Translations under genes and position numbers: made by a program
Origin: a virus
Length of the DNA stretch: 48,810 bases
Direction: 5' to 3' (one strand)
Virus record (IMG/VR): IMGVR_UViG_3300006920_000068
Span: 1 to 48,810 of that record
Shown: positions 1 through 48,810 of the stretch, piece by piece
Position numbering within the stretch: position 1 is the first letter of the stretch
Layout of the letters: each line of letters begins with the position of its first letter
Notes under the pieces: model-generated
Database searches by the model: none
Seen by the model: the letters and a program-made list of their open reading frames with translations, nothing else
Told to the model about the DNA's origin: nothing

Positions 1-19
1 AATTCAAGATAAATAAATA

Positions 20-289
20 GTGGATATATTTAATGAAATATTGTGGCCCCAATTCATCAAGTTGAATGAAGTGCGTAGTTTATCTCTCAATGAGCAGGTA
101 AACCACTACAATCAATATTTAAATGAGTTACAAAACCGACGCCAACATTATATCCAACAGTTAAATTGGCTTGAGGGTAATAGGGGAGGAATTAAACCCG
201 AACAACCCGTTCAAGATGTAGGTTTTCTCTTACAAGAAGATGGATTTGATATTCTACAAGAAGATAATAATAAAATAATAATAACATAA
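20..289 (+). CDS. Small hypothetical protein upstream of a fibre gene
   Basis: An 89-residue ORF with a GTG start; an in-frame TAA lies two codons upstream and there is no internal Met, so GTG is the only plausible start. The protein is polar, rich in Gln, Asn and Glu, with a helical N-terminal half (about residues 10-50) and an acidic C-terminus. No family is recognised. It stops three bases before the fibre gene that follows, so the two are probably co-translated. It may be a fibre-associated or assembly protein, but that rests on position only. Confidence 0.6.
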   Translation: MDIFNEILWPQFIKLNEVRSLSLNEQVNHYNQYLNELQNRRQHYIQQLNWLEGNRGGIKPEQPVQDVGFLLQEDGFDILQEDNNKIIIT

Positions 290-292
290 GAT

Positions 293-1420
293 ATGGCTAA
301 CTTATCAATTTCAGGATTACCTGCCGTAACATCATTAGACGGAACAGAATTATTAGTTAATGTTCAAGGTGGGGTTACAAAACAACAAACAGTACAAGAT
401 ATACTCAATGCAAATCTACCCATTACCTCTAGCGGTATAATCTCAGATTTTGTAGATTTTAATACTACAGCTTCAGTAACAGGTAAACCCGGTAGATTAA
501 GATGGAACGATAATGACGGTACATTAGATTTAACCCTTAAAGGGGGAAACGTTACATTACAAATAGGTCAAGAGAATGTAATCTATACTCGTAATAATAC
601 AGGAGCACCACTTCTAGAATCAGAATATAAGGCTGTTTTCATTAGCGGGTCAGTCGGTAATTATCCGTCCGTAAATTTAGCTGATAATTTATCAAGAAAA
701 GCTTCAGAAAATACTATAGGAATTGTAACCGAGAACATAGGCAGTGGAGATTTAGGATTTGTAACTACTCAAGGTTTAGTTAGAAATGTAGATATGAGTG
801 CATACACAGCAGGTGATACTTTATATTTAGGTGGATCTAATGGTGAATTAGTAAATATACCCCCTACTCCTCCTTCCCTTACAGTAATAATGGGTTATGT
901 TATTGATAACTCTGCAACAACAGGTTCACTATATGTTAATGTTCGAAGTGGTTTTGAATACCCACAATACGCAATTGGGTATAACCTATCCAACCATACT
1001 GCGTCTATTGCTAATACAGAAACTCTTATAGATATAGATACCCCACAGGTACAGAGCGGAATAACACTTGTAGATAATTCTAAACTTACAGTATCAACCC
1101 CTGGATTATATGAATTTACAATGATATCCCAAATAAACAGAGTTTCAAGTTCAGGCACCGCCTCCATGTATTTTTGGGCAAAGAAAAATGGAGTAGATGT
1201 TCCAAATTCAAATAACAACATAGACATAACAGGAAATACCGGTACTGCTGCAACCTTATTAGATAGAAATCTTGTAATAGTACTTGAAGCAGGAGATTAT
1301 ATTCAATTCTATTGGGCAACCGATGATACGGATATGATATTAAAATACACTGCAGCATCATCTACCCCTACTAGACCAGCAACACCTGCTGTTAAAATTA
1401 CAGCAACAAGACTAAGTTAA
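293..1420 (+). CDS. Tail-fibre-like protein with C-terminal C1q/TNF-like domain
   Basis: A 375-residue protein. Residues 1-40 (start MANLSISGLPAV) look like a fibre attachment segment of the 'G-x-ELLVNVQGG' kind. Residues about 60-220 are a beta-rich region ending in TAGDTLYLGGSNGEL, a pattern repeated in the fibre protein at 19871 (YSINQSLYVGEGIL). Residues about 225-375 look like a C1q/TNF-like jelly roll: 'TPGLYEFTMISQINR' followed by 'ASMYFWAKKNGVDV' and a 'GDYIQFYWA' strand. Such domains end many phage receptor-binding proteins and bacterial adhesins. Its stop codon overlaps the next start (TAATG). Location is expected on the virion; receptor unknown. Confidence 0.75.
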   Translation: MANLSISGLPAVTSLDGTELLVNVQGGVTKQQTVQDILNANLPITSSGIISDFVDFNTTASVTGKPGRLRWNDNDGTLDLTLKGGNVTLQIGQENVIYTRNNTGAPLLESEYKAVFISGSVGNYPSVNLADNLSRKASENTIGIVTENIGSGDLGFVTTQGLVRNVDMSAYTAGDTLYLGGSNGELVNIPPTPPSLTVIMGYVIDNSATTGSLYVNVRSGFEYPQYAIGYNLSNHTASIANTETLIDIDTPQVQSGITLVDNSKLTVSTPGLYEFTMISQINRVSSSGTASMYFWAKKNGVDVPNSNNNIDITGNTGTAATLLDRNLVIVLEAGDYIQFYWATDDTDMILKYTAASSTPTRPATPAVKITATRLS

Positions 1421-1671
1421 TGAACCCATACACAGATAATTCAAACATAAGAACATTCTCAGAAAATGTAGACCCAATGTCGTTAATTTGGCATGAAGAT
1501 CAAGAAGATAGAACAATAGAAGTTATAGAAGGGAATGGATGGAAATTCCAATTTGATGAAGAACTCCCATTTGAACTCACAGAAAATCTCAATTTTGACA
1601 TCCCTTGTGGATATTTACATAGGATAATAAAAGGTAGCGAAAATTTAACAATAAAAATTATAAAAAAATGA
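1420..1671 (+). CDS. Small hypothetical protein
   Basis: An 83-residue protein whose ATG shares one base with the preceding TAA stop, a coupled arrangement. It is acidic with alternating hydrophobic beta-type strands (ENLNFDIPCGYLHRIIKG, then LTIKIIKK at the end), which would suit a small beta-sandwich or cupin-like fold, but no family is recognised. It overlaps the next start by four bases (ATGA), so genes 293-1838 form one translationally coupled block. Confidence 0.7.
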   Translation: MNPYTDNSNIRTFSENVDPMSLIWHEDQEDRTIEVIEGNGWKFQFDEELPFELTENLNFDIPCGYLHRIIKGSENLTIKIIKK

Positions 1672-1838
1672 ATACTCAAGAGTTATTTGAACAAATCGAA
1701 GGTTTATATGAAACATTTAAAACCGAACATGAAGGTAAATCTAAAGCAGCACACGGCAGAGCTCGTAAATGCTTAGGTGAAATTAAAAAATTAGTAACTG
1801 AATATCGTAAAGCATCTGTAGCTGAAGATAAGAAGTAA
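1668..1838 (+). CDS. Histone H1-like (Hc1-type) small DNA-binding protein
   Basis: A 56-residue ORF that starts inside the previous stop (ATGA overlap) and ends at a TAA at 1836-1838. The N-terminal half is an acidic helix (MNTQELFEQIEGLYETFK). The second half carries the pattern KSKAAHGRARKCLGEIKK followed by EYRKASVAEDKK, which resembles the conserved core of the small Bacteroidota histone-H1/Hc1 proteins (G-[NK]-K-x-A-x-x-R-A-R-K ... E-[IL]-x-K-L-x-x-x-[FY]-R-K-x-S). Those proteins bind DNA non-specifically. Here it is the last gene before a strong terminator. Role in compacting phage or host DNA is inference. Confidence 0.75.
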   Translation: MNTQELFEQIEGLYETFKTEHEGKSKAAHGRARKCLGEIKKLVTEYRKASVAEDKK

Positions 1839-1890
1839 AAAACATATAGACTGATTCATAGCCAGTCGTAACTAAAAAAACATGACATCT

Positions 1891-1920
1891 GTGGCGTCTC
1901 CTTTGGAGACGTCACTTTTT
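1891..1920 (+). terminator. Rho-independent terminator after the first fibre block
   Basis: An 11-bp stem (1891-1901 with 1905-1915, one G-U pair) closes on a three-base TTT loop and is followed by TTTTT at 1916-1920. An A-rich run lies on the 5' side. It separates the fibre/histone block from the FAD dehydrogenase gene. A weaker 5-bp hairpin sits just upstream at 1851-1869. Confidence 0.9.
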
Positions 1921-1951
1921 GTTCGTATATTTACATAATATTAATACAATA

Positions 1952-3337
1952 ATGGAAAAAATAGTAATAATTGGAGCCGGTGTGGCAGGTGTTAATGCTG
2001 CAACTAAATTAGTAGATAATGGATACGATGGAAGTTGTATCACAATTATTGATATGGGTAATGATCCGTACAATAGGAAACCTGAAGAAGTAATGACAGG
2101 GTTTATGGGTGCTGGTGGGTGGAGTGATGGTAAACTTACATACCATACTTCAATAGGTGGTCATTTAACTAAGTATACGGGCGATGAAAAAGCAATGGAG
2201 TTAATGGATCAGGTAATTACCAACTTTAAACGCTTCCACCCTAAGCCAGAAGAAGTACAATGTTCTAATCCTGTAGCAGAACCTGATTTTATTAAACCAT
2301 ATTTTGGACTCCGTTTATTTCCTGTATGGCACGTTGGTACAGATTACTTGCATGAAATTGGTAAAAATTGGTATGATTTTCTTTGTGATAAAGGTGTTAA
2401 ATTTATTTGGAAAACTAAGGTAACATCAATTGATTTTGATGCTCAACAACTCCACACTGATAAAAGTACAGAAGATAATGATTGGGTAGGATATGATAAA
2501 CTCATTTTTGGTGTAGGTAAATCTGGAATTGACTTTGGTAAAAAATTAGCTGAACAATATGAATTACCAACGGAATCAAAACCAGTACAAATTGGTGTTA
2601 GATTTGAAGCACCACAAAAACACTTCCAAAAACTAATTGATGTAAGTTATGATTTTAAATTGTATCGTAAGTTTGAAGATGAAGGTGTATCACTTCGTTC
2701 ATTCTGCACTAATAACAATGCAGCTTATGTGGCCCTAGAAGAAACATATGGTGATTATAGCTACAATGGTCATGCTAAAAAAGGAGAAGAACATAGAAAC
2801 AATATGACTAATTTTGGTATCTTAATGGAAGTTAAAGGTATTGATAAACCATTTGATTGGTCACGTGAGTTAGTTTCTAAAGTACAAAGGAATACTATTG
2901 TATCTAATGAAGGAGGGAGTGGTCAAAAAGCACTAGGTCGTTTCCAAATAAAGTATCAAGCAGGTCTTTATTATAGTCCTGCAGGTAAAGATAAAACACT
3001 TACATCTGAAGGTGATTGGGTTAAAGCACATTACATTGGTGAATCAGGTCTTCAAGAAGTAAGAGACGCATTTAAAGGATATTTTAAATATATTGAAGAC
3101 TTTATTGGGGATATGAAAAAAGTATTCCCAACACTTGGAGATGATTGGGGAATTTATGTACCTGAAGTTAAGTACCTTTCACCTGAACCACTTGTAAACT
3201 ATGAGGATTTAAGTTTAACTACATACCCTAATGTACATTTTGTAGGAGATGCATTAAGTGCTAGAGGTATAACAGTATCAGGAGCACAGGGTACATTAGT
3301 AGCAGAACAAATATTAAAAGAAAATGGAACAAAATAA
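1952..3337 (+). CDS. FAD-dependent dehydrogenase (COG2509-like)
   Basis: A 461-residue flavoprotein. The Rossmann dinucleotide motif GAGVAG is at residues 8-13. It is followed by GGWSDGKLTYHTSIGGHL, the counterpart of the 'GGAG-x-SDGKL' signature of uncharacterised FAD-dependent dehydrogenases of the COG2509 type. Also present are QIGVRFEAPQ, SLRSFC and ALGRFQIKYQAG, equivalents of other blocks of that family, and a C-terminal second FAD motif NVHFVGDALSARGITVSGAQG. The ATG at 1952 is preferred; an upstream TTG at 1919 would begin inside the terminator T-tract. Substrate unknown. It overlaps the next gene by 14 bases. A cytoplasmic redox enzyme is unusual beside T4-type head genes and is probably acquired cargo. 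Confidence 0.85.
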   Translation: MEKIVIIGAGVAGVNAATKLVDNGYDGSCITIIDMGNDPYNRKPEEVMTGFMGAGGWSDGKLTYHTSIGGHLTKYTGDEKAMELMDQVITNFKRFHPKPEEVQCSNPVAEPDFIKPYFGLRLFPVWHVGTDYLHEIGKNWYDFLCDKGVKFIWKTKVTSIDFDAQQLHTDKSTEDNDWVGYDKLIFGVGKSGIDFGKKLAEQYELPTESKPVQIGVRFEAPQKHFQKLIDVSYDFKLYRKFEDEGVSLRSFCTNNNAAYVALEETYGDYSYNGHAKKGEEHRNNMTNFGILMEVKGIDKPFDWSRELVSKVQRNTIVSNEGGSGQKALGRFQIKYQAGLYYSPAGKDKTLTSEGDWVKAHYIGESGLQEVRDAFKGYFKYIEDFIGDMKKVFPTLGDDWGIYVPEVKYLSPEPLVNYEDLSLTTYPNVHFVGDALSARGITVSGAQGTLVAEQILKENGTK

Positions 3338-3581
3338 CAAATGGCCTAAGCCAAAACGAACTAAAACTCCTGATGGAACTATAGTACACCATTGGGATGG
3401 TAAATTACATAATTGGGAAGGGCCTGCTCTTATACGTAAGGGTGTTTACCGGCAAAGGGAATATTATATTTACGGTATCTACCATACTGAAGATGAATGG
3501 AAGGAAGTTAAAAGAGAAAAGAATGGTGTACCTTGGTACAAGAATCCTGCAATGAGAGAATCAACCCGAAACGCTGGTTAA
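3324..3581 (+). CDS. Small hypothetical protein with WDGKLHNWEGPA motif
   Basis: An 85-residue basic, Trp- and Tyr-rich protein (MEQNNKWPKPKRTKTPDG). The phrase HHWDGKLHNWEGPALI resembles the short 'G-x-x-H-x-x-x-GPA' repeats seen in small phage and bacterial proteins of unknown function; a shorter similar phrase (YYIYGIYHTEDEWKEV) follows. No enzymatic signature. It starts within the last codons of the FAD dehydrogenase and ends one base before the P-loop gene, so it is co-transcribed with both. Confidence 0.7.
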   Translation: MEQNNKWPKPKRTKTPDGTIVHHWDGKLHNWEGPALIRKGVYRQREYYIYGIYHTEDEWKEVKREKNGVPWYKNPAMRESTRNAG

Positions 3582-3582
3582 A

Positions 3583-4104
3583 ATGAAAATAGGTTTTTGT
3601 GGAACAATGTCAGTAGGTAAAACAACGCTTGTAAATGCGTTGAAAGAATTACCTGAATTTAAGGGTTATAAATTTGCAACAGAACGTAGTAAATATCTTA
3701 ATTCATTGGGGATACCATTGAATCATAAAACTACTATTGAAGGGCAAACTATATTTTTAGCAGAACGTGTTACTGAATTAATGCAAGAAAAAATTGTTAC
3801 TGATAGAACGATTCTTGATGTAATGGCTTTTACTAATTGTGCTACTTATACGAGTTATATAGATGCTGATGCCTTTGAAACATATGCTAAGCGCTTCCTT
3901 TACCAATACGATTACATATTCTATATCTCCCCAGAGGGACTAGATATTGAAGATAATGGGGTACGTGAAACAAATATTGAATATAGAAATGAAATTGATA
4001 AAACTATTCAAAAACTTTTATCTAAACATCGTCCTGTCTTTTATACTATTAGTGGAACAACTGAAGAACGCATTAACCAGGTTTTAAAAACTATTAAATA
4101 TTAA
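3583..4104 (+). CDS. P-loop NTPase / nucleotide or nucleoside kinase-like protein
   Basis: A 173-residue protein with a Walker A loop GTMSVGKTT at residues 7-15, preceded by a hydrophobic strand MKIGFC. A TDRTILDVMAF segment resembles the Asp-Arg motif of the AAA_28/NadR-like kinases, and IFYISPEGL may be the strand before the lid. The length fits a small kinase of nucleotide, nicotinamide riboside or thymidylate type; the substrate cannot be told from sequence. Start is the ATG two bases after the previous stop. It ends directly at a TATTTATAA motif. Confidence 0.75.
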   Translation: MKIGFCGTMSVGKTTLVNALKELPEFKGYKFATERSKYLNSLGIPLNHKTTIEGQTIFLAERVTELMQEKIVTDRTILDVMAFTNCATYTSYIDADAFETYAKRFLYQYDYIFYISPEGLDIEDNGVRETNIEYRNEIDKTIQKLLSKHRPVFYTISGTTEERINQVLKTIKY

Positions 4105-4113
4105 TATTTATAA
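4103..4113 (+). promoter_or_regulatory. AATATTTATAA intergenic motif
   Basis: Fused to the stop codon of the kinase-like gene and only two bases before the ATG at 4116. This spacing is too short for an ordinary promoter with a leader, so a leaderless transcript or a different role must be considered. Confidence 0.5.
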
Positions 4114-4115
4114 TC

Positions 4116-4430
4116 ATGGAATCTTGGAAAATATACGTTATTATTAATTTACTTTTCGTACTTTTGTTTACTTTTATTTACTTTAAAAACAAAAAAGTAA
4201 CTAAAAATCAAATAAAAGATAATAAAGAAGAAATAAAAGTTATAAAAACTCAAGCTAAAAAAGTAGAAACTAAAAAAGTAGAAACTAAAAAAGCTATTAA
4301 AAATCAAAAAATTAAGACATCCGAAATAAAAGCTAAAGTTAAGGATACTACTACTGCTAAAAAAACGGTTAAAAATTTTGAAGATAAATATCGTAAAAAA
4401 GGCCCGGGCCGTCCAAAAACTAAATCATGA
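4116..4430 (+). CDS. Membrane-anchored Lys-rich protein with AT-hook-like tail
   Basis: A 104-residue protein with one N-terminal transmembrane helix (about residues 5-23, IYVIINLLFVLLFTFIYF) followed by an extremely Lys-rich cytoplasmic-type region with repeated KKVETKKVETKKA and a C-terminal KKGPGRPKTKS. The GRP core flanked by basic residues resembles an AT-hook, which binds the minor groove of AT-rich DNA. Membrane plus DNA-binding features suggest tethering of DNA at the membrane, but this is inference. Its end overlaps the next gene by four bases. Confidence 0.75.
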   Translation: MESWKIYVIINLLFVLLFTFIYFKNKKVTKNQIKDNKEEIKVIKTQAKKVETKKVETKKAIKNQKIKTSEIKAKVKDTTTAKKTVKNFEDKYRKKGPGRPKTKS

Positions 4431-4795
4431 AGCAATTACTAACGTTATTACTATTAGGAATATCTAGTATTTGCTATTCACAAGATACTCTTCAAATTCC
4501 TTCATCGGAACTTGAGGAGTTTTTCTTAGCCCTAGATACTTTACAAACTCAAGATTCTATTAAAACTATTTATATTTCTAATTTAGAAACTGAATTGGTT
4601 TTACTTAAAAATTTAACCACACAAGATAGTTTATTATTATCTTATAAAAATCAAGAAGTTCAACTATTAAATGAACAAATTGAATTGTATGATAAACGTT
4701 TAAATCAAGTAGATAAATGGTACAATAAACCCTGGATAGGGGTAGTAGGCACTATACTTTTTTTAAATGCTGTAGATTATACACTTCCTAAATGA
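4427..4795 (+). CDS. Secreted coiled-coil protein with C-terminal hydrophobic segment
   Basis: A 122-residue protein with a clear signal peptide (MKQLLTLLLLGISSICYSQ, predicted cut after CYSQ, a pattern common in Flavobacteriia). Residues about 25-90 are a Leu/Glu/Gln-rich coiled coil. A moderately hydrophobic stretch KPWIGVVGTILFLNAV is near the C-terminus. Signal, coil and terminal hydrophobic segment are compatible with a spanin-like lysis protein, but there is no true lipobox and no partner was recognised, so the function is open. It overlaps the terminase start by four bases (ATGA). Confidence 0.7.
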   Translation: MKQLLTLLLLGISSICYSQDTLQIPSSELEEFFLALDTLQTQDSIKTIYISNLETELVLLKNLTTQDSLLLSYKNQEVQLLNEQIELYDKRLNQVDKWYNKPWIGVVGTILFLNAVDYTLPK

Positions 4796-6363
4796 GTAAC
4801 CTTAAAAAAATAATAAGGCAAGAATATGTAAAGTGCGCCCAGGATCCTATACACTTCATGAAGAAGTATTGTATGATTCAACACCCACAAAGGGGTAGAA
4901 TACAGTTCCATTTATACCCTTTTCAAGAAAAAGTCTTAAAACTATTTGAAGACAATCCTTATTCTATTATTTTAAAATCGCGTCAATTAGGCATTTCAAC
5001 ACTATCTGCGGGGTACTCGCTATGGATGATGATTTTCCATGAAGATAAAAATATTTTATGCATAGCTACCAAGCAAGAAACCGCTAAAAACATGGTTACA
5101 AAGGTTAAATTTATGTATGAAAATTTACCTTCTTGGCTTAAAGTAGATTTTGAAGAAAACAACAAACTAACCCTTCGACTAACAAACGGGTCTCAAATTA
5201 AAGCCACATCAGCATCTAGTGATGCAGGTAGATCCGAAGCAGTTTCCCTTTTGCTAATTGATGAGGCTGCCTTCATTGATAATATTGGAGAAATATGGGC
5301 CTCAGCACAGCAAACACTTGCTACTGGTGGAGGGTGTATTGCTCTTTCAACACCTTATGGTACTGGAAATTGGTTCCACCAAACATGGGTTAGAGCAGAA
5401 TCCTCAGAAAATGAATTCTTACCTATTAAATTACCTTGGTATGTCCACCCTGAACGAGACCAAGTGTGGAGAGATAGACAAGATGAACTACTAGGAGATC
5501 CTAGAATGGCAGCACAAGAATGTGACTGCGACTTTAGCACCTCAGGTGACATTGTATTTTACCCTGAATATCTAGAATTTATAGAAAAATCTACACTTAA
5601 AGAACCTTTAGAAAGAAGAGGTGCAGACCAAAATTTATGGATTTGGGAATCAGCCGATTATTCAAGACAATACCTTATCTCAGCAGACGTAGCTAGAGGA
5701 GATGGTAAGGATTACTCAGCTTTTCACATTTTTGATGTAGAATCGGCTACTCAAGTAGGTGAATATAAAGGCCAAGTAGGTACTAAAGACTTTGGTAATA
5801 TTCTTACAGCAATTGCTACCGAATATAACAATGCCCTACTCATAGTGGAAAATGCTAACATTGGATGGAGTACAATTCAAACTATTATTGAACGTAATTA
5901 TTCTAATTTATACTACTCACCTAAATCCGATAATATAAATGTAGATTCTTATTTACAAAATTATGAAAATAATTCAAGTATGACTGCAGGTTTTACTATG
6001 TCAACAAGAACTCGCCCTATGGTAATAGGTAAATTTCAAGAATATGTAGCAGATAGAGGTGTTACAATCCAATCAAAACGCTTACTAGAAGAAATGAAAA
6101 CGTTTATATGGAAACATGGCAGGGCTGAAGCTCAAGGAGGCTATAATGACGATTTAATTATGAGTTTTGGTATGGGATTATACGTTAGAGACACAGCATT
6201 AAAATTTAAACAACACGGAGTAGATATAACAAAGGCAGCTTTAGGATCCTTTTCAAAAACCACAACCAACTACCAAGGAGCTTACTTCTCTACAGGACTA
6301 GATAATCCTTATACTATGGATGATGGAAAAGGGGGAACTGAGGATTTTAGTTGGCTTTTGTAA
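4792..6363 (+). CDS. 17: Terminase large subunit (T4 gp17-like)
   Basis: A 523-residue packaging motor and nuclease. Residues 61-70 (LKSRQLGIST) are the T4-type Walker A, LLLIDEAAFI (153-162) is Walker B with catalytic Glu158, and LSTPYGTGN (185-193) is the coupling motif. The C-terminal RNase-H-like nuclease shows Asp299 in ISADVARGDGKDYSAF, Glu353 in LLIVENANIG and Asp453/Asp454 in GGYNDDLIMS. T4 gp17 is about 610 residues, so this is a compact version. It drives DNA into the prohead through the portal encoded next. No small terminase was recognised in the window. Confidence 0.97.
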   Translation: MSNLKKIIRQEYVKCAQDPIHFMKKYCMIQHPQRGRIQFHLYPFQEKVLKLFEDNPYSIILKSRQLGISTLSAGYSLWMMIFHEDKNILCIATKQETAKNMVTKVKFMYENLPSWLKVDFEENNKLTLRLTNGSQIKATSASSDAGRSEAVSLLLIDEAAFIDNIGEIWASAQQTLATGGGCIALSTPYGTGNWFHQTWVRAESSENEFLPIKLPWYVHPERDQVWRDRQDELLGDPRMAAQECDCDFSTSGDIVFYPEYLEFIEKSTLKEPLERRGADQNLWIWESADYSRQYLISADVARGDGKDYSAFHIFDVESATQVGEYKGQVGTKDFGNILTAIATEYNNALLIVENANIGWSTIQTIIERNYSNLYYSPKSDNINVDSYLQNYENNSSMTAGFTMSTRTRPMVIGKFQEYVADRGVTIQSKRLLEEMKTFIWKHGRAEAQGGYNDDLIMSFGMGLYVRDTALKFKQHGVDITKAALGSFSKTTTNYQGAYFSTGLDNPYTMDDGKGGTEDFSWLL

Positions 6364-6372
6364 TATTTATTC
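6364..6372 (+). promoter_or_regulatory. TATTTATTC intergenic motif before the portal gene
   Basis: Begins at the terminase stop codon and lies 16 bases before the portal ATG. The following TTCGTATATTTA also occurs at 1922-1933 before the FAD dehydrogenase start, so this gap may combine a phage motif with a host-type TAnnTTT element. Confidence 0.45.
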
Positions 6373-6388
6373 GTATATTTAATATACT

Positions 6389-8290
6389 ATGGCCGATACA
6401 AGCATATTTACAAGATTAAAGAGATTATTCTCTACGGATGTAATAATCCGCAATACCGGAGGAAATCAACTTAAAGTTTTAGACTTTGATGAATTTCAAC
6501 AAGCAGGTCAATTAGAAACTAATTCCATGGTTGATAGGTACAATCGTTTGTATACTACTAACTCAATAGGAATTTACAACCCTGGAATAAATTACCAAAC
6601 CCTTAGACCACAACTTTATAGGGATTACGAAGCTATGGATACTGATGCTATAGTAGCATCAGCCCTTGATATAATAGCTGATGAATCCACTCTTAAAAAT
6701 TCAATGGGTGAGGTGATCCAAATAAAAAGTTCTGATGAGCATTTACAAAAAATTCTATATAATTTATTTTATGATGTATTAAATATAGAATTTAATTTAT
6801 GGATGTGGGTTCGCCAAATGTGTAAGTATGGTGACTTTTTTCTTAAATTGGAAATAGCAGATAAATTTGGTGTATATAATGTTATACCTTATACTGCTTA
6901 TAATATCATAAGAGAAGAAAAAATTGGAGAAAATAAACATGATGTAGAAGTCAAATTTAAATTTGATCCTGATGGGTTAAGTGGGGGTGGTGAATACGGG
7001 GGTTACTATGGAACCTCAACCTCAACTTCAGACTATAACAATCGGAATGCTATTTACTTTGACAATTATGAAATTGCCCACTTTAGACTACTCTCAGATG
7101 TAAACTACCTCCCATATGGTAGAAGCTACATAGAACCCGCACGTAAACTCTTTAAACAGTATGTTTTAATGGAGGATGCTATGTTAGTACATAGAATTGT
7201 AAGAGCACCTGAAAAACGTATTTTTTATATAAATGTAGGAGCTATACCACCTGCTGAAATAGAAAACTTCATGCAGAAGACTATTTCAAAAATGAAACGC
7301 ACTCCCTATATGGATCAAGAAACTGGGGACTATAATCTCAAATATAACATGCAAAACATGTTAGAGGATTTTTATATTCCTATGAGAGGTAATGACACCA
7401 CTACTAAAATTGATACCACCCCAGGCTTACAATATGATGGAATTCAAGACGTTGAATACTTAAGAGATAAATTATTTGCAGCTCTTAAAGTACCAAAGGC
7501 ATTTTTAGGATATGATGAAAACACAGGAGGTAAAGCAACTTTAGCATCAGAAGATATTAGATTTGCACGCACTGTAGAACGTATCCAAAAGATCGTTCTC
7601 TCAGAATTATATAAAATTGCAGTTGTTCACCTCTACACCCAAGGTTATGATGGGGAAGAATTAACAAATTTCGAACTTAATTTAACTATACCTTCTATCA
7701 TTTATGAACAGGAGAGAGTTGTATTAATGAAAGAAAAAATGGACTTAGCAGCTCAAATGATGGAGACTAAGCTATTCCCTACAGACTTTATTTATGATCA
7801 CCTGTTTGATATGAGTGAAGATGAGTATGTAGAATTTAGAGATTTGGTTAGAGAGGATGCTAAACGTGCCTTCCGTAACGCGCAAATCGAAACCGAAGGA
7901 AACGATCCTCAAGAAACCGGAGCTTCATATGGTACTCCACATGATTTAGCTACTATGTATGGTAAAGGTAGATATTATGATGAACCTGATAATGTACCTA
8001 CTGATTATAATCAAAGTGATCTAGGCAGACCCAAAGAAAATTCATCAAATCGTAATACTCAAGATAACGCCTTTGGTAAAGATAGATTAGGTGTAAAGGC
8101 TATGAAAGGTGTTGAAAATGAGTCTGATTCTAGAAAATCTACATATAAAGGAAATTCTCCTTTAGCTTTAGAAGCCAAAACAACATATCTGCAGAATAAA
8201 GATATGCTTAAAAAAATACCTGTTAATCGCAAACAATTAGTATTTGAGCAAGATGAGTCATTATTAGATGAAGGTAACTTAAAGGAGTGA
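6389..8290 (+). CDS. 20: Portal protein (T4 gp20-like)
   Basis: A 633-residue portal subunit. The conserved T4-family segment RIVRAPEKRIFYINVG is around residues 267-283, and KVPKAFLGYDENTGGKATLA leading into the helix EDIRFARTVERIQ is around 370-400. These are characteristic of gp20-type portals, which form the dodecameric DNA channel at one capsid vertex and nucleate head assembly. It is about 100 residues longer than T4 gp20; the extra length is a hydrophilic, probably disordered C-terminal tail from about residue 500 (NDPQETGASYG to the end). Confidence 0.95.
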   Translation: MADTSIFTRLKRLFSTDVIIRNTGGNQLKVLDFDEFQQAGQLETNSMVDRYNRLYTTNSIGIYNPGINYQTLRPQLYRDYEAMDTDAIVASALDIIADESTLKNSMGEVIQIKSSDEHLQKILYNLFYDVLNIEFNLWMWVRQMCKYGDFFLKLEIADKFGVYNVIPYTAYNIIREEKIGENKHDVEVKFKFDPDGLSGGGEYGGYYGTSTSTSDYNNRNAIYFDNYEIAHFRLLSDVNYLPYGRSYIEPARKLFKQYVLMEDAMLVHRIVRAPEKRIFYINVGAIPPAEIENFMQKTISKMKRTPYMDQETGDYNLKYNMQNMLEDFYIPMRGNDTTTKIDTTPGLQYDGIQDVEYLRDKLFAALKVPKAFLGYDENTGGKATLASEDIRFARTVERIQKIVLSELYKIAVVHLYTQGYDGEELTNFELNLTIPSIIYEQERVVLMKEKMDLAAQMMETKLFPTDFIYDHLFDMSEDEYVEFRDLVREDAKRAFRNAQIETEGNDPQETGASYGTPHDLATMYGKGRYYDEPDNVPTDYNQSDLGRPKENSSNRNTQDNAFGKDRLGVKAMKGVENESDSRKSTYKGNSPLALEAKTTYLQNKDMLKKIPVNRKQLVFEQDESLLDEGNLKE

Positions 8291-8301
8291 AAATCTTTAT
8301 A

Positions 8302-8310
8302 TATTTATAA
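8302..8310 (+). promoter_or_regulatory. TATTTATAA intergenic motif
   Basis: Lies 12 bases before the ATG at 8323, in the short gap after the portal gene. Confidence 0.5.
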
Positions 8311-8322
8311 AAAAGCCCATCG

Positions 8323-9180
8323 ATGAGAATCAAACATTCTAAGTATAAAAACACCGGCCTTTTATTTGAGCTTTTAGTAAGACAGATAACTGCTGATGCC
8401 CTATCAGGAGGTGAATCTGCCTCACTTAAAATTCTAAAAAAATCATTTGCTAAGACTGAATTAGGAAAAGAATATAAACTTTACGAAACTTTATTTAAAA
8501 ATAAAAATATTAGTGAAACCAAAGCTGAAATTACACTAAATACTGTATTAGAAGCTGCTCGAAAATTAAATAGGAGTACCTTAAGAAGGGAAAAATACAA
8601 TTTAATAAACGAGATTCGTAAAAATTATAATTTAGAGGAATTTTTTAAACACCAAGTTCCTAATTATAAAGGATACGCTGCATTATATAAATTAGTAGAA
8701 ATCTACAACTCAGACAAACTATCTGAAACTGATGAAATTATTTCTAATAAAGTAACTATATTAGAAAACTTAACAGAAAAAATAGTAAATGAAAAAAAAG
8801 TTAAAGAAAACTTAATAGAAGAATTTGGTAAGTATGATAAAGATTTAAGAATTCTTACTTACAAAGTAATGCTTGAAAAATTTAATGGTAAATACTCTAA
8901 TTTAAATGAAGGGCAAAAAGAAATTCTTAGAGAATTCATTAACTCTATTGATAATACTCCACGTTTAAAAGAAATATATAATACTAAAATTGCTGAAGTG
9001 AAAGTGACACTAAATACTCAAGCTGAAAAAGTAGAAGATAGTGTTACTAAAATTAAATTGTTGGAAGTAGTAAAATTGCTTAAAGAAATAGATAAAGGTT
9101 CAAGAATTAACAATAATGATTTAATTAACCTCCTACAGTATTATGAATTAACTGAGGAATTATCTAAAACAACTAAATAA
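8323..9180 (+). CDS. Conserved head-module protein of unknown function
   Basis: A 285-residue, highly helical, Lys/Glu-rich protein starting MRIKHSKYKNTGLLFELLVRQ. The placement between portal and prohead protease is where T4 relatives keep small prohead core genes (67/68), but I cannot align it to them with confidence. The long helices and high charge would suit a core or assembly protein. Its TAA stop overlaps the next ATG by one base. Confidence 0.75.
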   Translation: MRIKHSKYKNTGLLFELLVRQITADALSGGESASLKILKKSFAKTELGKEYKLYETLFKNKNISETKAEITLNTVLEAARKLNRSTLRREKYNLINEIRKNYNLEEFFKHQVPNYKGYAALYKLVEIYNSDKLSETDEIISNKVTILENLTEKIVNEKKVKENLIEEFGKYDKDLRILTYKVMLEKFNGKYSNLNEGQKEILREFINSIDNTPRLKEIYNTKIAEVKVTLNTQAEKVEDSVTKIKLLEVVKLLKEIDKGSRINNNDLINLLQYYELTEELSKTTK

Positions 9181-9707
9181 TGGCTGAAATTATTAAACCT
9201 AAAGATTTATCACCTGAATTCCTTAAAAGGGTTGAAGATCGGTATGGGGAAGTTAATGTTGAGGAAGATTTCTTTAGCCCGAACTTAGCTACTTATTACA
9301 AATATAACCCCAAATATAAATCAGAAGGAGGAGGCAAAGAACATCTAGTATTGCGTTTAGCTAGTTTTGTTGACTTATATAAAAATCTAGGACAAGCCAA
9401 AAACTCAGCTAAATCCCTTTATTCAAGCCCCGATTTAAAAGGAGATGTACCCTTTCAAAAAGAAGCTAACCAAGTAATTGATACATTTAACTCATTTAGG
9501 ACTTATTTTAGAAAAAATTATCCGGATCAATACTCCTTAGTAAAAAGTAGCATTAAAGAAATGGCAGGAATGGGGTACAATACTCCTTATGCGTTTGGTA
9601 AAGCCAATACCTCTCAATACACCTCAATAGGATACAAACCCGTTAATCAAAAAGAACTTAGAAAAAAATCTAAAGCCGTTGATTATATAGATTTGTATAA
9701 AGATTAA
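9180..9707 (+). CDS. Hypothetical head-module protein
   Basis: A 175-residue soluble protein (MAEIIKPKDLSPEFLKRVED) with a charged N-terminal helix, a central helical region containing YKNLGQAKNSAKSLYSS, and a Tyr-rich C-terminus. No family recognised. It is coupled to the preceding gene (TAATG) and lies upstream of core-like genes, so a part in head assembly is possible but unproven. Confidence 0.7.
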   Translation: MAEIIKPKDLSPEFLKRVEDRYGEVNVEEDFFSPNLATYYKYNPKYKSEGGGKEHLVLRLASFVDLYKNLGQAKNSAKSLYSSPDLKGDVPFQKEANQVIDTFNSFRTYFRKNYPDQYSLVKSSIKEMAGMGYNTPYAFGKANTSQYTSIGYKPVNQKELRKKSKAVDYIDLYKD

Positions 9708-9716
9708 TATTTATCA
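9708..9716 (+). promoter_or_regulatory. TATTTATCA intergenic motif
   Basis: Starts directly after the stop codon of the preceding gene and is only two bases from the ATG at 9719. Confidence 0.5.
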
Positions 9717-9718
9717 CC

Positions 9719-10570
9719 ATGTCAAGCAATATCATATATAATTTTAAAAACTATTTAGCAGAAGCGGAAACGAAATCTACTAAAAAGAAAGCTACTAAAA
9801 AGAAAGCTACTAAAAAAGCAAACGAGCAGGATACTAAAGGGTGGGATTATGAAGACCATAAACTTTTTAATAATCTAAACCCTGGCCAGCTTCATAATGG
9901 GGTATCTTTTGAAATTAGACAAAACCCTAAACTCCACAAAGATGAAGCTATAGACATAGTAGTTAAAAAATTAGGAGAAGACCCTACATACTATATGAAA
10001 AATGCAGCATTTCAAGTTGATGGTATAGGTTATGAAGAATCTAAATTACAAGAAGAACCTAAAGGTGAACATAAATCCTCCGGCTATGGAGATATAAAAG
10101 AAAATAACATGAAAAAGTCCGAACAATTAAAAGAACTATTAGAAGAAGCAGTAGCAGGTATCCCCTCAATAGGAAACCCATTTGCAGAACGCAAACAAAC
10201 CTCTTATGAAACTAAATTTGAAGCTTATTTATCCGAGAATGCTAGAACAGATGCCGAAGAAGAGGGCTATTTAGATGGCATGAAAGACGAAAAGAAAGAT
10301 AAGAAAAAAGAAGCTAAGAAAGAGGGCCGAATGGGTATGAAAGACATTATGAAAGAAGCAAAACGTCTAGGAGAAGTAGCTAAAAAAAGAGTTGAAGCTA
10401 AAATCTACGAAAGAGCTATTGCTGAAAGAAAAAGTGCTCTTATGGTAAACGAAGATGAATCTATTTCTGAATTCATTAACCAATCAGCAGTACAATCAGT
10501 CCAAAAAGAAGTTGCTTTATTAGAAAAAAAGTTAATGGAAGTAACGGCTGACGCTAATACTATGGGATAA
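9719..10570 (+). CDS. Putative prohead core protein carrying the ENARTDAEEEGYLDG module
   Basis: A 283-residue, very charged protein. Residues about 20-35 are a Lys/Thr repeat (STKKKATKKKATKKA). Residues 173-187 are ENARTDAEEEGYLDG, a peptide also found twice in the gp22-like scaffold downstream. The remainder is helical and Lys/Glu-rich. Several sites fit the T4 gp21 protease rule (Leu/Ile-x-Glu before a small residue): YLAEAE near residue 14 and LLEEAVAG near 140. Composition, position before gp21 and the shared peptide point to an internal core protein degraded during maturation; this is inference. The stop overlaps the gp21 start (TAATG). Confidence 0.7.
   Translation: MSSNIIYNFKNYLAEAETKSTKKKATKKKATKKANEQDTKGWDYEDHKLFNNLNPGQLHNGVSFEIRQNPKLHKDEAIDIVVKKLGEDPTYYMKNAAFQVDGIGYEESKLQEEPKGEHKSSGYGDIKENNMKKSEQLKELLEEAVAGIPSIGNPFAERKQTSYETKFEAYLSENARTDAEEEGYLDGMKDEKKDKKKEAKKEGRMGMKDIMKEAKRLGEVAKKRVEAKIYERAIAERKSALMVNEDESISEFINQSAVQSVQKEVALLEKKLMEVTADANTMG
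10235..10300 (+). repeat. ENARTDAEEEGYLDG module, copy 1
   Basis: A 66-base coding repeat in the putative core gene. It differs from copy 2 (11682-11747) at one base only, so the match holds at nucleotide as well as protein level. Confidence 0.9.
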
Positions 10571-11187
10571 TGAGACAGACCCTCATAGATACTCAGTTTT
10601 TTAAAATTGCACCCCAAGCAATTACCGAAGCCCTTAAAACGGATAATGGTAATTTAATAGTTGAGGGTAGACTACAAACCGCCGAAACAAAAAACGGTAA
10701 TGGTAGGTACTATCCTAGAGAAATTTTAGAAAGAGAAGTAAAAAACTATATTGATGGTCCTATTAAAGAAAATAGAGCATTAGGTGAATTAGATCACCCT
10801 GATTCCTCTATTATCAATTTAAAAAATGTTTCACATAATATAAAAAATATCCGTTGGGAAGGTGATGATGTAGTAGGCACTATTGAAATCCTCCCCACCC
10901 CATCAGGTAATATTCTAACAGAGTTATTCCGAAACGGGATTACAGTCGGTGTTTCATCTAGAGGAATGGGTAGTTTACAACCTAATTCTAATGGAGTCCA
11001 AGAAGTACAAGATGATTTCGAATTACTATGTTGGGATTTTGTATCAACTCCCTCTACCCCAGGAGCATATGTCCACCCTATAAGTGAAGGTTTAGACCCC
11101 TCTACTACGGTTCCCAACACATATCATAAAATAAACGAAATTATTACAGAGATCCTTTGTAATAATGGACAGTGCCCTATTATATAA
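10570..11187 (+). CDS. 21: Prohead core protease (T4 gp21-like)
   Basis: A 205-residue serine protease of the herpesvirus/phage prohead type; T4 gp21 is 212 residues. The fold hallmarks are NGNGRYYPREIL near residue 43, His76 in GELDHPDSS, and Ser129/Ser130 in VGVSSRGMGS, followed by LLCWDFVSTPSTPGA. It cleaves scaffold, core and capsid proteins inside the prohead before DNA packaging. It starts at the ATG overlapping the upstream TAA and is followed by a terminator, so it ends a transcription unit. Confidence 0.95.
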   Translation: MRQTLIDTQFFKIAPQAITEALKTDNGNLIVEGRLQTAETKNGNGRYYPREILEREVKNYIDGPIKENRALGELDHPDSSIINLKNVSHNIKNIRWEGDDVVGTIEILPTPSGNILTELFRNGITVGVSSRGMGSLQPNSNGVQEVQDDFELLCWDFVSTPSTPGAYVHPISEGLDPSTTVPNTYHKINEIITEILCNNGQCPII

Positions 11188-11209
11188 TTTTTTCTAGGTA
11201 TAGAAGAGT

Positions 11210-11244
11210 AAGAGAGATGCAAGAAATTGTGTCTCTCTTTTTTT
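11210..11244 (+). terminator. Rho-independent terminator between gp21 and gp22
   Basis: AAGAGAGA (11210-11217) pairs with TCTCTCTT (11232-11239) around a 14-base loop, and the T-run continues to 11244. It isolates the protease from the strongly expressed scaffold and capsid genes. Confidence 0.8.
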
Positions 11245-11249
11245 CTATA

Positions 11250-11259
11250 TATTTATCAC
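11250..11259 (+). promoter_or_regulatory. TATTTATCAC motif upstream of scaffold-capsid unit
   Basis: Immediately follows the terminator and lies 98 bases before the scaffold ATG, the longest such spacing in the window. A transcript from here would carry a leader of roughly 90 bases containing the hairpin at 11312-11334. Confidence 0.55.
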
Positions 11260-11311
11260 AAGAATATGTTGTCAGTCTATACAACATTTGATTTAAATTA
11301 TTAATCACTAT

Positions 11312-11334
11312 TACGCTTCTACAGAATAAGCGTA
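11312..11334 (+). other. 5' leader hairpin of scaffold-capsid mRNA
   Basis: TACGCTT and AAGCGTA form a 7-bp stem with a 9-base loop (CTACAGAAT), followed by an A-rich stretch before the ATG at 11358. There is no strong T-tract, so it looks like a leader structure affecting stability or translation rather than a terminator. Confidence 0.5.
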
Positions 11335-11357
11335 TTTTCCAAAAAAATTTAGGAACA

Positions 11358-12455
11358 ATGGCAAATAGAAATTTGTTAGAAGAAGCTATTGCTGATGCAA
11401 AAGCTGTCAGAGAAACTGCTATCGCTAATGCGAAAGCAGCTTTAGAAGAAGCCTTCACACCTCATCTTAAAGACATGCTTTCTGAGAAAATCCACGAAAT
11501 GGAGGAACTCGACGAAAAGAAAGAATACATGACTAAAAAAGAAAAGGCAGAAGGAGATGATCGCACTTACGATAATAAGGCGGAAGCCGAAACTATGAAG
11601 ATGCGAAAAATCAAAGAGGAAGAGGAACTCGATGAGGAATTCAACCTTGATGAAATTCTAGCTGAGCTAGAAGGTTTAGATGAGAATGCTAGAACAGATG
11701 CCGAAGAAGAGGGCTATTTAGATGGCATGAAAGACGAAAAGGAAGATTTATCAGAGGAATCAGAAGCTGAACGCGCTGACGTAGACAAGTTTGAATACGA
11801 AAAGGGCAAAGAAGCAGGTGAGGACGATGATGAAATTGATCTGGACGATATGAGTGAAGAGGAATTAAAAGCTATGATCGAAGATGTAATCGAAGACATG
11901 GTATCCTCAGGCGACTTAGAAGCAGGCGGAGACGCTGTTGAATTTGTTGATGACGAAGAGGAAATTGAAGATGTAGACGTAACAGTTGATGTTACTGATA
12001 CTGAAGAAATTGAATTGGAAGAAAATGCTAGAACAGATGCCGAAGAAGAAGGCTATCTAGATGGAAAGGCTGATGAAAAGAAGAAGCTTGAAAAAGATCT
12101 TAAAGAATCCCAATCCGCAATTTCTCATTTACGTTCTGAACTTAATGAAGTCAATTTATTAAATTCCAAGTTACTCTATACTAATAAGATTTTCAAGGCT
12201 AAAACCTTAACAGAAAATCAGAAAATTAAGGTTTTAAAGGCTTTTGATAGAGCCGAAACAGTAAAAGAAGCTAAAGCTATTTATTCTACTCTTAGCGAAA
12301 ACTTAGTTGTTAAATCTCCTAAGTCTAATATAAGAGAAGCAATGGGTATGGCTTCCAAGCCTGCAGGTGTAGCTCCAAAACGCCCTCTAACTGAGAATAT
12401 CATTCCAGAGGATGCTATGGTGTCACGCTTTAAAAGATTAGCAGGTATTAATTAA
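11358..12455 (+). CDS. 22: Prohead scaffold protein (T4 gp22-like)
   Basis: A 365-residue, strongly acidic, helical protein between protease and capsid genes, the standard gp22 position; T4 gp22 is 269 residues. N-terminal helices contain LLEEAIADAKAV and AALEEAFTPH, each with a Leu-Glu-Glu/Ala site fitting gp21 cleavage. The central part (residues about 105-250) is almost all Asp/Glu and carries two copies of ENARTDAEEEGYLDG. The C-terminal 120 residues are a Lys-rich coiled coil ending MVSRFKRLAGIN, typical of scaffold C-termini that contact the capsid protein. It is thought to be degraded to peptides before packaging. The ORF is followed after 24 bases by gp23. Confidence 0.88.
   Translation: MANRNLLEEAIADAKAVRETAIANAKAALEEAFTPHLKDMLSEKIHEMEELDEKKEYMTKKEKAEGDDRTYDNKAEAETMKMRKIKEEEELDEEFNLDEILAELEGLDENARTDAEEEGYLDGMKDEKEDLSEESEAERADVDKFEYEKGKEAGEDDDEIDLDDMSEEELKAMIEDVIEDMVSSGDLEAGGDAVEFVDDEEEIEDVDVTVDVTDTEEIELEENARTDAEEEGYLDGKADEKKKLEKDLKESQSAISHLRSELNEVNLLNSKLLYTNKIFKAKTLTENQKIKVLKAFDRAETVKEAKAIYSTLSENLVVKSPKSNIREAMGMASKPAGVAPKRPLTENIIPEDAMVSRFKRLAGIN
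11682..11747 (+). repeat. ENARTDAEEEGYLDG module, copy 2
   Basis: Differs from copy 1 at one base of 66; the encoded peptide is followed by MKDEKED instead of MKDEKKD. Confidence 0.9.
12021..12083 (+). repeat. ENARTDAEEEGYLDG module, copy 3
   Basis: The first 45 bases encode the same 15 residues as copies 1 and 2 with four synonymous differences, and then diverge (KADEKKK). Conservation of protein with silent change suggests selection on the peptide. Confidence 0.85.
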
Positions 12456-12479
12456 TTTTAAACTTTAAAAACAAACAAA

Positions 12480-14117
12480 ATGTCAAATTTAAATTCTCTT
12501 TTAGAGAGCGCAAATCAGTGGAAAAACGTCCAATCGGACTCCGCTAGATTAGCTAACAAATGGAATCAGACAGGATTGTTAGAAGGACTCAATAGTGAGA
12601 CTGACAAAAACAATATGGCTTTGATTCTCGAAAACCAAGCTAAACAGCTTGTTGTTGAATCTTCACAAACTGGTGGTGGTGTAGCAGGTGCTTCATTTAC
12701 TCCTGGAACAGGTGAACAATGGGCAGGAGTTGCTCTTCCTTTGGTAAGAAAAGTATTCGGTATGATTGCTGCGAAAGATTTCGTAAGTGTTCAACCTATG
12801 AGCTTACCTTCAGGACTTGTTTTCTTCCTCGATTTTCAATATGGAACAGCTAAGTCTGGTTCTAAATTCAATGTAGGTGGTGATGTATTTGGTGCAGGCT
12901 CTATGTATGGTGTTACTAACACTGAGGGTGCCCCTACTGATGGTTTATACGGTGCAGGTAAGTGGACTTACTCTACCAATGTAACTTCATCAGGCCCAAT
13001 TGCAACCGCTGCGAGTATCAGCTCAGCCTCATGGGCCGAAGTTGGATTCGACTCAGCGTTATCTGCTTCTATTGCAGGAACTGCTAGTACCTTAAAGAGA
13101 CTAGTATTCAACTCATCATCATTCGCCTTCCCAGACCTTGATGGTGTTAGAGGATTCGTTGTAGACGGTACTAGTGTTGGAGTTAATATTCCTCAATACA
13201 ATTATGCCTCAGGAAGTGCTAATGATATTGTTTTATACGTTCAAGGTACCGCGGGTGCCACTGACCCAACTGCCTTTACTATCACTTATGTACAGGCACC
13301 ACAGGATAACCGAAGAGGTGATTTCGAAGATGGTAACACCACTTTGAACGGAAATAACAGCCCGATCGATATCCCAGAAATCAACATTAAGATGAAGTCT
13401 GAAGCAATCGTTGCTAAGACTAAGAAACTTAAGGCTGTATGGACTCCAGAATTTGCTCAAGATTTGAACGCTTACCATTCTTTGGATGCTGAAGCTGAAT
13501 TGACAAGCATCATGAGTGAGTACATTGCTCTTGAAATTGATTTGGAGATCCTAGGTATGTTAATTGAAAATGCTCTTACTACTGACTACTGGTCAGCTAG
13601 GAACAATGAAACATTTGATGCTAGTGGTGAAACCAACAATGGTACTTTCTATAATACTCAAGGTCAATGGTTCCAAACTCTCGGTACTAAGTTAAACAAG
13701 GTATCTAACAAGATTCACCAATTAACTTTGAGAGGAGGTGCTAACTTTATGGTATGTTCTCCAACAATCGGTACTATCTTGGAATCAATCCCAGGATTTG
13801 CTGCTACAGATGGAGCGGATGCTGATACTATGAACTACGCGTTTGGTATCCAAAAAGTAGGTAACTTAAACACCAAGTTTGATGTTTATAAGAACCCATA
13901 TATGACTGAAAACACTATCCTATTAGGATTTAGAGGTTCTCAGTTCTTGGAAACAGGTGCTACTTTTGCTCCTTATATTCCATTGATCATGACTCCTCTT
14001 GTATACGATCCACAGACCTTCACTCCACGTAAAGGCCTCTTGACTCGCTATGCTAAGAAGATGTTAAGACCTGAATACTATGCTAAGATCTATGTGAACG
14101 GTTTGAATACCCTCTAA
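12480..14117 (+). CDS. 23: Major capsid protein (T4 gp23-like)
   Basis: A 545-residue HK97-fold capsid protein; T4 gp23 is 521. The N-terminal 60 residues (MSNLNSLLESANQWKNVQSD) are helical and would be the cleaved delta domain. LVVE/SSQTGGG at residue 60 and GLLE/GLN at residue 35 are candidate cleavage sites for the gp21 protease; T4 cuts gp23 after residue 65. GEQWAGVALPLVRKVFGMIA follows, the conserved T4-family segment after the cleavage site, and the C-terminus reads FTPRKGLLTRYAKKMLRPEYYA. The gene is flanked by terminators upstream of gp22 and directly downstream, consistent with a separate high-output unit. Confidence 0.97.
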   Translation: MSNLNSLLESANQWKNVQSDSARLANKWNQTGLLEGLNSETDKNNMALILENQAKQLVVESSQTGGGVAGASFTPGTGEQWAGVALPLVRKVFGMIAAKDFVSVQPMSLPSGLVFFLDFQYGTAKSGSKFNVGGDVFGAGSMYGVTNTEGAPTDGLYGAGKWTYSTNVTSSGPIATAASISSASWAEVGFDSALSASIAGTASTLKRLVFNSSSFAFPDLDGVRGFVVDGTSVGVNIPQYNYASGSANDIVLYVQGTAGATDPTAFTITYVQAPQDNRRGDFEDGNTTLNGNNSPIDIPEINIKMKSEAIVAKTKKLKAVWTPEFAQDLNAYHSLDAEAELTSIMSEYIALEIDLEILGMLIENALTTDYWSARNNETFDASGETNNGTFYNTQGQWFQTLGTKLNKVSNKIHQLTLRGGANFMVCSPTIGTILESIPGFAATDGADADTMNYAFGIQKVGNLNTKFDVYKNPYMTENTILLGFRGSQFLETGATFAPYIPLIMTPLVYDPQTFTPRKGLLTRYAKKMLRPEYYAKIYVNGLNTL

Positions 14118-14140
14118 TTAGACTTTAGAATATACTAAGA

Positions 14141-14168
14141 GAAAGCCCCGCTTATGCGGGGCTTTTTT
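14141..14168 (+). terminator. Strong Rho-independent terminator after the capsid gene
   Basis: AAGCCCCGC (14143-14151) pairs perfectly with GCGGGGCTT (14156-14164) on a TTAT tetraloop, followed by T's to 14168. AT-rich flanks (AGAGAA/TTCTCT) could extend the stem. The high GC stands out in this AT-rich genome. Confidence 0.95.
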
Positions 14169-14208
14169 ATTCTCTAGTAGTATACTATATGTATACACGT
14201 AATTAAAA

Positions 14209-15135
14209 ATGTTATATAAAATGAAAGAGACCCCCTCACAACTGCCTATACCGGCATTCGTTATGAATTTTCCCTTCACATTATCTACTGCAAACCCCAA
14301 TAATATTTGGATGCAAGAAATGGAAGAAGAAGCACTTAAAATAAATAAAGGAACTGCTTATCGTCAATTTTTAGATTTATATCAATTTGTAGCAGGCAAT
14401 AGCTTAGCTTATGTACTACCCGCTGATGGAGATTTCCAAGATTTGGTATATGTAGCAAATTTAGGTATTTATTTACCTCATATTAAAGATTCAAATAATA
14501 TTATTATGGCAAACTTTACTTCTGAACCTCGACAAGGGGAAGAAGAAGTTGGAAAACCATTTTTTGAATCCATGGGTTATAAAGTTCATATGTGTCCCTT
14601 TAAATGGGAAGGTGAAGCAGATTTAAAATATCTCTATGACAATGTTTATGTAGGGGGTTACGGAATGCGCTCAGATATCCAAGCCTATGAATGGATGGAA
14701 AAAGAATTTGGTATGAAAATCATTAAACTAGAAATGGTTGATGAATATCTATACCACTTAGATTGTTCTATTTTCCCGTTAACTAAAGAAAAAACATTGG
14801 TTTGCACGGAACTATATGATGATGTTGAATTAGCTGAATTATCACAATATACTGACGTAATAAACATAGAAGGTGACGACGCCCTTAACGGAATGGCAAA
14901 TTCAGTACGTTTGGGCAACACAATTTTATGTGCTTCAAATATTTCTGAAATGACTAGAGCAGATGAAAATTATGAAGCAGAAAAACATAAAATTGAAAGC
15001 TTAGAAAAAATCTGCTTTAACGAAGGACTCGAACCAGTATTTTTCAATATCTCAGAATACATGAAGTCAGGAGCTATGTTAAGCTGTATGATAATGCATT
15101 TGAATTATGTAGATTACGATAAATCCCTCCTATAA
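14209..15135 (+). CDS. Pentein-fold amidinotransferase / amidinohydrolase-like enzyme
   Basis: A 308-residue protein with the layout of the guanidine-modifying (pentein) superfamily that includes glycine/arginine amidinotransferases, arginine deiminase and dimethylargininase. Seen are FQDLVYVANLGIYL (76-89), corresponding to the 'D-x-V-F-x-x-N-x-G' substrate loop; EGEAD at 134-138, the usual acidic catalytic motif; YHLDCSIFPL with His183; and SGAMLSCMIMHL with Cys293 as the expected nucleophile. All three catalytic positions are therefore present. The substrate (arginine, another guanidine, or a transfer reaction) cannot be decided. Start may be 14209 or the Met at 14221. The stop overlaps the next gene (TAATG), making a two-enzyme cassette. 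Confidence 0.85.
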   Translation: MLYKMKETPSQLPIPAFVMNFPFTLSTANPNNIWMQEMEEEALKINKGTAYRQFLDLYQFVAGNSLAYVLPADGDFQDLVYVANLGIYLPHIKDSNNIIMANFTSEPRQGEEEVGKPFFESMGYKVHMCPFKWEGEADLKYLYDNVYVGGYGMRSDIQAYEWMEKEFGMKIIKLEMVDEYLYHLDCSIFPLTKEKTLVCTELYDDVELAELSQYTDVINIEGDDALNGMANSVRLGNTILCASNISEMTRADENYEAEKHKIESLEKICFNEGLEPVFFNISEYMKSGAMLSCMIMHLNYVDYDKSLL

Positions 15136-15884
15136 TGGCTCAATATTTAGAAGACTGGTTAGAGGGGGAGGTTGCAGAATTATCAAAATTGGAAGTAGGT
15201 GAATTATCAAATACTTTCTTTTTTAGAGACCCAATGCGCCCTAACTATGTAGACCACAGACACTTTTACTCCCCAGCCGACGGAACAATTTTATATCAAA
15301 AGGTAGTTCAAAACGCTACTGACCCTATAGTAGAAATTAAGGGTATGAATTATACAATTCAAGATGTACTTGGGGATAAAACTTACGATAAACCTTCTCT
15401 TGTAATTGGCATATTTATGTCATTTTATGATGTTCATATAAATAGAATACCCTACCCTGGTATATTACAATATAAAGGTTTAGATCCTATAGAATCTACT
15501 AACAAACCTATGTTAGCTATAGAAAAAGATATTTTAAATGCTGCTATTAACCCTAATAATTTAGAATATCTTAAGTATAATGAAAGAATGTGGAATAAAA
15601 TTTACTCTCCACAATTAGATTATACTTATTACTTAGTCCAAATAGCAGACGAGGACGTAAATGTTATAGCTCCCTTCATTAATGACCAGAATTCACCTGT
15701 ATCACAAAATGAACGTTTTTCACTTATAAGATGGGGCTCACAAGTTGACCTAGTTTTACCACTGGATGATAGATTTAACTTTGACCTTGTTTTAGAGAAT
15801 GAAATGCATGTAAACGCCGGATTAGATAAACTAGTTAAAATTAACTTTAATAATGACCCATTTCAATACGACCGAAGAAGCTAA
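15135..15884 (+). CDS. psd: Phosphatidylserine decarboxylase (short, pyruvoyl type)
   Basis: A 249-residue protein matching short-type phosphatidylserine decarboxylases. The blocks in order are FYSPADGTI (44-52, catalytic Asp49), FMSFYDVHINRIPYPG (94-109, with the family pattern FMS-x-x-D/N-V-H-x-N-R-x-P-x-x-G and His101), and FSLIRWGSQVDLVLP (195-209). In the last block Gly201-Ser202 is the self-cleavage site that creates the pyruvoyl group on the small subunit. The family converts phosphatidylserine to phosphatidylethanolamine at the membrane. All motif residues look intact, so activity is plausible. It sits between the amidinotransferase-like gene and PhoH and overlaps PhoH by 32 bases. 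Confidence 0.88.
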   Translation: MAQYLEDWLEGEVAELSKLEVGELSNTFFFRDPMRPNYVDHRHFYSPADGTILYQKVVQNATDPIVEIKGMNYTIQDVLGDKTYDKPSLVIGIFMSFYDVHINRIPYPGILQYKGLDPIESTNKPMLAIEKDILNAAINPNNLEYLKYNERMWNKIYSPQLDYTYYLVQIADEDVNVIAPFINDQNSPVSQNERFSLIRWGSQVDLVLPLDDRFNFDLVLENEMHVNAGLDKLVKINFNNDPFQYDRRS

Positions 15885-16551
15885 AGAAATTTTTAGAGAA
15901 AAAAAAGTAGCAAAAAACCCTATAAAGTTTAAAATACAATTAAACGATGAACAGAAAGAAGCAAAACAACTAATACTAGACAACACAATTACACTATTAG
16001 CGGGCCAAGCAGGATCAGGTAAAACCCTATTAGCTTGTCAAGTAGCTTTAGATGGTTTACTTAGAAGAATCTACACCAAAATCATTATTACTCGTCCTAC
16101 AGTAAGTAAAGAAGAAATCGGTTTCCTCCCAGGTGATTTAAGAGAAAAAATGGACCCCTGGGTGCAACCTATTTATCAAAATTTATTTATGTTATATGAT
16201 AAGGCTAAAATCGAAAAACTTATAGCAGATGGTAAAATAGAAATTGTACCTGTTTCATTTATGAGAGGTAGAACATTTTTAGATGCATGTGTTATTGTAG
16301 ATGAAGCTCAAAATGTAACCCACGATCAAATGGAAATGATTACAACACGTCTGGGTTTAAGGTCCAAAATGATGGTATGTGGTGATGCTCACCAAACAGA
16401 TTTAAAGAAAAAATCAGACTCTGGATTTAAATATCTTTACAAAGCATCACGAAAAATTAAAAATCTTGAAGCTATTACACTCCAATCTAACCACCGCAAT
16501 GAAATTGTAGAAGATTTACGTGATTATTATGAAGATAACCCCATTTTCTAA
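15853..16551 (+). CDS. phoH: PhoH-family ATPase
   Basis: A 232-residue PhoH-type P-loop ATPase: Walker A GQAGSGKT at 51-58, ITRPTVSKEEIGFLPGD at 79-95, Walker B VIVDEAQN at 147-154, and GDAHQTDL at 177-184. This is the short phage form without extra RNA-binding domains; E. coli PhoH is about 354 residues. PhoH is widespread in marine T4-like phages and its role is unsettled (nucleotide-dependent RNA or stress functions are suggested). It starts inside the decarboxylase gene in another frame and ends at a TATTTATAA motif. Confidence 0.95.
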   Translation: MTHFNTTEEAKEIFREKKVAKNPIKFKIQLNDEQKEAKQLILDNTITLLAGQAGSGKTLLACQVALDGLLRRIYTKIIITRPTVSKEEIGFLPGDLREKMDPWVQPIYQNLFMLYDKAKIEKLIADGKIEIVPVSFMRGRTFLDACVIVDEAQNVTHDQMEMITTRLGLRSKMMVCGDAHQTDLKKKSDSGFKYLYKASRKIKNLEAITLQSNHRNEIVEDLRDYYEDNPIF

Positions 16552-16560
16552 TATTTATAA
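16552..16560 (+). promoter_or_regulatory. TATTTATAA intergenic motif before the fibre cluster
   Basis: Directly follows the PhoH stop and lies 15 bases before the ATG at 16576. The local sequence AATATTTATAAATA contains both TATTTATA and the T4 late-promoter octamer TATAAATA on the plus strand. Confidence 0.55.
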
Positions 16561-16575
16561 ATAAATCGACTTAAC

Positions 16576-18972
16576 ATGGCAAAAATTGAATGGGCTAATA
16601 GAGCAGACTCTGGATCTAACAGTGAGGTTAGTGCATCTATATTTAACGAAACCAAAACCTCAGTTAACACCTTATATGATATAATAGAGGCCCAAACTGG
16701 AAACACAGGCTCTTCCCCAACAGGAAGCCAATTTATCTCAGGCACTATTTATATCTCAAGTAGTATAATACCCAATACCGCACCGGGTGAAACCGTTTCT
16801 TCTTTTAGTTTAGGGGGACCTAACTCGGCATGGAGCGAAATTTATGTATCCGATGGATCTATAAATTTTGTATCGGGGTCAAATATATCTTCTTTTACTA
16901 AAGCGGAGTTAGACTCAATAAAAGAAGGTAAATCCGCTTCTACAGGATCAAAAGGGGGAATTAATTCGGGTTCATGGATTACAACTCAAGCAATATTTTC
17001 TGAAGGGGTTGATACTAGCTACTTCAGACTAGGCCCAGATAGAATTTATACATCTATAGGATCAAACCTTTTATTAGACCTTACAGGCTCTCAAGTTTTA
17101 ATAGGTTTAAGTGGTTCTTCTAGTACTAACACACTTTATGGAAATCTTCATATTCCTTCTGGGAGTATCGAAGTAACAGGATCTATTATAGTTAAATCTA
17201 ATTCCCCAGGCATTTTATCTTTAGGAGACCTTGTGCTGGGAGCAGGAGAAACAGGATCAGGGGGAGGTATCTTTCCCTTAAGTCCCTTTGCAGATGAAAC
17301 CTTTTTGGGTGCCCTTGCTTCAGGAAACGATCAAATATGGATGTACAATAACGGAACATCTTCTTTTTCTTCTTTTGCTAACTTAGGTTACCAAAGTAAA
17401 ATCTCAGGATCTAACTCTCTAACTACAGGATTCCAAACAATAGCAGGATACTACTCTCATGCTGAAGGACATCACACAACAACTAATCCTTCTACGGATG
17501 CAGTCTTAGGCCCTACAGTATATGGATTTGGTGCTTATGCCCACGCTGAAGGATCATATAGCACAGCTTCTGCATTTTATTCACATGCTGAAGGTCTAAA
17601 TACTCTAACCACAGGCTCATCAGGAGGAGGACAGCATTCCGAAGGTAAAGAAACTATAGCAAGTGGTGAAGCTTCCCATGCTGAAGGTTACTTAACTATA
17701 GCATATGGGGCTACATCTCATACCGAAGGATTTGGAACTATAGCACTAGGAGTTTCCTCTCATGCTGAAGGATTTTATACCATAGCATCGGGGTCAGCTC
17801 AACACGTTCAAGGTAAATATAATACCCATGATAATACTACTTCCTTAATGATTATAGGAAACGGTGTTAGCGATGGAGCTAGAAGTGACTTAGCTTTATT
17901 TAATTCTAATGGCATTGAATTTAAAAACGACCTTACAGCATCTCTCATCTCAGCTAGTGGTGCTTTATATGCCGCTATCCCTGAAGATACTAATAGTAGT
18001 GGTACTAATGTTGTAGTATATGATCCTACAACAGGTCAATTCGAATATACAGGTTCATATTCTTCTGGGGGGAGTGGAGGGGAAGATACTGATTGGTATA
18101 TAACCGCTGATAATTTAAATGTTACTTCTTCCCGAACTGTAGTTATCACAGGAAGTTTAGCTCAAGGCCAATTTAACATTGTTGGAGGTTTATACTCCCA
18201 TGCACAAGGATATGATACTATAACACAAGCAGGATATTCACATGCTGAAGGAAATGGAACCGTAGCGGGGGCTGAAGGATCTCATGCTGAAGGACGCACT
18301 ACAAAAACTAATGGAGTTTACTCCCACACTGAGGGCCGTGAAACCCAAACTTTAGGGAACTACTCTCACGCTGAAGGTTACCTAACTACAGCATCAGGTC
18401 AATTCTCTCATACTGAAGGCGAAGCCACACTTGCCTCAGGGAGGGGATCTCATGCTGGAGGTTATAACACCCATGCAACAGGATCATTTACCCATGCTGA
18501 AGGGTACGATACATTTGCCTTTGGAAGGGGATCCCATACCGAAGGATCTTTCACATCCGCCTCAGGTGATTTTTCCCATGCTGAAGGTACCCTTACACTA
18601 GCTATAGGAGAATCATCACATGCTCAAGGATTCACAACTCTAGCAAATGGTTCTTACTCATTTGCAGCAGGTTCTGGATCAAGAGCCCAAGGTACCGGTT
18701 CATTTTCTACAGGTGATAATACAATTGCCCAAAGGGATTACTCAACTGCGGTAGGTAAATTTACAAAATTCGGTGATGCTGATGGGATAGGAAAAATCGA
18801 TGAAGCTTTATTTATTGTAAGTAATGGTACTAACGATGGAAGTAGAAAAAATATTGTAGTAATCAATACGGCTTCAATATTCTTAGATGCTCAAAGCTTA
18901 CCCACATCAGACCCCGAATTTATAGGCCAAGTATGGAGAGATGGAGTTAACTTAAAAATTTCATTAGGATAA
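16576..18972 (+). CDS. Tail-fibre/adhesin with two YadA-head-like repeat blocks
   Basis: A 798-residue fibre protein. The N-terminal ~290 residues are Ser/Gly/Thr-rich beta structure (ISGTIYISSSIIPN, SGSIEVTGSIIVKS), likely the virion-proximal part. Residues about 290-415 and 535-725 are left-handed beta-roll repeats of the YadA/Hep_Hag type with the core [YF]SHAEG followed by a T-x-A-S-G phrase. I count about 8 in the first block and about 13 in the second. Each block is followed by a similar segment (LMIIGNGVSDGARSDLALF and LFIVSNGTNDGSRKNIVVI), so the C-terminal half looks like a duplication of the middle. Such rolls form trimeric adhesins that bind surfaces. Confidence 0.85.
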   Translation: MAKIEWANRADSGSNSEVSASIFNETKTSVNTLYDIIEAQTGNTGSSPTGSQFISGTIYISSSIIPNTAPGETVSSFSLGGPNSAWSEIYVSDGSINFVSGSNISSFTKAELDSIKEGKSASTGSKGGINSGSWITTQAIFSEGVDTSYFRLGPDRIYTSIGSNLLLDLTGSQVLIGLSGSSSTNTLYGNLHIPSGSIEVTGSIIVKSNSPGILSLGDLVLGAGETGSGGGIFPLSPFADETFLGALASGNDQIWMYNNGTSSFSSFANLGYQSKISGSNSLTTGFQTIAGYYSHAEGHHTTTNPSTDAVLGPTVYGFGAYAHAEGSYSTASAFYSHAEGLNTLTTGSSGGGQHSEGKETIASGEASHAEGYLTIAYGATSHTEGFGTIALGVSSHAEGFYTIASGSAQHVQGKYNTHDNTTSLMIIGNGVSDGARSDLALFNSNGIEFKNDLTASLISASGALYAAIPEDTNSSGTNVVVYDPTTGQFEYTGSYSSGGSGGEDTDWYITADNLNVTSSRTVVITGSLAQGQFNIVGGLYSHAQGYDTITQAGYSHAEGNGTVAGAEGSHAEGRTTKTNGVYSHTEGRETQTLGNYSHAEGYLTTASGQFSHTEGEATLASGRGSHAGGYNTHATGSFTHAEGYDTFAFGRGSHTEGSFTSASGDFSHAEGTLTLAIGESSHAQGFTTLANGSYSFAAGSGSRAQGTGSFSTGDNTIAQRDYSTAVGKFTKFGDADGIGKIDEALFIVSNGTNDGSRKNIVVINTASIFLDAQSLPTSDPEFIGQVWRDGVNLKISLG
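17446..17830 (+). repeat. YadA-head-like repeat block 1
   Basis: About eight degenerate repeats with the core SHAEG/SHTEG spaced 14-24 residues apart, from the YYSHAEG phrase to the HVQGKYN phrase. Confidence 0.8.
18187..18745 (+). repeat. YadA-head-like repeat block 2
   Basis: About thirteen repeats spaced mostly 14 residues apart, from LYSHAQG to SFSTGDNTIAQRDYS. It is more regular than block 1. Confidence 0.8.
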
Positions 18973-18978
18973 TAATTA

Positions 18979-19296
18979 ATGTCTTCTAGAATACCATTTG
19001 AATGGGGTAATGCTAATTTTGCCTGGAACACTAACCCATTTGGAGCAAGACAAAGCCGTAACCCCTTTACATGGGACGATTGCGCTCTAGTTGAAGAAGT
19101 AATACAAGCCGGAAGAGCTTATGGTGAAGTATTTAAAGATAAAAAAAAGAAAAAACGCTTTATAAAACTCATATGCCAAATAGAAGGCGTAGAATACAAA
19201 GAAACTAAAGAGGTAAAGGAAAGGCAAATACGTATTACGGATGTAGCGCTAGTTGCTAAGGAAGTATTAGGAATAGATTTAAAAATAGACATATAA
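18979..19296 (+). CDS. Small hypothetical virion-associated protein
   Basis: A 105-residue protein starting MSSRIPFEWGNANFAWNT with repeated aromatic phrases (EWGNANFAW, NPFTWDDCALVEEV), then a very basic patch DKKKKKRF and a beta-type C-terminus. No family recognised. It sits between two fibre genes and overlaps the following start by one base, so a link to fibre attachment or assembly is plausible but unproven. Confidence 0.65.
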   Translation: MSSRIPFEWGNANFAWNTNPFGARQSRNPFTWDDCALVEEVIQAGRAYGEVFKDKKKKKRFIKLICQIEGVEYKETKEVKERQIRITDVALVAKEVLGIDLKIDI

Positions 19297-19868
19297 TGTA
19301 CAAATTATTTACTGACAAAACCGAACTCTTTGAGTGTAATATAAAATTAGAAGGGGCTTCTTTAAAGAATAGTCAAGCACGTCTATTAGTAGAATCTGAA
19401 GGCTTAAACCTTATGTTTAAGGGCACTATAAGTTCAACAGGCAAATGCCAAATTCCTATTAAAAAATTAAAAGGTCTCTTAGATGAAAACATCAGTGGAG
19501 ATATCAAATTGGAAGTAATTGCGGATGATACTTATTTTACCCCATGGAAATCAAAATTTACAGTAGATACTTCACGAAAGATTACCGTAGAAGTTAAATC
19601 TCAAGAAGATTTAGAAGTCTTAACTGAATCAAAACCTACAGTCTCTGTAGAGAATGTTAAAAATAGCGTGTCTCTCCACGAAAGGGAACATATCATTACC
19701 CTACTACGGTTGTTGATTAAGGAAGATATTAATTTAGAAAATCTCTCTATTAAAAAAGATAAACTCAACAATCTTGTTGGTACTTACTTACAAGAAAATG
19801 AAATTGCCTCTAATCAAAAGGAAACCATCATTGAAGGAGTATTAACAGGGTTGTCTAAAATAGGTTAA
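19296..19868 (+). CDS. Hypothetical virion or assembly protein
   Basis: A 190-residue protein. Residues 1-95 are beta-rich (LFECNIKLEGASLKN, LNLMFKGTISSTGKCQIPI, ISGDIKLEVIADD), suggesting an immunoglobulin-like or beta-sandwich domain. Residues 125-190 are helical and charged (LHEREHIITLLRLLIKED). I do not recognise the family. It is coupled to its neighbours: the ATG overlaps the upstream stop, and a two-base gap follows. Confidence 0.65.
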   Translation: MYKLFTDKTELFECNIKLEGASLKNSQARLLVESEGLNLMFKGTISSTGKCQIPIKKLKGLLDENISGDIKLEVIADDTYFTPWKSKFTVDTSRKITVEVKSQEDLEVLTESKPTVSVENVKNSVSLHEREHIITLLRLLIKEDINLENLSIKKDKLNNLVGTYLQENEIASNQKETIIEGVLTGLSKIG

Positions 19869-19870
19869 GA

Positions 19871-21733
19871 ATGGCATTACCTGATTTAACAGGGCAAAAT
19901 ATAGAAAATACTTATCAAAGGGTATTACAAACTGATGGCACTGTTATATATGATGGTACTGGGTCAGTTTTTCTCCCTATAAGTGCTTCTTACGCGGTAA
20001 CTGCTTCTTATGCTGAATATGCTGTATCTGCTTCCCATGAGATTATAAAAGAAGTATCCTCTTCTTATGCCGATTACGCCAAAGAATCAGGATTATCCAC
20101 CTCCTCCATATCTGCCTCTTATGCTTTAACAGCTTCTTATGCTTTAAACTCCCCTGATACATTCCCATACACAGGGAGTGCTATAATTAGTGGTAGTTTA
20201 GTAGTTACTGGATCTACAGAAATACAATACTTAACAGCCTCAGGACTTAACTACCCTGCTATTGATGGGGGTGAAAAACAATTTATTACTACTGATGGTA
20301 GTGGTAATCTAAGTTTTGATTGGTCTGATAGAACTAACATAGATGTAAAAAATACATATGGGATAACCTTACCTATAGGAACACCTGTATACATAAGTGG
20401 CTTCCAGGGAGCTTCTATATTTCAAATTGCCCCTGCTTCTGCTTCAGAAGCTAACACCATGCCCTCTATTGGTATTTTAGACCAAACATTAAATGCCAAC
20501 GATCAGGGTTATGCTACTTTATTAGGTGCCGTAAGAGGGGTTGATACTAATGGGTATTCAATTAATCAAAGTTTATATGTAGGTGAAGGAATCTTAACTC
20601 CTAACAGACCAACAGGTTCTGCTTTAATCCAAAAAATCGCTAGAGTAGGAAGAGTTGCCAATAATGGAGAAATAACAGTATTAGGAGCGGGGAGAAGTAA
20701 TGATATACCTAACCTCCAACCAGGTTATGCTTGGGTAGGAGATAGTACCTGGAATGCGGTTGCAACACCTACATCATCATTTAATGAAGATCTATTCCCA
20801 TATACAGGAAGTGCTATAATTAGTGGTAGTTTAGAGGTAATAGGAGATACTAACATTACAGGTTCACTTATCACATCAGGTTCTATTGTAGATTTTTCTT
20901 TAGCATCTTCTATTAATCTAGGTTTAGAACCTGCATTTAAGTCCGCAGGACTTTTTTTTATAAATACTTCAGTAAACTATAACGTAACTACCCCTATAAA
21001 TGTTCAGTTTGACCAAATTGAATACAACCAAGGAAGTTCTTTAACCCCTTCAACAGGGAGTAATACATCAGTAATTACTATTTCTGAAGCAGGATATTAC
21101 CAAGTAGATGCTGCAGTTGCCTTTAATACAGGTGGGGCAAGAACTACTCCTGGAATGAATATCTTTATTAATGGGGTTGAAGTACAAGGTAGAGCTTATG
21201 GTTATATAAGAAATGCTAGTGGGGCTGATGAGGCTAGTTGTACTCTTTCTAGAATTATTTATTGTCCTGGCGGTAATGAACAAATAGAAATTAAAGTAGC
21301 TAACTATGCAGCAAGCGGTACTTGCAACGCCCAACAAGGATATTTTCAATTAACTAAAGTAGATAATCCCGCTTTACAAGGTCCTGCTGGACCAGCAGGC
21401 CCCGCAGGGCAAGCTGGTACTTCTTTTTCAGTTTCTTTAGAAAGTACAGGAAGAACACTTGCTTTAAGTGATAATTTAACCTATATAAAATGTTCTCCTT
21501 CCTCCCCAGGAGCTACTTACACAGTCCCTCCCCAATCAGATGTTTCATGGCCTGATTCATGTGAAGTAGCTTTTGAACAGGGTAATGCCTTTCCTATTAC
21601 TATAGCAGCAGGGAGCGGAGTTACAATTAATTCCTCAGCAACTCTTGTAACGTCAGGTCAATATGCTGTTATAGCTTTAAAAAGAGTCAGTACTAATACA
21701 TGGACTTTAACAGGTGAACGAGCAACTACTTGA
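19871..21733 (+). CDS. Tail-fibre protein with C1q-like domain and collagen stub
   Basis: A 620-residue fibre protein. Residues about 35-95 are repeated Ala/Ser/Tyr phrases (SASYAVTASYAEYAVSAS, SASYALTASYALNS). Two FPYTGSAIISGSL segments (residues about 97 and 309) mark a duplicated beta module. Residues about 145-300 hold the same 'GTPVYISG ... SINQSLYVGEGIL' type of domain seen in the fibre at 293. Residues about 355-495 are a C1q-like jelly roll (EAGYYQVDAAVAFNTG, MNIFINGVEV). A short collagen stub GPAGPAGPAGQAG with proline follows, then a C-terminal beta domain of ~105 residues. It is a probable receptor-binding fibre. Confidence 0.78.
   Translation: MALPDLTGQNIENTYQRVLQTDGTVIYDGTGSVFLPISASYAVTASYAEYAVSASHEIIKEVSSSYADYAKESGLSTSSISASYALTASYALNSPDTFPYTGSAIISGSLVVTGSTEIQYLTASGLNYPAIDGGEKQFITTDGSGNLSFDWSDRTNIDVKNTYGITLPIGTPVYISGFQGASIFQIAPASASEANTMPSIGILDQTLNANDQGYATLLGAVRGVDTNGYSINQSLYVGEGILTPNRPTGSALIQKIARVGRVANNGEITVLGAGRSNDIPNLQPGYAWVGDSTWNAVATPTSSFNEDLFPYTGSAIISGSLEVIGDTNITGSLITSGSIVDFSLASSINLGLEPAFKSAGLFFINTSVNYNVTTPINVQFDQIEYNQGSSLTPSTGSNTSVITISEAGYYQVDAAVAFNTGGARTTPGMNIFINGVEVQGRAYGYIRNASGADEASCTLSRIIYCPGGNEQIEIKVANYAASGTCNAQQGYFQLTKVDNPALQGPAGPAGPAGQAGTSFSVSLESTGRTLALSDNLTYIKCSPSSPGATYTVPPQSDVSWPDSCEVAFEQGNAFPITIAAGSGVTINSSATLVTSGQYAVIALKRVSTNTWTLTGERATT
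20162..20200 (+). repeat. FPYTGSAIISGSL module, copy 1
   Basis: A coding repeat of about 39 bases, matched by 20796-20834 with a few silent changes; both copies precede a beta strand and TGS phrases. Confidence 0.75.
20796..20834 (+). repeat. FPYTGSAIISGSL module, copy 2
   Basis: The second copy of the module, 634 bases downstream, marking an internal duplication in the fibre gene. Confidence 0.75.
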
Positions 21734-21735
21734 TA

Positions 21736-23751
21736 ATGGCTTTTCTTTTTGAATTATCTGCTGCCGCTTATCCAAGAACATCAACAAATGTTTTACCTTT
21801 TAATTTTACTATAGATACTAGAAATACTGAAGTTGGAAGTACCACAATATTTCAATATAGACTTCCCACAATATCTACAGGAACTTATGATTTTAGTGTT
21901 TCTTGGGGTGATGGTACCTCTGATAATATCACTTCTTGGAATCAATCTGAAGTTGTTCACACGTATAATTCTGTTGGGATATATGATATCATTATTTCTG
22001 AAAATATTTCTAATGGGGTTGACCATATTTCATGGGCAGCCCAAGATGGCAGTACAGCAACTGCTGCTAATGATAGGCTTAAATTAATAAATGTAAAATC
22101 TTGGGGTCCTGTAAAAATATATCTTTCTGATAAAATTTTTCAAAATTGTGAAAACTGGTATATGACTGCTACGGATGTTCCTAATTTTGGATCTAAAGAT
22201 ATTCCTCGAGGTGGTAATTATCAAACCTTTATAAATAATAATTCTCTTGTAGGTGATTTTACTTCTTGGGGTACTTCTGGGAGCCCTATAACAGGAGACT
22301 TTAGACAATTTGCACAAGGATCTGACAACCCAAATATTAATTTTCATGCTACCATAGGACTTTCAAGTACTTCACCCCCATACGCAATGGAGGGAGTATT
22401 TCAAGATACCCAATTTACAGGATCTATATCTAATTGGGACATTAGTAATGTAACTTCATTTAACTCACTATTTGCCGGAAATACTGTTTATAATAATCCC
22501 GAGATTGTAAATTTTAATACAAGTTTAATAACTAGAATGAATGCGATGTTCAACGGAGCTACTTCATTTAACCAGGATATTTCAGGTTGGGATGTAAGTA
22601 GTGTAACGGATATGAGGTCCATGTTCCTAAATGCCTCCTCATTCAATCAAGATATTAGTAGTTGGGATGTGGGTTCTTTAACAGCTATGAGTTACATGTT
22701 TGCAGGAATATCATTCAATCCTGATGTTTCTTTATGGGATGTGAGTAATGTTACAGATTTCCTAAGATTTATTCAAGAAAATCCTATATTCAATGCTGAT
22801 ATATCAAATTGGGATGTCAGTAGCGCGTCAACCTATGAATTTATGTTTAATTTCGCCCCCGTATTTAACCAACCCATAGGTAATTGGACTTTAAGTTCTA
22901 CTGCTACTTCTATGCGTAGAATGTTCCAAGGAGCTACATCATTTAACCAAAGCCTTTCAGGGTGGGATGTGAGTAACATTACTAATTTTACTGAAGTTTT
23001 TACAGGTGCCACTGCTTTTAATGGAAATGTTACAACTTGGGATGTTTCTAGCGGAACTACATTTTTTGAAATGTTTGAAAATTGTTCTAGCTTTAACCAA
23101 AATATTGATAATTGGAATATTTCTGGGGGTTCTCTTTATGGAATGTTTAATGGTTGTACTAATTTTGATCAACCCCTCACAAGTTGGTCAAGTTCTATTA
23201 GTAATGTTTCTACTATAGATACTATATTTTTTAATGCAACATCTTTTAATCAGGATATATCAAGTTGGGATGTAAGTAATTTAACAAGTATGCAACGGGT
23301 ATTTTATAATGCCGATGCTTTTGATCAAGATATTAGCAGTTGGGATGTATCTAATGTTACTAATTTTACTAGTATGTTTTATGATTGTCGTGATTTTGAT
23401 CAAGATATATCTAATTGGAACACAAGTGCCGCTACTACATTTCAAGATATGTTTTTTAGAGCAGGATTTGGTGCCCCTACAGGAACTGGATTTAACCAAG
23501 ATTTAGGAAGTTGGGATATAAGTGGTGTAACTAATATGTCTAGAATGTTTAGAAATGTACCTAACCTTTCAGACGAAAACTATAGTAATATTCTTATAGG
23601 ATGGGCTGCCCAAGCTCCTAATATACAATCTAATGTAACCCTTGAGGCTAATTTAACCCAATACTCAGGATCCATTGCAAGTTCTGCACGAAACACTCTT
23701 ACCGGTACTTACGGGTGGACTATTTTAGATGCGGGTGATAATGGTCAATAA
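21736..23751 (+). CDS. BspA-like (DUF285) repeat surface protein with PKD-like N-terminus
   Basis: A 671-residue protein. The start is placed at the ATG at 21736; a TTG at 21730 would overlap the previous stop. Residues about 20-100 resemble a PKD-type beta domain (YDFSVSWGDGTSDNI, HTYNSVGIYDIIIS). From about residue 220 onward I count about 14 BspA-like repeats of 24-27 residues with the core FNQDIS-x-WDVS-x-VT-x-M-x-x-MF. DUF285/BspA-like repeats are known from bacterial surface proteins that bind host matrix. Their presence in a phage fibre cluster suggests an adhesin taken from a bacterium. The C-terminus (GSIASSARNTLTGTYGW) caps the repeat. It overlaps no other gene. Confidence 0.85.
   Translation: MAFLFELSAAAYPRTSTNVLPFNFTIDTRNTEVGSTTIFQYRLPTISTGTYDFSVSWGDGTSDNITSWNQSEVVHTYNSVGIYDIIISENISNGVDHISWAAQDGSTATAANDRLKLINVKSWGPVKIYLSDKIFQNCENWYMTATDVPNFGSKDIPRGGNYQTFINNNSLVGDFTSWGTSGSPITGDFRQFAQGSDNPNINFHATIGLSSTSPPYAMEGVFQDTQFTGSISNWDISNVTSFNSLFAGNTVYNNPEIVNFNTSLITRMNAMFNGATSFNQDISGWDVSSVTDMRSMFLNASSFNQDISSWDVGSLTAMSYMFAGISFNPDVSLWDVSNVTDFLRFIQENPIFNADISNWDVSSASTYEFMFNFAPVFNQPIGNWTLSSTATSMRRMFQGATSFNQSLSGWDVSNITNFTEVFTGATAFNGNVTTWDVSSGTTFFEMFENCSSFNQNIDNWNISGGSLYGMFNGCTNFDQPLTSWSSSISNVSTIDTIFFNATSFNQDISSWDVSNLTSMQRVFYNADAFDQDISSWDVSNVTNFTSMFYDCRDFDQDISNWNTSAATTFQDMFFRAGFGAPTGTGFNQDLGSWDISGVTNMSRMFRNVPNLSDENYSNILIGWAAQAPNIQSNVTLEANLTQYSGSIASSARNTLTGTYGWTILDAGDNGQ
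22420..23600 (+). repeat. BspA-like/DUF285 repeat array
   Basis: About 14 tandem protein repeats, each with a W-[DN]-[VI]-S-x-[VL]-T turn and an MF/FN strand. DNA-level identity between units is low, so this is an old or strongly diversified array. Confidence 0.85.
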
Positions 23752-23766
23752 TCTTTAAATTAAAAA

Positions 23767-24042
23767 ATGCAATTAACTACTACTACTTTCCAATGCACAG
23801 AAGAAACAGGACCCAAATTTTGGGTTGCATATTCTAATGGAATTGAGCTAACACCCCAACAAATTGGTTATATAGAACCTGAACAAACATTAACCACAGG
23901 TCAACAATTTTTAAGTATTTTTAATGATGAACAATCCCTTGCTGATTATATTGAATTGATTAATGGGATTAGTGATTGGTATTGGAGAGATGACGTACGT
24001 ATCCCTTACCCTCCTAATCCTAATGAATGGTACCCTATTTAA
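23767..24042 (+). CDS. Small hypothetical protein after the adhesin
   Basis: A 91-residue acidic protein (MQLTTTTFQCTEETGPKFWV) with a Trp/Pro-rich end (SDWYWRDDVRIPYPPNPNEW). No family recognised. It closes the fibre cluster; the next 60 bases are AT-rich and non-coding and lead into the neck genes. Confidence 0.65.
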   Translation: MQLTTTTFQCTEETGPKFWVAYSNGIELTPQQIGYIEPEQTLTTGQQFLSIFNDEQSLADYIELINGISDWYWRDDVRIPYPPNPNEWYPI

Positions 24043-24084
24043 TTTATAAATAATTAAAACCTAACCTCCTTTAAAATCCTGCTA

Positions 24085-24094
24085 TATTTATAAC
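24085..24094 (+). promoter_or_regulatory. TATTTATAAC motif before the neck genes
   Basis: Lies 8 bases before the ATG at 24103 in a 60-base gap; followed by AAAACAACATG. Confidence 0.55.
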
Positions 24095-24102
24095 AAAACA
24101 AC

Positions 24103-25257
24103 ATGCCCAATACTCCCATCTGGCCCGGTTCATCTTCATTTGCCCCGGGTGAAACACCATTCGGTTTTTATGACAGTGATGTTGAATTCCAAACTGATGC
24201 TGATGCCGTATCTGTATTTTGTGCTCGCCGTTTAGGATACCCTTTAACAGATGTTGAATTGCAAGATATTAGCTTTTATGCTGCGTTTGAGGAAGCAGTA
24301 ACCACGTATGGTAATGAAGTATACGCGTTTCAAGCGAGTGAAAACTATCTCTCACTAGAGGGGTCGACAACGGGATCACTATTAAATTATAAACTACAAC
24401 AACCTAACTTAGCAGGAATTGTTCGTTTATCTGAACAATATGGTGAAGAAGCAGGTGTAGGAGGTACTGTAACTTGGAGAGATGGTAGCCTCGATCTATC
24501 AGCTAATGTTCAAACTTATGACATGACAGCCTGGGCAACGGGTTCAGGTATAGAAGCAGGCAATTTAGAAATTAAACAAATATTTTATGAATCTACTCCC
24601 GCTATTGTAAGATTCTTTGACCCCTACGCAGGTGTTGGAGGTTCTGATGTAGGAGGGATGATGGACCAATTCGGATTTGGAAACATGTCTCCGGGTATCA
24701 ATTTCATGATGATGCCCATTAACTATGACTTACAAGTCTTACAAGCTATTGAGCTTAATGATACTATTAGAAGATCTAACTATAGTTTTGAATTAATAAA
24801 TAATCAACTAAGAATATTCCCTATTCCTAATGGTCCCGGAAAGCTACGTTTTAAATACATTTTAAAAACTGATAGAAATAGGGCAGTAGTATCTGGAAGT
24901 ATGGGAATAGGAGTAGTAACAGATATCTCCACAGTACCCTATACAAATCCAACTTATTCATACATTAATTCTATTGGCAGACAATGGATATTTGAATACA
25001 CTTTAGCTCTATCTAAAGAAATATTAGGTTATGTAAGAGGTAAATATACAACAGTACCCATCCCGGGAGCTGAAGTAACCCTCAACCAGGCAGATCTAAT
25101 CCAATCCGCCACTACAGATAAAACAGCTTTAATTGAAAGATTAAGAGCATATCTAGAAGAAACATCAAGAAATAGGTTATTAGAAAAGAAAGCAGCAAAC
25201 GCCGAGTTTATACAAAAGGATCTTAGTGCAGCACCCTGGACAATCTTTATAGGCTAA
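24103..25257 (+). CDS. 13: Neck protein (T4 gp13-like)
   Basis: A 384-residue protein with the organisation of T4-type gp13 neck proteins; T4 gp13 is 309 residues. The conserved C-terminal part reads ALSKEILGYVRGKYTTVPIP followed by GAEVTLNQADLIQSA and a long helix ALIERLRAYLEETSRNRLLE. This 'GKY-x-x-x-P-I-P-G-x-E-V-x-L' phrase is typical of the family. gp13 sits under the portal and joins head to tail after packaging. It overlaps gp14 by one base. Confidence 0.85.
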   Translation: MPNTPIWPGSSSFAPGETPFGFYDSDVEFQTDADAVSVFCARRLGYPLTDVELQDISFYAAFEEAVTTYGNEVYAFQASENYLSLEGSTTGSLLNYKLQQPNLAGIVRLSEQYGEEAGVGGTVTWRDGSLDLSANVQTYDMTAWATGSGIEAGNLEIKQIFYESTPAIVRFFDPYAGVGGSDVGGMMDQFGFGNMSPGINFMMMPINYDLQVLQAIELNDTIRRSNYSFELINNQLRIFPIPNGPGKLRFKYILKTDRNRAVVSGSMGIGVVTDISTVPYTNPTYSYINSIGRQWIFEYTLALSKEILGYVRGKYTTVPIPGAEVTLNQADLIQSATTDKTALIERLRAYLEETSRNRLLEKKAANAEFIQKDLSAAPWTIFIG

Positions 25258-25769
25258 TGGCATTTTTTGGACGAACACGAGATGTAAATTTATTTACAAC
25301 TGTCAATAGAGAGTTGTTAGGGAATATTATAACCCAAGAATGTGCATTTTACAAATATAACCTAAACCAGACTACTATAAACATATATGGTGAATCTGCT
25401 GAAGATAAGTATTACGATGGGCCGGTTTTATTCAATTGTTTAATTGAAAGACAAGTCCAAGCAAACCCCATAGATGATATGGGTCTTCCTGATTTTGAAT
25501 GGCCCATTACCTTTAGATTTCTTCGTGAAGATTTACAAGATGCCAAATTAGTTCCCGAAGTAGGAGATATAATTTTATATTATGGAGGTTACTATGAGAT
25601 AGAAAACACTAATGCTAACCAATTTATTGTAGGTAAAGACCCGGATTACCCATATAATGTAAATCCACTCAACCCAGGCTTAGAAATTTTTGGATCTAAT
25701 TTTTCTATTATTTGTGAAACTCATTATGTCCCTGGTGATAAACCCGGCATAACTAAAGAAAGATTATAA
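25257..25769 (+). CDS. 14: Neck protein (T4 gp14-like)
   Basis: A 170-residue protein, shorter than the 256-residue T4 gp14. It begins with FFGRTRDVNLFTTVNRELLG and has KYNLNQTTINIYGESAEDKY, the NIYGES phrase of gp14-type neck proteins, then GDIILYYGGYYEIENTN. It is expected to join gp13 in the collar that plugs the head after packaging. It is flanked by one-base overlaps on both sides, so gp13-gp14-gp15 are translationally coupled. Confidence 0.82.
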   Translation: MAFFGRTRDVNLFTTVNRELLGNIITQECAFYKYNLNQTTINIYGESAEDKYYDGPVLFNCLIERQVQANPIDDMGLPDFEWPITFRFLREDLQDAKLVPEVGDIILYYGGYYEIENTNANQFIVGKDPDYPYNVNPLNPGLEIFGSNFSIICETHYVPGDKPGITKERL

Positions 25770-26692
25770 TGGCTACACAAGGAAGAATACCAATACCAAA
25801 AACTCAAGCAGAGATAGCTAATAGCTTTATTGAACCCTTTGATACTGCAAGGGGTAATCCAAACCAACCTCAAGATTTAAATAGAGGTAATAAAACATCT
25901 CTTAGAGATGACACTGCTAAGCCTTTTTCAGTAGGAATTAAGGATATAGATGAGTCTATAATGTATTACTTTCAAAATGTTATTAAACCTTTTGTAATGC
26001 AGAATGGACAACGTATTGAAGTTCCTTTAATATATGGTTCTCCTGAAAGATGGAAAACAGTCCAACGTGATGGATACATGAGAGACCAGAGAGGTAAACT
26101 TATGTCTCCTGTAATTATGTTTAAACGTAATTCACTTACTCCTATTAAGGGGCAGTATAATAAATTGGATGCTAACCACCCGGTTAACGTAGCTTATTCG
26201 CAAACTTCTTATAATAAACAAAATGCGTATGATAAGTTTAATATTCTTAATAATAGGGTTCCTGTTAGAGAATTTCATACTATTGTAGTCCCCAACTACG
26301 TTCAAATGACTTATAGCTGCATAGTATACACATATTATGTAGAACAATTAAATAAAATAATTGAATCTGTAAATTATGCTGCAGATTCATATTGGGGAAA
26401 TCCCGAAAGATTTAAATTTAAAGCAACTATTAATTCCTTCACTACAGTAACTGAAGTAAGTGCTGGGAAAGATCGTACTGTTAGAGCTAATTTTGATGTA
26501 AATCTAATGGGGTATATCATTCCTGATATCCCTCAAAAAGACCTTACAGTAGATAAGAAAAGATTCAGCCAAGCTCAGTTTGTCGTACAACAAGAAACTG
26601 TAGCTAATTTAAATGATCTTAATCAAGCCCAAATCAACCAACCCATCGACACCAGAAATCCTCAAAATACTGATACAAATATTTTTCTTTAA
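25769..26692 (+). CDS. 15: Tail completion / sheath-stabilising protein (T4 gp15-like)
   Basis: A 307-residue protein resembling gp15 of T4 relatives (272 residues in T4). The conserved segment IEVPLIYGSPERWKTVQRDG is followed by MSPVIMFKRNSLTPIKGQ, and near residue 190 comes VQMTYSCIVYTYYVEQLNKI. gp15 caps the tail tube and sheath and binds the neck. The C-terminal ~50 residues are Gln/Asn-rich and probably flexible. It is the last gene of the coupled neck set. Confidence 0.85.
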   Translation: MATQGRIPIPKTQAEIANSFIEPFDTARGNPNQPQDLNRGNKTSLRDDTAKPFSVGIKDIDESIMYYFQNVIKPFVMQNGQRIEVPLIYGSPERWKTVQRDGYMRDQRGKLMSPVIMFKRNSLTPIKGQYNKLDANHPVNVAYSQTSYNKQNAYDKFNILNNRVPVREFHTIVVPNYVQMTYSCIVYTYYVEQLNKIIESVNYAADSYWGNPERFKFKATINSFTTVTEVSAGKDRTVRANFDVNLMGYIIPDIPQKDLTVDKKRFSQAQFVVQQETVANLNDLNQAQINQPIDTRNPQNTDTNIFL

Positions 26693-26714
26693 TGTTTTTT
26701 TAGAAAAAAGTTAA

Positions 26715-26724
26715 TATTTATGAC
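26715..26724 (+). promoter_or_regulatory. TATTTATGAC motif, first of a pair
   Basis: One of two intergenic motifs 33 bases apart in the 67-base gap after gp15, a doubled arrangement not seen in other gaps of this length. Confidence 0.45.
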
Positions 26725-26747
26725 AAACAGTTTCAATAAAAATTTAA

Positions 26748-26757
26748 TATTTATCAA
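26748..26757 (+). promoter_or_regulatory. TATTTATCAA motif, second of a pair
   Basis: Lies two bases before the ATG at 26760. Confidence 0.45.
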
Positions 26758-26759
26758 AA

Positions 26760-27014
26760 ATGAGTGAACAAATTAAACTATCTCAAGAAGAAATAAATTC
26801 TATTAAAGAGTTACAATCCCAGCAACAGAATCTTATTACCCAATTTGGGCAATTAGAATACCAAATGCAGTTGTTAGAGTTGCAAAAAGACCAATTAGTA
26901 GAAGCTATGGGTGAGTTACAAACTAGAGAAACAAAAACAGGACAAGACTTAACAGAAAAATATGGGAACGGAACCGTCGATTTAGAATCGGGGATGTTTT
27001 CAAAAACGGAATAA
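26760..27014 (+). CDS. Small coiled-coil protein before the tail sheath gene
   Basis: An 84-residue protein with a long Gln/Leu/Glu coiled coil (residues 8-55, e.g. LEYQMQLLELQKDQLVEAMG) and a flexible tail ending LESGMFSKTE. No family recognised. It is located between tail completion and sheath genes; a chaperone-like or structural role is possible. It is a plausible oligomeric accessory protein. Confidence 0.7.
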   Translation: MSEQIKLSQEEINSIKELQSQQQNLITQFGQLEYQMQLLELQKDQLVEAMGELQTRETKTGQDLTEKYGNGTVDLESGMFSKTE

Positions 27015-27036
27015 AATATTTTAACAATATATCAAA

Positions 27037-28752
27037 ATGGCAGAACAAATAGTATCACCTGGAGTATTCACAAGAGAAAACGACCAGTCATTTATCACAC
27101 AACAACCTGTAGAAGTAGGAGCTGCAATTGTAGGCCCTACTGTTTTAGGCCCTGTTGAAATCCCAACTATAGTTACTTCTTATAGTGAATACCAAAATAG
27201 ATTTGGCTCAACTTTTGTAAGTGGTGGGCAAGTTTATTCCCATTTAACAGCGGTATCAGCATATAATTACTTCCAAAACGGAGGTAATACTTTGTTGGTA
27301 ACTAGAGTTGTAACAGGTTCATTTACGTCTGCTGAATCCAGGATTGACGGAGACTCATCTACATCTCTTATACTTAAAACTATTTCTGAAGGTACTATTA
27401 TGAATAGTGGTGGGGGAGTTGAAGGAAATGATGGGGATTTACCAAATGGAACTGATAGCAATGTAAGATGGGAAGTATCTTTTTCAGACACAGGATCTGG
27501 AACTTTTAATCTTTTAATTAGACAGGGTAACGATTTAACCAACGACAAATCTGTATTAGAAACTTATGCCGGAGTATCATTAGATCCTTTCCAAGATAAT
27601 TATGTAGCTAAAGTAATAGGTGACAGTTCTCAACAACTCCTATCTGATAGTGATGGAAATAAGTATTTACAAGTAACTGGATCTTATCCTAATAAAAGTA
27701 ATTATGTTTATGTAAGTGAAGTATTGCAACCTACCCCTAATTTCTTTAATAACACAGGGTCCGCTGCAAGTGTTGCTTATGAAGAATCTATCCCTGTAGT
27801 TGCAAGTGGATCTTTCTTACAAGGCTTAGGTGAATTAACAGGCAGTGAACAAGCTTTATTTAATGAAAAAATTGATACTAATACTCAAGGCTTAAGAGCT
27901 GAGGATTATAGCGACGCATTTAGTTTGTTAACTAACAACGACGAATACCAATACAACGTAATCACCGCTCCTGGATTGTTCCACGGTATAGCAGCACATA
28001 CTGGCGTATTAAACACATTAATAGCTAATACTCAAAATAGAGGAGATGCGATCGCTGTAGTTGATCTTACAAAATATGGATCTACTATTACTTCTACCAC
28101 AAACCAAACTTCAGGCATTAACTCTAGCTATGCAGCTTCATACTGGCCTTGGTGTCAGATTATTAATCCTAATACAGGAAAAACTAATTGGGTTCCAGCA
28201 TCAACATTAATCCCAGGTGTATATGCCTTTAATGACAATGCTTCTGAACCGTGGTTTGCACCTGCAGGTATTAATAGAGGAGGTTTATCTCAAGTAATCC
28301 GTCCTGAAAGAAAATTACAAAGATCACAAAGAGATACTTTGTACGAGAGCAATGTAAACCCAATTGCTAATTTCCCTGCAACCGGAACAGTAGTATTTGG
28401 ACAAAAGACATTACAAAAGAAAGCATCTGCACTTGATCGTGTAAATGTTAGAAGGTTATTAATTGCCCTTAAGAGCTATATTGGTCAAGTTGCTAACAAC
28501 TTAGTATTTGAACAAAATACTGCAGCTACTAGAAATAACTTCTTAGCCCAAGTAAATCCATACATGGAAAGTGTGCAACAAAGACAAGGTGTATATGCCT
28601 TTAAGGTAGTAATGGATGCGTCTAATAACACTCCTGATGTAATCGATAGAAATCAAATGGTAGGCCAGATATTCTTACAGCCAACCAGAACAGCAGAATT
28701 TATAATCCTCGATTTCAACGTATTGCCAACAGGAGCTGAATTCCCCGCATAA
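27037..28752 (+). CDS. 18: Tail sheath protein (T4 gp18-like)
   Basis: A 571-residue contractile sheath subunit; T4 gp18 is 659. The N-terminus has the family opening SPGVFTRENDQSFITQQ followed by AAIVGPTVLGPVEIPTIV. The C-terminal sheath domain shows EPWFAPAGINRGGL (about residue 403) and ALDRVNVRRLLIALKSYI (about 465-482), the conserved NVRRL helix, and ends EFIILDFNVLPTGAEFPA. It contracts to drive the tube through the envelope. It is followed by the tube gene after 40 bases. Confidence 0.96.
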   Translation: MAEQIVSPGVFTRENDQSFITQQPVEVGAAIVGPTVLGPVEIPTIVTSYSEYQNRFGSTFVSGGQVYSHLTAVSAYNYFQNGGNTLLVTRVVTGSFTSAESRIDGDSSTSLILKTISEGTIMNSGGGVEGNDGDLPNGTDSNVRWEVSFSDTGSGTFNLLIRQGNDLTNDKSVLETYAGVSLDPFQDNYVAKVIGDSSQQLLSDSDGNKYLQVTGSYPNKSNYVYVSEVLQPTPNFFNNTGSAASVAYEESIPVVASGSFLQGLGELTGSEQALFNEKIDTNTQGLRAEDYSDAFSLLTNNDEYQYNVITAPGLFHGIAAHTGVLNTLIANTQNRGDAIAVVDLTKYGSTITSTTNQTSGINSSYAASYWPWCQIINPNTGKTNWVPASTLIPGVYAFNDNASEPWFAPAGINRGGLSQVIRPERKLQRSQRDTLYESNVNPIANFPATGTVVFGQKTLQKKASALDRVNVRRLLIALKSYIGQVANNLVFEQNTAATRNNFLAQVNPYMESVQQRQGVYAFKVVMDASNNTPDVIDRNQMVGQIFLQPTRTAEFIILDFNVLPTGAEFPA

Positions 28753-28771
28753 TAAGAAATTGAATTTGTAA

Positions 28772-28780
28772 TATTTATAA
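28772..28780 (+). promoter_or_regulatory. TATTTATAA motif before the tail tube gene
   Basis: 12 bases before the ATG at 28793; followed by CAAAACACGACA, similar to the context at 24085. Confidence 0.55.
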
Positions 28781-28792
28781 CAAAACACGACA

Positions 28793-29278
28793 ATGGCAGT
28801 ATTAGATCCCAACGAAATATTTTTCACCCCGTTTGAACCAAAACAACAAAATAGATTTGTTTTGTATGTAGATGGATTTCCCGCTTACCTTATTAAAGGA
28901 TTAGGAGCAGTTTCAGTATCCCAAGCAACAATTCCTTTGAATCACATTAACGTTCAAAGGTTTGTAAAAGGCAAAACCACTTGGGGTACCATATCAATGA
29001 CATTATTTGATGCAATTACTCCTTCTGGAGCTCAATCAGTAATGGAATGGGTAAGATTACACCACGAATCAGTAACAGGCCGAGATGGTTATTCTGATTT
29101 CTATAAAAAGGATATGACAGTAAATGTCTTGGGTCCTGTAGGTGATGTAGTCTCAGAATGGATCATTAAAGGAGCTATAATTACCGAAGCAACATTTGGT
29201 GATTACAATTACGATAGTGAGGGTGCTGTTGAAATCTCAATGACAGTACAACCTGATTACTGTGTATTGAATTTCTAA
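28793..29278 (+). CDS. 19: Tail tube protein (T4 gp19-like)
   Basis: A 161-residue protein, nearly the same length as T4 gp19 (163). It carries the typical beginning EPKQQNRFVLYVDGFPAYLI, then SQATIPLNHINVQRFVKGK and a C-terminal GAVEISMTVQPDYCVLNF. It forms the hexameric inner tube through which DNA passes. It is followed by a strong terminator, so sheath and tube end one unit. Confidence 0.95.
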   Translation: MAVLDPNEIFFTPFEPKQQNRFVLYVDGFPAYLIKGLGAVSVSQATIPLNHINVQRFVKGKTTWGTISMTLFDAITPSGAQSVMEWVRLHHESVTGRDGYSDFYKKDMTVNVLGPVGDVVSEWIIKGAIITEATFGDYNYDSEGAVEISMTVQPDYCVLNF

Positions 29279-29299
29279 TACAAAATACAAAATATAAAG

Positions 29300-29327
29300 A
29301 AAGAGCGTACGAAAGTGCGCTCTTTTT
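29300..29327 (+). terminator. Rho-independent terminator after the tail tube gene
   Basis: An 11-bp stem (29300-29310 with 29315-29325, one G-U pair) is closed by a GAAA tetraloop, a stable GNRA-type loop, and runs into T's at 29323-29327. Confidence 0.93.
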
Positions 29328-29338
29328 ATTTTATTATA

Positions 29339-29347
29339 TATTTATAT
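29339..29347 (+). promoter_or_regulatory. TATTTATAT motif before the baseplate gene
   Basis: 20 bases before the ATG at 29368 and just after the terminator. Confidence 0.5.
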
Positions 29348-29367
29348 CAAACAAATAGTTATCCATA

Positions 29368-30102
29368 ATGGCACTCGACAACCTAAAGTTACCTACAGAA
29401 ACTGTAGAACTCCCTTCAAAAGGTCTTTTATACCCAAAAGACAACCCCCTTTCTTCCGGAACCATAGAAATGAAGTATATGACTGCTAGGGAAGAAGATA
29501 TTTTAACCAACTCTGCTTACATTAAAAACGGAACAGTAATTGATAAACTTCTTCAATCTTTAATAGTTTCAAGTATTAAGTATGATGACTTATTAATTGG
29601 GGATAAAAACGCAATTTTAATAGCAGCACGTGTATTGGGGTATGGTAAAGACTATGAGTTTACTGTAGGAGATACTACTCATATTGTAGATCTTACCCAA
29701 ATTGAAAATAAACCCTTCGATGAATCTCTTTTTACCTCCGGAGTAAATGAATTTAGTTATACCTTACCTCATACAGATACCGACATCACTTTTAAATTAC
29801 TATCCCATGGTGATGAGAAAAAAATCCAAAAAGAACTTGCAGGTATTAAAAAACTAAACCAATCTAATCCCGATGGTTCTACAAGATTAAAGTATATCAT
29901 TACTTCAGTAGGGGAAAGTAGGGAACCTAAGGATATAAGAGAATTTGTAGATAATTACTTACTAGCTAAAGATGCCAGAGCTTTTAGAAAATATGTTCTT
30001 GAATTTCAACCCGACGTTGATTTAACTTTTTTTCCCGATGATGGAGGGGATTCTTTCCCCCTCCCAATTGGTATCCGCTTTTTTTATCCTGACTTCGAGT
30101 AA
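29368..30102 (+). CDS. 26: Baseplate hub assembly protein (T4 gp26-like, T4_baseplate family)
   Basis: A 244-residue protein with the family opening VELPSKGLLYPKDNPL, then GTIEMKYMTAREEDILTNS and YIKNGTVIDKLLQSLI. This pattern defines the T4 base plate protein family that includes gp26. Residues 140-205 are charged helices. It ends LPIGIRFFYPDFE. The last 65 bases overlap the next ORF in another frame, in the place where tail chaperone frameshifts occur in many phages. It may act as an assembly factor rather than a permanent virion part. Confidence 0.85.
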   Translation: MALDNLKLPTETVELPSKGLLYPKDNPLSSGTIEMKYMTAREEDILTNSAYIKNGTVIDKLLQSLIVSSIKYDDLLIGDKNAILIAARVLGYGKDYEFTVGDTTHIVDLTQIENKPFDESLFTSGVNEFSYTLPHTDTDITFKLLSHGDEKKIQKELAGIKKLNQSNPDGSTRLKYIITSVGESREPKDIREFVDNYLLAKDARAFRKYVLEFQPDVDLTFFPDDGGDSFPLPIGIRFFYPDFE

Positions 30103-30364
30103 GGCAGCTTATTTAAGAAAGTCTACATTTACTCAAATACATGAAATAGTATTTCATGGGCAAGGGGGATATGATTGGGAAACTGTGTATAATATGCCCT
30201 TATGGCTTAAAAAATTTACTTTTGAGCAAATTAAAGATTATTATAATCAAAAATCTAACAATGCTAAAGAATCCCAATCTAAAACCCCTAACCAAACCAC
30301 AGTAATAGATTCATCTGGAAAGGTCAAATCCCCAGAACATTTAAAACGAACCACATATCGATAA
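30038..30364 (+). CDS. Overlapping tail-assembly ORF, possibly a frameshift product
   Basis: A 108-residue ORF in the +1 frame relative to the gp26-like gene, overlapping it by 65 bases. Residues about 40-70 contain the well-formed phrase HGQGGYDWETVYNMPLWLKK followed by FTFEQIKDYY. The tail is polar and ends LKRTTYR. It could start at the ATG at 30038 or arise as a C-terminal extension of gp26 by frameshifting at one of two 7-T tracts (30027-30033, 30079-30085). The layout resembles lambda G/GT-type tail chaperones. Function as chaperone for the tape measure gene downstream is inference. Confidence 0.7.
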   Translation: MMEGILSPSQLVSAFFILTSSKAAYLRKSTFTQIHEIVFHGQGGYDWETVYNMPLWLKKFTFEQIKDYYNQKSNNAKESQSKTPNQTTVIDSSGKVKSPEHLKRTTYR

Positions 30365-30380
30365 AGGTTTTATTTTTAAA

Positions 30381-30389
30381 TATTTATAA
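30381..30389 (+). promoter_or_regulatory. TATTTATAA motif before the tape measure gene
   Basis: 12 bases before the ATG at 30402. Confidence 0.5.
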
Positions 30390-30401
30390 TAAATCCTTAA
30401 C

Positions 30402-32540
30402 ATGGCAGCAGGAGACGACATCAATAGAGCTAGAGAAGAAACTCAAAAATTAACTCAAGAAACCACTTTTTTAATTGATGCCTTTTCTTCATTAGGTGTT
30501 ACTATTACGGATGCTATTACGGATGCTATTGACTCTGCTCAAGGGTTAGATAAAATTAGCCAAAAAATAGCTAAAACTTATGAAAGGGATTTAACTAAAT
30601 CCGTTAAGGGAATAGTCAGTAGCCTGGATACTCAACTTGATCTTCAAAGAAAGATAAACAAAGGTCAAGATATAAGTAAAGAAATTCTTTCTATTAGAGA
30701 AAAAAGCGAACAAAACATAGTAGCACTCCAATCCCGTATTAATTTACTTCAGATGAATGGAGTAGGAATAAGCGAAGAACTTACAGTAGAACTTCAAAAT
30801 CAAATTAAGTTAGAACGTAAAATTTTAAAGGATTTAGAAGAACAAAATGATGAAAGAGGTAAATCTTTAGGCCTTGTAGGAAAACTTACGGGGGGGTTAA
30901 ATGGAATTCTAAAAAACTTTGATAAGTCTGGAAAATTATCTTCTATTTTAGATATAGAGGGGGCTACTAATCAAACATCTCGTATGACAGATGTTATGAG
31001 TCGTAGATTAAAAATAAGTAGTAAGGAAATTTCAAATTCTAAAAAATTAGGATTTTTTATTAAACAAATAGGTAAAAACTTATTATCAAACATTAAACCC
31101 ACTGATATATTTACTGCTCTTTTAGTTAAAAGTTCCCAAGCTCTTAAAAAAATAGATACTAGAGTAGTAGGTTTAAGAAAAAATTTAGGATTAAGTGCTG
31201 GTGAAGCTACTAACCTAAATGATAAACTTGCTATGACCGCTTTCACGAGCAACAAAATAGGAGTTAATGTTGATACCCTTACTAAATCCGTTAATGATTT
31301 AAACTCATCATTAGGAGGTACTGCTATAATATTTGATGAAGATTTACTAGTATCTGCTACCTTTTTAAGAGAAAGATTTAATATGTCTGAAGAAGCTTTA
31401 GGTAATGTTACTAAAGAAGCATTAGCTACGGGTCGTTCTTTAGAAAGTATAAAAAATTACCAATTAGAATCTTTAGTAGCAGCTGAAAAAACCTTAAAAG
31501 TTAACTTAAACACAAATGCCGCTTTAGATAAAGCTAACAAAATATCAGGAGCCCTAAGACTAAACCTAGAAAAAACCCCTGGAGGTTTAGTTAAAGCGGT
31601 AGCTCAAGCAACTGCTTTAGGTTTAGAAGTAGAGCAAACTGCTAAAATGGCTGGAAAGTTACTTGATTTTGAATCAAGTATTGAAGCTGAAATGCAAGCT
31701 GAACTTTTAACTGGTAAACAACTTAATCTTGAACAAGCTAGATTACTAGCATTAAATGGAGATACAGCAGGAGCGGCCGCTGAAATAGCTAAACAAGTAG
31801 GTAGTGCTGCTGAATTCCAAGCTATGAATGTAATTCAACAACAAGCGTTAGCGGATGCTGTTGGATTAACTGCTGATGAATTAGCTAATTCTCTTAGAAC
31901 TCAAGAAAGCATATCATCAGAAGCAGATAAATTTACGGAACGAACTGCCGAAGGAGCAGAAGAAGCAGCTACAGCATTATCGGTCCAACAAAGATTAGCG
32001 GGTGCTGCTGAAAAATTGGCAGGAATATTAGAATTTTCTGCTATAGCTGCCGCTGTTTTTGCAGGAGCTTTAACAGGAATTTTCTTTGGTCCTATAGCTG
32101 CAATTGCTATGGCAGCCACTGCGGGATTAGCAACAGCAGCACTTTTAGGCACATTCCAGGGAGACGATATTATCTCTCCATCACAAGGAGGATCAGGATA
32201 CGGTAAACGTACCTTATTTGGTCCTGAAGGTGCAATTTCCCTAAATGATAAAGATACTATAGTAGCAGGTACTGATTTAAAAATGGGAGATGATATAGTA
32301 TCACCCCCACAAATGGGTATAACTGAAACTATTACAAATAATAACAATACTGAAACTGTTACTAATAATAATAACAATACTGAAAGTTCTCCTACCTCAA
32401 TAAACATAGCTCCTTTAGTAGAACAAATGAATAAAATGAATGCTACCTTAAATGCTATTTTAGGTAAAGAGGGTACGGTTACATTGGATGGTACAAAAGT
32501 AGGAACTGCCTTAACAGTAGGATCTTATAAATTACAATAA
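30402..32540 (+). CDS. Tail tape measure protein
   Basis: A 712-residue protein. The first 200 residues are helical coiled coil (QDISKEILSIREKSEQNIVA). A long helical centre follows, and a hydrophobic stretch at about residues 545-590 (ILEFSAIAAAVFAGALTG, then PIAAIAMAATAGLATAALLG) is typical of the membrane-active part of tape measures. The C-terminal region holds RTLFGPEGAISLNDKDTIVAG, Asn-rich repeats (ITNNNNTETVTNNNNNTES) and a small beta end. At about 0.15 nm per residue it would set a tail of about 107 nm. No lytic domain is visible. Confidence 0.85.
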   Translation: MAAGDDINRAREETQKLTQETTFLIDAFSSLGVTITDAITDAIDSAQGLDKISQKIAKTYERDLTKSVKGIVSSLDTQLDLQRKINKGQDISKEILSIREKSEQNIVALQSRINLLQMNGVGISEELTVELQNQIKLERKILKDLEEQNDERGKSLGLVGKLTGGLNGILKNFDKSGKLSSILDIEGATNQTSRMTDVMSRRLKISSKEISNSKKLGFFIKQIGKNLLSNIKPTDIFTALLVKSSQALKKIDTRVVGLRKNLGLSAGEATNLNDKLAMTAFTSNKIGVNVDTLTKSVNDLNSSLGGTAIIFDEDLLVSATFLRERFNMSEEALGNVTKEALATGRSLESIKNYQLESLVAAEKTLKVNLNTNAALDKANKISGALRLNLEKTPGGLVKAVAQATALGLEVEQTAKMAGKLLDFESSIEAEMQAELLTGKQLNLEQARLLALNGDTAGAAAEIAKQVGSAAEFQAMNVIQQQALADAVGLTADELANSLRTQESISSEADKFTERTAEGAEEAATALSVQQRLAGAAEKLAGILEFSAIAAAVFAGALTGIFFGPIAAIAMAATAGLATAALLGTFQGDDIISPSQGGSGYGKRTLFGPEGAISLNDKDTIVAGTDLKMGDDIVSPPQMGITETITNNNNTETVTNNNNNTESSPTSINIAPLVEQMNKMNATLNAILGKEGTVTLDGTKVGTALTVGSYKLQ

Positions 32541-32545
32541 TTTAA

Positions 32546-32555
32546 TATTTATAAC
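32546..32555 (+). promoter_or_regulatory. TATTTATAAC motif
   Basis: 12 bases before the ATG at 32568; followed by AAAATCACAATC. Confidence 0.5.
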
Positions 32556-32567
32556 AAAATCACAATC

Positions 32568-32798
32568 ATGTCAATTATTAACCTATACAACACATCACCT
32601 TCTGATCTTGCAAGTAGACCCCCAACGGTTCCTGCAGGCTCATTTTTTGGAACTAATTTATCAAAACTCCATGATGAGTATTCTTTAAATGCTAATCCTA
32701 AATTACCTAGTTTACCCTCTCCAACCTCTCTAGGTTTGCGAGGCATTACTCCTGCAGATAATTATAGGGATAACGCTCCTGAAAATAGATCATTCTAA
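32568..32798 (+). CDS. Small hypothetical baseplate-region protein
   Basis: A 76-residue Pro/Ser/Leu-rich protein of low complexity (LASRPPTVPAGSFFGTNL, LPSLPSPTSLGLRGI), likely mostly extended. It sits between tape measure and baseplate genes and ends three bases before the next start. No family recognised. Confidence 0.6.
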   Translation: MSIINLYNTSPSDLASRPPTVPAGSFFGTNLSKLHDEYSLNANPKLPSLPSPTSLGLRGITPADNYRDNAPENRSF

Positions 32799-32801
32799 TA
32801 G

Positions 32802-34475
32802 ATGCCCTTAATTGATCTTAAAACAGACCTTAAGTCTCTAACCTATGGAAAGGATCGCCCTGGTGGGGGTAGTAGTAAAGAACCTTTTATTACAGAACCT
32901 ATTCCGGAAGGGGAAACTCCTGGGGCTTCTAACGACTTTCTCCTACGCCAAGGAGCTATCGGAAGAGGAGTTGAAGATGTTTCAAGATTAACTAAATTAC
33001 TTTTTTCTACTACTAAAGGTCTTAACTTTACAACTACTACTAATCTTCTATCTAGAACATCAGTAAAAACAGAAGCAACTACCGGCCCTGCTTACGCTGC
33101 AGGTACCATTAATCAAGGAGTTTATGTTCCCTCTTCTACCCTAGCTCAAGTTGTGGCTGGATTTGGAGGCACTCATTTAAATTTATTAGGCTTGGATCCA
33201 ACTTCTCCCATGGCTGGGATAGTTGAAGGAGGGTTATTCCCTGGAGGGGGTCTTATTAGATATGAACAAGCGGTCCACGACCAAAATAATCAATTAGGAG
33301 ATAGTAGTAATAATAGATTAGTATCTTTATATGATACTAAAATTTTAGGTTCACTATTTCCTAAAAACCCTCTAGTTGCTTCTAGTGACCTTAATATACT
33401 ATCTTATAGTGGGGGGCCGGGATCCACATTAGGTGTAGGTAAGACTATAACTAAAAGAGCAACCTATACTACAGGCAAAAATGAATACGGGTGGACTACT
33501 GGATCTTTTTTAGACAATTCCTTCAACAAAGTATCAGCAGCTCAAACTTATTTTAATACTAATTACTCTTCTAAAGAACAAGAAATTAATACACCTTTAG
33601 GTCCAATTACTTTAAAGGGAATTGAAGCAGGCACATACAATAGTGCTGAAAACTTTCCTAAGGGGGTAGTTAATTCTGGCTCTATTGTAACACTTACTAC
33701 GGCATACAAAAAACCTGATGGAAGCTCTATTGAATACCATCCAAACTCTCCTAATGAGTTAACTAATGACTCTGTCACTAGTTATACCCAACGTTCATAT
33801 CAATCCAACCCAGATTTTATACTTAGAAAGTATGGTAACTTAGCATCTCCTGTAAGTGGGAGTAAACAATATACTTACACAGGGGATAAATTTAGTGCAA
33901 CAAATACCAACTTATTAAATGTTAGTAGTGGGTCAAGCGCAGAAGAACTTGGAGAATCCCAATTATTTAAATTTTATTTAAATCTTCTTAACCCTGATAA
34001 CCCCTCTGATAACGAATACCTTTACTGGCAAGCTTATGTAGACAACTTCTCAGATTCTATAGGAGCCCAATATGATGAATACACTTATACCGGTAGAGGA
34101 TATCCTTCATATAAGTATAAGGGGTTTAGTAGGGCAATAAATTTAGACTTTACAATAGTAGCCGAAAATCCAAATCAAATAATTCCTATTTATGCTAAAT
34201 TAAATAAATTAATACAAAATTTAGCCCCTAACTACAGTAATAGCGGTTATATACGTGGAAATTTTGTTAAATTGACATTTGGAGATTATTTGAATGACGT
34301 ACCCGGAATTGTAACTGGTTTTACATTATCTCCAATATTTGAAGCTGGGTTTGATATAGATAAGGGGAAACAACTCCCAAAATCCATTAAAGTAAGTGGG
34401 TTTAATTTTACTCCAATAACTGATAATAGTAAAGGATTAGTAAGCAGTGATAGCAAATTTATTTCATATCAATAA
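32802..34475 (+). CDS. Baseplate/tail-tube-initiator-like protein
   Basis: A 557-residue protein. The N-terminal ~350 residues are Gly/Ser/Thr-rich and poorly conserved. The C-terminal ~170 residues read YWQAYVDNFSDSIGAQYDEY, TYTGRGYPSYKYKGFSRAI, then IIPIYAKLNKLIQNLAPNYS and FVKLTFGDYLNDVPGIVTGF. This is the pattern of T4-phage tube-initiator and baseplate proteins related to gp48/gp54, which carry a tail-tube-like domain. I infer that it starts tube polymerisation on the baseplate. It overlaps gp53 by one base. Confidence 0.7.
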   Translation: MPLIDLKTDLKSLTYGKDRPGGGSSKEPFITEPIPEGETPGASNDFLLRQGAIGRGVEDVSRLTKLLFSTTKGLNFTTTTNLLSRTSVKTEATTGPAYAAGTINQGVYVPSSTLAQVVAGFGGTHLNLLGLDPTSPMAGIVEGGLFPGGGLIRYEQAVHDQNNQLGDSSNNRLVSLYDTKILGSLFPKNPLVASSDLNILSYSGGPGSTLGVGKTITKRATYTTGKNEYGWTTGSFLDNSFNKVSAAQTYFNTNYSSKEQEINTPLGPITLKGIEAGTYNSAENFPKGVVNSGSIVTLTTAYKKPDGSSIEYHPNSPNELTNDSVTSYTQRSYQSNPDFILRKYGNLASPVSGSKQYTYTGDKFSATNTNLLNVSSGSSAEELGESQLFKFYLNLLNPDNPSDNEYLYWQAYVDNFSDSIGAQYDEYTYTGRGYPSYKYKGFSRAINLDFTIVAENPNQIIPIYAKLNKLIQNLAPNYSNSGYIRGNFVKLTFGDYLNDVPGIVTGFTLSPIFEAGFDIDKGKQLPKSIKVSGFNFTPITDNSKGLVSSDSKFISYQ

Positions 34476-34774
34476 TGAATAGATATAATAATATTCCCAT
34501 ATTTCGTACTCCTGTAGGGAAAAGATATAGAGCTAATGTAAAATATCCTGAAATTCCCTTTAGCGATAATGATTTCTACGTTATAGCCGAAGAAGGGGAT
34601 AGATACGATCTATTAGCTTATCAATACTATGGGGATGTTACTTTATGGTGGGTTATATCATCCGCAAACCCTAGATTCAAACCTAATAGTTTGTACCCTA
34701 CATTGGGCCACCAAATAAGAATACCCTCTAATATTTCTGATATTATAGAGGCATATAAAGTTTTAAATAAATAA
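34475..34774 (+). CDS. 53: Baseplate wedge protein (T4 gp53-like)
   Basis: A 99-residue protein matching the core of gp53: ENDFYVIAEEGDRYD-type segment (here DNDFYVIAEEGDRYDLLAYQ), then YYGDVTLWWVISSANPRF and HQIRIPSNISDIIEAY. This is the LysM-like domain of T4 gp53 (196 residues in T4), so it is a shortened form. gp53 joins wedges into the baseplate ring around the hub. Its ATG overlaps the previous stop. Confidence 0.88.
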   Translation: MNRYNNIPIFRTPVGKRYRANVKYPEIPFSDNDFYVIAEEGDRYDLLAYQYYGDVTLWWVISSANPRFKPNSLYPTLGHQIRIPSNISDIIEAYKVLNK

Positions 34775-34777
34775 ATT

Positions 34778-37225
34778 ATGGGGAAAATTATAGGTGAAAA
34801 TTTCGCTCCTTTTGTAGATAAACAAATAAAAGTTAGACAAGAAAAATTAGGATCTACTACTTACGATAACGAACTTATTTCATATACTACAAGTAAAGAT
34901 AGTTGGTTACGCCTAACATCAGGAGTTAACATAGACCAAACTAGACTTAACAACCTCCCCGGCACCCCCATCGGAAAAGGTGGAATTCCTGAGGGATCTG
35001 GGTTAGCTGAGAGATATGTTTTATTTGGGGGGGCCAATAATACTACAACTTCTTCAAAACCTAAAGGAGGAATTGTAGACAATTATACTGATTCTATATT
35101 AAAAAATGCTTCCTATGGATTTGATTCAACTGCAAATTATGGCTTAACTCCACTCCCAGGTGTTACTTCTTTTAATATTAAACCTAAAAATAATGGTTCT
35201 TTAATAGAAGGAGAAATTAAAATTAAATGCTATAACGTACAACAATTTAATCATATTGAAGCTCTTTACTTGAGATTAGGATATACTTTACTTTTAGAAT
35301 GGGGACACACTATATATTTTAAAAATGATAAATCCCTCGAAAGTGATGTCACCTCGGGTAACCAGGTATATAAAGAGTTTCTTCAAGCTAAAAGTGGAAA
35401 TGATGAAGACCCTCAAACTTACATACAAAATAAAATAAAACAAACTAGATCAGATTCCTCAGGTAACTATGATGGTATGTTAGGTAGAGTGCTCAATTAT
35501 AATTGGGAAGTTACTCCTGAAGGGGAATATAATATAACTGTAAAAGTTCTTTCCCCAGGAGATATTATAGAATCTCTTTCTATATCTACAAATCTACCCG
35601 GTGACAAACGTTCAGAACCCGATTCCCCTTCTTCGGGAATAGAAAATAAAATTGAATCAACAACTATAGGAAGAATATTGGGAGACTTTAAAAAACGTCT
35701 TGATGGTGTCTCTATTTTTTCAAGCGATGATTCCCCTCTTGGAGAACTTAAAACTGAAAATTTGGGCGTATATAGTGGTATTGTTGTTCCAACCCCACGT
35801 AAGGCATCTTATTTTAATTCTAACCTTACCAATGACTCTATAAAATTAAGTGCCAACCTAGAAGATTTAAATCCCTACAAAGATGAAATTATTTCTCCCC
35901 CTTCATCTCAACCCCTTAAAGAATTAATAAAACTTGAAGGAGAAAACTCAGACGAAGCTTTTTATTATATTAAATTTGGGGCGTTATTAAGGATAATTCA
36001 AAATTTTCTTCTATTATATAATACTACCGAAAATTCTACTCCTATAATAGGTATAAATTGGGAATATGATGAAAATCAATGCTTTATCCCCCTTGAAGAT
36101 TTATTTTCATCAGATCCTCGTACTTGCTTAATACCCTCTAGATTTAAAACCGGAGTAGTAGAATTTTCTCTTGAAGGTTCCGATGAATTAGGATTTGAAA
36201 ATACTTTTGATTTCAAAAAAATTAACCAGATTTTAGGATCAGATTTTTTAACTAGTAAAGATAAAAAAAATGATAAATTTACTTATAATTTTATGCATAT
36301 TCATTTAAATATAGATTTAATTTTTAATATACTTGATAAAAACATAAACAGCGCAGGAAACTTAGCTTTAATTGACTTTCTACTAGCTTTGTGCACCCAA
36401 ATAAATTCATCTTTATCTAATGCAACCGAATTAACCCCATTCCATGATACCGATGATAATATTTTATATATAGTTAATAAAAGAAACTCGAATAACATTT
36501 TACCTGATTCTGAAAAGGAAGCTTCAAAATTCCAAATAGGATTTTATAATAGTGGGCAAGGAAACATAACAGGTATTCAAAAGGGTAGTTTTGTAAAAAA
36601 TATTTCTATAAACTCAACAATCCCTCCTAATTTTGCAACCCAAATAGCAATAGGGGCTCAAGCTAACAACACTAGCGTAGACCAAAATTCCTTTTCTTTT
36701 TCAAATTGGAATAGGGGATACACAGACAGAATAGTTTTAGATAAAAAAACTTCTGCTGAATCAACAACAGCAAAAGAAGAACAAATTAGGCAGGATAGAA
36801 GATTAAAATATGCTGAAACTGTAAAAAGTACAGAAATAGCAGTTATGCTTAATAGTACCTTTAGTTATAGTGCGAATCTTTACAAACTTTCTACAGCCAT
36901 AAATAAATACTTTGAAATACGATCTTCTGAAAATATAAAAAAGGATAATTCTTTAACATCTCCCGTTTTAATTCCTATTTCATTATCTCTTACTATGGAT
37001 GGTCTTTCTGGAATGAAAATTTTTCAAAAATACACTATCACAGATGAATTTCTCCCCCAAAGTTATAGGGATAATATAGAATTTATTATTAAAGGCATAA
37101 ACCATACCATAGATGGTTCAGGATGGATTACTAATGTTGAAGGGCAGTTTATGCCCAAAGCTAGACTAAGTGAACCTATTACAGAGGATAATCCCCTCTT
37201 TACGGGCCCCCAAAATCAGTTTTAA
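34778..37225 (+). CDS. Baseplate hub-like structural protein
   Basis: An 815-residue protein. Residues about 125-190 hold PLPGVTSFNIKPKNNGSLIE and HIEALYLRLGYTLLLEWGHT, a phrase common in large baseplate proteins of Bacteroidota phages. The C-terminal ~120 residues (VLIPISLSLTMDGLSGMKIF, DNIEFIIKGINHTIDGSGW, ITNVEGQFMPKA) resemble the end of hub proteins related to gp27/gpD. Its position after gp53 supports a baseplate role. The exact T4 counterpart is not certain, and no lysozyme domain is visible. Confidence 0.65.
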   Translation: MGKIIGENFAPFVDKQIKVRQEKLGSTTYDNELISYTTSKDSWLRLTSGVNIDQTRLNNLPGTPIGKGGIPEGSGLAERYVLFGGANNTTTSSKPKGGIVDNYTDSILKNASYGFDSTANYGLTPLPGVTSFNIKPKNNGSLIEGEIKIKCYNVQQFNHIEALYLRLGYTLLLEWGHTIYFKNDKSLESDVTSGNQVYKEFLQAKSGNDEDPQTYIQNKIKQTRSDSSGNYDGMLGRVLNYNWEVTPEGEYNITVKVLSPGDIIESLSISTNLPGDKRSEPDSPSSGIENKIESTTIGRILGDFKKRLDGVSIFSSDDSPLGELKTENLGVYSGIVVPTPRKASYFNSNLTNDSIKLSANLEDLNPYKDEIISPPSSQPLKELIKLEGENSDEAFYYIKFGALLRIIQNFLLLYNTTENSTPIIGINWEYDENQCFIPLEDLFSSDPRTCLIPSRFKTGVVEFSLEGSDELGFENTFDFKKINQILGSDFLTSKDKKNDKFTYNFMHIHLNIDLIFNILDKNINSAGNLALIDFLLALCTQINSSLSNATELTPFHDTDDNILYIVNKRNSNNILPDSEKEASKFQIGFYNSGQGNITGIQKGSFVKNISINSTIPPNFATQIAIGAQANNTSVDQNSFSFSNWNRGYTDRIVLDKKTSAESTTAKEEQIRQDRRLKYAETVKSTEIAVMLNSTFSYSANLYKLSTAINKYFEIRSSENIKKDNSLTSPVLIPISLSLTMDGLSGMKIFQKYTITDEFLPQSYRDNIEFIIKGINHTIDGSGWITNVEGQFMPKARLSEPITEDNPLFTGPQNQF

Positions 37226-37229
37226 TTAA

Positions 37230-37238
37230 TATTTATCA
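37230..37238 (+). promoter_or_regulatory. TATTTATCA motif
   Basis: Two bases before the ATG at 37241 and just after the previous stop. Confidence 0.45.
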
Positions 37239-37240
37239 AT

Positions 37241-37837
37241 ATGCCCTATGTTCCCAAAAGTAGAATTCAAACTAATCTGTATACTGCGGGAAAGAACTAT
37301 GTAATCAAAGGAACAACCCAACCTTACATTGGGTACTACTACAAAACATATAAGGGCCAATTATTTACAGGAAAAAATCCTGATAATAAACCCAATAGAC
37401 TCCTAATCCCAATTCCTGAACCAGTACAAGCTAACCAAACTCAAGTCTATATTAAAGACAATGTTGAAAATGAAAATTATAAACTCTTAAGAGGAATCTC
37501 AGGAAATAATTTACGAAATTCCCCCCAACTATTCTTTACACAACCCACTGAACAGGATTACCAACTTGGTGAATTTAGAAGATTTTTTTGTAAAAGTAGA
37601 AATGAATTTATTTATTTAGAAACTTCCGAATCTGACTATAACGCATTAGTTCAAAATAGTCCAACTATAGATTTCCAAAACTGGGTACCTTTTAATATAC
37701 CTTGGACATTAACAGGAGATGAAAATCAAGTATATCGTACAAATCATAGTATAGTAAAATTAAAAGAAAAAAATGAAGGTTTTTATGGATTAGGAAAATA
37801 TCTTCAAGAGAAATATTTAAGGTACTATAAACCTTGA
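37241..37837 (+). CDS. Hypothetical virion protein upstream of the giant fibre
   Basis: A 198-residue protein starting MPYVPKSRIQTNLYTAGKNY, rich in Tyr, Asn and Gln, with YIGYYYKTYKGQLFTGKNPD and a C-terminal GLGKYLQEKYLRYYKP. The Tyr/Pro-rich extended style is common in baseplate-attached virion proteins of such phages. No family assigned. It may connect the giant fibre to the baseplate, by position only. Confidence 0.65.
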   Translation: MPYVPKSRIQTNLYTAGKNYVIKGTTQPYIGYYYKTYKGQLFTGKNPDNKPNRLLIPIPEPVQANQTQVYIKDNVENENYKLLRGISGNNLRNSPQLFFTQPTEQDYQLGEFRRFFCKSRNEFIYLETSESDYNALVQNSPTIDFQNWVPFNIPWTLTGDENQVYRTNHSIVKLKEKNEGFYGLGKYLQEKYLRYYKP

Positions 37838-37838
37838 A

Positions 37839-37848
37839 TATTTATAAC
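37839..37848 (+). promoter_or_regulatory. TATTTATAAC motif before the giant fibre gene
   Basis: 16 bases before the ATG at 37865, beginning just after the previous stop codon. Confidence 0.55.
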
Positions 37849-37864
37849 GAAGAACCACTAATCT

Positions 37865-40800
37865 ATGGCACAAAAATTTATTATAGATAGAGATTTAGGA
37901 GCATTTTGTATACCTTACAAGGTTTCAACTCCCTCTACAATCCCCTCCCCTGGTAGATTAAGTCTTTATAGTAGTTTAGATGTTAGAAATACAACTCGTG
38001 TTGATATTAACATATCGGACCTTAATAATATTAACATATCGGATTACCTAAAAGATAGTACTAAAGGTAATTTAACAATACACAGTAAAAAATATCCTGC
38101 TAACTACGCAGTTTTTCCTTACACAGCTGTAACGGATAATACTAATTATATATCTTTTACAATAACTGCAGGAGCTAGTGCTCAATCTGGTAATTTTCCA
38201 TTAAATGCTGAGGAAGAAGTTTGTATTGTATTAGATTATAATGACGGAACAGGAGGAGGAGGAAGCGGCTCATCAGGTACATCAGGATCATCGGGTGCCG
38301 AAGGCTCCTCAGGTACTTCAGGTACTTCAGGCACTTCGGGTTCATCTGGTGAAGATGGTGACATATATGCCGATTGTAGCACTCAAACCATTACCGATCC
38401 CCCTGGAGACCCCCTTAATATAAACATAGCCGCAGGACTAGCATATACAGTAGGTCAAACTGTAATACTAGCATATAGTGCCACACAGTATATAGTAGGA
38501 ATAGTTAATTCATATAACTCATCAAATGGGGATATAGAAATCGATATTACTTCCCAAACAGGGAATTGGCCTACCCCTACTTCTCTACAATGGTGTATAA
38601 ACCTAGAGGGAGCTCCAGGAGCAGCAGGATCATCAGGCACTTCAGGCACTTCAGGATCATCGGGTTCATCGGGTACTAGCGGTTCATCAGGTATGACAGG
38701 TGCTTCAGGTACATCCGGTTCTTCAGGTACTTCAGGTAGTTCGGGCACATCTGGCTCCTCAGGCTCATCTGGCACCTCAGGCTCATCGGGCACTTCAGGT
38801 ATATCGGGTTCATCGGGTACTTCAGGTTCATCTGGTACTTCAGGTTCTTCAGGTTCTTCAGGTACCTCAGGCATAGACGGTTCCTCAGGCACTTCAGGTT
38901 CTTCAGGTTCTTCAGGCACATCAGGTTCATCAGGTACTTCAGGTTCATCTGGAATATCAGGTTCATCAGGTACTTCAGGTACATCTGGAGAATCAGGCTC
39001 ATCAGGTACTTCAGGTTCTTCAGGTATGACAGGTGCCTCAGGTACCTCGGGTTCATCAGGCTCATCAGGTTCGTCAGGTACCTCAGGTTCCTCAGGTTCC
39101 TCAGGCACCTCAGGTATAGATGGTTCCTCAGGTACTAGTGGTTCTTCGGGTACTTCAGGTATAGATGGCTCTTCAGGTACCTCAGGTTCTTCAGGTACTA
39201 GTGGTTCTTCAGGCTCATCAGGTACATCAGGTACATCCGGCTCATCAGGCACTTCAGGTTTTTCAGGCTCCTCAGGCACCTCAGGTAGCTCAGGCACATC
39301 GGGATCATCAGGCATCAGTGGCTCTTCAGGTACTAGTGGCTCATCAGGCACATCAGGTACTAGTGGTTCATCAGGCACTTCAGGTACTAGTGGTTCATCA
39401 GGTATTAGTGGTTCATCAGGCACTTCAGGTTCATCGGGCACTTCAGGCATAGATGGCTCTTCAGGTACTGCAGGTTCATCAGGTACTTCAGGTTCTTCGG
39501 GTATGACGGGTGCATCAGGTACTTCAGGCTCTTCAGGTACTAGCGGTTCGGCAGGTACTAGTGGTTCTTCAGGCACATCAGGTTCTTCAGGCACCTCAGG
39601 TTCATCAGGATCGTCGGGTACCTCAGGTATAGACGGTTCTTCGGGTACTTCAGGTACTTCAGGCTCTTCAGGTACTAGCGGTTCTGCAGGTACTAGTGGT
39701 TCTTCAGGCACTAGTGGTTCTTCAGGTACATCAGGTTCATCAGGTACTTCAGGCTCATCAGGCATTAGTGGTTCATCAGGTACCTCTGGTACATCAGGCT
39801 CTTCAGGTGCCTCAGGTTCTTCAGGTACTAGTGGTTCTTCAGGAACCTCAGGCACCTCCGGCTCTTCAGGATCATCAGGTACCTCAGGTATAGATGGTTC
39901 TTCAGGTACCTCAGGTTCTTCAGGTACTAGTGGTTCTTCAGGTACCTCAGGCACCGCCGGCTCTTCAGGATCATCAGGCACCTCAGGTTCCTCAGGAATG
40001 ACGGGGGCTTCGGGCACATCAGGTTCATCAGGTACTTCGGGTATCGATGGTTCATCTGGCACTTCAGGATCTTCGGGTACCTCAGGTTCTTCCGGCACCT
40101 CTGGGATAAATGGCTCTTCAGGAACTTCAGGCACTTCGGGTTCATCTGGCACTTCAGGTTCTTCAGGTACATCGGGTATTAGTGGTTCCTCAGGTACATC
40201 AGGTACTAGTGGTTCCTCAGGCACTAGTGGTATCTCGGGTTCCTCAGGTACTAGTGGCTCTTCAGGTACTAGTGGCTCTTCAGGTACTAGTGGTTCTTCC
40301 GGCACTAGTGGTTCTTCAGGTACTAGTGGCTCTTCAGGCACATCAGGCTCATCTGGTTCCTCAGGTACAGCTGGCTCATCAGGTACTTCAGGTTCCTCAG
40401 GCACATCAGGTTCTTCAGGTATGACAGGTGCCTCAGGAACATCAGGTTCTTCAGGTACATCAGGTTCTTCAGGTACTAGTGGTTCTTCGGGTACTTCGGG
40501 TTCATCAGGTGAGGATGGTGACATATACGCCAATTGTAGTACCCAATCCCTCACTTCCCCCGCTTCGGGTACCCTTAATCTTGTTATAGGAATTGGATTA
40601 GCTTATACAACGGGACAAAGTATAATATTGGCTACCCCAGGTAATGTTAATAACCTAATTGAAGGAACGGTTGGGTCCTATAATTCGGGAACAGGGGGCA
40701 TTAGTATTATAGTTACCTCTTCTACAGGGACTTTTAGTGGTTCTCAACAATGGTGTATAAACCTAGCGGGAGCCCCCGGAGCATCAGGTTCTTCGGGTAC

Positions 40801-43800
40801 ATCGGGTATCTCAGGTTCTTCAGGAACATCAGGTATCTCAGGTTCATCAGGCACTTCAGGTGCTGCAGGTTCATCAGGTACTTCAGGCATAAGTGGTTCT
40901 TCAGGCACATCAGGTTCTTCAGGTATGACAGGTGCCTCAGGTACTTCAGGTTCTTCAGGCACATCAGGTATTAGTGGTTCCTCAGGCACCTCAGGTTCAT
41001 CAGGTTCATCAGGCACCTCAGGCACCTCAGGCGCCATAGGTATTAGTGGCTCCTCAGGTACTTCGGGTACATCAGGCTCTTCAGGTACTAGTGGTTCATC
41101 AGGTATGACAGGGGCCTCAGGCACATCAGGTTCATCAGGTACTTCAGGCAGCTCAGGTTCTTCAGGCACCTCAGGTGTTTCAGGTTCTTCAGGAACTTCA
41201 GGTAGTTCAGGCATTTCAGGCTCATCAGGTTCCTCAGGTACTAGTGGTTCCTCAGGTTCATCAGGTACTTCAGGCTCATCAGGCATTAGTGGTTCATCAG
41301 GTACCTCTGGTACATCAGGTTCATCGGGTACATCGGGTACTTCAGGTTCATCAGGTACTAGTGGTTCTGCAGGCACCAGTGGTTCATCAGGTATTAGTGG
41401 CTCTTCAGGCACCTCCGGTTCATCAGGTATGACAGGTGCTTCGGGTACATCAGGCTCCTCAGGTATTTCGGGCTCATCGGGAACTTCAGGTACATCAGGC
41501 TCATCGGGTATTTCAGGCTCCTCAGGTACTTCGGGTACATCAGGTTCTTCAGGTACTAGTGGTTCTTCAGGTACATCAGGTTCATCGGGTACTTCAGGCT
41601 CATCAGGTATTAGTGGTTCATCAGGTACCTCTGGTACATCAGGTTCATCGGGTACTTCAGGCTCATCAGGTACTAGTGGTTCATCAGGTACTAGTGGTTC
41701 ATCAGGTACTTCAGGTACTAGTGGCTCCTCAGGTTTTAGCGGTTCATCAGGTACTTCAGGTTCTTCAGGCACTTCAGGCACTTCAGGCTCTTCAGGTGTT
41801 AGCGGTTCATCAGGTACTAGTGGTTCATCAGGTATGACTGGAGCCTCAGGTACTTCTGGTTCTTCGGGTACTAGTGGTTCCTCGGGTACATCAGGAGCTA
41901 CAGGGGATAGTGGTTCTTCAGGCACATCAGGCTCATCGGGTACTTCAGGCTCCTCAGGCACTTCAGGTATAGATGGTTCTTCAGGCACTAGTGGTTCTTC
42001 AGGTACATCAGGTTCGTCAGGTACTTCAGGGGCTACAGGTGAGGATGGCTCATCAGGCACATCAGGTTCATCAGGTACGTCAGGTTCATCAGGCACCTCA
42101 GGAGCTACAGGTGAAAGTGGCTCTTCAGGAACTTCAGGTTCCTCGGGTATAACAGGTGCTTCAGGTACTTCAGGTTCTTCAGGTACTTCAGGTTCTTCAG
42201 GCACCAGTGGCTCTTCAGGCATTAGTGGTTCTTCAGGCACATCAGGAGCTACAGGTGAAAGTGGCTCTTCAGGTACCTCAGGTTCCTCAGGTATGACAGG
42301 TGTCTCAGGCACATCAGGTTCTTCAGGCACTTCAGGTTCCTCAGGTACTAGTGGTTCTTCAGGTACTTCAGGTATAGATGGTTCTTCAGGTACAAGTGGT
42401 TCATCAGGTACTTCAGGTATAGACGGCTCTTCAGGCACCTCAGGTTCATCGGGTACATCAGGTTCATCAGGTACATCAGGTACTTCGGGTTCTTCAGGTA
42501 TTAGTGGTTCTTCAGGCACTTCGGGTTCATCAGGTATGACAGGAGCCTCAGGCACTTCAGGTTCTTCAGGTACATCAGGTACTGCAGGTTCATCAGGTAC
42601 TTCAGGTATATCGGGTTCATCAGGTACATCAGGTTCTTCAGGTATGACTGGAGCTTCAGGTACATCAGGTTCTTCAGGTACTAGTGGTTCATCAGGCACA
42701 TCAGGCTCATCAGGCACTTCAGGTATAGATGGTTCTTCAGGCACTTCAGGCACTTCAGGTTCTTCAGGAGCTGCTGGAGCGGATGGTGATGTATACGCGG
42801 ATTGTGCAAATCAAACTATTACTAGTGGTACCCCTCCACCATCACTTACTTTAACTTTTGCTACTGATTTAGCTTATACCGCAGGACAGAATGTAATATT
42901 AGCACATAGTGCTACCCAATTTATTGAAGGAACAGTAGATAGTTATACTCCCAATTCAGGGGTAATAGTATTAATTAATTTAACTTACACGGGAACATTC
43001 TCAGGTACTATAGAATGGTGTTTAAACTTAGCAGGAGCCCCAGGGGCATCGGGTTCATCAGGAACCTCTGGTACATCAGGCTCATCAGGCACTTCAGGTA
43101 TAGATGGTTCATCGGGCACCTCAGGTTCTTCAGGTACATCAGGCTCTTCAGGTACTAGTGGTTCATCCGGTACTTCAGGTATAAATGGTTCATCAGGTAC
43201 CTCAGGTTCTTCAGGTACATCAGGCTCTTCAGGTATATCTGGTTCTTCAGGTACATCAGGTACATCAGGTATATCGGGTTCATCAGGTACATCAGGTTCT
43301 TCAGGTATGACTGGAGCTTCAGGCACATCAGGTTCTTCAGGTACATCAGGTTCTTCAGGCACCAGTGGCTCCTCAGGTACTAGTGGTTCTTCAGGTACAT
43401 CAGGTACATCAGGTGTATCAGGTTCCTCAGGTACCTCAGGCTCTTCAGGAACATCAGGTATAGATGGTTCTTCGGGTACTTCAGGTGCTGCAGGTTCATC
43501 AGTTACTTCAGGCATAAGTGGTTCTTCAGGCACATCAGGTTCTTCAGGTATGACAGGAGCCTCAGGAACATCAGGTTCTTCAGGTACATCAGGTTCTTCA
43601 GGCACTTCGGGTTCATCAGGTACTAGTGGTTCTTCAGGCACCAGTGGTTCTTCAGGTACATCAGGTACATCAGGTTTATCAGGTTCCTCAGGTACCTCAG
43701 GCTCTTCAGGTATGACAGGAGCTTCAGGTACTTCAGGTTCCTCAGGTACTTCAGGTTCCTCAGGTACTAGTGGTTCTTCAGGTACTTCAGGTATAGATGG

Positions 43801-46800
43801 TTCTTCAGGTACAAGTGGTTCATCAGGTACTTCAGGTATAGACGGCTCTTCAGGTACTTCAGGTTCATCGGGTACATCAGGTTCATCAGGAGCAACAGGT
43901 GAAAGTGGCTCATCAGGCACCTCAGGCTCTTCAGGTACTAGTGGTTCTTCAGGCACTTCGGGTTCATCAGGTATGACAGGAGCCTCAGGAACATCAGGTT
44001 CTTCAGGTACATCAGGTACTGCAGGTTCATCAGGTTCTTCAGGTACTAGTGGTTCTTCAGGCACTAGTGGCTCTTCAGGTACCTCAGGAGCTACAGGTGG
44101 AAGTGGCTCTTCAGGTACCTCAGGTTCCTCGGGTATGGCAGGTGCTTCAGGTACTTCAGGTTCATCAGGTACATCAGGTTCTTCAGGCACCAGTGGTTCT
44201 TCGGGTACTTCAGGTATTAATGGTTCATCAGGTACTAGCGGTTCTTCGGGTACTAGTGGTTCTTCAGGTACTTCAGGTTCTTCAGGTACCGGTGGTTCTT
44301 CTGGCACCTCAGGTATTGATGGTTCTTCAGGCACTTCAGGTTCATCAGGCACCTCAGGCTCTTCAGGTATGACCGGAGCTTCGGGTACTTCAGGTTCTTC
44401 AGGCACTAGTGGTTCTTCAGGTACTAGTGGTTCCTCAGGTTCATCGGGTATTTCAGGTACTTCAGGTTCATCAGGTACTTCAGGTTCATCAGGCACATCG
44501 GGTTCCTCTGGCACATCGGGCACTTCAGGCACTTCAGGTTCTTCAGGTATGACAGGTGCCTCAGGTACTTCAGGTTCTTCAGGCACTTCAGGTATAGACG
44601 GTTCATCAGGTACTTCAGGCACTTCAGGCACTTCGGGTTCATCAGGCACTTCAGGTTCTTCAGGCACTTCAGGTTCATCAGGTATGACAGGTGCTTCAGG
44701 CACATCCGGCTCATCGGGTACCTCAGGCTCCTCAGGCACTTCAGGTATAGATGGCTCTTCAGGTACTAGTGGTTCTTCAGGCACATCAGGCTCATCAGGT
44801 ACCTCAGGCTCATCAGGTGCTTCAGGAACCGATGGAGATATCTATGCTGCATGTGTTAATAACCTTACAATTTCAAACCCTCCTTCATCCCCTCTTACTA
44901 TTGCTATAGGATCCGGATTAGCTTATACTGCGGGGCAGAACATAATATTAGCAATTGATTCCTCTAATTTTATTGAGGGTACCGTAAACAATTATAACTC
45001 AGGAACTGGAAATATTGAAATTAATGTTACTTCTTCCACAGGGTCTTGGTCTTCAATTACCTCTTATACATGGTGTATAAACCTAGCAGGAGCCCCAGGA
45101 GCATCAGGTTCTTCAGGTACATCAGGTTCTTCAGGCACTTCAGGTACTTCAGGTATAGATGGTTCATCGGGCACCTCAGGTTCTTCAGGTACTTCAGGCT
45201 CTTCAGGCTCTTCAGGTACTTCGGGTTCTTCAGGTATGACAGGGGCTTCAGGTACTTCAGGTTCTTCAGGTACTAGTGGTTCCTCAGGTACATCAGGCTC
45301 ATCAGGCACTTCAGGTTCTTCAGGAACAAGTGGTTTATCAGGCACCAGTGGTTCATCGGGTACTTCAGGGATTGCAGGTATAGACGGCTCTTCAGGCACA
45401 TCCGGTTCATCAGGTATGACAGGCGCCTCAGGTACTTCAGGCTCTTCGGGTACTAGTGGCTCTTCAGGTTCTAGCGGCACCTCAGGAACAAGTGGTTCCT
45501 CAGGTACTTCAGGTTCATCAGGTACATCAGGTATAGACGGTTCATCGGGTACCTCAGGTTCATCAGGTACATCAGGTATAGACGGTTCATCAGGTACAAG
45601 TGGCTCATCAGGTACCTCAGGTATAGATGGTTCATCAGGTACAAGTGGTTCATCAGGTACTTCAGGTATAGATGGTTCTTCAGGTACAAGTGGTTCATCA
45701 GGTACATCAGGTATAGATGGTTCTTCAGGTACTTCAGGTTCTTCAGGCACTTCAGGTATAGATGGTTCTTCAGGTACAAGTGGTTCATCAGGTACTTCAG
45801 GTATAGACGGTACTTCAGGTTCATCAGGTTCATCAGGCACAGACGGTTCATCGGGTACTTCAGGTTCTTCAGGTACTTCAGGCATAGACGGTTCTTCAGG
45901 TACAAGTGGTTCATCAGGTACTTCAGGTATAGACGGTTCTTCAGGTACTTCAGGTTCATCAGGTACATCAGGTATAGATGGTTCTTCAGGCACAAGTGGT
46001 TCATCAGGTACTTCAGGTATAGACGGTTCTTCAGGTACAAGTGGTTCATCGGGTACCTCAGGTATAGATGGTTCATCGGGTACTTCAGGTTCATCAGGCA
46101 CTTCAGGTATAGATGGTTCTTCGGGTACAAGTGGTTCATCAGGTACTTCGGGTATAAGTGGTTCATCAGGTACAAGTGGTTCCTCAGGCACCTCAGGCTC
46201 TTCAGGCACTTCTGGCTCCTCAGGTATGACAGGTGCTTCAGGCACATCAGGTTCATCAGGTACTTCAGGTTCTTCAGGTACTAGTGGCTCATCAGGTACC
46301 TCAGGCTCTTCAGGTACTTCAGGTATTAGTGGTTCCTCAGGCACTTCAGGTTCTTCAGGTACTTCAGGCTCTTCAGGTATGACGGGAGCTTCGGGTACAT
46401 CTGGTTCTTCAGGCACATCAGGTTCTTCAGGTACTAGTGGTTCATCAGGCACATCAGGCTCATCAGGTACTTCAGGTACATCAATCACAGAAAATTGGTC
46501 TATATTAGATAGTGTACCTGCAGGATCCGTGGGTAACCCAGGAACTGATATTTTTAATACGGGGCTTAGCTTTGGCACATTCGATGTAGTTGAATTTGAT
46601 GGAATGGTTATATTAAAAGGAAATAATAGCGGAACAGGAACCGTTGCTGACCCCTTCATCAGAGCAGGTGCTACATTGAAATTTACAGGTACCCTTTGGG
46701 CATTTTTAAGTAAAAACTATCTATATGATTTTACTATTACTGAAGTAGATGGAACATTCGTTTCACAAAGTGTAACTACTGAAATTGCTCAAACCCAATT

Positions 46801-47215
46801 AATAAGTATAGTAGCCACAGACCCCGGAAATAAGACCCAAGGGTCCTATGGTCCTGTTGGTATTACAGGAGGAGGAACAGGAGCACAAGCCACAGTTGTA
46901 ATAGGAAATACAGGACTTGCTACTTCAATAATAGTAACAGATGGGGGAAGTGGATATTCAACAGCAACAGCAATCACAATTGATGGGGCCGATATAGGAG
47001 GAATAACATCTACCGATGATGTAGTGTTAAACCTTACGATCCCATACTTAGTTCCTGAATACACTAAATCCAGACTAAACTTGGAACAAATATACATTCA
47101 AGCAGAGGATGTTGATGTTACAAACAACATTCTAAGATTTAAAGTATACAATACTCTTGATTATAGCTTATTCTACAAGCATTCATTAACATTTAGAATT
47201 TTTAACGATTTGTAA
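37865..47215 (+). CDS. Giant collagen-like (Gly-X-Y) fibre protein with four repeated globular domains
   Basis: A 3116-residue protein. Residues 1-130 are a beta-rich N-terminal domain (MAQKFIIDRDLGAFCIPYKV). Next come a short Gly-X-Y stub, then four ~87-residue globular domains starting at residues about 162, 882, 1638 and 2321, each followed by a long Gly-X-Y block of 633, 669, 597 and 465 residues. The triplets are mostly GSS and GTS, with scattered GID, GMT, GAS, GIS and GES. Proline occurs only as the single GAP triplet at the start of each block. Residues 2874-3116 are a non-repetitive C-terminal region with a GGSGYSTATAITIDG motif. The reading frame is intact across 9.35 kb with a single Gly interruption (Val1880). 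Likely a very long trimeric fibre; triple-helix formation is inferred from the Gly period. Confidence 0.88.
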   Translation: MAQKFIIDRDLGAFCIPYKVSTPSTIPSPGRLSLYSSLDVRNTTRVDINISDLNNINISDYLKDSTKGNLTIHSKKYPANYAVFPYTAVTDNTNYISFTITAGASAQSGNFPLNAEEEVCIVLDYNDGTGGGGSGSSGTSGSSGAEGSSGTSGTSGTSGSSGEDGDIYADCSTQTITDPPGDPLNINIAAGLAYTVGQTVILAYSATQYIVGIVNSYNSSNGDIEIDITSQTGNWPTPTSLQWCINLEGAPGAAGSSGTSGTSGSSGSSGTSGSSGMTGASGTSGSSGTSGSSGTSGSSGSSGTSGSSGTSGISGSSGTSGSSGTSGSSGSSGTSGIDGSSGTSGSSGSSGTSGSSGTSGSSGISGSSGTSGTSGESGSSGTSGSSGMTGASGTSGSSGSSGSSGTSGSSGSSGTSGIDGSSGTSGSSGTSGIDGSSGTSGSSGTSGSSGSSGTSGTSGSSGTSGFSGSSGTSGSSGTSGSSGISGSSGTSGSSGTSGTSGSSGTSGTSGSSGISGSSGTSGSSGTSGIDGSSGTAGSSGTSGSSGMTGASGTSGSSGTSGSAGTSGSSGTSGSSGTSGSSGSSGTSGIDGSSGTSGTSGSSGTSGSAGTSGSSGTSGSSGTSGSSGTSGSSGISGSSGTSGTSGSSGASGSSGTSGSSGTSGTSGSSGSSGTSGIDGSSGTSGSSGTSGSSGTSGTAGSSGSSGTSGSSGMTGASGTSGSSGTSGIDGSSGTSGSSGTSGSSGTSGINGSSGTSGTSGSSGTSGSSGTSGISGSSGTSGTSGSSGTSGISGSSGTSGSSGTSGSSGTSGSSGTSGSSGTSGSSGTSGSSGSSGTAGSSGTSGSSGTSGSSGMTGASGTSGSSGTSGSSGTSGSSGTSGSSGEDGDIYANCSTQSLTSPASGTLNLVIGIGLAYTTGQSIILATPGNVNNLIEGTVGSYNSGTGGISIIVTSSTGTFSGSQQWCINLAGAPGASGSSGTSGISGSSGTSGISGSSGTSGAAGSSGTSGISGSSGTSGSSGMTGASGTSGSSGTSGISGSSGTSGSSGSSGTSGTSGAIGISGSSGTSGTSGSSGTSGSSGMTGASGTSGSSGTSGSSGSSGTSGVSGSSGTSGSSGISGSSGSSGTSGSSGSSGTSGSSGISGSSGTSGTSGSSGTSGTSGSSGTSGSAGTSGSSGISGSSGTSGSSGMTGASGTSGSSGISGSSGTSGTSGSSGISGSSGTSGTSGSSGTSGSSGTSGSSGTSGSSGISGSSGTSGTSGSSGTSGSSGTSGSSGTSGSSGTSGTSGSSGFSGSSGTSGSSGTSGTSGSSGVSGSSGTSGSSGMTGASGTSGSSGTSGSSGTSGATGDSGSSGTSGSSGTSGSSGTSGIDGSSGTSGSSGTSGSSGTSGATGEDGSSGTSGSSGTSGSSGTSGATGESGSSGTSGSSGITGASGTSGSSGTSGSSGTSGSSGISGSSGTSGATGESGSSGTSGSSGMTGVSGTSGSSGTSGSSGTSGSSGTSGIDGSSGTSGSSGTSGIDGSSGTSGSSGTSGSSGTSGTSGSSGISGSSGTSGSSGMTGASGTSGSSGTSGTAGSSGTSGISGSSGTSGSSGMTGASGTSGSSGTSGSSGTSGSSGTSGIDGSSGTSGTSGSSGAAGADGDVYADCANQTITSGTPPPSLTLTFATDLAYTAGQNVILAHSATQFIEGTVDSYTPNSGVIVLINLTYTGTFSGTIEWCLNLAGAPGASGSSGTSGTSGSSGTSGIDGSSGTSGSSGTSGSSGTSGSSGTSGINGSSGTSGSSGTSGSSGISGSSGTSGTSGISGSSGTSGSSGMTGASGTSGSSGTSGSSGTSGSSGTSGSSGTSGTSGVSGSSGTSGSSGTSGIDGSSGTSGAAGSSVTSGISGSSGTSGSSGMTGASGTSGSSGTSGSSGTSGSSGTSGSSGTSGSSGTSGTSGLSGSSGTSGSSGMTGASGTSGSSGTSGSSGTSGSSGTSGIDGSSGTSGSSGTSGIDGSSGTSGSSGTSGSSGATGESGSSGTSGSSGTSGSSGTSGSSGMTGASGTSGSSGTSGTAGSSGSSGTSGSSGTSGSSGTSGATGGSGSSGTSGSSGMAGASGTSGSSGTSGSSGTSGSSGTSGINGSSGTSGSSGTSGSSGTSGSSGTGGSSGTSGIDGSSGTSGSSGTSGSSGMTGASGTSGSSGTSGSSGTSGSSGSSGISGTSGSSGTSGSSGTSGSSGTSGTSGTSGSSGMTGASGTSGSSGTSGIDGSSGTSGTSGTSGSSGTSGSSGTSGSSGMTGASGTSGSSGTSGSSGTSGIDGSSGTSGSSGTSGSSGTSGSSGASGTDGDIYAACVNNLTISNPPSSPLTIAIGSGLAYTAGQNIILAIDSSNFIEGTVNNYNSGTGNIEINVTSSTGSWSSITSYTWCINLAGAPGASGSSGTSGSSGTSGTSGIDGSSGTSGSSGTSGSSGSSGTSGSSGMTGASGTSGSSGTSGSSGTSGSSGTSGSSGTSGLSGTSGSSGTSGIAGIDGSSGTSGSSGMTGASGTSGSSGTSGSSGSSGTSGTSGSSGTSGSSGTSGIDGSSGTSGSSGTSGIDGSSGTSGSSGTSGIDGSSGTSGSSGTSGIDGSSGTSGSSGTSGIDGSSGTSGSSGTSGIDGSSGTSGSSGTSGIDGTSGSSGSSGTDGSSGTSGSSGTSGIDGSSGTSGSSGTSGIDGSSGTSGSSGTSGIDGSSGTSGSSGTSGIDGSSGTSGSSGTSGIDGSSGTSGSSGTSGIDGSSGTSGSSGTSGISGSSGTSGSSGTSGSSGTSGSSGMTGASGTSGSSGTSGSSGTSGSSGTSGSSGTSGISGSSGTSGSSGTSGSSGMTGASGTSGSSGTSGSSGTSGSSGTSGSSGTSGTSITENWSILDSVPAGSVGNPGTDIFNTGLSFGTFDVVEFDGMVILKGNNSGTGTVADPFIRAGATLKFTGTLWAFLSKNYLYDFTITEVDGTFVSQSVTTEIAQTQLISIVATDPGNKTQGSYGPVGITGGGTGAQATVVIGNTGLATSIIVTDGGSGYSTATAITIDGADIGGITSTDDVVLNLTIPYLVPEYTKSRLNLEQIYIQAEDVDVTNNILRFKVYNTLDYSLFYKHSLTFRIFNDL
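38348..38608 (+). repeat. Interspersed globular domain, copy 1
   Basis: Encodes the domain beginning GEDGDIYADCSTQTI and ending LQWCINLE; contains the AGLAYTVGQTVILAYSATQY core and two Cys. Confidence 0.9.
38609..40507 (+). repeat. Gly-X-Y block A (633 residues)
   Basis: 211 consecutive triplets, dominated by GSS and GTS, opening with GAPGAA. GMTGAS phrases recur at irregular intervals. Confidence 0.92.
40508..40768 (+). repeat. Interspersed globular domain, copy 2
   Basis: Begins GEDGDIYANCSTQSL; core GIGLAYTTGQSIILATPGN; ends QQWCINLA. Confidence 0.9.
40769..42775 (+). repeat. Gly-X-Y block B (669 residues)
   Basis: 223 triplets. This block carries most of the GATGES/GATGED/GATGDS phrases, so it differs a little in composition from block A. 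Confidence 0.92.
42776..43033 (+). repeat. Interspersed globular domain, copy 3
   Basis: Begins GADGDVYADCANQTI; core ATDLAYTAGQNVILAHSATQF; ends IEWCLNLA. It is the most diverged in its second half. Confidence 0.9.
43034..44824 (+). repeat. Gly-X-Y block C (597 residues)
   Basis: 199 triplets, containing the only Gly-position substitution seen (GTT, Val1880, at 43502-43504) and one GTG GSS phrase. Confidence 0.92.
44825..45088 (+). repeat. Interspersed globular domain, copy 4
   Basis: Begins GTDGDIYAACVNNLTI; core GSGLAYTAGQNIILAIDSSNF; ends YTWCINLA. Confidence 0.9.
45089..46483 (+). repeat. Gly-X-Y block D (465 residues)
   Basis: 155 triplets; its middle third is the regular GID array at 45530-46150. 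Confidence 0.92.
45530..46150 (+). repeat. 45-base tandem array encoding GIDGSSGTSGSSGTS
   Basis: About 13 units of 15 residues in 621 bases, interrupted once (GIDGTSGSSGSSGTD). Units vary mainly at third codon positions. This is the most regular part of the gene and may be its youngest expansion. Confidence 0.9.
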
Positions 47216-47225
47216 TAATTAAAAA

Positions 47226-47948
47226 ATGAATACATTTAATCAACAAATCATAACATTTGAAGATGAATTTTTTAATGTAGAATTTCCTGTAATTCCTATT
47301 CAATATAATATTCAATATAACTTAGCAGCAGATGATAATGTTTGGTGGGGATGTTCTACCACTTTTGGAGGTGTTTCTATTTTAGAAAAGGCAAATAGTA
47401 ACTGGGATGGAGGGATCTTTACAGGAAACATATTAAGTTCTATTACTACTAATACAACAGATGCAACCATCAATCTTTTTCAATACACCATACCCACTCT
47501 ACCCGGAGAAGATGGTGGTGGGGCTAAAATTACTACTCAACAAACTGCGGGTGTGATCACTTATGCTTTTATAAATGATGGAGGAGTAGGATATGAAGAT
47601 GGAGACACTTTAACCCTACCATCATCTGCTCTTGGAAGTACTACAGATGCTATTATAACTTTAACATCCAATAATCTCCCAACGGAAATACCTCCCTCTA
47701 CAGGAAACATATACCTTACTGCTACAGATAATGGAACGGGTCCTGCTCTTGTTACTGTAGAATTTACCCAAGATGATTACGAAGCTAGTGGAGGCCCCTT
47801 AGAAACAGGCGAAACTTATTATTGGGAATTGATTGCAGGTGAAACCTTAAATTATAGTGCTATCTACAATGTACCTACCCAAGTAATAGCTCAAGGTACT
47901 TTACAAGTAAGACCCTCAATTTTTAGTGCTGAAGGATATAGACCCTAA
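47226..47948 (+). CDS. Virion-like protein, longer member of a tandem paralogous pair
   Basis: A 240-residue protein sharing with its downstream neighbour FNQxxIxFEDxxF at the start, WWGCS-x-x-x-GGVS-x-LEK (residues 40-55), VEFTQDDYEASGG (178-190) and SIF-x-x-x-GYRP at the end. Between residues about 61 and 175 it has an extra segment with INDGGVGYEDGDTLTLP, a 'GG-x-GY' beta domain like that in the C-terminus of the giant fibre. No named family. It lies ten bases after the giant gene and is probably part of the same fibre or adhesin assembly. Confidence 0.7.
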   Translation: MNTFNQQIITFEDEFFNVEFPVIPIQYNIQYNLAADDNVWWGCSTTFGGVSILEKANSNWDGGIFTGNILSSITTNTTDATINLFQYTIPTLPGEDGGGAKITTQQTAGVITYAFINDGGVGYEDGDTLTLPSSALGSTTDAIITLTSNNLPTEIPPSTGNIYLTATDNGTGPALVTVEFTQDDYEASGGPLETGETYYWELIAGETLNYSAIYNVPTQVIAQGTLQVRPSIFSAEGYRP

Positions 47949-47957
47949 TCATTACAA

Positions 47958-47966
47958 TATTTATTA
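47958..47966 (+). promoter_or_regulatory. TATTTATTA motif
   Basis: 21 bases before the ATG at 47988. Confidence 0.45.
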
Positions 47967-47987
47967 ATATAATATAAAAAATAAAAA

Positions 47988-48398
47988 ATGGCATCTTTTA
48001 ATCAAGACTTTATAAAATTTGAAGACGATACTTTTCTTTTACTATATACTTTCACAGATTTAACTTCCAACTTTGATACTAACTGGGATGCATGGTGGGG
48101 GTGTTCTTTAACTGAAGGAGGAGTATCAGTATTAGAGAAATGCACAAGTGTATGGGTACCAGGTATGCCTTCTTCACCCTTCCAAGTTGTTATCCCCAAC
48201 GGAGGAACTCAAATCCAAGTATTTTTTACCCAAGCGGATTTTGTAAATAGTGGTGGAGTCCTAACAGAAAACGTAACATATTATACCGAATTAGTAGTTA
48301 GTCCTACGGGTGATGAAGATACAAGTTTAGTAGCAGCCGTAGGGACCTTCATACCTAAGAAATCAATATTTACTTCTGATGGGTACAGACCAATATAA
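47988..48398 (+). CDS. Virion-like protein, shorter member of the tandem pair
   Basis: A 136-residue paralogue of the preceding gene without the GG-x-GY insertion: SFNQDFIKFEDDTFLLLY at the start, AWWGCSLTEGGVSVLEKCTS in the middle, VFFTQADFVNSGG and SIFTSDGYRPI at the end. It probably represents the basal form of this fold. Its stop overlaps the next start by one base. Confidence 0.7.
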   Translation: MASFNQDFIKFEDDTFLLLYTFTDLTSNFDTNWDAWWGCSLTEGGVSVLEKCTSVWVPGMPSSPFQVVIPNGGTQIQVFFTQADFVNSGGVLTENVTYYTELVVSPTGDEDTSLVAAVGTFIPKKSIFTSDGYRPI

Positions 48399-48661
48399 TG
48401 AGTTGTAATCTAGATGCAAGTTTAACAGGATCCATTTTAACAGGTATAGTTGGAGGTCCCCTTTTAGGATCTAACTTTCCTACCCTTACAATAGATTCTA
48501 CATTGTGGAATGTTGAAGAACTTAATGCTTCTTTAACTGCTTCTCTAGATGCTTCTTTAACTACTACTTTAAATGCCGCTTTAACTGCTAGCTTGCTTGC
48601 TAGTTATGAACCTGTTAAATACCTAACAGCTGAATATTGTATTAAAATTGCTGCTACTTAA
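48398..48661 (+). CDS. Small repeat-containing hypothetical protein
   Basis: An 87-residue protein. Its centre is a run of Leu/Ala/Ser/Thr phrases repeated every four residues (LNASLTASLDASLTTTLN, AALTASLLAS), likely helical or beta-solenoid. The start is MSCNLDASLTGSILTG and the end is YLTAEYCIKIAAT. No family recognised. It is coupled to the gene upstream (TAATG). Confidence 0.65.
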   Translation: MSCNLDASLTGSILTGIVGGPLLGSNFPTLTIDSTLWNVEELNASLTASLDASLTTTLNAALTASLLASYEPVKYLTAEYCIKIAAT

Positions 48662-48663
48662 AC

Positions 48664-48678
48664 TATTTATATTTATAA
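48664..48678 (+). promoter_or_regulatory. Doubled TATTTAT motif
   Basis: TATTTATAT and TATTTATAA overlap in the 20-base gap; the second ends three bases before the ATG at 48682. Confidence 0.45.
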
Positions 48679-48681
48679 TCA

Positions 48682-48810
48682 ATGGCTACAAAAACTAATT
48701 ATAATGTAAAAGTAGAACTAGATCCTACCGAATTTCCCTCTGTAGATAGAGCGGTTATATGGGACGCTTCAAGTGGTAGTTTTGCCTTAACAAGTTCTAT
48801 TGGAGGAGGA
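48682..48810 (+). CDS. Fibre-like protein, N-terminus only (cut by window end)
   Basis: An open frame of 43 codons running off the end: MATKTNYNVKVELDPTEFPS then VDRAVIWDASSGSFALTSS. The phrase resembles N-terminal segments of other phage fibre proteins. Length and domains cannot be judged here. Confidence 0.6.
   Translation, partial: MATKTNYNVKVELDPTEFPSVDRAVIWDASSGSFALTSSIGGG

Follow-up and report, generated by a model that had tools for sequence, protein, structure and literature searches.

A giant, almost proline-free collagen-like fibre gene of an environmental contractile-tail phage and its putative GT4-TibC-type companion enzyme

The analyzed stretch of DNA (the window) comprises 48,810 nucleotides of the IMG/VR virus record IMGVR_UViG_3300006920_000068. 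Upstream of a very long collagen-like fibre gene lie genes for terminase, portal, protease and major capsid protein, as well as those for sheath, tube, hub and baseplate wedge, which precede the fibre in this order. Because sheath, tube, hub and wedge genes are all present, the window belongs to a contractile-tail phage, whose tail module includes the fibre gene. According to the ORF list and its translation, the fibre gene is one intact plus-strand frame. The two genes between the wedge gene and the fibre gave no PHROG or Pfam match. The window ends 1.6 kb 3' of the fibre; in G002, a sister contig of the same phage, the fibre is followed by proteins of 240 aa, 136 aa and 725 aa and then by a 767-aa glycosyltransferase. 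All features are listed in Table 1.

Table 1. Features of the fibre locus, in window coordinates.
Feature	Coordinates	Strand	Evidence
Baseplate wedge gene plus the two genes between it and the fibre	34475..37837	+	Wedge = 34475-34774, phrog_7145
Giant collagen-like fibre gene, 3116 aa	37865..47215	+	ORF; PF01391; equal length in three further contigs
N-terminal domain (aa 1-121), presumed baseplate anchor	37865..38227	+	Kept in relatives with different repeats
Gly-X-Y prelude, 12 triplets	38258..38365	+	Triplet count
Knob domain 1	38366..38608	+	Alignment; predicted small all-beta, barrel-like, pLDDT 87
Gly-X-Y block 1, 213 triplets	38609..40525	+	Triplet count
Knob domain 2	40526..40768	+	Knob alignment
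Gly-X-Y block 2, 225 triplets	40769..42793	+	Triplet count
Knob domain 3	42794..43033	+	Knob alignment
Gly-X-Y block 3, 201 triplets, Gly-to-Val break at codon 1880 (43502-43504)	43034..44842	+	Triplet count
Knob domain 4	44843..45088	+	Knob alignment
Gly-X-Y block 4, 155 triplets, with 45/135-base tandem array	45089..46483	+	Triplet count
C-terminal domain (aa 2874-3116, 243 residues), presumed distal tip	46484..47212	+	Partial PHROG matches
Two small genes 3' of the fibre	47226..48398	+	ORF list

The initial annotation described a single 3116-residue frame of almost Pro-free GSS/GTS blocks with one GAP proline in each, and the triplet counts bore this out. The prelude and the four blocks together hold 805 Gly-X-Y triplets (block 3 consists of 52 and 148 triplets plus one broken triplet, which lies outside the 805), and GSS (323) and GTS (314) dominate among them. 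Serine occupies 326 and threonine 322 of the X positions, serine fills 708 of the Y positions, and Ser and Thr together make up 86% of all X/Y positions. Only four of the 1610 X/Y positions are proline, each within the GAP that opens a long block, and none is lysine or arginine. The fibre thus has neither the Pro/Hyp nor the charged pairs that stabilize collagen-like proteins. As the collagen family PF01391 matched it with 998.2 bits against a cut-off of 27.2, the protein belongs among the collagen-like proteins and the Gly-X-Y repeat is not a chance pattern. A GMT-GAS marker recurs along the fibre (23 GMT triplets), and GID at every fifth triplet gives rise to the tandem array in block 4. Long antisense ORFs overlie every block.

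Each of the four blocks is preceded by one of four homologous domains of about 85 residues (knobs), and the later knobs are 52-58% identical to the first. The initial annotation did not describe these domains. No close solved relative of the knob was found by Foldseek with the predicted model (best E 0.026) or by a sequence profile search; the best VIA match of the model was a JBD30 baseplate chain (Z 7.2, rmsd 3.8, 80 aligned residues). The knob model also matched those of proteins from environmental phages that bear the name collagen repeat or tail fibre. This recurrence and the location behind the baseplate genes of a contractile-tail phage support the earlier assignment as a phage fibre. 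The model of the N-terminal domain is of low confidence (pLDDT 62). Part of the C-terminal domain matched connector and baseplate-wedge PHROGs (E 3.5e-8 and 7.7e-8), and in a close-relative search this domain occurred in only four contigs, 99% identical.

The full fibre gene is present at the same length in contigs from samples 3300025543, 3300025570 and 3300007231, which differ from the window by 8, 8 and 14 substitutions, respectively, and by no indels; the first two have identical eight differences and may not be independent samples. Two further contigs of the window phage break inside the gene. Codon 1880 reads GTT (Val) in the window only, and all four other contigs that cover it read GGT (Gly). 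In the three complete sister genes, Gly opens each of the 794 triplets of the four blocks. When 24-residue stretches with identical protein sequence were paired (3943 pairs), codon positions 1 and 2 agreed at 96% and third positions at 62%, where independent codon choice would be expected to give 38-54% third-position agreement for Thr, Ser and Gly. Synonymous sites between repeats are thus scrambled, and therefore the protein pattern itself is selected. Most of the repeat copies are old and maintained as protein sequence; recent tandem copying is seen in the last block only.

Such fibres are not restricted to this phage. The N-terminal domain is common to seven other contigs at 55-60% identity (57-61% in the six relatives that were aligned); all seven run into Ser/Thr-rich Gly-X-Y of other composition (GTD/GTS, GSS/GTS, GDD/GSS), and all are cut at the contig end within the fibre. 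The knob was found in at least 75 loci, many with hundreds of Ser/Thr triplets and almost no Pro; the fibre of locus L042 is even longer than that of the window (at least 3883 residues, 960 triplets). Other Gly-X-Y types among the relatives are GPT-rich, GAT/GQT, Gln/Thr/Ile-rich or Pro-rich. The Ser/Thr-rich, Pro-poor composition is a recurrent type among related environmental phages, so the unusual composition seen at first is real, but its apparent singularity had to be rejected by the homologue search. Among named phages, tblastn with the N- and C-terminal domains, the knob and a repeat block gave no match, though the low-complexity filter may mask the repeat block.

The nearest sheath among named phages, 55% identical, is that of Flavobacterium phage immuto, whose complete genome contains neither a collagen repeat nor a TIGR04414 match; its one PF00534 match above cut-off lies far from the tail genes. 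Contig G002 encodes a TonB-plug protein and another protein whose C-terminal domain is of the type IX secretion kind. As type IX secretion is, to our knowledge, confined to Bacteroidota, a Bacteroidota host is likely. The gene would encode a very long structural fibre of a contractile-tail phage, probably one of Bacteroidota. The O-glycosylation sequon of Bacteroidota is D-S/T-x. This motif occurs only twice in the fibre, both times outside the repeats; thus the general O-glycosylation system of the host is an unlikely source of sugars. No GT2 family match above cut-off was obtained in eight contigs.

A candidate enzyme lies close by. In three sister contigs (L006, L104 and L105), a gene fusing a GT4 and a TibC-type half is located 3.7 kb from the fibre stop, beyond the end of the window. 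The N-terminal half is GT4 (PF00534 above cut-off). The C-terminal half belongs to TIGR04414, the autotransporter O-heptosyltransferase family Aah/TibC, with 257.7 bits against a cut-off of 200, and scored 26.1 bits with LPS heptosyltransferase I. A profile of 14 homologues aligned with solved TibC (4rb4/4rap) at 7e-64, profile positions 402-757 covering TibC residues 22-385 of 406. TibC position 110 (the catalytic Asp, Ala in the D110A crystal) aligns with phage Asp490, and TibC Thr226, Lys230 and Trp305 align with phage Thr606, Lys610 and Trp684; all four phage residues are invariant in the 14 homologues. The remaining one, TibC Arg286, is not conserved and aligns with Val. The roles of catalytic Asp110 and the sugar-binding residues are those given in the available part of the TibC report (PMC4358343). 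The same text states that TibC modifies Ser, not Thr, of a repeat-rich fibre and that TibC cysteine mutants lose activity.

The window phage enzyme lacks the iron-finger cysteines (Cys339/342/358/370 of TibC), and this counts against a glycosylating role. These cysteines are absent in 6/14 homologues (the window phage clade and L113) and intact in 8/14, as well as in 10/11 phage homologues of a second alignment. Despite the missing iron finger, the TibC half is under purifying selection, with dN/dS of about 0.14-0.17 against two relatives (dN 0.14-0.18, dS about 1.0). No membrane-like stretch was found in the enzyme, which fits a cytoplasmic location. It is a member of the protein-serine O-heptosyltransferase family fused to GT4, with a putative transferase activity.

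We then compared the enzyme with fibre composition in 55 contigs of at least 20 kb, found via the knob or the N-terminal domain regardless of the enzyme. TIGR04414 was searched in 47 of them first and in the remaining eight afterwards (four more window-phage contigs, the near-duplicates L027, L080 and L094, and L038); these eight all fall into existing clusters and gave two matches (L021 and L027), both Ser/Thr-rich. Contigs were classed by the Ser+Thr content of their Gly-X-Y. At a cut of 0.7, which was picked after the compositions were known, the enzyme occurred in 17/25 Ser/Thr-rich versus 1/22 other contigs of the 47 (p = 1e-5); at a cut of 0.8 it occurred in 14/22 versus 4/25 (p = 0.001). 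For all 55 contigs the values were 19/30 versus 1/25 and 16/27 versus 4/28, respectively. When contigs were grouped by similar DNA with repeats masked, 21 clusters resulted, and the enzyme was found in 9/9 Ser/Thr-rich versus 0/12 other clusters at 0.7 (p = 3.4e-6, with 47 or 55 contigs alike) and in 8/8 versus 1/13 at 0.8 on the 47 (p = 4e-5). The contig-level counts are less clean than the cluster counts. Three loci selected via the enzyme (L118, L127, L130) were also searched for TIGR04414 and left out of all counts. An earlier test with the general GT4 family PF00534 and hand-assigned composition classes (18/26 versus 4/21, p = 0.001) was replaced by TIGR04414.

Median contig sizes of the two classes were 60 and 44 kb. 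Among the enzyme-less contigs of the other class are some as long as 190, 96 and 87 kb. Sheath genes were present in seven of nine Ser/Thr-rich clusters versus one of the 12 others. Since the sheath is absent in 11/12 other versus 2/9 Ser/Thr-rich clusters, phage type confounds the comparison. Within the sheath-less stratum, the enzyme was found in 2/2 Ser/Thr-rich clusters versus 0/11 others (p = 0.013).

The association was also examined in reverse. A pattern search for the TibC-half family in environmental viral contigs yielded at least 596 confirmed stretches. Among the matches listed, 80 loci were taken, 26 of which had flanks of at least 8 kb on the upstream and 5 kb on the downstream side. 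Within 10 kb, 18 of these 26 listed loci had Ser/Thr-rich Gly-X-Y, 5 had other Gly-X-Y only and 3 had none; all 80 listed loci, the 54 short-flanked ones included, gave 28, 10 and 42. The set includes the window phage and L312, and counts the near-duplicates L316/L317/L325 and L341/L343/L344 separately. A sheath-anchored comparison set from the same phage clade (27 loci of at least 15 kb) gave 6 Ser/Thr-rich, 9 other only and 12 none, a control weakened by contigs breaking in repeats; neither this set nor the reverse set was collapsed for relatedness. Taken together, the forward and reverse counts make the enzyme a companion of collagen-like fibres, mostly but not exclusively of the Ser/Thr type.

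Two sister phages, G056 and G069, with tail sheaths 61-63% identical to that of the window phage, carry Pro-rich collagen genes in the fibre module, followed by genes for a protein of about 775 aa, a 2OG-oxygenase-like protein, two similar small proteins, the GT4-TibC gene and the sheath. G056 also has a Ser-rich Gly-X-Y frame of 61 triplets. L118, similar in order, encodes a large protein in which GT4 and GT25 domains are joined by a 2OG match that is weak and below cut-off; its second gene exceeds the PF13640 cut-off, and there is an additional FkbM methyltransferase gene. Judged by gene content, these arrangements look like hydroxylation plus glycosylation of a Pro-rich collagen. No PF13640 prolyl hydroxylase was found in four contigs of the window phage, none of which is known to be complete. 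A TibC-type gene without PF13640 is what would be expected for a fibre that offers almost no Pro and no Lys for hydroxylation. The contrast is no more than suggestive, because some Ser/Thr-rich contigs (L057, L060, L062, L070, L074, L088 and L091) also hold the hydroxylase. A rule that the hydroxylase occurs only with Pro-rich fibres was thus unsupported (PF13640 in 10/50 records).

The fibre sequence, its conservation, the enzyme family and the co-occurrence are established here directly. On balance, we think it probable that the gene encodes a trimeric fibre attached to the baseplate, with a Ser-rich shaft that the phage's own enzyme O-glycosylates. From the sequence we infer the location on the virion, the trimer, the glycosylation and the triple helix. 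The N-terminal domain would tie the fibre to the baseplate region and the C-terminal domain would form the tip. Three chains would pair via the terminal domains and the four beta-barrel-like knobs, with the Gly-X-Y blocks as extended collagen-like shafts in between. Glycosylation is proposed because the GSS/GTS triplets come without the usual triple-helix stabilizers. The GT4-TibC-type enzyme would modify shaft serines in the cytoplasm, ahead of assembly, and the sugars would supply the stiffness, solubility and protease protection given elsewhere by (hydroxy)proline or charge pairs. The enzyme relative near Ser/Thr-rich fibres suggests sugars in place of the proline of ordinary collagen. The initial suggestion that such a chain may need Ser/Thr glycosylation is strongly, if indirectly, supported by the TibC-family gene that lies downstream and co-occurs with Ser/Thr-rich fibres. 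The calculated length of 0.7 micrometre holds as arithmetic (0.69 um at 0.286 nm per residue) but does not show that the fibre is extended. Only slightly less probable than not is a widespread class of phage "glyco-collagens", in which Pro-free Gly-Ser/Thr-Ser shafts, densely O-glycosylated on Ser by a phage-borne TibC-family enzyme in exchange for hydroxyproline chemistry, would form stiff fibres of several hundred nm on environmental phages.

Alternatively, an unmodified triple helix may be stable enough in cool water, and the enzyme may act on another virion protein or, for superinfection exclusion, on the host surface. Fibre-module glycosyltransferases of pelagimyophages are published as modifying the host O-chain, according to the available part of that report (PMC7029224). 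Moreover, the nearest neighbour of the enzyme gene is not the fibre but the 725-aa protein, which has no assigned family. Among the ten loci of a glycosyltransferase search for which 10 kb upstream were present, four (L113, L122, L126 and L133, the last holding the GT4 half only) had no Gly-X-Y gene in that interval. Nevertheless, we consider this alternative unlikely, as the C-terminal half scores far higher with the protein-serine transferase family than with LPS heptosyltransferase I, and the enzyme tracks the Ser/Thr content of the fibre across clusters.

A different fold of the blocks, such as a polyglycine-II-like bundle or another glycine-driven structure, appears rather improbable. Small X/Y residues fit polyglycine II packing, as in phage S16 gp38 and the snow flea antifreeze protein, and the blocks contain no Hyp chemistry or charge pairs. 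However, helices in polyglycine II bundles are short, whereas the blocks here run up to 225 triplets without turn-like breaks, and the sister phages G056 and G069 have Pro-rich collagen genes in their fibre modules. To a similarly low degree we credit disordered bristles, bare or sugar-coated, that serve as flexible spacers between knobs. The blocks are Ser/Gly-rich and of low complexity, and relatives with the same N-terminal domain have other repeat compositions, but disorder needs no period, whereas the Gly in each third position persists here despite synonymous scrambling and the sole Gly break is private to one contig. An assembly artefact, which the initial annotation had named as a refutation, or an untranslated frame under the long antisense ORFs has a negligible chance, since the gene has an identical length in three other contigs, the variability falls on third positions of the fibre frame and the homologous knobs are in frame.

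The O-glycosylated fibre proposed above would explain, in a way open to testing, how a collagen-like fibre could do without proline. It also provides fibre-module glycosyltransferases of environmental phages, hitherto read as host-modifying, with a likely substrate. By tblastn, the TibC half was present in only 4 of 50,697 named phage records. Set against the at least 596 environmental stretches, which were found by a different method, this indicates that fibre glycosylation may be a common phage trait missed by cultivation. Among the four, Microcystis phage Mel-JY01 has a 199-triplet Ser/Thr-rich Gly-X-Y frame at the record start, one structural gene and a GT4-TibC fusion. In a 735-kb uncultured phage (two records), 35 Ser/Thr triplets lie within 7 kb, and a 636-kb phage has none within 20 kb. 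As Mel-JY01 is a named phage with a recorded host and has both fibre and enzyme, a direct test looks possible.

Cytoplasmic GT4 glycosylation of Ser-rich repeat adhesins is known from GtfA, which is not a phage enzyme and whose substrates have no Gly-X-Y period. TibC/AAH acts on TibA/AIDA-I; it and the phage enzyme both fall into the protein-serine O-glycosyltransferase family, and the TibC/AAH substrate is a repeat-rich surface fibre in the accessible text of PMC4358343. The catalytic Asp and three of four sugar-binding residues align, as detailed above. Unlike TibC/AAH, the phage enzyme is fused to GT4 and, in the window clade, lacks the iron finger; its presumed substrate is a Gly-X-Y fibre instead of an autotransporter beta helix. 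Judging by titles and abstract beginnings in the open-licence literature, we found no description of a TibC-family enzyme paired with a phage collagen. What appears to be new here is the GT4-TibC gene downstream of the fibre and its co-occurrence with Ser/Thr-rich fibres.

Among bacterial collagens, those of the BclA type are collagen-like and reported to be glycosylated, which is thought to help hydration; Gram-positive collagens have about 31% Pro in X and 48% Thr in Y, unlike the window fibre (both from the available part of PMC8968730). The known viral collagens contain Pro, charged residues, Gln and Thr, as far as the accessible portion of PMC3368898 describes them. In that portion, the E. 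coli prophage fibres EPclA-D resemble the present fibre as phage tail proteins in which globular domains flank the Gly-X-Y shafts, and the authors report trimers; recombinant EPclA was reportedly not glycosylated. EPclA-D have Pro in close to half of the X positions, many charged residues and a longest named Col domain of 322 residues (PMC3368898, same portion). In contrast, the 2415 repeat residues of the window fibre include almost no Pro and no Lys/Arg, and the fibre has four repeated knobs.

Codon choice within the Gly-X-Y repeats of the collagen-like fibre gene (window 38609-46483) was unlike that elsewhere: at the Y position, TCA supplied 70% of all codons for Ser or Thr, while GGT accounted for 69% of the Gly codons, compared with 36% in nine other window genes. 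Each Gly-X-Y block was overlain by an antisense ORF of 531-699 codons. In the Microcystis phage Mel-JY01 (PP395634), the Ser/Thr-rich frame is covered by annotated reverse-strand hypothetical proteins (1-651 and 739-2298), an annotation that is probably on the wrong strand. A second proline-free Gly-X-Y class, high in Gln, Thr and Ile, was found in the related phages L218 and L219, with Gln at about 0.47 of the X/Y residues.

Coordinates of antisense ORFs and additional proteins
Feature	Location	Strand	Remark
Antisense ORF	window 38455-40554	-	over Gly-X-Y block
Antisense ORF	window 40744-42753	-	over Gly-X-Y block
Antisense ORF	window 42985-44784	-	over Gly-X-Y block
Antisense ORF	window 45064-46659	-	over Gly-X-Y block
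673-aa protein, five DUF285 stretches	window 21730-23751		366 bits; inside structural module
798-aa protein, YadA head repeat	window 16576-18972		whole-protein score above Pfam cut-off
CHU_C type IX secretion C-terminal domain protein	L100:15759-17255		phage contig
TonB-plug, carboxypeptidase-regulatory-like protein	L100:11960-14503		phage contig

Six phage contigs (L216, L217, L118, L127, L128 and L119) contained a gene cassette within the fibre module, located after the Pro-rich collagen genes wherever the contig extends there. In L118, the cassette comprises a protein combining GT4 and GT25 domains plus a weak 2OG match, a 2OG oxygenase, similar small proteins, an FkbM methyltransferase, and then the fused glycosyltransferase GT4-TibC; gene order in the other five resembled it by eye. 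This cassette looks like a phage system for collagen hydroxylation and glycosylation.

The phage contig L100 encodes CHU_C and TonB-plug proteins, as if its phage exported protein via host machinery. Look-alikes of GroEL and GroES were also noticed by eye near these genes.

In the TibC-type enzyme of the window clade (L101:13020-15320 and homologues), all four iron-finger cysteines were lost, while the catalytic residues were kept and purifying selection persists. This enzyme, still selected with its cysteines gone, offers a natural test of the iron finger's purpose.
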